Assembly: GCA_002689325.1 (NCBI GenBank)
Contig: NZFP01000024.1
Coordinates: 1-44,925, forward strand
Source of the DNA: Rickettsiales bacterium
Lineage (GTDB): Bacteria > Pseudomonadota > Alphaproteobacteria > Methylaequorales > Methylaequoraceae
Length of the DNA stretch: 44,925 bases
Reading direction: 5' to 3'
The notes beneath the pieces were generated by a model that saw only the letters and a program-made list of their open reading frames with translations, was not told the origin of the DNA and did not search any database. Below, in pieces: positions 1 through 44,925 of this stretch. The translations under genes were made by a program, and so were the position numbers. The stretch's first letter is position 1. The number at the start of each line of letters is the position of its first letter.

Positions 1-80
1 CTATTAATTTAAAGCATAATATAATAAAAAAATAAACTATAAAATTTTATTATTTAAAATAAATTTTATCATATTTTATT

Positions 81-936
81 ATGAAACAGTCGAAAGTTAA
101 TGTATCCTTTGAATTTTTCCCTCCTAAGAACGGAGGAGCTATATCCTCTTTGTGGCACAACATAAATAGACTTGAACCACTGAACCCCAGATTTATTTCA
201 GTTACATATGGTGCTGGCGGTTCAACAAGGGAAAATACCCATGATTTAGTAAAGCAAATTAAAAAAAAAACTAATCTACAACCAGCTGCTCATTTAACAT
301 GTATTAATTCAACAAGAGAAGAAATTGAATTAATTGCCAATGATTACTGGCAATCAGGTATAAAGCATATAGTTGCATTAAGAGGAGACCCACCAAAAAA
401 TAGTAATAAGATAAAAAGTGACTTTAAGTATGCAACAGATTTAATAACTTTTCTGAGAAAAAAACATGATTTTGAAATTACTGTTTCTGCGTATCCTGAA
501 ATTCACCCTGATTCTAACTCGATAGAACAGGAATATGACATTCTAAAAAAAAAAAATTGATTTAGGAGCTACAAAAGCAATTACACAATTTTTCTTTGAT
601 GTTGAGTATTATTTTAAATTTATTGATGGTGCTGTAAAAAGAGGTATAAAAATACCTATTATTCCTGGTATTCTTCCAGTAACAAACTGTGAGAGAACTA
701 TTGAGTTTGCAAAAAAAATGAACTGCAAGATGCCAACAAAATTAAAAAATATGTTTAAAGGTTTAGATTCTGATAAAGAGACAAGAAAATTAGTTGCTGC
801 AACAATAGCATATGATCAATGTGATAAATTAATCTGTGGAGGAGTTAAGGACTTTCACTTTTACACTCTAAATAGGGCAGATCTTTCTTTCGCAATTTGT
901 CATATTTTAGGTGTTAAGCCAAAGGCCAATAAATGA
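81..936 (+). CDS. metF: 5,10-methylenetetrahydrofolate reductase, interrupted by an apparent frameshift at an A12 tract (545-556)
   Basis: ORF 81-560 (FEFFPPKNGG...VTYGAGGSTRENT...ALRGDPP) and the later frame through 936 (ITQFFFDVEYYFKFIDGAVKRGIKIPIIPGILPVTN...) are the two halves of MetF. Removing one A from the A12 run restores a single frame (..DILKKKIDLGATKAITQFFFD..). Confidence 0.93.
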
Positions 937-1982
937 TAGATATTAAATTAATAGAAAGAATTCTCGAGGAAAAAATTTTGATTTTAGATGGGCCAATGGG
1001 AACTATGATCCAGGAAAAAAAATTAGATGAGAATGATTTTCGTGGAAAAAAATTTCTCAATTCAAAAAAAAATCTAAAAGGAAATAATGATTTGTTAAAT
1101 ATTACTTGCCCTGACTTAATTTATGAAATTCACCAAAAGTATCTGGAAGCAGGAGCAGATATCCTTGAAACCAATACATTCAACTCAACAAAAATTTCTC
1201 AAAAAGACTACGACTGTCAAGAATTTTCTTTTGACCTTAATTATCAAGGAGGCTTAATTGCAAGAAAGGCAGTAGATGACTTTTTGGATAAAAATCCAGG
1301 ACAAAATAGGTTTATCGCCGGTGTTCTTGGCCCGACTAACAGGACCTGCTCAATGTCACCAGATGTAAATGATCCCGGTTTTAGAAATGTAAATTTTGAT
1401 GTACTAAGAGATGATTACCTAGCTTCTATAGAGGCACTATTAAAATCGGGAGTAGATTTAATTTTAATCGAAACAATTTTTGATACTTTAAATGCTAAAG
1501 CAGCATTAATGGCTTTGAGTGATGTCGAAAGAAAAAAAAACATTAGAGTTCCACTCATGGTTTCAGCAACAATAACAGATTTATCAGGCAGAACTTTATC
1601 AGGTCAAACTTTAGAAGCCTTTTATAACTCAATTATACATTCGAACCCGTTGAGTGTTGGTTTGAATTGTGCTCTAGGTCCTAAAGAACTTGAGCCACAT
1701 CTTATTGAATTAGATAGGATTTCTGAATTTTTCGTAAGTATACATCCTAATGCGGGACTTCCCAATGCCTTTGGAGGATATGATGAAACGCCTGAATCGA
1801 TGGCAAAATTTGTTAAAAAATGGGGTGAAAATTGCTATATTAACATTGTTGGTGGATGTTGTGGAACAACTCCTGAACATATAAAATTAATGAAAAAAGT
1901 TACTAAAAAGTCTAAACCGAGAAAACGGTTGCAAAAAGATAAGCATATGAGGCTTTCTGGGCTTGAGGCATTTAATTACTAA
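933..1982 (+). CDS. metH: Methionine synthase, homocysteine-binding (S-methyltransferase) module; N-terminal half of split MetH
   Basis: [25 protein letters not shown], ends at [10 protein letters not shown], which is the normal MetH inter-domain linker. Confidence 0.93.
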
Positions 1983-4630
1983 TGACAAAGAAAAATATAA
2001 ATTTTATTAATATTGGTGAAAGGACGAACGTAACTGGTTCAGCTAAATTCAAAAAGTTAATAATGTCAGATAACTTTGAAGAAGCTGTTTCTGTGGCTAA
2101 AGATCAAATTGAAAATGGTGCCCAAATAATTGATATCAATATGGATGAGGGGCTACTTGATTCCGAAAAGGCAATGGAGAGATTTCTAAATCTTATTTCT
2201 GTTGAACCAGATATTGCAAAAGTTCCTTTCATGATTGATTCCTCCAAGTGGTCAGTAATTGAAACAGGACTTAAATGCGTTCAGGGAAAGGTTATTGTTA
2301 ATTCTATTAGTCTTAAAGAAGGAGAGAAAGAATTTATAGAACAAGCAATAATGGTAAAAAATTTTGGGGCAGCAGTTGTTGTTATGGCTTTTGATGAAGA
2401 GGGTCAGGCAGATTCTACTGAAAAAAAAATTAAAATTTGTTCAAGAGCATATAAAATTCTTACAGAGGAAGTAAAGTTTCCTGCTGAAGATATAATTTTT
2501 GATCCTAATATTTTTGCAGTGGCCACTGGAATTAGTGAACACAATAATTATGCTAAGGATTTTTTTGAAGCTACTAAACTTATCAAAGCAGAACTACCTG
2601 GATGTAAAGTTTCAGGAGGTGTATCAAATGTATCTTTTAGTTTTAGAGGAAATAATCTTGTCAGAGAAGCCATGCATTCGTGCTTTTTATATCATGCAAT
2701 TGACGCTGGATTAGATATGGCAATAGTTAATGCTGGGCAAATAACAATTTATGAGCAAATACCAAAGGATTTAAGAGAAAGTATAGAGGATGTTTTATTT
2801 AATCGTTCAGACAATGCCACAGATAAGCTAATAGATATTTCAAAAAAATATTCAGAAGGCAAAACAGATAAAAAGAAGATTACAAAGGAGTGGAGGAAAA
2901 AAAAACCAGAGGAAAGAGTTAAATATTCTTTGATTAATGGCATTAATGATTTTATTGAAAACGATACAGAGGAATTACGAAAAAAATTCGATAAACCTCT
3001 AGAAATTATCGAGGGACCATTAATGGATGGCATGAATGTGGTTGGTGATCTGTTTGGTTCAGGTAAAATGTTTTTACCTCAAGTAGTTAAATCTGCAAGA
3101 GTGATGAAACAGTCAGTGGCATACTTATTACCTTTTATGGAAAATGAAAAAAATGAGGATTTATCTAAAGGAAAAATATTACTTGCTACGGTTAAAGGAG
3201 ATGTTCACGATATAGGAAAAAATATTGTAGGAGTTGTTCTTCAATGTAATAATTTTGATGTAATTGATCTAGGTGTGATGGTTCCTTGCCAAAAAATAAT
3301 TGATACAGTTATATCTGAAAATGTTGATTTAATTGGTCTTTCTGGACTTATAACACCAAGTTTAGATGAAATGTGTTTTGTGGCTAGTGAATTATCAAGA
3401 AATAAGATTGATAGACCATTACTTATTGGAGGAGCAACGACTAGCAAGATTCACACAGCGATAAAAATTGCTCCTTTATATTCCAATGGTGTATGTCATG
3501 TAACCGATGCATCGAAAGCTGTAACTGTTGCTAGTAAATTAATTTCAAAAAATAAATGTAGACCTTTTATAGAGGAATTGAATAGAGAATACTCTAATTT
3601 AAGAACTTCCTATTTCAAAAAAGATAATAAAAAAGAAAACTCTATTGAAAAATGCAGAAAAAATAAATTTAATTTTGATTGGAAAAGTTACAAACCACAT
3701 GTCCCTAAACTTTTAGGTCTTAAAATTAACTATAAAATTTCCATTGAAAAAATTGAAAAATTTATCGATTGGAAACCATTTTTTCAATCATGGGAGTTAC
3801 ATGGAAATTTTCCTGAAATACTTAATGACAAAAAAGTTGGAAAAGCCGCAAAGGATTTGTGGAATGATGCGCAAAAAATGCTTGAAAGACTAAAAAAAAA
3901 TAAAATCATATCACCTAGCGCTGTAATTGGATTTTGGCCAGCTAATTCGGAAGGTGACGATATTTTGATTTTTAAGGATAATTCTAGAAAAAAAATTTTA
4001 AAAAAACTACATTTTTTAAGACAACAAGTTAGCAGAGAAAACTCAAAGAGACCTAATTTTTGCTTATCAGATTTTGTTTCACCAACTTCGTCAAAAATTA
4101 AAGATTTTATTGGTGGTTTTTTAGTCACAGCAGGTGATGGTATTGAAAAACTATCTAAAGAGTATGATAATAAGAAGGATGATTACAATTCAATTATGGT
4201 AAAAGCTCTTGGAGATAGAATCGCAGAAGCTTTAGCAGAAATGATGCATGCCGAGGTAAGAAAAAAATATTGGGGATATGCTAAAGAAGAAAACTTAAGT
4301 AATGAGCAGTTAATAAAAGAAAATTATATCGGAATTAGGCCTGCACCTGGATATCCTGCATGTCCTGACCATACCGAAAAATCCACCCTATTTGAATTAC
4401 TAGAAGTATCAAAAAATCTTAAGGTAGAACTCACTGAATCTTTTGCAATGAGCCCAGCAAGTTCTGTTTCTGGTTTTTATTTTTCTCACCCAGAGGCTTC
4501 ATATTTTGGTGTTGGAAAAATTAATAAAGACCAAGTATCAGATTATGCCAATAGAAAGGGTGTATCACTAGAAGATATTGAGAAATGGCTTGGTCCCAAT
4601 TTAAGTTATTCTCCCAAGAAAGCAGCATGA
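1982..4630 (+). CDS. metH: Methionine synthase, folate/cap/B12-binding/activation modules; C-terminal part of split MetH
   Basis: [36 protein letters not shown] (DxHxxG cobalamin box), activation domain [17 protein letters not shown]. Confidence 0.95.
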
Positions 4631-6774
4631 GTCTGGTTGAAGAAAAATTAATCATTCCTGAACCAGATTTTATTTCTGGTTTAAATTCTGAACAAAAAAA
4701 AGCTGTAATGAATATAGATGGTCCCCTGCTAGTTCTATCAGGCGCTGGGACTGGGAAAACAAAAGTTTTGACTACAAGATTAGCAAATATAATTCATTCA
4801 AGAAAAGCCAGTATTTCTAATATTCTTTGCGTTACATTTACAAATAAAGCAGCTTTTGAAATGAAATCTAGAGTTGAAAAAATTTTAAAACAGCCGGTTG
4901 AAGGAATGTCAATTGGAACTTTTCACTCCATTGGAGCCAAGTTTTTAAGAAAGCACTCTAATTTAATTGATATAAAAAATGATTTTACAATCTTGGACAC
5001 AGAGGATCAACTAAGACTGGTTAAACAAGTAATTTCATTATTAGATCTTGATCCCAAGATTTTTGTTCCTAAGAGTTTTCTCTACATGATTGATCAAATG
5101 AAAAATTATGGTTTATCTTATGATGAAATTGGTAATCACGAATTTGAGCACAAGACGAAAGGTAAACTTAGCAAAGTTTATAAATTATATCAGCAGAGGT
5201 TAAAGATTTATAACTCTGTTGATTTCGGTGATCTTATTTTACTACCATTAAAGATTTTGAGACAGAACTCTGAAATTTCAGATCTTTACAATAAAAAGTT
5301 TAAATACATTTTGGTTGACGAATATCAGGATACTAATGCTGCTCAGTACATGTTACTAAGGTTACTATCAAGTGAAAGAAAAAATATTTGTTGTGTAGGT
5401 GATGAAGATCAATCAATCTATGGTTGGAGAGGTGCACAACTAAAAAATATTTTAAATTTTGAAGATGATTTTAAAGGTGCCCAAATAATTAGATTAGAAC
5501 AAAATTACAGATCAACTGGAAATATTTTAGATGCAGCCTCAAGTCTTATTTCAGAAAATAAAGAAAGAATTGGTAAAAAATTATGGACTTCAGATCCTAC
5601 CGGAGAACCAGTTGAAGTAATTAACCTCGAAAATGACCAAATGGAAGCGTTTTTTGTTTCTGAAAGAATAGTTAATTTACAAAATACCGGTATTAAATTA
5701 TCAAAGATGGCTATTCTCACAAGAGCTAGTTTCCAGTTTAAAGACTTGGAGGATAGATTTATTAGAGAAAATATTAAATACAAGGTTGTCGGAGGACTAA
5801 GGTTTTATGAAAGAGCAGAAATTAAAGATGCTCTAGCCTTTTTTAGATTGTTAATAAAAAGTGATGACAATTTATCTTTTGAAAGAATTATAAATATACC
5901 AAAAAGAGGCTTAGGCTCAGTTTTTTTAAGGAAGTTAAATGATTTTGCAAAAAAAAATAATTTATCCTTACTTGATTCACTCAGAAAATATCTAGAAACA
6001 GAAACATTATCCAAAAGTCCCAGTGATAACATAATAAAATTTTTAATCATATTAGATAAGCATAAAGACATGCTTAAAAATCAAGATCATTTTGAGGTTG
6101 CTGGTTCATTATTAGATGATATTGGTTACACAGATATGCTTAAAAATGAAAAAACCATAGAATCTGAGGGAAGGTTAGAAAATTTAAAAAAGCTTGTTAT
6201 TGACATAAGAAGTAGAAGTACATTGAATGAATTTCTTGATGAAGTGAGTTTACTAACCGATGTATCTAATGAAAGTGAAGGTACAGAAAAAATTTCAATT
6301 ATGACTTTGCATAGTGCTAAAGGATTAGAGTTTGATTATATTTTTTTACCTGGATGGGAAGAAGGAATTTTTCCAAATCAGAGAAGCCTCGATGAAAATG
6401 GTAACAAAGGGTTAGAGGAAGAAAGAAGACTCGCGTATGTTGGAATTACCAGAGCAAGAAAAAAACTCAGTATTTCATTTGTTAACTTTAGAAAACAATA
6501 TAACTATAATATTTATCGATCTATTCCATCAAGATTTTTATCAGAATTACCAAAAAAAAATTGTGAATTAAAGCTTAATCAAAGTTTGAAAGAAAAAAGA
6601 TTAAAGAAAATTGACCATATAAAAAGTAATGAATTCGCAGTAGGTACTTTAGTTAAACATGATGATTTTGGAGAGGGAAAAGTTTTAGGAATTAATGGAA
6701 AAAAACTACAAGTAAAGTTTGAGAAATTTGAAGAAATAATGAGTATATTTTCAGACTTTGTTAAAAAACAGTAA
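4627..6774 (+). CDS. uvrD: UvrD/PcrA-type superfamily 1 DNA helicase
   Basis: [15 protein letters not shown] Walker [45 protein letters not shown]. The ATG at 4627 overlaps the metH stop (ATGA), so this start is more likely than the track's 4585. Confidence 0.93.
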
Positions 6775-7601
6775 TGTTTTTTAAGATTTCAATAAATCTT
6801 TCTGATAAAAAATTCAGAGAATTAAAATTAGAGAATTTATTTGAAAATTTAATTTTCAATAAAATTAAAAAAAACTGGAGTGTAGAAATTTTTACAACAG
6901 ACTTGATTAGAGATAATTTTTTTATCTCAAAATTGTTGGGGATAAAAGATGTGAAAGTAAAAAAACTAAAAATTAAGAGTTTGGCTAGTTATATAAAAAA
7001 TTCTGACTTTAGTATCGTTACAAAAAATTTTCACATTTCAACTTTTAAAAAAAAAACAATAAAAAAAAATATTTTAATTCCTGCTAGCACTGCATTTGGT
7101 ACAGGTTCACATCCAAGTACATTTTTAGCAATACATAATATTGAAAAAATCTTCAAAAAAGGTGAATTTAAAAAATTAAGCTTTTTAGATGTAGGAACTG
7201 GAACAGGAATTTTAAGTTTTGTAATTCATAAACTGTCTAATAAAAGAATAAATGCAACAGATATTGATATAGAATCACAAAGGAACTTTAACCGAAATGC
7301 AAAATTGAATTCGATTTCTAATTTTAGATTTTATAGATGTTATGGTCTAAATAACCATTTTCTTAAAAAGAAAAAGTTTACATTAATAGTATCTAATATA
7401 CTTTTGCTTCCCTTAAAAAGGCTTGCTAAAGATTTTACAAAACACCTTGTTGGTGGTGGGGTTGTAATTGTGTCAGGTATTCTTCATAGTCAAAAAAACG
7501 ATATTGTAAATTGTTATAGTAAATTTAATTTAAAATTAGTAAAAAGTACATATATAGAAGGCTGGGTATCTCTAATTTTTAAAAAACATGCAATTTATTA
7601 A
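6774..7601 (+). CDS. prmA: Ribosomal protein L11 methyltransferase
   Basis: TAFGTGSHPSTFLAI, LDVGTGTGILS, IVSNILLLPL; PrmA-type motifs. Confidence 0.85.
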   Translation: MFFKISINLSDKKFRELKLENLFENLIFNKIKKNWSVEIFTTDLIRDNFFISKLLGIKDVKVKKLKIKSLASYIKNSDFSIVTKNFHISTFKKKTIKKNILIPASTAFGTGSHPSTFLAIHNIEKIFKKGEFKKLSFLDVGTGTGILSFVIHKLSNKRINATDIDIESQRNFNRNAKLNSISNFRFYRCYGLNNHFLKKKKFTLIVSNILLLPLKRLAKDFTKHLVGGGVVIVSGILHSQKNDIVNCYSKFNLKLVKSTYIEGWVSLIFKKHAIY

Positions 7602-9321
7602 TGATAATTTAAAAACTCTAAATTCTTTTTTAAGAAAAAAGAAGACGGATTACTATTTTATTTCTACTAGTGATGAGTATTTAAATGAATACGTTCCAAA
7701 CTATAATATGAGACTTAAATGGCTTACAAATTTTTCCGGGTCTAATGGATATGCATTATTATCTGAAAAAAAAAAATTTTTTTTTACTGATGGAAGATAC
7801 TTGGAGCAAGCCCAAAAAGAACTTCCAAAAAGTTTCAAAATTTTCGATTTAAATAAAGAAAATTTAATTAGTTTTTTTTCTGGCTTCAAAAATAAAAAAA
7901 TACTTACCGACACCAAGTGTTTCTCTAAAAACCTAATTATTGAAATTTCAAAAAGTCTTAAACATTCAAATAGCAAAATTATTCATGATACAAAAAATTT
8001 GATAGATTGTATTTGGTCGGAAAGACCTACAGAGCAAATAAAAAAATTTTTTATTTTAAAAAAAGAAAATTGTGGTGAATCTTTTGAAGAAAAACTTAAG
8101 AAGATAAGACCAGTAGATAATAAGGTTCTAATTATTACATCCCCAGAATCTTTGTGCTGGTTGTTGAACATTAGGGGGTTTGATTTAGAAAATACTCCAG
8201 TAGTTTTTTGTAGAGCTATAATAACAAAAAAAAAAATTGAATTTTTTGTCAACAAAAAAAAATTGCCTAAAGGTTTTGTTTCAACTTACAAAAATATCAA
8301 AATATATAATATATCTTTGTTTGATCTAGCATTAACCAAATTAAATAAAAAAAGTATACAAGTTGATAGTCAACTTTCCTATTTCTTTTACAAAACTCTT
8401 GAGGGCAACAAGTTATTTTTCAAAGATGACCCATGTAAGATTTTAAAATCTCAAAAAAATAAAGTTGAAATTTCACAATCTAAGTCTGCACATCTAAATG
8501 ATGGAGTTGCTTTAGTAAAGTTTTATTATTGGTTAGAAGAAAATTATAAAAAAAATAAAATCACTGAATTCCAAGCTGCAGAGAAATTAGAACAATTTAG
8601 AAAAGAAAACATTAATTATTTTTCCTCAAGTTTTCCTACTATATCTGCTACAGGTGCCAACGGGGCAATCGTACATTATAAACCGAACAGGAAGAGCTCA
8701 GTTTTAAAACAAGGTGAGTTATATTTGTGTGATTCAGGTGGTCAATATTATGGAGGAACAACTGATATAACTAGAACGATTTATTTAGGTAACAAGCCAT
8801 CAGAGACATTAAAACTAATTTATACTAAAGTTTTGTTGGGGCACTTGAATATATCTATGTTAAAATTTCCAGCCGGTACCAGAGGCTATCAATTAGATTC
8901 CATTGCAAGGTATAACTTATGGAATCATGGATTAGACTATAACCATGGAACTGGTCATGGTGTGGGAAGTTTTTTAGGGGTTCATGAGGGGCCACAATCT
9001 ATCTCAAAAAATCCTAATAATGTTTCTCTAAAACCAGGAATGATAATTTCTAACGAACCTGGTTTTTATAAAAATAAATCTTTTGGTATTAGAATTGAGA
9101 ATTTAGTTTTAGTAAAAAAATCTTCATTTAATAATTACTTTGAATTTGAAACGCTATCATTGTTTCCCTATGAATTAAAATTAATTAGTTTCAATCTACT
9201 AAATAGCACTCAAAAAGATTGGATTCGTAAATATCATAATCACGTTTACTTGAAAGTGTCAAACCTGCTTGATAAAAAATATAGTGAGTGGTTAAAGAAA
9301 AAAATTGAAATAAGCAACTAA
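7588..9321 (+). CDS. pepP: Xaa-Pro aminopeptidase (M24 family, PepP-like)
   Basis: DSGGQYYGGTTDITRTIYLG, GTGHGVGSFLGVHEGPQSIS, NEPGFYKNKSFGIRIENL metal-ligand motifs. Confidence 0.92.
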   Translation: MQFINDNLKTLNSFLRKKKTDYYFISTSDEYLNEYVPNYNMRLKWLTNFSGSNGYALLSEKKKFFFTDGRYLEQAQKELPKSFKIFDLNKENLISFFSGFKNKKILTDTKCFSKNLIIEISKSLKHSNSKIIHDTKNLIDCIWSERPTEQIKKFFILKKENCGESFEEKLKKIRPVDNKVLIITSPESLCWLLNIRGFDLENTPVVFCRAIITKKKIEFFVNKKKLPKGFVSTYKNIKIYNISLFDLALTKLNKKSIQVDSQLSYFFYKTLEGNKLFFKDDPCKILKSQKNKVEISQSKSAHLNDGVALVKFYYWLEENYKKNKITEFQAAEKLEQFRKENINYFSSSFPTISATGANGAIVHYKPNRKSSVLKQGELYLCDSGGQYYGGTTDITRTIYLGNKPSETLKLIYTKVLLGHLNISMLKFPAGTRGYQLDSIARYNLWNHGLDYNHGTGHGVGSFLGVHEGPQSISKNPNNVSLKPGMIISNEPGFYKNKSFGIRIENLVLVKKSSFNNYFEFETLSLFPYELKLISFNLLNSTQKDWIRKYHNHVYLKVSNLLDKKYSEWLKKKIEISN

Positions 9322-10970
9322 TTTTCAATTAGTTTTTTTGCTGCTTGTATTGCTTCTTCTGTTATTACTTTTCCAGATAGCATTCTTGCAACTTCTTTGA
9401 TCTTTTGGTCTTGGTTAATTTTTATTACATTAATTTTTGTGTCTTGGTTTTTATTATCTTTTTTTACAACGAAATGATTATTACCATGTGCTGCTACTTG
9501 AGGTGAATGAGTTACGACTATAACTTGTCTTGAGCCACCTAATTTTTTTAATCTTTCTCCAACAGCAGAGGACACAGCTCCACCTATACCGCTGTCAACC
9601 TCGTCAAAAACCATTACTGTTTGATTTTTCTTTTGTGCAATAACTTTAATGGCAAGAGCAAATCTACACAATTCTCCTCCAGAGGAAATATTCTTGATTA
9701 AATCCATCTCAGATTTTGGATTAGTTTGTATTTTAAACGTAACCTTGTCCATTCCAGAATTACCTGGCTCAGATTGTTCTATGAAAGTTTGAAATTTAGC
9801 ATTTTCAAGTTTAAGTGCTGGTAGTTCTTTATTGATATCTTCGTCGAGCTTCTTAGCACTATTTTTTCTAGACTGCGAGATATCTCCTGCAATCTGAAGA
9901 TAAGTTTCTTTTATTTCTTTATAGTATTGTTCTTTTTTAATTAGTATTTCATCAAAGTTTATTACTTTATCTAATTTTCTATTTAGTTTTTCGAAAAAAC
10001 TCACTAAATCTTCTTCTTTACAGTTATGTTTTTTTGATATTTTCTTGTAGAGTTGTATTCTATCTTCAATTTCCTCTAATTTATTAATATTGAAGTCCTG
10101 ATTCATTAAATTGTTCATTTTATTGGAAATTTCTTTTGTTTCCAGAAAGATTGAATTTAAATTTTCTATATCTTTTTTGCAACTATCATCCATTAAATGT
10201 TCAATAGCTTTAAGAGAGTTTAAAACTCTTGAAAATAAGACCTCTATGCCAGGAGGGGTTTCAGAATAAAAATTGTCTGTTACAGAATTTAGAGTTTCCG
10301 TAATCTTTGCGGAGTTTTGTAAAACTATTTTTTTATTTAGCAAATCTTTAAATTCATTGGTTACAGGATTTAAATTTTTAAGCTCTTCAAGGTCATATTT
10401 TATATTTTCTTTAATTCTTTGTTGATCTTGTTTTCCTTCATTTAAATTTTCAACTTCTTTTTTTGCTTTAGTTAGATCTTTCCAAAGAGTGTTTAATTTT
10501 TGTAAGTTTTTGTGATGAGTTCCAAAGTCATCTAAAATATTTATATGAGTGCTAGTATCGAGAAGCCCTTGCTCAGAAAATTGACTATGAATTTCAATTA
10601 TATCACTAAATAAGAGTTTTAATGTACTAGATGTAACTAAGTTTTCATTTATAAAACATTTACTTCTTCCATCTTCTGAGATAATTCTCTTCACAAGGAT
10701 TTCAGCGTCATAATTAATTCCTAGTTCGTCAAGTTTGCTTTTTACAAAAATGAACCTTCCAACATCAACTAATGCTGAAACACTTAAAACTTTTCCATTT
10801 TCAGGTCTTAATCCTGGTTTTGCTCTTTCTCCAGTTATCAAATTTAGAGAATCTAGGATCATTGATTTACCTGCTCCAGTTTCTCCTGTTAACACACATA
10901 AACCTTTATCCAAAGATAAATCAATCTCATCAATCAATAATAAATTTCTTATTGATAATAATTTTATCAT
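9318..10970 (-). CDS. recN: DNA repair ATPase RecN
   Basis: LTGETGAGKSMILDSLNLITGERA, SSGGELCRFALAIKV, FDEVDSGIGGAVSSAVGERL, VTHSPQVAAHGNNHFVVKK. Confidence 0.95.
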   Translation of the reverse strand: MIKLLSIRNLLLIDEIDLSLDKGLCVLTGETGAGKSMILDSLNLITGERAKPGLRPENGKVLSVSALVDVGRFIFVKSKLDELGINYDAEILVKRIISEDGRSKCFINENLVTSSTLKLLFSDIIEIHSQFSEQGLLDTSTHINILDDFGTHHKNLQKLNTLWKDLTKAKKEVENLNEGKQDQQRIKENIKYDLEELKNLNPVTNEFKDLLNKKIVLQNSAKITETLNSVTDNFYSETPPGIEVLFSRVLNSLKAIEHLMDDSCKKDIENLNSIFLETKEISNKMNNLMNQDFNINKLEEIEDRIQLYKKISKKHNCKEEDLVSFFEKLNRKLDKVINFDEILIKKEQYYKEIKETYLQIAGDISQSRKNSAKKLDEDINKELPALKLENAKFQTFIEQSEPGNSGMDKVTFKIQTNPKSEMDLIKNISSGGELCRFALAIKVIAQKKNQTVMVFDEVDSGIGGAVSSAVGERLKKLGGSRQVIVVTHSPQVAAHGNNHFVVKKDNKNQDTKINVIKINQDQKIKEVARMLSGKVITEEAIQAAKKLIEN

Positions 10971-10971
10971 T

Positions 10972-11793
10972 TTACATTAAATCAAAATCATCAACATTAA
11001 GTTTTTTTAGATCAAGTTCCTTCTTTTTAAACTTGACAAAATTTGCGTTTTTTAAAACCAATTTTTTTGCTTCCTCAACCCACTCAGTTTTTTTAAAGTT
11101 ATAGTCAAGAATTCTGTAGAGAAATATTGCTTGTTTACTTAATCCTAATGATGTGTAACATTCAATAAGTCTAAATATTACCTCTGGTATATGCGTGCTA
11201 TTTTTGTATTCTGATAAGACTTTTTTATATCTTTTTATACTTGCAAGATAAAAGCCTTGAGATTGGTAAAATTTTGCAATTTCAACTTCTCTTGCAGCTA
11301 AATGGTTGTTGAGAGAGTTTAAATGTTGTTTCGATTTCTTTGCATATTTTGATTTAGGAAATTTATTAATTAATTCGCTAAATTCTTCTACTGCTTTCTG
11401 AGAGGTTTTTTGATCAAAACTTACTGCTGGCATTCTTTCATAATATGAGTAAGCTTTTAGATACATTGCGTATGGAATTGACTCATGGTCGGGATTAAGT
11501 TCTATAAACTTGGTAAGAGTAAGAATGGCTTCTTCATATTCATTCGACATATACTGAGCAAATCCAGCCATTAGTTGACTTTTTGAAGATAAACTTGAGT
11601 ATGGATGTACTATTTCTAATTCATTAAAAACCTCAACAGCATTCTCAAAATCTTTAACCTTTAAATATTTCATTCCTTCTTTGTAAAGTGTGACATCACT
11701 TTTATTATTTCCAGTGTCTACGATAGTTTTGTTTGTTGAAGAACAAGAAAACATTATTAAGAGAATTGCAAATACTAAAATTTGTCTTAGCAT
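10972..11793 (-). CDS. bamD: Outer membrane assembly lipoprotein BamD (TPR)
   Basis: Lipobox-like FSCSS, YKEGMKYLKVKDFENAVEVFNELEIVHPYSS and TPR repeats; position between lpxC and recN. Confidence 0.9.
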   Translation of the reverse strand: MLRQILVFAILLIMFSCSSTNKTIVDTGNNKSDVTLYKEGMKYLKVKDFENAVEVFNELEIVHPYSSLSSKSQLMAGFAQYMSNEYEEAILTLTKFIELNPDHESIPYAMYLKAYSYYERMPAVSFDQKTSQKAVEEFSELINKFPKSKYAKKSKQHLNSLNNHLAAREVEIAKFYQSQGFYLASIKRYKKVLSEYKNSTHIPEVIFRLIECYTSLGLSKQAIFLYRILDYNFKKTEWVEEAKKLVLKNANFVKFKKKELDLKKLNVDDFDLM

Positions 11794-11843
11794 GACAAAT
11801 ATTATTAATATTTTTTTTTTTTTTTTAAAGGTTTATTTTAAAA

Positions 11844-12827
11844 TTAGTTGGAGCACACTAATTCCCAATTTTCTTTAGATTCAAAAATTTTATTGAGAAG
11901 CATGTTGTTTAAATTATGACCAGTATGTGAAGTATAAAAAGACCCTAGCATTCTGAAGCCAGAAAGCGATAAATCTCCAATAAAGTCTAACACCTTATGT
12001 CTTACAAACTCATCAGAAAACCTAAGCCCATCTTCGTTTAATATCTTTGTATCATCAAGAACCACAGCATTTTTGAGACTACCTCCCAAAGCTAACTTCA
12101 TAGATCTTAATTTTTCAACATCTTTTAAAAAACCAAATGTTCGGGCATTGCATATTTGCGATTTATAAATATCAGGTGTTAATATTAACGAAATTGATTG
12201 CTTTCCTATTAGCTTATGGTCATAATTTATCTCACAAGAAATCATTGTTTGATCGAACGGAGAGACTCTTGCAACTTTACAACCATCTTTAACCTCAATA
12301 ACTTTTTTTATTCTAACAAAGTTTTTAAACTCCGACTGTTCATCAAATCCAGAATTTTCTAATTTTTTAACGAATTCATAAGATGAGCCGTCACAAACGG
12401 GGATTTCATTGCTGTCAAGATCAATAAAAATATTGTCAATTTCTAAACCATAACAGGCAGATAGAATGTGCTCAACTGTTGATATAGTGTTTCCTTGTTT
12501 GTCCGATAAAAGAGTACATAGTTGAGTTGACTTTACATTTCTGAAATCTGCTTTAAGTTTGATTCTTTTATTAGCTTTTGTAATTCTAAAAACGTAACCA
12601 GTATTAATTGGAGCTGGTCTTAAAGTCATTGAAACATTATTTCCTGTATGAAGACCAATTCCTTCAATAATGATGACTTTTTTTATTGATTTCTGTTTTT
12701 TTGCAAGAATAAACTTAGGGGGGGCGCTGGTAAGAACATTAGCGTTTTCATTAACTTTTAAATTAGCTTTTAACACAATCTTATAATAGAAAAAGTTTAT
12801 GTTTGTACAATTCACAAAAAGTTTCAC
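11844..12827 (-). CDS. lpxC: UDP-3-O-acyl-N-acetylglucosamine deacetylase
   Basis: EGIGLHTGNNVSMTLRPAP, STVEHILSACYGLEIDN, RHKVLDFIGDLSL, SFYTSHTGHNLNN. Confidence 0.96.
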   Translation of the reverse strand: MKLFVNCTNINFFYYKIVLKANLKVNENANVLTSAPPKFILAKKQKSIKKVIIIEGIGLHTGNNVSMTLRPAPINTGYVFRITKANKRIKLKADFRNVKSTQLCTLLSDKQGNTISTVEHILSACYGLEIDNIFIDLDSNEIPVCDGSSYEFVKKLENSGFDEQSEFKNFVRIKKVIEVKDGCKVARVSPFDQTMISCEINYDHKLIGKQSISLILTPDIYKSQICNARTFGFLKDVEKLRSMKLALGGSLKNAVVLDDTKILNEDGLRFSDEFVRHKVLDFIGDLSLSGFRMLGSFYTSHTGHNLNNMLLNKIFESKENWELVCSN

Positions 12828-12839
12828 TTTGTTTCAAAG

Positions 12840-14054
12840 CTATGCATAACTCTCTTCAATCCAATTATCAATTTTATCAATTATTTTAGTGAATTGATTA
12901 TTTGCGAACTTAGGTCCTAGATTGTAAAGTCGAAATTGGTTGACTAATTTTATCATCCCAAAAGTAGTGCTAAATTCTGGTCTATCTCTTAAAGAATTAT
13001 TTCCAGAAAAGTTTTTAACCACACGTGTTTTTCTGTTAAATATATTTTCACAAATGTTCTTAATACCAAAAATCTTACTGGCACCTCCAGTTAAAACTAT
13101 TGATTTGATAGCAATTCTTGCATTAATATTATCAAAAACTTTATCTCTGACAATTTCTAGTATTTCATCATACCTAGGTTTTATAATTCCATAAATTAAA
13201 TTTTTATTAATAACTTTTTTTTTTCTTGAATCTAAATTTATTTCTATGTCTTCATTAAATGGTGAGACAACAGATCCATACATAATCTTTGTTAATTCAG
13301 CCGTTTCCTCAGAAATTTGGAGTCCATGACTCAGGTCTGAGGTTACGTTATTTCCAGCTAATTTTAGATTCTCTACAAAAATAATATTATTTTCTACATA
13401 CACAACGATTTTAGTTGTATTTCCTCCAATATCAATGCAAACAACCCCTTCATTTTTTTCTTCAATTGATAGTGAGGACATAGAAGAGGCAATACCAGAT
13501 TCAAAAAACTTTGTTATGTTAATTTTATTTTTTTTAAACGTAGAATTTAAATTTTCAATATAGAAATTGTTGACGAAAATATTATAGCTTAATAAGCTTA
13601 ATTTACTACATTTTTTACCGAATGGATTATGTGTAACGGTTTTTTCATCTAGGATGAAGTAATTAGGATTTGAATGAACTAAATATTTATTTTTTTCAAT
13701 TGCTTCGTTGAGACTTTTTCTATAAATCTTTTTGACTTCCTTCTTTGAGATTCCAAGTTTACCCGAGTTAATGTCTGTTTTTTTTTTTTTAATTAATAAA
13801 TTAGGATCTGTGATATTACAAAAAAACTCCTTTTTCATGGTTTTATTGCCAACCTTATTAATCAGTAATTTAATTACTGATGAAAATTCGTTAATATCAA
13901 TTAATTTATTGTTTTTGATACCCTTACTTTTATGATGTTCAATTCGGTTAACGATAGGTTTATTACCGTGAATCTGAAAAGCTACTGCTGCTGTTTTGTG
14001 AGAACCAGCATCTATTGCTATGTATTGTTTATTATTTTTTAAGAAGGGAAACAT
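12840..14054 (-). CDS. ftsA: Cell division protein FtsA
   Basis: IAIDAGSHKTAAV, VCIDIGGNTTKIVVY, IVLTGGASKIFGI; C-terminal amphipathic-helix-like tail IDKIDNWIEESYA. Confidence 0.92.
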   Translation of the reverse strand: MFPFLKNNKQYIAIDAGSHKTAAVAFQIHGNKPIVNRIEHHKSKGIKNNKLIDINEFSSVIKLLINKVGNKTMKKEFFCNITDPNLLIKKKKTDINSGKLGISKKEVKKIYRKSLNEAIEKNKYLVHSNPNYFILDEKTVTHNPFGKKCSKLSLLSYNIFVNNFYIENLNSTFKKNKINITKFFESGIASSMSSLSIEEKNEGVVCIDIGGNTTKIVVYVENNIIFVENLKLAGNNVTSDLSHGLQISEETAELTKIMYGSVVSPFNEDIEINLDSRKKKVINKNLIYGIIKPRYDEILEIVRDKVFDNINARIAIKSIVLTGGASKIFGIKNICENIFNRKTRVVKNFSGNNSLRDRPEFSTTFGMIKLVNQFRLYNLGPKFANNQFTKIIDKIDNWIEESYA

Positions 14055-14737
14055 TTTTCTGTTTTACTAAGATAGATTCTTTCCAGTACTCTCATATCAT
14101 AAAATCTATGGTCACGATATATTTTTGAATTTTTAATTTTTTTTTCAAAAAAACTTAGAACTTTATTTATTTTTTTCTCTGGTAAAATCAAACATGTTTT
14201 ATCACGTAGAATTAACTGCCAACCAGTATTTTCATAATAATAAATATTCTTAATTAATGATTTAAATTGAACTTTTTTGTTAAGAACATTATTCAATTTG
14301 GCAAATTTTTCTTTATTTAAATATCCTGATATTTCAATTAATTCATCGGTTTCAAATGCAGAAAATCTTAAAACATTGCCTTCATCATCAATAAATTTTT
14401 TTTTATTAGAGAATGTCCATATCATGTAAGGGGTTTTTTCAACAATAAAAATATGAAGAATACCATTTTTTTTTAAAGTAAAATTATAACTTTCAATCTC
14501 ATTAATTTTTTCAAAATCTTTTTTTAGCCTTTCAGGATTAAAACTCCAAAAATAATCTCCTTTCTTTAAATAAATTGAATCAAGAATAAGTTTTGCTTTT
14601 AAGTTTTTTAGATTTTCTATATGTATTTCTGATATTTTCTTATCAAAAGAGTTTTTAAAAAAGTTAGAAAAATAATCTTTTTTAAAAAAAATAGAAATTA
14701 TTAAAAAAATACCTGCGATAAAGATCAAATTTCGCAT
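14039..14737 (-). CDS. ftsQ: Cell division protein FtsQ (POTRA domain)
   Basis: N-terminal TM, POTRA-like IHIENLKNLKAKLILDSIYLKKGDYFW, EKTPYMIW, and position between ddl and ftsA. Confidence 0.85.
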   Translation of the reverse strand: MRNLIFIAGIFLIISIFFKKDYFSNFFKNSFDKKISEIHIENLKNLKAKLILDSIYLKKGDYFWSFNPERLKKDFEKINEIESYNFTLKKNGILHIFIVEKTPYMIWTFSNKKKFIDDEGNVLRFSAFETDELIEISGYLNKEKFAKLNNVLNKKVQFKSLIKNIYYYENTGWQLILRDKTCLILPEKKINKVLSFFEKKIKNSKIYRDHRFYDMRVLERIYLSKTEKCFPS

Positions 14738-15639
14738 ATAGAATTCTTCAGTAAAATCTTACAAAGTTTAAGAAAAGAAATTCCTTTTTCTTTAGCCATT
14801 TCGGGAAGTAACGAATTTTTCGTAAGACCTGGCTGTGTATTAACTTCAAGTAGATATATTTTATTTGCTTTTTCATTGTACCTGAAGTCTATCCTACTAA
14901 TACAATTACAGTTCAATGATGAATGAACTTTAAGTGAATTTTCAATTAATTCTTTTTCAATCTCTCTTGGAAGTTTGGGATTTATTATGTGCTCTGCAAT
15001 GTTGATATATTTATTATCATAGTTGTATAATTCTTCTTTGTACTTAATTTCCATTAATCCACATATTTTGTTTTCTAAAATTCCAACCGTTAATTCTCTT
15101 CCCTCAATAAACTCTTCAATTAGCATTCTTGATTTTTTTATTATCTTATTATTTAAATATTTATTCAAAGATTCTTTATTATTTATTTTAATTAAACCAT
15201 AACTTGAACCACCGTTAATCGGCTTAATGATAAGAGGAAATTTTAATTTTTGACTTCTAATATTAATTTCATTTATAGATTGGGGAGTGGAAATACTTAA
15301 ACTTTTAAATAGTTTTTTAGAAATAATTTTATTCATTAAAATAGCTGAAGTTAAAACTCCAGAGTGAGTATAAGGAATCCTTAAATAATTTAGTATTGAT
15401 TGGATTTGTCCATCTTCTCCAAAGTTTCCATGTAAACAATTGAAAATAACATTAGGTCTATATTTTTGAATTTTGCTGAGAAATTCCTGAGCATTGTCAG
15501 AAACATCAAGTATTTTTGTTTTTAACTCATTTTTTATTGTCTCATAAACGTGGTTGGCTGAAAGTTTAGATATATTTCTTTCCTCCGAAATACCTCCACT
15601 AAGAATAAGAATTTTTTTAAATTTTTTTAAACTGACCAA
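14725..15639 (-). CDS. ddl: D-alanine--D-alanine ligase
   Basis: LSGGISEERNIS, HGNFGEDGQIQSIL, IIKPINGGSSYG, EFIEGRELTVGIL, LEVNTQPGLT. Confidence 0.95.
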   Translation of the reverse strand: MVSLKKFKKILILSGGISEERNISKLSANHVYETIKNELKTKILDVSDNAQEFLSKIQKYRPNVIFNCLHGNFGEDGQIQSILNYLRIPYTHSGVLTSAILMNKIISKKLFKSLSISTPQSINEINIRSQKLKFPLIIKPINGGSSYGLIKINNKESLNKYLNNKIIKKSRMLIEEFIEGRELTVGILENKICGLMEIKYKEELYNYDNKYINIAEHIINPKLPREIEKELIENSLKVHSSLNCNCISRIDFRYNEKANKIYLLEVNTQPGLTKNSLLPEMAKEKGISFLKLCKILLKNSICEI

Positions 15640-16522
15640 CTCTTATTAACTCCCAATCAAGATTAATATTATATCTTTTTTTTACCTTACTTCTTATCTC
15701 CTCACCTAATAATTCAAGATCAAGTGAGTTTGCATTTGCATTATTAATTAAAAAATTTGTATGTAAATCAGATACTTTTGCCCCACCTATAACCTTTCCT
15801 CTGAAATTTATTTTATCTATAAGTTTCCATGCAGACTCTTTAGGCGTATTTTTGAAGGTACTTCCACCTGTTCTAAAATTTATGGGTTGGCTCAATGTCC
15901 TTTTTTTAGTTATTTTCTTTAACATTTCTTTAATTGTTTTTTTATTCTTTGTTACAGCTTTAAATTTTGCTTCGATAACTATCGAGTCTCTTGGAATCGA
16001 AGAAAACCTATAATTAAAAATTAAATTTTCTTTTAGAATTTCCTTAATATTTCCATCTCTGTCAATTATTTTACAAGATATCAGTCTGTCGCTTATTGAG
16101 GACCCGAAACAGCCGGCATTCATTTTAATATTCCCACCCAACGTCCCGGGGATACCCCTTAGAAATTCAAAGTTTCCTATTGAGTTTTCATAACAAAATT
16201 TTGAAATATCTAGATCTTTAGCTGCACTACCAATATTTATTATTTTTCTTTTTTTTATGTAATCAATTTTTTTGAAGTCTTTTCCTAATTTAATTGTAAT
16301 TCCATTAATACCACCATCTCTTACTATAAGATTTGAACCTGCACCTATTAAAAAAATTGGTTGTGAATTTGGAAGAACTTTTAAGAGGAATTTTAAGCTT
16401 TTTAAATTATTGATGACAAGGAGCACTTTTGCTTTGCCACCAGTACCAAACCATGTTTTTTTTCCGATATCGTAGTTGATCTTAATATTGATCAAATCTT
16501 TAAAAAAGTGATTTATTAACAT
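15617..16522 (-). CDS. murB: UDP-N-acetylenolpyruvoylglucosamine reductase
   Basis: TWFGTGGKAKVLL, IGAGSNLIVRDGG, FLRGIPGTLGGNIKMNAGCFG, RTGGSTFKNT. Confidence 0.96.
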   Translation of the reverse strand: MLINHFFKDLINIKINYDIGKKTWFGTGGKAKVLLVINNLKSLKFLLKVLPNSQPIFLIGAGSNLIVRDGGINGITIKLGKDFKKIDYIKKRKIINIGSAAKDLDISKFCYENSIGNFEFLRGIPGTLGGNIKMNAGCFGSSISDRLISCKIIDRDGNIKEILKENLIFNYRFSSIPRDSIVIEAKFKAVTKNKKTIKEMLKKITKKRTLSQPINFRTGGSTFKNTPKESAWKLIDKINFRGKVIGGAKVSDLHTNFLINNANANSLDLELLGEEIRSKVKKRYNINLDWELIRVGQFKKI

Positions 16523-17913
16523 TTTTTTTTAAAAAATTTATTAAATTTGTTTGCTGTTTTGCTACTAAGGCCTGCACCTAAAAAAATAATATTATTACCT
16601 GGGATCATTTTTTCTTTTAGTTTGTCAAAAAAAAATTTATCGTATTCAGATAAATATATATTTTTATTAGTATATTTTTCTTTGAGTTTTTTATAAAAAA
16701 AAGCACTATCAATATTATTTTTTTTTTTTTCTCCGGCACTAAATACAGGTAAAATAAAAATTTGATTAGAATTTTTAAAGCAGTGAATAAAATCATTCAT
16801 CATTGCTGAAATTCTGGAAAATCTGTGTGGCTCAAAAATAGAAATTATTTCTTTTTTTGTGATTTGTTTTAAGGATTTAAGAGTTTCTTTAATTTCAATT
16901 GGATGATGTGCATAATCATCAATTATTAAGTTATCTTTTGATTTGTGCAGTACTGTGAATCTCCTTTTAACCCCTGAAAATGTTTTTAGTGCTTTTTTAA
17001 TCTTCGGATACGGGATTTTTAACTCCCTTGAAACACTTATTGATGATAAAATATTTTTTACATTATGATCCCCCAATAGCGGTGATATAAAATTTTTCAG
17101 TATTTTTTTTTTTTCAAAATTTTCTACTAAGTCGAATGAAGTAAGAAAAGAATTATTTTTTTTTATAATTTTAACATTCGTTGCGGAATAATTACATTGT
17201 TGCGACAATCCATAAGTTATTATTTTTTTTCCGTAAATTTTTTTTTTAATTTCCCTTACATTTTTACAATCTATTCCAAGTGATAAGAAACCATAAAAGG
17301 GAATATTTTTGGAGTATCTTAAAAAAGCTTCTTTTAAATGCTTGATATTTTTATAATAATCAACGTGCTCAAGATCAATATTATTTATAACACCTATTGT
17401 AGAAGGTAAATGTATAAATGAGCCGTCAGATTCATCAGCTTCTGCAATAATCCAATCTCCTTTTCCAAGTTTTGCATTAATTTCAAGACTATTAATTATT
17501 CCACCACTTAAAATGGTAGGGTCCATCCCTGAGTTTTCAAAAATTGAAGCTATCAAAGACGTTGTGGTTGTTTTTCCATGTGAACCTGAAATTGTAATTG
17601 ATGATTTTAACCTCATTACTTGAGCTAACATCATTGCTCTTGAAAAGACAGGAATTTTTAGTTTTTGTGCTGTGAGAAGTTCAATATTATTTTTTTTAAT
17701 TGCAGAGGAATAAACGACTATATCAGCATCGTTAATATTGCCTGCTTTATGTGAAATGGAGATTTTCATTCTTTTTCTAAGTCTTTTAATTATTAAGTTC
17801 TCAGATAAATCACTTCCTGAAACTTTAAAACCTTTCTTATAAAGAACCTGAGCAATACCACTCATTCCAATTCCACCAATTCCAATAAAGTGTATGTGTT
17901 TTTTTTTTAACAT
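16516..17913 (-). CDS. murC: UDP-N-acetylmuramate--L-alanine ligase
   Basis: HFIGIGGIGMSGIAQVL, TISGSHGKTTTTSLIA, EADESDGSF, DDYAHHPIEI. Contains an intact A13 codon run (16718-16730). Confidence 0.96.
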   Translation of the reverse strand: MLKKKHIHFIGIGGIGMSGIAQVLYKKGFKVSGSDLSENLIIKRLRKRMKISISHKAGNINDADIVVYSSAIKKNNIELLTAQKLKIPVFSRAMMLAQVMRLKSSITISGSHGKTTTTSLIASIFENSGMDPTILSGGIINSLEINAKLGKGDWIIAEADESDGSFIHLPSTIGVINNIDLEHVDYYKNIKHLKEAFLRYSKNIPFYGFLSLGIDCKNVREIKKKIYGKKIITYGLSQQCNYSATNVKIIKKNNSFLTSFDLVENFEKKKILKNFISPLLGDHNVKNILSSISVSRELKIPYPKIKKALKTFSGVKRRFTVLHKSKDNLIIDDYAHHPIEIKETLKSLKQITKKEIISIFEPHRFSRISAMMNDFIHCFKNSNQIFILPVFSAGEKKKNNIDSAFFYKKLKEKYTNKNIYLSEYDKFFFDKLKEKMIPGNNIIFLGAGLSSKTANKFNKFFKKKC

Positions 17914-17916
17914 ATA

Positions 17917-18948
17917 TCACTTGAGCATATCATTAATGATGTCTACTAGAGAAATTTTTTTTGTTTTTCCTTTTAGTTTTATTTTTTTATTTTTTTTTTC
18001 AAAAAGATTTGATTTTATTATTTTGACAAGTTTTTCATAATTAATTTTTGATTGATTTATGATTTCACAATCATTTGTTTTTTTAAATTCAACAGCATTG
18101 AAATATTGATGGTTGTTTGCTGCGGTGGGTAGTGGAACAAGAATACAAAACTTTTTGAAATACTGAATTTCTGCTAAACTAGATGCTCCACACCTACTAA
18201 TAATAAGGTCTGAACTATAAATTTCTTCATAAATATTTGAAAAAAAGTTTTGTAATTTATATTTTATATTTAAATCTCTATAAAATTTTTCCATTTTTTT
18301 TAAATCTTCTTTTCTTATTTGTTGAACAACTTGAATCTTTTTTAAAAGACTTTTGTCTAATCGTAAAATAATATTTTCTATTATTTCACTAAAAACCTTG
18401 GCTCCTTGACTACCACCAATTATTAGAATTTTTTTTTTTTTATTTTTATTAAATTTTTTTTTTACTTTTAACTCTCTGATCGGTATTCCTGAAAAAATAG
18501 CAGATGTATCAGCAAAAACAGTATTTTTATATGTAATGGCTGTTTTATTAGAAATTTTTGAGAGAAGTCTGTTAGTTTTTCCCATTACAGAATTTTGTTC
18601 ATGTATTAATATTTTTTTATTTAAAACTTTGGCTGCAAGTAGTGTTGGTATAGAAGTGTAACCACCAAAACCAACTACTAATGCAGGTTTAAATTTTACA
18701 ATTAAATAAAGGGAATAAATAAAACCGTAAAAAATTTTAAAAAGCGAAATAATTACTTTAAATATATTTTTTTCTAATTTACTAGATGAAATGAGATGAT
18801 ATCTAAGGTTATTATTTAACAAAATTTTTTCTGTTCGCTTATCAACTAAAAAATGTAATTGCGATTTTTCAAAATATTTTGAAACGGCTATTGCAGGAAA
18901 TAAGTGTCCACCAGTGCCACCAGCAACTAAAAAAATAGTTTTATTCAT
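17917..18948 (-). CDS. murG: Lipid II synthase (UDP-GlcNAc transferase)
   Basis: VAGGTGGHLFPAIAV, VVGFGGYTSIPTLLA, HEQNSVMGKTNRLLS, ISRCGASSLAEI. Contains an intact A13 run (18429-18441). Confidence 0.96.
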   Translation of the reverse strand: MNKTIFLVAGGTGGHLFPAIAVSKYFEKSQLHFLVDKRTEKILLNNNLRYHLISSSKLEKNIFKVIISLFKIFYGFIYSLYLIVKFKPALVVGFGGYTSIPTLLAAKVLNKKILIHEQNSVMGKTNRLLSKISNKTAITYKNTVFADTSAIFSGIPIRELKVKKKFNKNKKKKILIIGGSQGAKVFSEIIENIILRLDKSLLKKIQVVQQIRKEDLKKMEKFYRDLNIKYKLQNFFSNIYEEIYSSDLIISRCGASSLAEIQYFKKFCILVPLPTAANNHQYFNAVEFKKTNDCEIINQSKINYEKLVKIIKSNLFEKKNKKIKLKGKTKKISLVDIINDMLK

Positions 18949-20041
18949 TTTTTATAACTTTCAATAGTACCATAATAAATCCAATTATTATTGCGTTGGA
19001 TAAAAAAGAAGAACCTCCATAAGAAATAAAAGGTAGTGTCATACCTTTTGTTGGTAACAAATTTATGCTGGTAGAAATGTTAATAATGGTTTGGAAAATA
19101 AAAATATTTCCTAAACCTAAAGTAGAATTAAGAATAAAAAAATTATTAGTTTTCTGAGAAATAAAAAAAATTCTTAAATATATCATAAGATATAAACCAA
19201 TAATTATAATTATGGCCAGAATACCAAATTCTTCACCAATTAAAGCAAAAATAAAATCTGAATGTGCATCCGGCAAATTCTTCGATATATTTCCATTACC
19301 TAGCCCCTGGCCGAATAGCCCTCCATTGGCAAACGACTCTAGGGATTTGTTTATTTGATAATTATCGCCTACATTTCCAAAAAAAAAATTATTTATTCTA
19401 AAGTGTACATGGTCTAAGAGAAAATAACTTGTAGCAAAAACTACCAAAAAAATGAGTATTATTGGAGTTAATATTTTAATGTCTAATTTTGAATTAAATA
19501 TTTGAATAATCCAAATCAAAAATATTAGTAAAAACATTCCAAAATCAGGTTGTCTGAGAAGAATTAACCCTATTAGAATAAAAATAAAAATATTAATTAA
19601 AAAGGAAAGGTCATTTTTAGTTTTAAACCTTGACAATAAAAGGGCACTTATAACTATAAAGCTAGGCTTAATAATTTCAGATGGTTGAAATGAGAAACCT
19701 AAAAATTTAATCCATCTACTAGCACCCTTTGTTTCAGGAAAAAAAATTATAGCAGACAAAGATAAAAATAAAGAAAAACAGAAAAAAAATATACTAATAA
19801 AAATTAGGTTTTTAATTGTAAGTCTTGATAAAAAACAAATAATAAAAAAACCTAGAAAACAAAAAACTAAATGTTTTTTGAATAATAAATCATATTTTTC
19901 ATCTATACGGGTTGATGCACTGAAGACTGCAAAAATTCCTACAAACATTAACAGTATTACGGAAAAAAAAATAAATTTATCTAAGTTGTTAAAAAAATTA
20001 ATTATATTACTTTTTCTATCCCGCACTTTTAATAATTCCAT
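18941..20041 (-). CDS. ftsW: Peptidoglycan polymerase/lipid II-associated SEDS protein FtsW
   Basis: Polytopic; KGASRWIKFLGFSFQPSEIIKP, GLFGQGLGNG, LPDAHSDFIFALIGEEFG, LPTKGMTLPFISYGGSS. Confidence 0.96.
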   Translation of the reverse strand: MELLKVRDRKSNIINFFNNLDKFIFFSVILLMFVGIFAVFSASTRIDEKYDLLFKKHLVFCFLGFFIICFLSRLTIKNLIFISIFFFCFSLFLSLSAIIFFPETKGASRWIKFLGFSFQPSEIIKPSFIVISALLLSRFKTKNDLSFLINIFIFILIGLILLRQPDFGMFLLIFLIWIIQIFNSKLDIKILTPIILIFLVVFATSYFLLDHVHFRINNFFFGNVGDNYQINKSLESFANGGLFGQGLGNGNISKNLPDAHSDFIFALIGEEFGILAIIIIIGLYLMIYLRIFFISQKTNNFFILNSTLGLGNIFIFQTIINISTSINLLPTKGMTLPFISYGGSSFLSNAIIIGFIMVLLKVIKNE

Positions 20042-21405
20042 TAACTAAGGTTTTAAATTTATTTCCTCTTTGTTCAAAATTTTTATATTGATCAAAAGAT
20101 GAGCAAGCCGGTGAAAAGATAATATTGATATTTCCTTTTTCCTTTAATGCTTTTTTTACCGCAGCTAAAAGAACACTTTCAAGTTTATTGAAACACACAG
20201 ATTTTATTCCTTTTTTTATAAGATATTCTTTAAATTCTTTTCCTGCTTGACCAAAACTAAATGCATATTCAACATTTTTAAGAGAAGAGTCAATACCGTC
20301 TAAGCCTCCTAATTTTTTTCTTCCACCAAGAATCCAATAAATATTTTTGAACGAATTTAAAGCATTTCTAGAAGATTCAATATTTGTTGCTTTGCTGTCA
20401 TTGTAAAAAAAAATATTTTTTAAATTTCCAACTAACTCTAACCGATGCTCTAAACTAAATAATTTTTTTAAAGAATTTTTAAATTGTTTTTCATTTTTTT
20501 TTAATAAAAAGTTCACTGCATAAGCTGCAAGAAAATTTTCAAAGTTATGTTTAACTTTTGTAAACATTATCATGTTATAATCAAAAAATATTTTTTCATT
20601 ACTAAGCTTATTTACTATGAGAATACCTTCTTTTTGATATTCCAAATAAATGCCATCTTTTATTTTTTGTTTTGTACTGATTTTTATAAGTTTTGAAGAA
20701 AATCTTTTATTAAAATTCAAAGCAATTTTTTTGCAACTATTATCATCTATACATATTATAGAAAAGCAATTTTTGTCTTGATTACTAAAAATTTTTATTT
20801 TTGAGTCTTTATAGTTTTTAAAACTTCCATGCCAATCAATGTGGTCTTTTGAAATATTAAGAAGTATTGAGATGTTAAATTTCAACGTATCAACTTTATC
20901 TAGTTGAAATGATGAGGCCTCAACAACAAAAATATCATTATCATTTGTTTTTTTGATGACATCTCCTATTGGTAAACCAATATTACCACAAGCAATTGTC
21001 CTTTGTATTTTTGACAGCAAACTCAATTGAATGAACTTTGTGGTAGTAGATTTTCCATTGGTTCCTGTCACCCCTATTTTTAAATTTTTTTTTTTTAAAA
21101 ATTTCTATTAGTTCAAGGTCTGATATTAGTTTTACTTTATTTTTTTTTGCCTTTTGAATGATTGGGCTTACATCTTTATGTCTGTGATTTATTATTGGGC
21201 TTGTAATAACATAATCTATTTTACTAAAGTCTAGAGAGTTGTAATTTTTAATATTTAGTTTTTTTTGTTTGGCATTCGTTCTTTTTTTTAAATTGTCATC
21301 CCAACAAAAAATAGAATATGATTCTTTTTTTAAGAATAATGCAGCTGATAAACCAGAAGTCCCTAAACCATAAATAAAGAATATTTTTTTCTTTGAAACA
21401 CTCAT
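20016..21405 (-). CDS. murD: UDP-N-acetylmuramoylalanine--D-glutamate ligase, apparent frameshift at an A12 tract (T12 on +, 21085-21096)
   Basis: ORF 20983-21405 (YGLGTSGLSAALFLKKE...SDLELIEIF) and ORF 20016-21071 (MTGTNGKSTTTKFIQ...SPACSSFDQYKNFEQRGNKFK) are halves of MurD. Removing one A restores ..EIFKKKNLKIGVTGTNGKSTT.. Confidence 0.93.
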
Positions 21406-22490
21406 CTTAGTTTTAAGCTAGCAAGACCAAGTAATGCAAGAATTATTGCGATAATCCAGAATCTTATAACTATTGTTGATTCTGACCATCCTTTTTGTTC
21501 AAAGTGATGATGAATGGGTGCCATTCTAAAGATCCTTTTACCTGTAAGTTTGAAGGAAATTACTTGAGCAAAAACAGATAAAGCCTCTAACACAAATACT
21601 CCGCCAATAATAACCAAAATTATTTCATGTTTAGTTGCTACTGCAATTGCTCCAATCGTCCCTCCCATTGATAATGAACCGGTATCTCCCATAAAAACCA
21701 TTGCTGGGGGAGCATTGTACCACAAAAATCCTAAACCAGCTCCAATTAGTGCTGCGCAAATTATCACTAATTCACCAGTATCGCTAATGTAGGGTATTTT
21801 TAGATATTCCGAGTAAATAAGATTTCCTGTAAAGTAGGTTATAAAGGCAAATGATAAGGCCGAGATCATAATTGGTCCTATAGCTAGACCATCGAGTCCA
21901 TCGGTGAGATTTACAGCGTTGGCACAACCAACTATTACTAAGGATCCAAAAAAATAATAAAAAATATTTAAGTCAATGAAATAACCTTTAGTGAAGGGAA
22001 TATAAACTACATTAACTAACTCTTGATTAATGGTTGAATTAAGCATGAAAATAAAAATAAAAGAAATTGAAAATTCAAGAATTAACCTTAATGAACTATT
22101 AATTCCATTAGGGGAATTTGATTTAAGCTTTTTATAATCGTCACATGCTCCTACAAGACCAAATAAAATAGTTATACTAAAAACCAACCAAAATAAATTA
22201 CTACTCAAGTCTCCCCATAAAATAATTGAAAAAAAAAGTGAAATTAAAATCAACATTCCACCCATTGTTGGGGTACCTACTTTACTTATTAAATGATTTT
22301 TAGGACCATCTTTTCTAATAGGCTGTCCTTCTTTTTGAATTTTTTTTAAAATTTTTATTAATTTTGGTCCCAAAAATAAGGATATAAAAAAGGCTGTAAA
22401 CAGAGCTCCTCCTGCTCTAAAAGTAAGGTAGTTGAATAGGTTGAGAAAATGAAAGTTTTCAATAATAGGTATAAGAAAGTAATAAAACAT
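21402..22490 (-). CDS. mraY: Phospho-N-acetylmuramoyl-pentapeptide transferase
   Basis: GTPTMGGMLIL, NLTDGLDGLAIG, FMGDTGSLSMGG, APIHHHFEQKGWSE. Confidence 0.97.
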   Translation of the reverse strand: MFYYFLIPIIENFHFLNLFNYLTFRAGGALFTAFFISLFLGPKLIKILKKIQKEGQPIRKDGPKNHLISKVGTPTMGGMLILISLFFSIILWGDLSSNLFWLVFSITILFGLVGACDDYKKLKSNSPNGINSSLRLILEFSISFIFIFMLNSTINQELVNVVYIPFTKGYFIDLNIFYYFFGSLVIVGCANAVNLTDGLDGLAIGPIMISALSFAFITYFTGNLIYSEYLKIPYISDTGELVIICAALIGAGLGFLWYNAPPAMVFMGDTGSLSMGGTIGAIAVATKHEIILVIIGGVFVLEALSVFAQVISFKLTGKRIFRMAPIHHHFEQKGWSESTIVIRFWIIAIILALLGLASLKLR

Positions 22491-22494
22491 AAAA

Positions 22495-23874
22495 CTATTT
22501 TTCTTTTAATTTTTCACAAATTTTTGATAAATTAATTGAGTTAGACCCTTTAATCATTACAATATCATTATCGTCTATTTCTTCAATTAATCTTTCGTAT
22601 ACCATGTGATAGGTTTTATAATGAAAAGTTTTTAGATTAGGCTTTGCATTGTCACTAATTATTTTAGAAAAAGAACCGATCGTAACTAATAATTTAGGAG
22701 ATACTTTTTTTACTATGTCTGAAATTTTAAAATGTAGCTCTTCTGAAAATTTTCCAAGTTCTAACATATCACCAATTACTAAAACTAATTTTTGATTTTT
22801 TTTAAGAATTTGATTTGCATTAAGAATAGCATACTTAAGAGTATGTGGGCTTGAATTGTATGTTTCGTCAATTAAAAAAAATTTTTTTTTATTTTTAAAT
22901 ATTTTTATTTTTTCTCCTCTTCCATACAGAGGTTTTAAACTTTCAATGCTTTTTTTAAAATCAACAAAATTAAATTTTAAAATATATAAAATGATGAGAA
23001 TTATTAATGAATTTTCTTCCCAATATTTAAAATAGTTTTTTTTCGTGAGTGAAACTTTTTTTCCAAATATAGAAAAAATAAATTTATTTTCTTTTATTTT
23101 ATTAAAACTTGAATCTGAGTTTTCCTCAATCCCAAATAAAACAATATTTTGAGTCTTACTAGTGGCTCTTTTAATTAGTAATTTCGAATATGGAGAGTCA
23201 TTTGGAATTAAAGCAAATGATTCTTCGTTGAGGAAATCATAAATAGATGCTTTTTCTCTTGCTATATCCTTAGGATCGATAAAATTTCCAATGTGTGCTA
23301 AACCTATATTAGTAATTATAGAAATTGTGGGTGAAGCAATTTTAGTAAGTTTTTTTATCTCTCCTTTACAATTCATGCCAAGCTCTAAGATGCAGACCTC
23401 AGTATTGATAGGCATGTTAACTAAAGAAAGTGGCATTCCTATTTCATTATTAAAATTTCCAGGATTAAAATAAGTATTTACTCTTTTTTGCAGAATTTTT
23501 CCTGTCCATTCTTTTAAAGAAGTTTTTCCACTACTCCCTGTAATACAAATCATATGAAGGCTTTTATTTTTTTTTCTTGCGTAAGTGGCTAGCTTTTGAA
23601 GAGATTCCAGAGTATTTTTAACAAAAATTTTATGAATCGAACTATTTTTAATTTTGTAATTTTTTTTATTTTCAACTAAACAAGCTTTTACTCCAAAATC
23701 TGAAACATCACTAATAAAATCATGACCATCATATTTTTTTCCAACTATTGGAATGAAAAAGTCATCAGCACTGATTTCTCTTGAATCTATTGAAATTTTT
23801 TGAAATTCAATATTTTCTGTGTAGTTAAATTTCTTATTTAAAGCTTTATAAATTTCTTTTAGGTTCCAAGACAT
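22495..23874 (-). CDS. murF: UDP-N-acetylmuramoyl-tripeptide--D-alanyl-D-alanine ligase
   Basis: ITGSSGKTSLKEW, NNEIGMPLSL, LELGMNCKGEIKKL, YNSSPHTLKYAI, GDMLELG. Confidence 0.95.
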   Translation of the reverse strand: MSWNLKEIYKALNKKFNYTENIEFQKISIDSREISADDFFIPIVGKKYDGHDFISDVSDFGVKACLVENKKNYKIKNSSIHKIFVKNTLESLQKLATYARKKNKSLHMICITGSSGKTSLKEWTGKILQKRVNTYFNPGNFNNEIGMPLSLVNMPINTEVCILELGMNCKGEIKKLTKIASPTISIITNIGLAHIGNFIDPKDIAREKASIYDFLNEESFALIPNDSPYSKLLIKRATSKTQNIVLFGIEENSDSSFNKIKENKFIFSIFGKKVSLTKKNYFKYWEENSLIILIILYILKFNFVDFKKSIESLKPLYGRGEKIKIFKNKKKFFLIDETYNSSPHTLKYAILNANQILKKNQKLVLVIGDMLELGKFSEELHFKISDIVKKVSPKLLVTIGSFSKIISDNAKPNLKTFHYKTYHMVYERLIEEIDDNDIVMIKGSNSINLSKICEKLKEK

Positions 23875-23881
23875 ATTTTTT

Positions 23882-25357
23882 TCATTTATTTATCAATTCT
23901 ATTACTGTTTCTTTGTCACTAAAAAAAAACTTTCTATTTTTAATGATTTGATAATTCTCATGCCCTTTACCAGCAATTAACAAAAAATCATTTTTTTCTA
24001 AAACATTAATACAATATTGAATTGCCTTTTTTCTACTAGGTATTTCTTTGATATAAACTAATTTTTTTTTAGGTGTTTTTGAGGTCATATCTTTTCTAAT
24101 TTGTTGAGGATCCTCATTTCTTGGGTTATCATCTGTGATGATAATCTTATCTGATAATTTTAATGCCTCTTCAGTCATTAGTGGTCTTTTTGATTTGTCT
24201 CTCTCTCCGCCACAGCCAATTATTGTTATTAATTTTCCTGTACAAGATTTTTTTAATGCTGATAAAACATTTTTAAGAGCATCAGGTGTGTGTGCATAAT
24301 CAACAAATATGTTAAGGTCTTTTTTATTATTTATTTTTTCAATTCTTCCTGGAGGGTTTTTCAATTGTTTAATAAACTCAAAATCTGTTTCTCTTAAATC
24401 TTTTCCAAAAACAATCAACAAAGCACAAATTTTATTGTAAATTTCATAAATACTAAAACTTTCAAAACAAATATTAAATCTTTGATTTTTGATAGATAAG
24501 AATACATTAAAAGTATTACTTAGTTTGTTGATTTTCCTTATTTTTAAAAATTTTGCATTTTTACCAAAATCAATAACTTCAATTTTTTTTTTTTTACAGA
24601 TATCAAAAAAAAATTGTGAGTATCGGGAATCAGTATTGATTATTCCTAAAGACTTATTATTAGTATAATTTTTAAAAAGAAGTCCTTTTGAATTTTTATA
24701 TTTTTTAAAAGATTTATGATAGTCTAAATGATCAATTGTTAAATTTGTAAAAACTACTTTATTAAATTTAAGTGGATAAAGTCTTTTTTGATCCAACCCA
24801 ATGCTTGATGCCTCAATAACTGCTTTTTTACATCCTTTTTTTGAAAGAAAGCTTAGATTTCTGTGAATATCTTGTGGTTCAGGAGTTGTTAGATTTGTTT
24901 CAAGAATTTTTTTTGTTTTATAAATTATCCCCAGTGTTCCAATACTACAGCAGCTTATTTTTTGAAAGTTCCAAATTTGTCTTGTATATTCTGCTATACT
25001 TGTTTTTCCATTTGTACCAGTTACTGCAACTATTTCGTTTAGTGATTTGGGATAAAAAAAATAAGAAATTTCCGCAATTAGCTTTCTCACATTATCAGTT
25101 TTGATAATTGTTATATTATTATTTCCTTTGTATTTTTTAGTATTTGACTTTATTGATAGAACTATTACCAAATTTTTAAATAAAATTAGGTCTTTGATAA
25201 ATTTTTCTCCGTTAAACTTTTTACCTTTAATTGCTCCAAATAAAAAATTGTCTTTTATATCTTTAGAGTTAGTGCTTAAACCTTTTAAATTTATATTTTT
25301 GATATTTTCTACAGTAAATTTTGATTGACATTTTTTGAGAATTTTTTCTAATTTCAT
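23882..25357 (-). CDS. murE: UDP-N-acetylmuramoyl-L-alanyl-D-glutamate--2,6-diaminopimelate ligase
   Basis: VTGTNGKTSIAEY, EASSIGLDQKRLYPLKF, DYAHTPDALKNVL, GCGGERDKSKRPLM, DNPRNEDP (DAP-type). Intact A13 run (24583-24595). Confidence 0.96.
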   Translation of the reverse strand: MKLEKILKKCQSKFTVENIKNINLKGLSTNSKDIKDNFLFGAIKGKKFNGEKFIKDLILFKNLVIVLSIKSNTKKYKGNNNITIIKTDNVRKLIAEISYFFYPKSLNEIVAVTGTNGKTSIAEYTRQIWNFQKISCCSIGTLGIIYKTKKILETNLTTPEPQDIHRNLSFLSKKGCKKAVIEASSIGLDQKRLYPLKFNKVVFTNLTIDHLDYHKSFKKYKNSKGLLFKNYTNNKSLGIINTDSRYSQFFFDICKKKKIEVIDFGKNAKFLKIRKINKLSNTFNVFLSIKNQRFNICFESFSIYEIYNKICALLIVFGKDLRETDFEFIKQLKNPPGRIEKINNKKDLNIFVDYAHTPDALKNVLSALKKSCTGKLITIIGCGGERDKSKRPLMTEEALKLSDKIIITDDNPRNEDPQQIRKDMTSKTPKKKLVYIKEIPSRKKAIQYCINVLEKNDFLLIAGKGHENYQIIKNRKFFFSDKETVIELINK

Positions 25358-27030
25358 TCTGAGTTCATTTTAATGTAATTATTTCTATTTAAGATCGGTG
25401 ATATTTTTTTCAGTATTCTTGAAAAAGTTGGTGCTGCAGTATTACCTCCAAAACTTTCCAATGACTCACTTTTGTTTCTTCTTGGTTCATCAAAAAGAAC
25501 AAACGCTATGTATTTTGGTTGATCTATTGGAAATGCACCTATAAAAGATGTTATAACCTTTTTCTCTGAATATTCACCATTTTCTAGTTTTTTTGAAGTC
25601 CCTGTTTTTCCTCCAGCCTTTATTCCTTCAACGTTAGCCTTTTTAGCTGTACCATTTTTTACAATCTCACTAAGTAGTAAGTTTATTTTCTTTGAAGTGG
25701 TATCTTTTAAAATCTTTTCTTTTGAATAATTTTCGTTGAGGTTAACTTTTGGTTTAATTTTGTAACCCCCATTAACCAGAGCAGCATAGGATGTTACCAG
25801 ACTTATTGGTGAAATTGACATTCCATAACCATAACTTATAAATTTAGAGGCTTGTGAATCCCAATTTTTAGGTAATTTATTTTTTACAACATTGAGGCCG
25901 TAAAGCGAAATTTGATTATTTATGCCTAACTTTTGAAATAATTCCTTTTGTTTTTCTATTCCTAGTTCTTCAACTATATTGATACTTCCAACATTGGATG
26001 ATTGTGTAAAAACTTCCTTAAAATTAAGTTCACCTTTTTTAATGTGTTCATCAATTATCAGCTTATCTTTAGTGATTTGATAACCATTTTTTATTAAAAA
26101 TTTTTTTTTTTCAAGTTCTGAGTTATTTTCATATACTAAAGCTGCATTAAAAATTTTAAGTGTAGAACCCATCTCGTATCTTGCCTCAAATGCTAGATTA
26201 TTTTCACTAAAAGCTTGAATATCCTCTGGATGATTGGGGTTGAAATCTGGAAGAGAGACTAATGAAATGATTTCGCCATTGTTAACATTCATTACAATTG
26301 CTACTGCAGAATTAGCGTTATAGAGTTTTAGACTTTTAGATAATTCCTCATGAACTTTATGTTGAACTCTTAAATCTAAAGTTAATGATATATCAGTTCC
26401 TTCCTTTAAATGCTCATCTAAGTTTCTCTCGATTTTACTTTTAAGTTCTAATGATTTAAAGCCGGTTAGATGAGAAAAAAGGCTATGTTGTAAGTAAATT
26501 CTCTTACTCGATTTGTGAAAGTTTATACTTGGGTCTCCAATTCTCTTCAATTGCTTTTCTTCATTAATTGTTATGAAGGGTTTTATTTTGATGTATTGCT
26601 TTTTTTTAAAAATATTTTCAAAGTAATTTTCCTTTTTATAAGGGAAAATATTTTGAAGCTTTTTTTTTAAATCATTTTTGTCTAAGATTTTTCTAGGATC
26701 TATATAAAAATCTTTTGTGTCAATATTAGTTGCAATTAATTCACCATTTCTATCAAAAATCTTACCTCTTTCTTTTTTTGTTGATTTTGAAAATGAATTA
26801 AAACTCTCATTACTAACAAAAAATTTTTGAAGATTAAAAATAATTAAACAAAAAAAAAATAATATTAATGTTAAAACATACTTATTTATCTTCTTTGCAT
26901 GTTGAACTAGGTCTTTTTTTTTTTCTAAATTAAATAAATCATTTTCATCTTTAAATTTTAAATTTGTAGAAAGGTTTTTGTTCCTTGATGGAAAAACGTT
27001 TTCATAAATATATTTATCTGTTGGTTGCAT
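25354..27030 (-). CDS. ftsI: Septal peptidoglycan transpeptidase (PBP3-type)
   Basis: RGKIFDRNGELIATNI, MGSTLKIFNAAL (SxxK-like), SSNVGSI, AGGKTGTSKK (KTG). Confidence 0.95.
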   Translation of the reverse strand: MQPTDKYIYENVFPSRNKNLSTNLKFKDENDLFNLEKKKDLVQHAKKINKYVLTLILFFFCLIIFNLQKFFVSNESFNSFSKSTKKERGKIFDRNGELIATNIDTKDFYIDPRKILDKNDLKKKLQNIFPYKKENYFENIFKKKQYIKIKPFITINEEKQLKRIGDPSINFHKSSKRIYLQHSLFSHLTGFKSLELKSKIERNLDEHLKEGTDISLTLDLRVQHKVHEELSKSLKLYNANSAVAIVMNVNNGEIISLVSLPDFNPNHPEDIQAFSENNLAFEARYEMGSTLKIFNAALVYENNSELEKKKFLIKNGYQITKDKLIIDEHIKKGELNFKEVFTQSSNVGSINIVEELGIEKQKELFQKLGINNQISLYGLNVVKNKLPKNWDSQASKFISYGYGMSISPISLVTSYAALVNGGYKIKPKVNLNENYSKEKILKDTTSKKINLLLSEIVKNGTAKKANVEGIKAGGKTGTSKKLENGEYSEKKVITSFIGAFPIDQPKYIAFVLFDEPRRNKSESLESFGGNTAAPTFSRILKKISPILNRNNYIKMNSE

Positions 27031-27284
27031 TATTTATTTTCTAGAATAATCCAATCTTCTTGTTGAATAGGATTTAATCTAAACTCTTCATGATTAATTT
27101 CTTTTAATTTTTTGGGACTTGAAATATAAGCAAAATCAATTTCAAGCTTTTCTATCTCGTTCTCAATTTTACTTATTTTTTGTGTGAGAATTTTGACTTC
27201 ATTCTCTTGATTAATCAAAGATAATTTAATTGTAATTGTGATAACAGTTAAAATTATTATATTTATAAAAAAAATTAATTTCAT
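27030..27284 (-). CDS. ftsL: Cell division protein FtsL-like
   Basis: Small protein, single N-terminal TM plus coiled coil, between rsmH and ftsI. Confidence 0.75.
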   Translation of the reverse strand: MKLIFFINIIILTVITITIKLSLINQENEVKILTQKISKIENEIEKLEIDFAYISSPKKLKEINHEEFRLNPIQQEDWIILENK

Positions 27285-28156
27285 AAGATTTCTGCTACTC
27301 TCATTCTAGCTGACCTAGATCTTGGGTTGATTTTTATTTCCGTTTCATTTGGGATTATAGGTTTTTTTGTTAAAATTTTTAAAAATTCTTTGTTTCTTAA
27401 AAAAAAATTTTTTATTACTTTATCCTCTAACGAATGGAATGCTACTGTAATAATTTTCCCCCTTTTTTTTAGAAATAGAAGACTTTTTTTTAAAGTTATA
27501 TCTAGTTCATTCAACTCATCATTTATATAAATTCTTAGGGCCTGAAACACTCTTGTGGCAGGGTGCTTTTTTTTATAACTATTTACCTTTTTGATTAATT
27601 CAACTAATTCAAATGTGGTTGAAATCTTTTTTTTTTTTCTAAATTCAATAATTTTCTTAGCAATCTTTTTTGAGTTTCTTTCTTCACCATAATAATAAAA
27701 AATATCACTTAAATTATGTTGGTCAAATTCATTAATAATTTTTTTTGCAGTTAAATTTAAACTCTCAACATCCATTCTCATGTCAAGTGGACCATTATTA
27801 GAGAATGAAAAACCTCGGTCCGGATTATTAAGTTGAGTATTGGAAATACCTAAATCAAAAATTAAACCGTCAATTTTTTTTATATCATTTTTTTTTAAAA
27901 CATAATCTAATCTGCTAAAGTTATTGATGTTAAAAATAAAATTTTTAGGGTATTTTTTTTTTAGTAACTCAGCATATTTTTTTGCATCTTTATCTCTATC
28001 AATAGCAATTATATTGCATTCAGTGTTTTCTAATATTTTTCTACAATACCCACCTTGTCCAAATGTGCAATCAACGTATGTTTTAGATTTATCTGGAGCC
28101 AAATAAGATAAAACTTCATCAACCATTACCGGATGATGTTTTAATTTTGAACACAT
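27281..28156 (-). CDS. rsmH: 16S rRNA (cytosine1402-N4)-methyltransferase
   Basis: HHPVMVDEVLSYL, DCTFGQGGYCRKIL, DLGISNTQLNNPDRGFSF, TRVFQALRIYINDEL, AFHSLEDKVIKNFF. Confidence 0.96.
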   Translation of the reverse strand: MCSKLKHHPVMVDEVLSYLAPDKSKTYVDCTFGQGGYCRKILENTECNIIAIDRDKDAKKYAELLKKKYPKNFIFNINNFSRLDYVLKKNDIKKIDGLIFDLGISNTQLNNPDRGFSFSNNGPLDMRMDVESLNLTAKKIINEFDQHNLSDIFYYYGEERNSKKIAKKIIEFRKKKKISTTFELVELIKKVNSYKKKHPATRVFQALRIYINDELNELDITLKKSLLFLKKRGKIITVAFHSLEDKVIKNFFLRNKEFLKILTKKPIIPNETEIKINPRSRSARMRVAEIL

Positions 28157-28158
28157 TT

Positions 28159-29634
28159 TTAGTTAGCTTGTCTTCTCAAGAATGCTGGTATTTGCAATAG
28201 GTCATCCTCTTTACGTTCCGACTCCGTTTCTCCGTCATAATGATTGTAATCATCAATCATATCAAATTCAGACTCAGATTTAATTTCTTCAATACTTTGA
28301 TTGGATAGATTTTGTAATGTATCTTTTTCTTTATCTTCTAGATTGTTATTTGTATCTGAAATATTCTGATCTTCGTTTGTTGTGTTACTTTCATTTTTCA
28401 CATTATATTTTAATCCAAAAATTTTTGAAAAAATTGATTTTTTTTCTTGAGGAGTATTTTCTAATTTTTTTTCAATTTTAAGATCATTTTCTTCTATTTT
28501 CTTCGAAGTGTCCTGAAGGTCTACAAAAAAACTTGATTGAATTGTTTCTTGAGACTGCAAAACAGTATTTTGTTCGTCTTTGTCATCTATTTTTTTTTCT
28601 AAAGAGTCTTCTAAATGTCTGAGATTTTTTACGTTAGATTTTTCAACCATGTTTTGGTAGTAATTTTCGCAGTCAATTCCAGTTGAAATTACAGATATTT
28701 TAAATTTACCATCAAAATCTTCATCTTTTTGTACTCCCCAAATAATGTTGGCTTCATCATCTGATTCTTCTTGAACTCTGTTTATAGCTAAGTCAATGTC
28801 ATGTAAAGATGTGTCATCACTGCATGTAACGTTTATGAGGACTCCCCTTGCACCCTTCATACTATTATTTTCTAAAAGTGGATTTGAAATTGCCATTTCA
28901 GTAGCTTCCATTACTCTATTTTCTCCCTCAGAAACCCCTGTTCCTAGGTGAACTTTTCCTGTTTCACTCATTATAGCCCTAACATCAGCAAAATCGTGAT
29001 TCATTATTCCTGGATTAACCATTAAATCTATAATACTTTTTACACCATCTATCAGAACGTTATCAGCAAATTGCAATGATTCTACGAAAGAGGTTTGAGG
29101 TTTAGCTAGATGAAAAATATTTTGATTTGGAATAACAATTAGATTATCAACATATTTTTGTAACTCCATTATACCATCCCTAGCTCTTTTTATTTTTCTT
29201 TTTCCTTCCATTTCAAAAGGTTTGGTTACTACACCAACAGTTAAAATACCTAAATCTTTTGCAATTCTTGCAACAACAGGTGTTGCTCCAGTTCCGGTTC
29301 CTCCACCCATGCCTGCGGTAAGAAAGACCATGTGTGCACCTTCTAGGTAATCTTCAATCTCACCGGCAACTTCGTCGGCTGACTTTTTTCCCATCTCTGG
29401 GTCAGCACCAGCACCAAGCCCCATAGTACATGAAGGTCCTAATTGAAGAGTTTTTTCTACCTTTGAATGTTTTAATTGTTGACTATCAGTGTTAACATTT
29501 AGAAATTCAACCCCTTCTACACCTGATTCTTTCATACTATTTATTATATTACCACCAGCTCCTCCAACTCCTACAACAAGGATTCTTGGTGACATGTTAT
29601 TTACTTGAGATGGCATTTGAAGATGAAGTGTCAT
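28159..29634 (-). CDS. ftsZ: Cell division GTPase FtsZ
   Basis: VVGVGGAGGNIINSM, NTDSQQL, TAGMGGGTGTGATPVVA, NFADVRAIM-like region, variable acidic linker and C-terminal DDLLQIPAFLRRQAN conserved peptide. Confidence 0.98.
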   Translation of the reverse strand: MTLHLQMPSQVNNMSPRILVVGVGGAGGNIINSMKESGVEGVEFLNVNTDSQQLKHSKVEKTLQLGPSCTMGLGAGADPEMGKKSADEVAGEIEDYLEGAHMVFLTAGMGGGTGTGATPVVARIAKDLGILTVGVVTKPFEMEGKRKIKRARDGIMELQKYVDNLIVIPNQNIFHLAKPQTSFVESLQFADNVLIDGVKSIIDLMVNPGIMNHDFADVRAIMSETGKVHLGTGVSEGENRVMEATEMAISNPLLENNSMKGARGVLINVTCSDDTSLHDIDLAINRVQEESDDEANIIWGVQKDEDFDGKFKISVISTGIDCENYYQNMVEKSNVKNLRHLEDSLEKKIDDKDEQNTVLQSQETIQSSFFVDLQDTSKKIEENDLKIEKKLENTPQEKKSIFSKIFGLKYNVKNESNTTNEDQNISDTNNNLEDKEKDTLQNLSNQSIEEIKSESEFDMIDDYNHYDGETESERKEDDLLQIPAFLRRQAN

Positions 29635-29647
29635 ATTATTCTCCTTA

Positions 29648-30109
29648 TTACGTTCCTTTTGGTATGGGCCTTAGACGAGGGTTAATTTTTTTTTCCTGAG
29701 CATTTTTAATCATATTAATTTTTTTCTTTTCATATGATTCAGGATTCCACAACTGAAAAGTTGGACCAAGTCCGACAAACATAACATTTTTGTCAATTTC
29801 GGCATGATTGATTAGTTTTTTTGGAAGAATTACTCTTCCATCTTTGTCAAAAGGTAATTGTTCGGCTTCACCAAAATACATAGATATTAAATCAAACTCT
29901 TCACGAGAATAGTTTTCACTATCTAAGCTGTTAGATATATTTTCCATCCTTTGTATTCCGCAAGCATCAATTGACCTGTCGTTGTAGGAAGGAAAAGCAA
30001 TAATTCCTTTAAAAGATTGATTTTTTAATGAATTTCTAAAAGTTGAGGGAACAGAAACCCTGGATTTAGAATCCATTCTATTTATTATGGTAGATAAAAA
30101 TAAAGCCAT
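29648..30109 (-). CDS. mraZ: Transcriptional regulator MraZ
   Basis: RMDSKSRVSVPSTFR and LPFDKDGRVILPKKLINHAEI (tandem AbrB-like DXXXR modules), VGLGPTFQLWNPESYE. Confidence 0.95.
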   Translation of the reverse strand: MALFLSTIINRMDSKSRVSVPSTFRNSLKNQSFKGIIAFPSYNDRSIDACGIQRMENISNSLDSENYSREEFDLISMYFGEAEQLPFDKDGRVILPKKLINHAEIDKNVMFVGLGPTFQLWNPESYEKKKINMIKNAQEKKINPRLRPIPKGT

Positions 30110-30113
30110 AAAT

Positions 30114-30119
30114 CACCTA
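30114..30119 (-). promoter_or_regulatory. Ribosome-binding site of mraZ (AGGTGA)
   Basis: Minus strand reads ...TATAGGTGATTTATGGC with ATG at 30109-30107. Confidence 0.6.
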
Positions 30120-30121
30120 TA

Positions 30122-30146
30122 TGGGATTATATGGGATAATATGGTA
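30122..30146 (+). promoter_or_regulatory. Putative MraZ operator: three TGGGN-type repeats with 10-bp period
   Basis: + strand TGGGA-TTATA-TGGGA-TAATA-TGGTA immediately upstream of the mraZ RBS. Matches the TGGGN + 5-nt spacer architecture established for E. coli MraZ, with the third unit degenerate. The repeats are on the strand opposite to mraZ. Confidence 0.7.
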
Positions 30147-30179
30147 TATTATGACACTTATCAAGTCAAAAAAAAAATA

Positions 30180-30533
30180 CTAGACGGTCTGTAAGCCGGA
30201 TTCTGTAAATCTACGTTTTGTAGAAGTTATGGTCATTAATCTTGGATAACTGTTACCAGTTAACTCTAGCGTCCTACCATGCTAAGTGCAGAACCACACT
30301 TGTCTAAAAGACTAAGCTTTTTTGGACTTGCTCCCAAAGGGGTTTACAATGCCATTTATGTTACCATAAAAGCGGTGGGCTTTTACTCCACCTTTTCACC
30401 CTTACCATTTTTCATGGCGGTTTTTTTTCTGTTGCACTTTCCCTAGGGTTTCCCCCGCCGGCGATTAACCGGCTTTGGTGTTCTGGTGAGTCCGGACTTT
30501 CCTCCTTTAAAAGGTGACCATACAACCGTCTAG
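30180..30533 (-). ncRNA. rnpB: RNase P RNA (bacterial type A-like)
   Basis: Minus strand 5' CTAGACGGTTGTATGGTCACC..GGAGGAAAGTCCGGACTCACC (universal CR-I) and 3' ACAGAATCCGGCTTACAGACCGTCTAG. The two ends pair as P1 (CTAGACGGT/ACCGTCTAG). Confidence 0.97.
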
Positions 30534-30561
30534 TAATAATATAAGAATTTTTTTTTTCTTA

Positions 30562-31281
30562 TTAGTCAATAACTTTTTTAAGCAGATCAATTGTTTTGTT
30601 GAGACTTGTATGATTAGGTTTTGATTTAACCATATTAGGTAGATGGTGACGGTGAAAACTTTCAATTACAAACGTATTTAAGTTTGGAGTGTTGTTAAGT
30701 TTTAAATAAGGATAACCAAGTTTTTTTAAATTTTTTAGAAAAAACTTTAAACTTTCTTTATCAAGTTTTGAATTATCTGATCTATTTTTTGCCCACAAAC
30801 CAATCGAATTTTTACTTAAAGCTTCCCATGGAAAATAAATTCCTGGGTCAATTTTTCTCTTGGGAGCAACATCACTATGTCCAAGAATATTTTGGTTAAA
30901 AATCTTATATTTTTTTTTCAGACATAAACTCAGTTTAATTAGTGATTCTATTTGTTCTTTTTTGTATTTTTTTCCTAAAACCTCACCTGGGTAAACAATT
31001 TCAATTCCAATGGATCTACTATTAATATCTTTAGACCTTTTCCACATAGATTCACCGGCGTGCCAGGCTCTTTTTTTTTCATCTACTAAGTTGTATATTG
31101 ACCCATTAGTGTCAATTATATAATGGCAACTGACTCTTCTTTGTTTATCAGTTAAAAGTTTTATTGCCTTGGCTAAATCTCTAGTTTCAGTGTAATGAAA
31201 AATTAAAAAAGAAATTTTTTTTTTTCTTAAATCAAAATTAAGGGATTTGTATCTATGTGATATATTTGGTTGACATAACAT
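30562..31281 (-). CDS. ampD: N-acetylmuramoyl-L-alanine amidase (AmpD/amidase_2 family)
   Basis: FLIFHYTETRDLAKAI, SCHYIIDTNGSIYNLVDE, AWHAGES, SIGIEIV, GHSDVAPKRKIDPGIYFPW. Confidence 0.9.
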   Translation of the reverse strand: MLCQPNISHRYKSLNFDLRKKKISFLIFHYTETRDLAKAIKLLTDKQRRVSCHYIIDTNGSIYNLVDEKKRAWHAGESMWKRSKDINSRSIGIEIVYPGEVLGKKYKKEQIESLIKLSLCLKKKYKIFNQNILGHSDVAPKRKIDPGIYFPWEALSKNSIGLWAKNRSDNSKLDKESLKFFLKNLKKLGYPYLKLNNTPNLNTFVIESFHRHHLPNMVKSKPNHTSLNKTIDLLKKVID

Positions 31282-31320
31282 TTTTAATGCTTTTTAAATA
31301 ATAAATCAAATTTAAACATT

Positions 31321-31902
31321 ATGTACATTAAAACTTTAATTCTATCTACAATTCTCTTTTTTAATTCACTCTCTGCTAGTGAAAAGGTTTTTTCAGTCAA
31401 AGAGTTAGCTAATATGTATATTCAACCCTCTGAAAAGTCTCCCATAATCTACCCTATCGAGATTGGAAAAGAATTTGTATTTAAGGGTGAAGAAGGAGAG
31501 TGGTCAAATGTTCTTGATGAAATAACAGGGCTTGTTGGTTGGGTCAGAAAAGATCAATTATCACTTAATAAACCGACAGGAACTTTTGATAGGAAAGACT
31601 ATAATCAATCTTTCACAATTTTTAAACAAAGAGTTCTAGAAATGAGTGCCTCTATAAAAGATGCTATTTCAATAGATACTTTTTTAGATGTCAAACATTT
31701 GGGAGGAGCAGCAGCTGCCGTCATTGCAGATGATGAATGGTTTAAAGGTAAAAGACATGCAAATCAAGCCTTTCAAGTTTATGATCTATGGAAAAATCAA
31801 AACCAGTCCCCATCATTTTTGTCTTTTAGAAATGAATCGAACAAAGAGCAATTTATAATTTTATCAGGGCCTCATCGACCAAGATACCTCAAATCTAATT
31901 AA
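31321..31902 (+). CDS. Secreted SH3-like domain protein
   Basis: Signal peptide; VKELANMYIQPSEKSPIIYPIEIGKEFVFKGEEGEWSNVLDEITGLVGWVRKDQL resembles bacterial SH3. Confidence 0.6.
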   Translation: MYIKTLILSTILFFNSLSASEKVFSVKELANMYIQPSEKSPIIYPIEIGKEFVFKGEEGEWSNVLDEITGLVGWVRKDQLSLNKPTGTFDRKDYNQSFTIFKQRVLEMSASIKDAISIDTFLDVKHLGGAAAAVIADDEWFKGKRHANQAFQVYDLWKNQNQSPSFLSFRNESNKEQFIILSGPHRPRYLKSN

Positions 31903-31904
31903 CA

Positions 31905-33575
31905 GTGCCTAGATTTTTGAAATTTTCTTTTTTTTTCTTTACTATCCTTTTAATTCTTGTTGCCATTTTACCATTCTTTGTTGATAAACAAAAAATAGCT
32001 ACTTTAGTTGAGGATAAGCTTATAAATGATTTTGAAGTTAACTTAACATTCGATAAAGATATCAGCATAAATTTTTTTCCTAAACCAACATTAAAAATTT
32101 TTTCAATTAAGTACGTAGATGATAAAAGCAACATTGAGTTAATTGCTGATAAAATAAACTTGGTCGCCACCTGGGCATCAATTATTAATTTAAAACCAGA
32201 GGTTGAGTCCCTCGAAGTTTTCTCACCAATTATTAACTTTAATAAAACTGATAAAATCACAAGATCTAAAAACCTTATTTTTGTAAAAAATTCAGATGAA
32301 AGTTTCATAACAAGCTTTAAATCAAAACTTAAAAATTTTGATGTAATAAAAATTAGCCAGGGTAGGATTAATTTCCCAGAAAATGGCCTGAAAAATGTTA
32401 ATTTCATATTTAAAAGTGAGTCTGATTTTAAGGTTAAAGGTGACTTTGAGTTTCCAAAATTAGCTTCCAAGGTGATTTTTGATATAGTTGAGAAAGACAA
32501 ATCATTTGATTTTATTGTTCAGCAAAAAATTAACGATGGGAATATTATTCAATATAGAGGTGACTTAAATTTTTTTGGAAAATATTTTTTAATAAATGGA
32601 CATGGTAAAAGTAACTTTGTTAATGCGAATGAAATCTTTAGTTTATTCGGGAATTTAAGTTCTTTTTTTAATCCAAGTATGAAGTTAGTGAACGTTCCAA
32701 TTGCAGGTAATGAAATAAATTTAAATTTTACAATAGATAAAATAAAAATAAATAAAGTTTTATTAGATTCAACTGAGTTCAATTTAAGGCTTGTAAATAA
32801 TGTTTTAAAAATTAATGCTTTAAAAGCTAATTTTAACAATTCAAACATAAGTAGTGATTTAGATTTCTTTTTAAAAAATAAAAAATTTTCTGGAAGAACT
32901 AATATAAAAAAACTTTTAATACGGAAAGAATATTTTGGGTTATCAAAAATTGATTTATTTGATGGTCTTGCGGATTGCGCAATTAACTATAAGGGAACTA
33001 TTTCTAATAATGATTTTGAAAAAATAATTAAATCTATAATTTCAAAAGGAAATTGTACAACTGGAAAAATAAAAGTAAGTGGTGTGGATTTTGCTCAAAT
33101 TGCTAAGACAGTTGATAAGATAGATGGATTTCCAAGTTTGATAAAAATAATAAATAAGAAAAACTTTGGTAAAGAATCAAAATTTGAAAAGCTCACACTT
33201 AAATTTAAAATTAAAAATGGTTATTTTTTTATAATACCTTTGAAAGCATTTCATAAAAATTTAACTTTAAACACTAATGGTAAACTTAATATATTGAAAG
33301 ATAATATGACTTTAGATTCAAAGGCATATTTTAAAACTACAAAATACAAAGATTTACCTGCTGTTGGGATTAGCATGGTAGGGGCATCAGCAAGTCCAGA
33401 AGTTTCTTATGATTTAAGTGAATTAAAACAAAAAATCTTTAATGAAGGTGTTAAGAAAATTTTAAAAGAAAAAAAATCTATTGTTGTCGATCCGGATGTA
33501 ATAAATGATTTTTTCAAAAAAAATTTAAAAAAAGAATTTGATCCAAATAAGATTATTGATCTCTTCAGTAATTAA
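31905..33575 (+). CDS. AsmA-family protein (GTG start)
   Basis: N-terminal TM, INFFPKPTLKIFSIKYVDD and C-terminal LTLNTNGKLNILKDNMTLDSKAYFKTTKYKDLPAVGISMVGASASPEVSYD. Confidence 0.75.
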   Translation: MPRFLKFSFFFFTILLILVAILPFFVDKQKIATLVEDKLINDFEVNLTFDKDISINFFPKPTLKIFSIKYVDDKSNIELIADKINLVATWASIINLKPEVESLEVFSPIINFNKTDKITRSKNLIFVKNSDESFITSFKSKLKNFDVIKISQGRINFPENGLKNVNFIFKSESDFKVKGDFEFPKLASKVIFDIVEKDKSFDFIVQQKINDGNIIQYRGDLNFFGKYFLINGHGKSNFVNANEIFSLFGNLSSFFNPSMKLVNVPIAGNEINLNFTIDKIKINKVLLDSTEFNLRLVNNVLKINALKANFNNSNISSDLDFFLKNKKFSGRTNIKKLLIRKEYFGLSKIDLFDGLADCAINYKGTISNNDFEKIIKSIISKGNCTTGKIKVSGVDFAQIAKTVDKIDGFPSLIKIINKKNFGKESKFEKLTLKFKIKNGYFFIIPLKAFHKNLTLNTNGKLNILKDNMTLDSKAYFKTTKYKDLPAVGISMVGASASPEVSYDLSELKQKIFNEGVKKILKEKKSIVVDPDVINDFFKKNLKKEFDPNKIIDLFSN

Positions 33576-34981
33576 TCGCCTTTAATCATTTTCTTTGGAT
33601 CAACTATCAAATCAAATTCTTTGGAATCTAAATAATTAAGTTTAATAGCAGCATCTTTTAAAGTAATATTCTCTGTGAAAGCTTTTTTTGCAACTTCTGA
33701 TGCTTTTGTATAACCAATTTTTGGATTAAGAGCAGTAACGAGCATTAATGATTTTTCTAAATTTTCATCAATTTTCTTTTTATTTGCTACGATATTGTTT
33801 AAACAATTTTTACTAAATGAGTTAATTGCATCAGATAAAAGCTCAATAATACGAAGAGTGTTAAATAATAAAACAGTTTTATTGGCATTTAATTGAAAAT
33901 GACCCTGACTTCCTGCAAAAACGTTCGAATTGTACAACCCCATAAGATGAAGGCAAACTTGAGCCATAGCTTCACATTGGGTTGGATTTATTTTCCCCGG
34001 CATTATTGAGGAACCAGGTTCATTTGAGGGCAAAATAAGTTCACCTATCCCACACCTTGGTCCTGAAGCAAGAAGCCTTATGTCATTAGAAATTTTATAA
34101 CATGCTATTACAAGAGTATTTATTGAACTGGAAAAAAAAATTATAGGTTCATGAGATGAAATAGCCTCAAATTTATTTTTTGACTCTTTAAAAGGTAAAT
34201 TGGTTATAATTTGAATTGCTTTAATGAACCCCTTAATAAACTTTGTTGATGTATTAATTCCTGTGCCAACTGCAGTTCCACCTTGTGCAAGATAAAGAAG
34301 TTCTTCGTATGCAATTTTAATTCTTTTAAAAGCATTTTTTATTTGATTTAAATAACCACCAAATTCCTGGTCAATTGTTATTGGTGTTGCATCTTGTAGG
34401 TGTGTTCTTCCTACCTTAATAATATTTTTGAATTCTCTAATTTTTTTTTCTAGTGTTTTCATAAGATTGCTAATTGCTGGAAAAAGCTCCTCAGTAGTTA
34501 TCTTAATTATAGATATGTGCATCGCCGTGGGAAATGAGTCGTTAGAGGATTGACCCAGATTACAATGATCATTGGGGTGGATTGGAAAATATTCACCAAG
34601 ATTTTTCCCTAAATTTTGGTTTGCTTTATTAGCTATAACTTCATTAAGATTCATATTTGTTTGGGTTCCTGAACCAGTTTGCCAAACTGAGAGAGGAAAA
34701 TGATCATCAAGTTTTCCCTCCATGATTTCATCGCAAACTTTAATTATTTCCTGGCCTAATTTATTATCAAGATTTTCTAGAGCCATGTTACTGATAGCTG
34801 CCGCTTTTTTTTGCATTGCAAAAGATTTTATAAAAAATATTGGAATTTTATCAGAACCAATTTTAAAATTTTCCAGGCTTCGTTGAGTCTGAGCCCCCCA
34901 ATATTTTTGCTTTGGAACTTTTACTTGCCCAATACTATCCCTTTCAGTTCTATAATCAGTCATTTTTTTTTCTAAAGTCAT
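33572..34981 (-). CDS. fumC: Class II fumarate hydratase
   Basis: YWGAQTQRSLENFKIG, SGTQTNMNLNEVIAN, GRTHLQDATPITI, GSSIMPGKINPTQCEAM. Confidence 0.97.
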   Translation of the reverse strand: MTLEKKMTDYRTERDSIGQVKVPKQKYWGAQTQRSLENFKIGSDKIPIFFIKSFAMQKKAAAISNMALENLDNKLGQEIIKVCDEIMEGKLDDHFPLSVWQTGSGTQTNMNLNEVIANKANQNLGKNLGEYFPIHPNDHCNLGQSSNDSFPTAMHISIIKITTEELFPAISNLMKTLEKKIREFKNIIKVGRTHLQDATPITIDQEFGGYLNQIKNAFKRIKIAYEELLYLAQGGTAVGTGINTSTKFIKGFIKAIQIITNLPFKESKNKFEAISSHEPIIFFSSSINTLVIACYKISNDIRLLASGPRCGIGELILPSNEPGSSIMPGKINPTQCEAMAQVCLHLMGLYNSNVFAGSQGHFQLNANKTVLLFNTLRIIELLSDAINSFSKNCLNNIVANKKKIDENLEKSLMLVTALNPKIGYTKASEVAKKAFTENITLKDAAIKLNYLDSKEFDLIVDPKKMIKGD

Positions 34982-35405
34982 CTAAAGCAATAATTTTAGT
35001 TGTTTTTGATTTTTTAACTTTCTTTTCATTATCGGTTGTACCTTTTTCTTCTTTTAATTCAAGTTGAATACTAAATTTGACAAAAGGGTCATAAAACTTT
35101 GTAATAGCATTGAATGGAATAATTAATGTTTCCTTTTTTTTATTAAAAGAAAGTGCGACAGAAAAGCTATTTTTCTTTACAGATAGGTTCCAATATTGAT
35201 TTTGAAGCACAATTGTCATTTCACTAGGATATTCTTTAAGAAGGTGCTTTGGAATTTCTACTTTAGAGTTTTTTGTTTTAAATGTAATGTAAAAACAATG
35301 ATTGGATGATATTTTTGATTCTTCAAGATCTTTCAGAATGTCTTTAATCACTCCTAAAATAGCAGTATTTATTCTTTCTCCGTAATCGATAAAAATTTTG
35401 TTCAT
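34956..35405 (-). CDS. SspB-like ClpXP adaptor (alphaproteobacterial type)
   Basis: FYITFKTKNSKVEIPKHLLKEYPSEMTIVLQNQYWNLSVKKNSFSVALSFNKKKETLIIPFNAITKFYDPFVKFSIQL. Confidence 0.8.
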   Translation of the reverse strand: MNKIFIDYGERINTAILGVIKDILKDLEESKISSNHCFYITFKTKNSKVEIPKHLLKEYPSEMTIVLQNQYWNLSVKKNSFSVALSFNKKKETLIIPFNAITKFYDPFVKFSIQLELKEEKGTTDNEKKVKKSKTTKIIALDDFRKKND

Positions 35406-35446
35406 GAAATTTTTTTCTTAAAACCCACATTAATAATATCCTAGAG

Positions 35447-35527
35447 TTAACGAAAAATGAATATGAGTGTGAAAATAGTTAGTAATATAAAAATAAAAAT
35501 TCTAAAAATTCTAAAAAATTCGTACAT
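35447..35527 (-). CDS. 26-aa hydrophobic microprotein (MYEFFRIFRIFIFILLTIFTLIFIFR)
   Basis: Intact ATG..TAA ORF below the track cut-off. ATG is 3 nt after the TAG of the 35531-35869 gene on the same strand. Confidence 0.4.
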   Translation of the reverse strand: MYEFFRIFRIFIFILLTIFTLIFIFR

Positions 35528-35530
35528 TAA

Positions 35531-35869
35531 CTAAAAATAGTTCATAATAAATTTATGAGCAATAAAACCTATCACTAAAAAAAATAAAGCAAGTCCGTAT
35601 GTAGTTACGAAATTTAAACCAAGAGTCTTAGCAAAAAAAAAGGGCAAAAAAAATGTAAGCGAGGCCGGTATTCCAACAACAATACTTTTAGCAAACAAGA
35701 TGGTTTTGTCTAAGTTCTTATGCTCAGCATAAGAAAATGCAATTGATAATATACTGAGCAGGGGTAAAGCAATTATAAAGCCTGCAAGAATTGGCTTTTT
35801 AATAGAAAGCCAACTGGCAAAAGAAATTACAACGGCCGAAAATAATACCTTTATAATAAAAATGATCAT
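35531..35869 (-). CDS. Small integral membrane protein (GlpM/DUF3147-like)
   Basis: Polytopic 112 aa; KKPILAGFIIALPLLSILSIAFSYAEHKNLDKTILFAKSIVVGIPASLTFFLPFF. Confidence 0.55.
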   Translation of the reverse strand: MIIFIIKVLFSAVVISFASWLSIKKPILAGFIIALPLLSILSIAFSYAEHKNLDKTILFAKSIVVGIPASLTFFLPFFFAKTLGLNFVTTYGLALFFLVIGFIAHKFIMNYF

Positions 35870-35886
35870 GGTGTCAATTATAAAAA

Positions 35887-36069
35887 TTAGCCAAAAAAGT
35901 TTTTGATTTTAGAAATGGGGTTTCTAAGTGGTTCATATACTCTGTCAATAAAGGCTATATGATCAGTAAGTTTTTTTTCTAGTTTAGTAATGGATCTTTG
36001 AAGCCTATCAATTTTTGCTTCAAGAAGTTTTATTTGTTCTAACTGATTACTGTTTTTCATATTAATCAA
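35887..36069 (-). CDS. Small coiled-coil protein (SlyX-like size and architecture)
   Basis: EQIKLLEAKIDRLQRSITKLEKKL heptads; 60 aa. Confidence 0.45.
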   Translation of the reverse strand: MINMKNSNQLEQIKLLEAKIDRLQRSITKLEKKLTDHIAFIDRVYEPLRNPISKIKNFFG

Positions 36070-36104
36070 TTTAATATTAAGACACTAAATAGACAATATT
36101 TTTT

Positions 36105-36257
36105 TTATATTCTTGGGTATTTTAATAGATATTTTTTACTAAATTTATCAGGAAAGACCTTTGGCTCGTTCTTTTTAGAAAAAATTAAAAAAATTGTTAC
36201 AGCAATTATAAAAATTATATTGAAATAAACGAAGAATTTAAAAATTATTGGAAACAT
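36105..36257 (-). CDS. 50-aa single-TM microprotein
   Basis: MFPIIFKFFVYFNIIFIIAVTIFLIFSKKNEPKVFPDKFSKKYLLKYPRI; fills the otherwise empty gap 36070-36294. Confidence 0.5.
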   Translation of the reverse strand: MFPIIFKFFVYFNIIFIIAVTIFLIFSKKNEPKVFPDKFSKKYLLKYPRI

Positions 36258-36294
36258 AATTTTCTAATCGACTATGTTTTAATTTTGTTTAGTT

Positions 36295-37251
36295 TTATTC
36301 CCACTCCAGTTCTGTATAGGTTTTTGTAATATTTGAATTATGATAAGAATCAAATAGCAACCATTTTTCTTTGTTTTTTGGAGCCGCCCTGTTTTGGGTT
36401 TCTTTGAGGGTTTTGCCGGTTTTATGAAATTTTCTTACTTCTTTTATTAACCTATCAAAATAATTCGTCATTGGCTTAATGGCTTCATTCTTTTTTTTTA
36501 AAGGACCATGACCAGGAATGATGGTATCAATGTCCATTTTAAGAGTTTCATCTAGATTAGACTTCCAGCCTTTAATACTAGCTCGAATTGATGGTATTCT
36601 CTGAATAAATATGTTCTCTGACCAGAAGAATTTAGTTTTTTTATCATAGATTGATAAATCATTGTCGGTGTGACCACTTTTCCATGCTTGAATTTCAATT
36701 TCTCTATTACCAATATCAATAGTTTCAATCGAACCAACCTTTACGGTTTTATTGGGAACAATTAACTTAGCTTGTTTTATGCTTTCTTGTTTGATCAAAT
36801 TAAACTGAAGGTTTTTGTAAAATTCAAAATTGTTGATTAGGGCTCTTTCAAGCTTTTCATGACCAAGTACTATAGTCTTATTATTTATTAATTCTTGGGT
36901 TCCAAAGAAATGATCCGGGTGTGAATGTGTAATTATTATATGTGATATAGGTAGTTTGGAGATTTCTTTAATTTTTTTTTTAAGACTTTTACCTATCTCA
37001 GGTGTACCCCCAGTATCAATAACTGCAATTGACTTAGAGCCAATAATAAAGCCAATATTGGCAATGTCACCTTTATTTACAGTGTTAGAATCCTCCTGTT
37101 TTCCAAAATGTACAAATAATCCATCAACAACTTCTTCGACTTCAAAACTGAAGCAATTCCTGTAGCTTAGAAAAAAAAATATTATTATGTATAACAAGCT
37201 AAAGCTTATTTTAATTTTTTTAGTTGAAAAGTTAAGAACGTAATGATTCAT
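36295..37251 (-). CDS. Exported MBL-fold metallohydrolase, SoxH / quinoprotein-relay-type
   Basis: Signal peptide; THSHPDHFFGTQEL, SGHTDNDLSIYD, IIPGHGPLKK, C-terminal YTELEWE typical of this MBL subgroup. Confidence 0.8.
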   Translation of the reverse strand: MNHYVLNFSTKKIKISFSLLYIIIFFFLSYRNCFSFEVEEVVDGLFVHFGKQEDSNTVNKGDIANIGFIIGSKSIAVIDTGGTPEIGKSLKKKIKEISKLPISHIIITHSHPDHFFGTQELINNKTIVLGHEKLERALINNFEFYKNLQFNLIKQESIKQAKLIVPNKTVKVGSIETIDIGNREIEIQAWKSGHTDNDLSIYDKKTKFFWSENIFIQRIPSIRASIKGWKSNLDETLKMDIDTIIPGHGPLKKKNEAIKPMTNYFDRLIKEVRKFHKTGKTLKETQNRAAPKNKEKWLLFDSYHNSNITKTYTELEWE

Positions 37252-37258
37252 AGTAATA

Positions 37259-38068
37259 ATGAAGAAAATATTCTTTTTAAAATTTTTTCTCTTATTTTTA
37301 ATTTCGCATAATCAACTGTTTTGTAAAGATTTTATTATTTTGCAATCAACCACATCTGCAAGAGATTCAGGACTTTACGATTTCATACTGCCTAATTTTT
37401 TTAAAAAAACACGAATTGACGTTAGGGTAGTCGCTGTAGGTACTGGTCAAGCAATAAAAAATGCTGAAAGGTGTGATGCCGATGTTCTTATTGCTCATCA
37501 TAAAGAGTCAGAGGAGAAATTTTTAGAGGAGGGATATGGAGTTTGGAGGAAAGAATTTATGTATAATGATTTTGTTTTAATCGGTCCAGATTTTGATCCA
37601 GGGAAAGTTAGAGGAAGCCATTCAATAATTAGTGCACTAAAATCTATAAGTAACAACAAGTTTAACTTCATATCAAGAGGTGATGATAGCGGAACACATA
37701 AAAAAGAAGTTTTACTCTGGAGTTCATCTGGCATTAAACCAAACCCAAGAAAAGACAAATGGTATTTATCAGTTGGACAAAGTATGGGTGGTGCAATAAA
37801 TATTGCCGTTAATAAAGAAGCGTATATTTTATCTGATAGGTCAACTTGGCTAAGTTTTAAGAATAAAAAAAACCACGTGATTTTGGTCGAGAATGAGCCA
37901 CTTTTGTATAACTATTATGGTGTCATTCCAGTAAGTCCCAAAAAATGTCCAGATGTAAAATTTGAAAAAGCAAATATTTTTATTAATTGGTTAATTTCCC
38001 CAGAAACATCGCAGTTAATTTCTTCCTACAAGCTTGAAAACCAACAGTTATTCTATCCAGTAAAATAA
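37259..38068 (+). CDS. TupA-like (tungstate/molybdate-type) extracytoplasmic substrate-binding protein
   Basis: Signal peptide; ILQSTTSARDSGLYDFILPNF, VAVGTGQAIKNAERCDADVLIAHHKESEEKF, FISRGDDSGTHKKE. Confidence 0.85.
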   Translation: MKKIFFLKFFLLFLISHNQLFCKDFIILQSTTSARDSGLYDFILPNFFKKTRIDVRVVAVGTGQAIKNAERCDADVLIAHHKESEEKFLEEGYGVWRKEFMYNDFVLIGPDFDPGKVRGSHSIISALKSISNNKFNFISRGDDSGTHKKEVLLWSSSGIKPNPRKDKWYLSVGQSMGGAINIAVNKEAYILSDRSTWLSFKNKKNHVILVENEPLLYNYYGVIPVSPKKCPDVKFEKANIFINWLISPETSQLISSYKLENQQLFYPVK

Positions 38069-38085
38069 ATCTTGATTTAATTAAG

Positions 38086-38102
38086 ATGTTATATTATAAC
38101 AT
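38086..38102. promoter_or_regulatory. Putative Zur operator: perfect 17-bp palindrome ATGTTATA-T-TATAACAT
   Basis: Exact inverted repeat matching the core of the proteobacterial Zur consensus GAAATGTTATANTATAACATTTC, located 29 bp upstream of the TonB-receptor start. Confidence 0.75.
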
Positions 38103-38131
38103 TACCTTAATATTTAGGCCAAGGATTTTTA

Positions 38132-40099
38132 TTGATAAAAAAAATTTCACTTTTTTCAGTTTTAATATTGATTTCTAGTATAGCAAAGGCAGAAAAATTA
38201 GAGTCAATTTTTGTTGCACCAGACGTATTTGTAACTTCTAAAATTAAACCTACAAAAGATTTTGAGGCTGAAAGAGGAAATATATTATTTGAAGGTCATG
38301 ACATTGAAAAAAATAGAAAATACTCCGTCGGTGATATGTTACGGGATTTACCTGGTATCTCTTCAACTGGACTTGGAAATGCTTCACGCCCAATAATAAG
38401 AGGCATGGCCAATTCAAGAGTTAAAATTCTTCAGAATAGTAGTAGCACAACAGATGTTTCTGAATTTGGTGAGGATCACATAGTTGGTTATGATCCATTG
38501 CTGATTGACAAAATTGAAATTATTAAAGGTCCTGGAACATTATTATACGGTAATAACGGATTTGCAGGTGTTGTTAATATAATAAATCCTCTTATAGCTA
38601 CGGACAAAATTGTAAGTGACAAAAATGTAGAGGCAAATTTTGGATACACTACATCTGGTGGTGAACTTAAAGGAAGTCTCAAAGCTGGCCATTCAATCGG
38701 AAACTTTACTGTTAGACTAGCTGGTAGTGGACTAAGTTCAGGTCCTTATGATTTAGCAAATACCTCAGATAAACAACCAAATTCCTCAAAATTTATGGCA
38801 TCTGGGGGTGTTGGCTTAACATACAATGATGGTGAGAATTATATTGGGTTTTCTTTTGATAAGCTTGAAGCTGTTTACGGTAATCCTGGTCCTGAAGGTG
38901 AAGAGAACATGACTTCTCTAAACCCAACCAAGAATACAGTTAATTTTCAGTCCTCATTTTCACTTAACAGTACCTACATTAATAAGTTTAACTTACAAGG
39001 AGCAATATCTGAATATAATCATTCTGAAAGAACCGGCTCTGGAAATAACCACAACATTAATTTTTTCAGTGATTTATATGAAATTAAAACCTCTCTCAAT
39101 CACAATTCAATCATTGATACTAACAGCCAAGGGTTGATTGGGTTCCACTTTCAAAATTACGATCAGGGGGCTTTAGGACAAGAGGAAAGTCATTTAGTAC
39201 ATACAAGAACATCTAGTTTTGGATTATTTGCTCTTGAAAGCTTTAATTTTGATTTGTTTGATTTGGATGTCGGAGGTCGTGTAGAATCAGTAAATTTAAA
39301 AAATACTAGCATGGAAAAAGGATTTTTTCCTGGTGCATTTTCTTCAACAATTAAAAAAGAAATTTTTACTAATAACACTGTTTTTGGTGGTTTTGATTTT
39401 ACTGAGAGAGCACCAAATGCAGTTGAGTTATTTGCTAATGGTCCACACCATGCACTAGAGCAATTTGAAGTCGGGGATTCTAATATGGATGTCGAAACCT
39501 CTTATAATTTTTCTCTAGGATATAGTTATAACGATGGTCTTGATACCCTAAAAATTGAAACATACTATAATTATATTGATGATTTTATTGCAGCAGATAG
39601 AGATGGAAATACAACAGAAGTAGAGGGCGAAGATATGAACAATGTTAATTTTTCGCAATACAATGCTCTATTCACTGGTTTAGAAGTCAGTGGTCAGTAT
39701 GCTTTAGCAAAAATCAATGACTTTGATATCATTTCAAATGTTATGATTGATTTCTTGAAAGGTTACCGAAATTCTAATGATAAAGCTTTATCAAGAATCC
39801 CTCAAACAAAGATGAACGTTGGCATTAGGGCTATGAACGAAGATTGGGATGCAAATCTAGCTTACTATCATTATTTTGATAAAGAATTTATAGGACCGTT
39901 TCAAACTAGAACTGGAGGGCACTCAAGATTAGATTTTGATTTAACACGAGACTTTAACTATTCTGATCTTTCAGGTCATTTAATGTTTACAGCTTCAAAT
40001 TTACTTGATGTTGTTGGAAGAAGTCATCTAGAGGCGAAAAAAGCACAAGTACAATTGCCTGGAAGAAGTTTCATGTTTATGCTTAAACTATTTTACTAG
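38132..40099 (+). CDS. TonB-dependent outer membrane receptor, ZnuD-like (TTG start)
   Basis: Signal peptide; plug domain YSVGDMLRDLPGISS...RPIIRGMANSRVKIL...IDKIEIIKGPGTLLYGNNGFAGVVNIIN; barrel and C-terminal Y. Zinc assignment rests partly on the Zur-like box. Confidence 0.88.
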   Translation: MIKKISLFSVLILISSIAKAEKLESIFVAPDVFVTSKIKPTKDFEAERGNILFEGHDIEKNRKYSVGDMLRDLPGISSTGLGNASRPIIRGMANSRVKILQNSSSTTDVSEFGEDHIVGYDPLLIDKIEIIKGPGTLLYGNNGFAGVVNIINPLIATDKIVSDKNVEANFGYTTSGGELKGSLKAGHSIGNFTVRLAGSGLSSGPYDLANTSDKQPNSSKFMASGGVGLTYNDGENYIGFSFDKLEAVYGNPGPEGEENMTSLNPTKNTVNFQSSFSLNSTYINKFNLQGAISEYNHSERTGSGNNHNINFFSDLYEIKTSLNHNSIIDTNSQGLIGFHFQNYDQGALGQEESHLVHTRTSSFGLFALESFNFDLFDLDVGGRVESVNLKNTSMEKGFFPGAFSSTIKKEIFTNNTVFGGFDFTERAPNAVELFANGPHHALEQFEVGDSNMDVETSYNFSLGYSYNDGLDTLKIETYYNYIDDFIAADRDGNTTEVEGEDMNNVNFSQYNALFTGLEVSGQYALAKINDFDIISNVMIDFLKGYRNSNDKALSRIPQTKMNVGIRAMNEDWDANLAYYHYFDKEFIGPFQTRTGGHSRLDFDLTRDFNYSDLSGHLMFTASNLLDVVGRSHLEAKKAQVQLPGRSFMFMLKLFY

Positions 40100-40198
40100 T
40101 AAAAAAAGTATTCTTTTAAGTAAATTTATTTAGCTTTAGATTACTTGTTTGTTTTCTCAAAATATTGTCTTATTTAGATTATAAGTTACTATACTAAA

Positions 40199-40273
40199 AT
40201 GACTCTAGTTGAGATTTTAGTTGTTGTGGGGATGTGGCTCCTCGTTTTCGTACTTTATAAAAAGTTAAAATAA
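40199..40273 (+). CDS. 24-aa membrane microprotein (MTLVEILVVVGMWLLVFVLYKKLK)
   Basis: Complete ORF whose TAA overlaps the next gene's ATG (TAATG) at 40271-40275. Confidence 0.5.
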   Translation: MTLVEILVVVGMWLLVFVLYKKLK

Positions 40274-40806
40274 TGATTTGTGACAAGATAAAATTAAGTA
40301 TTATTTTTATATTTTTTTTAATTTCTTTTTCTGTGCATTCTAATGTTGAAATTAATTCTTGGAATGAACTAACAAAAAGAGGAAATACTTTTTACACTAA
40401 GACTGATGATAAACCTTTTACAGGAATATTGAAAAACTTTCATGAATCAGGTTCTGTTTCTCTAATTGATCATTTTAAAAACGGTAAACAACATGGTGAT
40501 TTTAAAACATTTCATGAAAATGGTGAAATTTCAATGAAAGGACAGTTTTTTGAAGGAAAAAAAACTGGTGATTGGTTTGAGTTTCATGATGATGGATCAG
40601 TATATTGGAAATTAAGTTATATAGATGGCAAAATTAAAGATGGCTTATTTCAGATGTTTCATAAGAATGGACAAATAAGTTCAGAAGTAAATTACAAGAA
40701 TGATAAACCGAGTTCTAATTGGACATACTACGATGAAAATGGTGAAGTAGAGAGAATTGACATTTATCGAAATGGTAAATTTTTTTACGAAAAACATCTA
40801 AAGTGA
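40273..40806 (+). CDS. Secreted MORN/YwqK-type repeat protein
   Basis: Tandem G-F/W-x-x-x-F/Y-H-x-x-G-x-[IV] units (HESGSVSLIDHFKNGKQHGDFKTFHENGEISMKGQFFEGKKTGDWFEFHDDGSVY..). Confidence 0.75.
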   Translation: MICDKIKLSIIFIFFLISFSVHSNVEINSWNELTKRGNTFYTKTDDKPFTGILKNFHESGSVSLIDHFKNGKQHGDFKTFHENGEISMKGQFFEGKKTGDWFEFHDDGSVYWKLSYIDGKIKDGLFQMFHKNGQISSEVNYKNDKPSSNWTYYDENGEVERIDIYRNGKFFYEKHLK

Positions 40807-40869
40807 ATAACTTGATTACAATATAAGCAAAATAATTTATATAGGCATGGTGTTTGCAAAAAGATCTAT

Positions 40870-41007
40870 ATGAATATTTTTGCAAAATATATTGATGACG
40901 TTAAAGAAAACCATGGAATCTTTAGTTATTGCCAAATTGATCAATACACCATAGGTCTTACTTGGTTAACATCCATAACTACCAAAAAATTTTTTAAATG
41001 GACATGA
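40870..41007 (+). pseudogene. N-terminal remnant of an FkbM-family methyltransferase gene
   Basis: MNIFAKYIDDVKENHGIFSYCQIDQYTIGL aligns with the first ~30 aa of the intact gene at 41882 (MNNLVKYIGEVKGKHGVFSFCQFDKYIGL), then diverges and stops. Confidence 0.75.
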
Positions 41008-41043
41008 GAGAGCCTGGCAAATAATTGAAAAGATTTAAGTAAT

Positions 41044-41857
41044 ATGGAAAAATTTTATATAAACGTAAAATCAGATGTAAGAAGAAAAAAAGAATTCGAA
41101 AAAAACAATAAATACATCTTGAATAAAAATCATATTTTTAAAAGATTTTGCGCAATAACCCCTAAAAATGAAAAAGTCAGAAATTTAAAAAGTAATTTAT
41201 TACCTCTAGAAAGATCAATTTTCTTAAGCCATTATGAACTACTCAAACAACAACTAAAAAGTAACAGTCATCTTTGGGTATGTGAAGATGATACATATCT
41301 TGATAAACATACTTTTAATTCGCTTAATAAAACAAATATTGATGCATATGATTGGGATATAATTTTTACTGATGTTGGTATCGGTGATATCAGTAATATG
41401 CTTTTTTTGTTCGATTATAAAAAAAAAAACCTCTAAGGAAAAAAGTATTCTAATTGATTTAACAAAGTTTAGATTTTTTTGTGCAAATTCCTACATAATA
41501 AATAAAAATTCAAAAAAAAAGCTACTTGAGATTTATGAAAAAAATATTGAAGGTAGTGTTAATTATATGCCAGATTTATTTTTTCAGAAATTAACAAAGA
41601 ACGGTTTGATTAAGTCGTTATGTTTTTTTCCTTTTATAAGCTTCTCTAATTTTAAAACTACTAAGTCAGGTGTTCACAATAATAGAGAAAATGAGGTTTT
41701 TTTATTTTTTAAGAAATTGATGTATCACAATACTAATCTTAATGAATTAAATAATAGAATTGATAAATTTGAGCATAAATTTCCACGTGATAACTATGCT
41801 CATTCAATTTCAAGACTTATTGGGATGATGTTGAATAAAGAGTTCTCTGGATACTAA
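41044..41857 (+). CDS. GT25-like glycosyltransferase, apparent frameshift at an A11 tract (41419-41429)
   Basis: Two overlapping ORFs (41044-41436, 41372-41857); MEKFYINVKSDVRRKKEFEKN, ERSIFLSHYELLKQ, WVCEDDTYL, CANSYIINKNSKKKLLE. Removing one A fuses them. Confidence 0.65.
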
Positions 41858-41881
41858 CAAAAAACTTTAAGAAAAATCTTT

Positions 41882-42736
41882 ATGAATAATCTTGTAAAAT
41901 ATATTGGTGAAGTTAAGGGAAAGCATGGAGTTTTTAGTTTTTGTCAGTTTGACAAATATATAGGCCTTTCTATGAGAGAGTATGGTGAGTTTTCAGAAAT
42001 TGAATTGTCACTTATGTCTAAGTTCATTATGAAAGACGATGTAGTTTTTGATATAGGTGCAAATATTGGTGCTTTTACAGTTCCTTTTGCGAAAAAAGTT
42101 GGAGAACGTGGTGAGGTATATGCTTTTGAACCACAAAAATTAATTTATGAGATTTTACAAGATAATGTTAATAAGAATAAGCTTAAGAATGTCAGGGTTT
42201 TAAACGTTGGTGTTGGCAAAAAAGAAGAAGTACTAGAATTAAATGATATTGATTATTCAAAAGTTGGAAATTTTGGTGGTGTAAGCTTTAAATATGAGAG
42301 TAGTTCTTTTACAAAAAATATTAAGGATAAAAAGTATAAAGTTAAGATTACATATCTTGATAAATTAACTGAAATTAAAAAGTGTGATTTTGTTAAAATA
42401 GATGTTGAGCTTATGGAGTTAGATGTTTTAACAGGAGGTATAAATTTTTTAAAAAAATTTAGGCCAATTTTGTGGATTGAAAATCACCAAAAATATCCCA
42501 ATAAAATAAACAAATTTTTACTTAAAAATGATTATAATCCATATTGGGTATACTCAAAAGCTTTTAACGAATCTAATTATTTTTTAAACGACAATAATTA
42601 TTATGGTGAACTCGCAACATTAAATACTTTAGCTATTCCAAAAGAAGATTACAGGTTCTCCATGGATAAAAAATTCGATAAAATAATAGATTCTTATACA
42701 AAACCCATAACATTATTAGGGAAACAAATTAAATAA
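41882..42736 (+). CDS. FkbM-family SAM-dependent methyltransferase
   Basis: DVVFDIGANIGAFTVPFAKKVGERGEVYAFEPQKLIYEILQDNV, KCDFVKIDVELMELDVLTGG. Confidence 0.88.
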   Translation: MNNLVKYIGEVKGKHGVFSFCQFDKYIGLSMREYGEFSEIELSLMSKFIMKDDVVFDIGANIGAFTVPFAKKVGERGEVYAFEPQKLIYEILQDNVNKNKLKNVRVLNVGVGKKEEVLELNDIDYSKVGNFGGVSFKYESSSFTKNIKDKKYKVKITYLDKLTEIKKCDFVKIDVELMELDVLTGGINFLKKFRPILWIENHQKYPNKINKFLLKNDYNPYWVYSKAFNESNYFLNDNNYYGELATLNTLAIPKEDYRFSMDKKFDKIIDSYTKPITLLGKQIK

Positions 42737-42786
42737 CTTAAAAAAACATAGATGAATTTAAAGTTGATTCGTGATATTGATTATTT

Positions 42787-43089
42787 ATGTTATTTAGAGT
42801 TTTATTGTGCTTAGTCTACTTAATTACATTAGAGATAAGCGTTGCTGCCTCTTTTGAACATAATAATGATAGTAATATTTGTTCACAAGATAAAGAATCT
42901 GAAAAAAACTTAAATTGTGATTATCACTGTATTTCTCAGAGTGTGATTGATGATATCTGGTTGGATCCTGAAAAAAATAATTTTGATGACATATCTAAAT
43001 TAAATATTCAACTTATAAAAAGTTATAGTTATTTTCATTTAACAATTTTCCCCCGAACAACCTCGCCTCCTATTTCTTTCCTGATTTAA
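42787..43089 (+). CDS. Small exported Cys-containing protein (DUF2946-like architecture)
   Basis: Signal peptide, CSQDKESEKNLNCDYHC cluster, C-terminal PRTTSPPISFLI; directly upstream of a Met/His-rich OMP. Confidence 0.45.
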   Translation: MLFRVLLCLVYLITLEISVAASFEHNNDSNICSQDKESEKNLNCDYHCISQSVIDDIWLDPEKNNFDDISKLNIQLIKSYSYFHLTIFPRTTSPPISFLI

Positions 43090-43121
43090 AAAATACTAAT
43101 TTAAACAACTAGGAGGTTTTA

Positions 43122-44144
43122 ATGATTATTCTTTTAATCATAATAATAACTATTAATTTTAAAAGCCTATCAGCAGATGAAAAAATATTTGCTGATTCCC
43201 ACGGTCCCATATCTATTATGGGAGACCATGTTCATAAGCAAAATGAGTATATGTTCTCATATCGCTTTATGAAGATGGATATGAAAAACCTATTTCAGGG
43301 TAATAATAAAATAAGTAAGGTTCATTCAATGTCATCACCAAATGGTGCTAGTAATAGTTCCGGAACTTACATGAACGCCCCTGACTCAATGTCAATGGAT
43401 ATGCATATGTTTGGAGCAATGTATGCTCCATCAGATTATCTTACGTTAATGTTAATGGGAAGTTATCATAACAAAGAAATGACACTTCAAAGAATGCCAA
43501 TGGCGGGAGGAAAAAAGTTTGATGTGAATTCCTCTGGATTTGGTGATATGAGACTTACATTTCTTTCTAAAATTCAAGATAAAAAAGAATGGAAAAACCA
43601 CGTTGGTTTGGGTGTAAGTATCCCAACAGGTAGTATTAATAAAAGAGATGTGACACCTATGTCAAGTGATGCGAGACTTGGATATACAATGCAGAACGGG
43701 ACAGGAACCTATGATACCTTCCTTTTATTGAATAATCTTAATGAATTTGGAAAACTTAAGGTTGGAGAACAGTTTTTGTTTAAATTACCCGTTTCTCGAA
43801 AAAATGACAATGGTTATAAATACGGAGAGGATATTGGTTTTAATCTTTGGGTTTCGTATAGGTTTTTTCAATATTTAAGTGGTTCCTTAAGGATTAACTA
43901 TCAATATAAGGGAGAAATGAAAGGCTTTGATAATGAAATGAATAAGAGAATGAGTCCTGCAATGGATTCAAAGAATCAGGGTTTTAACAAAGTAAACCTG
44001 GGTTTAGGGTTTAACTTTATTAACGACAATACCTATTTTAAAAACAATAGGCTTGCTGCTGAATTTTTAATCCCCATTTACAGAGACTACAATGGTATCC
44101 AGATGGCTGATAGTTTCAGTTTTGTGTTAGGCTGGCAGTATTAA
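43122..44144 (+). CDS. Met/His-rich outer membrane beta-barrel protein (metal-associated 'transporter' family)
   Basis: DSHGPISIMGDHVHKQNEYMFSYRFMKMDM, MNAPDSMSMDMHMFGAMYAPSDYLTLMLMGSY; C-terminal aromatic; strong RBS AGGAGG at 43111-43116. Confidence 0.75.
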   Translation: MIILLIIIITINFKSLSADEKIFADSHGPISIMGDHVHKQNEYMFSYRFMKMDMKNLFQGNNKISKVHSMSSPNGASNSSGTYMNAPDSMSMDMHMFGAMYAPSDYLTLMLMGSYHNKEMTLQRMPMAGGKKFDVNSSGFGDMRLTFLSKIQDKKEWKNHVGLGVSIPTGSINKRDVTPMSSDARLGYTMQNGTGTYDTFLLLNNLNEFGKLKVGEQFLFKLPVSRKNDNGYKYGEDIGFNLWVSYRFFQYLSGSLRINYQYKGEMKGFDNEMNKRMSPAMDSKNQGFNKVNLGLGFNFINDNTYFKNNRLAAEFLIPIYRDYNGIQMADSFSFVLGWQY

Positions 44145-44151
44145 AATTTAG

Positions 44152-44358
44152 TTATTCAGATAATTTTAAATTAACAGCAGAGAACTTACCGTTGTTCTCT
44201 TCGACCTCGTAACTTAGCTTCTGACCTTCAGATAAAGAGCTAACACCAGATTTTTCGAGAGCAGTGTAGTGAACGAAAACATCTTTTTCACCTTCGTCAG
44301 GTGTGATGAATCCGTAACCCTTGGTAGAACTAAACCATTTAACTTTTCCTGTCTTCAT
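44152..44358 (-). CDS. cspA: Cold-shock domain protein
   Basis: [31 protein letters not shown] (RNP1/RNP2). Confidence 0.97.
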
Positions 44359-44736
44359 ATTATTCTTTCTTCATATTTAATATTGAAATTGGCGCTGACA
44401 TAATAGAATATTGTAATTAAAATCAAAATATCAACTTAATCTCAGTAACCTGAAGAATATAACAAAAACTTATAATTGCAAGCAATCAAAAAAATATTAT
44501 TGTAATCTTGGATAGGAAATTTATTAACAAAAAAGGTGTGTGATTGAAAATTCAATTTTTATAAAATTATATATAAAAGATTAATGTAATTTTTTTTTTT
44601 CACTGAAACTAATGTTTTGATTAATATATTTGTATAAAAATCATTTTTGATTTTGATTTTTTCATTTGCCTTTTTCATCATATTAAGAAATGAGCAAAAT
44701 TTTTTCTAATTACTGGCTCGCAGGTATAATAACAAA

Positions 44737-44762
44737 CAAGGGCGAACAATTGCCCGCCCTTG
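44737..44762. other. 8-bp perfect stem-loop (CAAGGGCG-N10-CGCCCTTG)
   Basis: Inverted repeat in a locally GC-richer patch; followed by a second hairpin GAGAC-ttctgt-GTCTC (44768-44783). Confidence 0.55.
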
Positions 44763-44824
44763 CCGATGAGACTTCTGTGTCTCGGTGTTTGGTCTAAGAC
44801 TCTTTATATCTGGGACTTTCTCAA

Positions 44825-44848
44825 AAAGTGTATTGCAAAGTGTATTGC
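44825..44848. repeat. Perfect tandem 12-bp repeat (AAAGTGTATTGC)x2
   Basis: Read directly; also TTCTGCACG repeated at 44862-44870 and 44873-44881. Confidence 0.8.
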
Positions 44849-44925
44849 AAATGAGTGTTTTTTCTGCACGACTTCTGCACGGACTAATTTTATAATTTCT
44901 ATTTTCTAAAGAAAAAAAGCACTGC

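Follow-up and report, generated by a model that had tools for sequence, protein, structure and literature searches.

The window analysed here, a stretch of 44,925 nucleotides of contig NZFP01000024.1 (assembly GCA_002689325.1), carries a complete dcw cluster in which ftsZ resides between mraZ and rsmH and is missing from between ftsA and lpxC. The same gene order is fixed in TMED127 (Methylaequorales) and in SAR11 (Pelagibacterales), and the position of ftsZ is therefore a lineage trait rather than a private transposition. The preliminary description of this DNA had regarded the order as peculiar to the genome, a view that it would give up if the order proved common among relatives, which is the case in the TMED127 contigs and 42 SAR11 genomes compared here. 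Most likely, ftsZ left the site between ftsA and lpxC in an ancestor and entered the gap between mraZ and rsmH, the gene order being otherwise unchanged, and this arrangement would then have been retained throughout TMED127 and SAR11, with ftsZ as the second gene of a putative MraZ-repressed operon.

Gene order of the dcw cluster

On the minus strand of the window, the genes follow each other in the order ampD, rnpB, mraZ, ftsZ, rsmH, ftsL, ftsI, murE, murF, mraY, murD, ftsW, murG, murC, murB, ddl, ftsQ, ftsA, lpxC, bamD and recN. At the front of the cluster, mraZ (29648..30109; NCBIfam MraZ models, E 1.7e-38) is separated by 13 bp from the relocated ftsZ (28159..29634; TIGR00065, 372.9 bits), whose C-terminus weakly matches the alphaproteobacterial FtsZ C-terminal domain model (23.5 bits), and a gap of 2 bp leads to rsmH (27281..28156; TIGR00006). 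At the far end, ftsQ (14039..14737; PF08478 and PF03799) and ftsA (12840..14054; TIGR01174, 206.3 bits) precede lpxC (11844..12827; TIGR00325, 321.4 bits). The ftsA-lpxC junction of 12 bp (12828..12839), presumably the former ftsZ site, has a neighbourhood common to TMED127 and SAR11. An open reading frame of 84 aa with a hydrophobic N-terminal segment (27030..27284, minus strand) constitutes a candidate ftsL on the basis of its position and this segment; both this candidate and ftsQ occupy their customary places in the cluster.

Coordinates, gene order and the three gaps agree exactly with the preliminary description, whose proposal of a clean single-gene move of ftsZ, with the remaining dcw genes left syntenic, is likewise supported by the gene order. 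In addition, the search for a further copy that it had called for revealed no second ftsZ in the genome's own 1.3 Mb assembly (88.8% complete), the gene in the window being the sole one. Like other dcw clusters, that of the window is an unbroken run of division and murein genes headed by mraZ, and it shares with the SAR11-type order both the mraZ-ftsZ-rsmH front and the direct succession of ftsA and lpxC without an intervening ftsZ. Since only the adjacency of ftsA and ftsZ is lacking, with lpxC adjoining ftsA and ftsZ lying about 14 kb off, the arrangement is a variant of the dcw cluster.

Two genes of the window appear in broken form. The murD gene (20016-21405, minus strand) is spread over two frames, broken at a poly-A run near 21085, and is single-framed in the relatives L002 and L003; the split is probably a homopolymer assembly error. 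Similarly, metF (81-936, plus strand) seems to be split into an open reading frame at 81-560, which matches profile positions 8-168 (of 287) and terminates in a run of lysines, and a remainder at 718-936 in a different frame, a second likely homopolymer error.

The region upstream of mraZ

Between ampD and mraZ lies rnpB, encoding a bacterial class A RNase P RNA (30176..30533, minus strand; Rfam RF00010, 277.7 bits). It is followed on the same strand by a promoter-like site, TTGATA-N17-TATTAT (30136..30164), found by a consensus scan, whose -10 element is overlapped by a MraZ-box-like array, ACCAT-N5-CCCAT-N5-CCCAT (30121..30145), directly before the mraZ start codon. Promoter-like matches in the region do not exceed chance (100 found as against 107.5 expected in shuffles), so that the case for this promoter consists of its position and its overlap with the boxes. 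By the same token, extra promoters may exist inside the cluster, given AT-rich DNA with promoter-like matches at chance level.

The boxes themselves are conserved: of the distinct sequences upstream of mraZ, all 19 from TMED127 and all 19 from SAR11 contain at least two boxes at a 10-bp period, while single-base shuffles are expected to yield 0.03 and 0.06 such arrays, respectively. With at most one mismatch, the three-box pattern occurs once in the whole genome to which the window belongs. Eraso et al. 2014 are said to have described TGGG-type repeats at a 10-bp period as the type of site used by MraZ, and direct TGGGN-type repeats with this period, as expected of a MraZ-autoregulated promoter, are indeed present upstream of mraZ. 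Escherichia coli features TGGGA-N5-TGGGG-N5-TGGGA before mraZ, with the same 10-bp period; the window boxes read TGGG on the opposite strand and are thus reversed in orientation, which speaks against MraZ control, although other alphaproteobacteria examined show this reversed orientation as well.

As the preliminary description had stated, ftsZ is the first gene behind mraZ; it lies downstream of a promoter-like sequence with which the MraZ-type boxes overlap. From these sequence features we infer operon transcription, MraZ binding and a dosage effect, whereby the Z-ring dosage and the FtsA:FtsZ stoichiometry might be altered. With gaps of 13 and 2 bp, ftsZ would now be the second gene of a tight putative operon, which most likely starts at a single promoter whose -10 region is overlapped by the box array. 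In the simplest model, one MraZ-repressed promoter would drive mraZ-ftsZ-rsmH and onward, and, because of the overlap of the -10 element with the boxes, MraZ would repress itself and ftsZ together. Transcription of ftsZ under MraZ control is plausible on these grounds; the promoter-proximal part of the mRNA would then supply FtsZ, and its distal end FtsA.

Distribution of the order in TMED127 and SAR11

The taxonomic order of the window genome is represented by one family (f1) and 12 genera (g1-g12), in agreement with PMC12542740, according to which TMED127 (Methylaequorales) comprises just one family with 12 genera; from this we infer that the genome belongs to TMED127. All 17 TMED127 contigs that reach mraZ (17/17, taken from named records) read ampD-mraZ-ftsZ, and two further contigs start within ftsZ and then run into rsmH. 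Moreover, the ftsA-lpxC neighbourhood without ftsZ is present in TMED127 loci. On the single-cell contig AG-914-I17 (L006, 10001-11731), ftsZ is broken off and is followed by rsmH in reverse orientation at the end of the contig, a disruption that is probably a chimera of single-cell amplification.

In SAR11, mraZ is followed by ftsZ in all 42 distinct genomes read, which include HTCC1062 and were drawn from both families, and rsmH comes after ftsZ wherever the contig continues. The far end reads ddl-ftsQ-ftsA-lpxC-bamD without ftsZ, as in TMED127, although ftsQ and ftsA are too diverged for detection in some genomes. In two loci of the HIMB114 type (L130 and L135; G189 and G121), murG went undetected in the dcw cluster, whereas other SAR11 genomes contain it. 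The order is present in public SAR11 genomes, yet full-text searches, with subscription journals outside their coverage, retrieved no published description of the ftsZ-mraZ or dcw order for SAR11 or Pelagibacter, and SAR11 goes unmentioned in the TMED127 paper (PMC12542740).

A fragmented assembly and the two likely homopolymer frameshifts in murD and metF, which hint at base-level errors, could suggest that the order is an assembly artefact confined to one genome. However, since the mraZ-ftsZ junction recurs in 17 of 17 independent contigs from other TMED127 assemblies and in the 42 genomes of SAR11, with several of these consisting of a single contig, misassembly of this junction is ruled out, and such an artefact can be dismissed with near certainty.

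Survey of other bacteria

The survey of the class covered 153 genomes, which represent about 128 families of Alphaproteobacteria and include four without a listed FtsZ; in this sample, mraZ and ftsZ were neighbours only in TMED127 and in G121. The latter we take to be SAR11, its taxonomic order presumably including HTCC1062, HTCC7211, HIMB5 and HIMB114. Canonical spacing was found in 94 genomes, in which ftsZ shares the strand of mraZ and follows it at a downstream distance of 13-23 kb. Where mraZ was undetected or located on another contig (41 genomes), the surroundings of ftsZ were read instead, and at the sensitivity used ftsZ never lay beside mraZ or rsmH in these; it either adjoined ftsA or stood apart from any dcw gene that could be recognised. 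Outside the Alphaproteobacteria, mraZ-ftsZ adjacency was found in none of the 54 genomes in which a single contig carries both genes.

The ftsA-ftsZ-lpxC succession is retained in the HIMB59 order (30 of 30 loci read) and in the order of G060 (5 of 5 loci), and the position of ftsZ is invariant within TMED127, SAR11, the HIMB59 order and family f23. Other rearrangements of the cluster also occur. In G061, presumably HIMB59, recN-bamD is divergent and adjoins ampD-mraZ, and the dcw cluster is split (L064 and L073), with mraZ-rsmH...ftsW about 865 kb from murG-murC-murB-ddl-ftsA-ftsZ-lpxC. In the G060 locus of family f23 (L060), ftsQ-ftsA-ftsZ-lpxC-bamD lies divergently and immediately upstream of mraZ, so that both dcw ends are joined, and in the gammaproteobacterial MAG co234_bin55 (L023, 2527-2817) ftsZ is found directly upstream of mraZ-rsmH.

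Origin of the shared order

A single relocation in an ancestor shared by TMED127 and SAR11, later than the separation of the HIMB59 and G060 (f23) lineages, is a tentative explanation that falls somewhat short of being probable; on this reading, the move of ftsZ would be an uncommon genomic event of single origin that groups SAR11 with TMED127 and leaves out HIMB59. Because the ftsA-lpxC and mraZ-ftsZ neighbourhoods match in both groups, source scar and insertion site are common to them, and the order is absent from every other alphaproteobacterial family sampled; the invariance of the ftsZ position within each of the four lineages points in the same direction. Alternatively, ftsZ may have entered the same gap twice, selected as a promoter-proximal, MraZ-controlled gene in small oligotrophic cells. 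The rearrangements in f23, divergent from mraZ, and in the gammaproteobacterial MAG show that ftsZ has been rearranged relative to mraZ in other lineages as well; nevertheless, none of the other approximately 126 alphaproteobacterial families sampled used this gap, and HIMB59, equally small and AT-rich, kept ftsA-ftsZ-lpxC, which renders such convergence possible but rather doubtful.

Trees were based on RNA polymerase, ribosomal and EF-G proteins (5,384 positions), on dcw proteins without FtsZ, RsmH and MraZ (3,968 positions) and on the combined set (9,352 positions). With tufA removed, TMED127, SAR11, the HIMB59 order and G060 share one region of the tree, which a few other lineages join in the SR4-recoded RNA polymerase/ribosomal tree. 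A TMED127+SAR11 clade withstands the AU test for RNA polymerase and ribosomal proteins (p=0.068 under SR4, 0.108 under LG) and for the combined data under SR4 (p=0.051), and these results permit a single relocation. On the other hand, dcw proteins reject the clade marginally under SR4 (AU p=0.0425) and also under LG+F+G4, and the combined data reject it under LG as well as under LG+C20 PMSF with full searches (AU p=2.6e-5, the unconstrained tree being taken from a search that ended before convergence), the opposing signal being spread across many transcription and translation genes. Moreover, most trees place HIMB59 and G176 beside SAR11 and TMED127 outside. Taken together, the sequence trees lean against TMED127+SAR11 under unrecoded models, and the separation of both groups in the unrecoded combined trees speaks for convergence. 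The rejecting trees, in turn, unite HIMB59 with SAR11, a grouping regarded as a compositional artefact (PMC6447387, PMC3815206), which argues for the single relocation.

Two further test results were discarded. An overwhelming rejection of the clade in the first AU test of RNA polymerase and ribosomal proteins was an artefact of tufA (358 of 387 log-likelihood units), which was dropped because some genomes were probably represented by the paralogue fusA. A fast PMSF comparison slightly favouring the clade was due to an incomplete search and was reversed by the full searches.

Horizontal transfer of the dcw front between the ancestors of TMED127 and SAR11 would accord with dcw proteins that are near neutral towards the clade, contributing about 5.5 of the 68 log-likelihood units against it under LG+C20 PMSF, while transcription and translation genes oppose it. 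However, the ftsA-lpxC scar at the far end would require transfer of the whole cluster or a second event, and the FtsZ+RsmH+MraZ tree is devoid of a supported sister relation, which makes such a transfer unlikely.

Significance for SAR11

SAR11 bacteria are among the most abundant cell types of the ocean, and their gene order suggests that their FtsZ would be expressed from the start of the same cluster whose far end supplies FtsA. As a lineage trait, the ftsZ order also bears on where SAR11 should be placed within the Alphaproteobacteria, a matter of dispute since sequence trees are led astray by compositional bias (PMC6447387, PMC3815206). A clean binary gene-order character found in SAR11 and in a single further order, but not in HIMB59, constitutes a composition-independent test; if the single origin holds true, it provides a composition-independent marker uniting TMED127 and SAR11 without HIMB59.

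Comparison with known systems

A close counterpart is the SAR11 cluster, for instance that of Candidatus Pelagibacter ubique HTCC1062, whose order ampD-rnpB-mraZ-ftsZ-rsmH-...-ftsA-lpxC-bamD is identical to that of the window, while the proteins are mostly about 30-55% identical and the spacers differ somewhat. The place of rnpB in this order follows PMC2704228, where the HTCC1062 RNase P RNA is mapped to the spacer at 38796-39447 that separates minus-strand mraZ from the gene beside it; in the genome read here mraZ ends at 38795, which agrees with this location and independently confirms the genome as HTCC1062. The canonical proteobacterial dcw cluster, as in E. coli (mraZ-rsmH-ftsL-ftsI...ftsQ-ftsA-ftsZ-lpxC), comprises nearly the same gene set in an otherwise identical order, with mraZ first and 10-bp-spaced MraZ-type repeats upstream. 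It differs by the location of ftsZ between ftsA and lpxC instead of mraZ and rsmH, by the opposite orientation of the boxes, and by murB, which lies inside the window cluster. Finally, the Mycoplasma operon mraZ-rsmH-MG223-ftsZ (PMC8475190) resembles the window in harbouring ftsZ within a short mraZ-headed operon, but there, in the wall-less Mollicutes, ftsZ is the fourth and last gene, behind rsmH.
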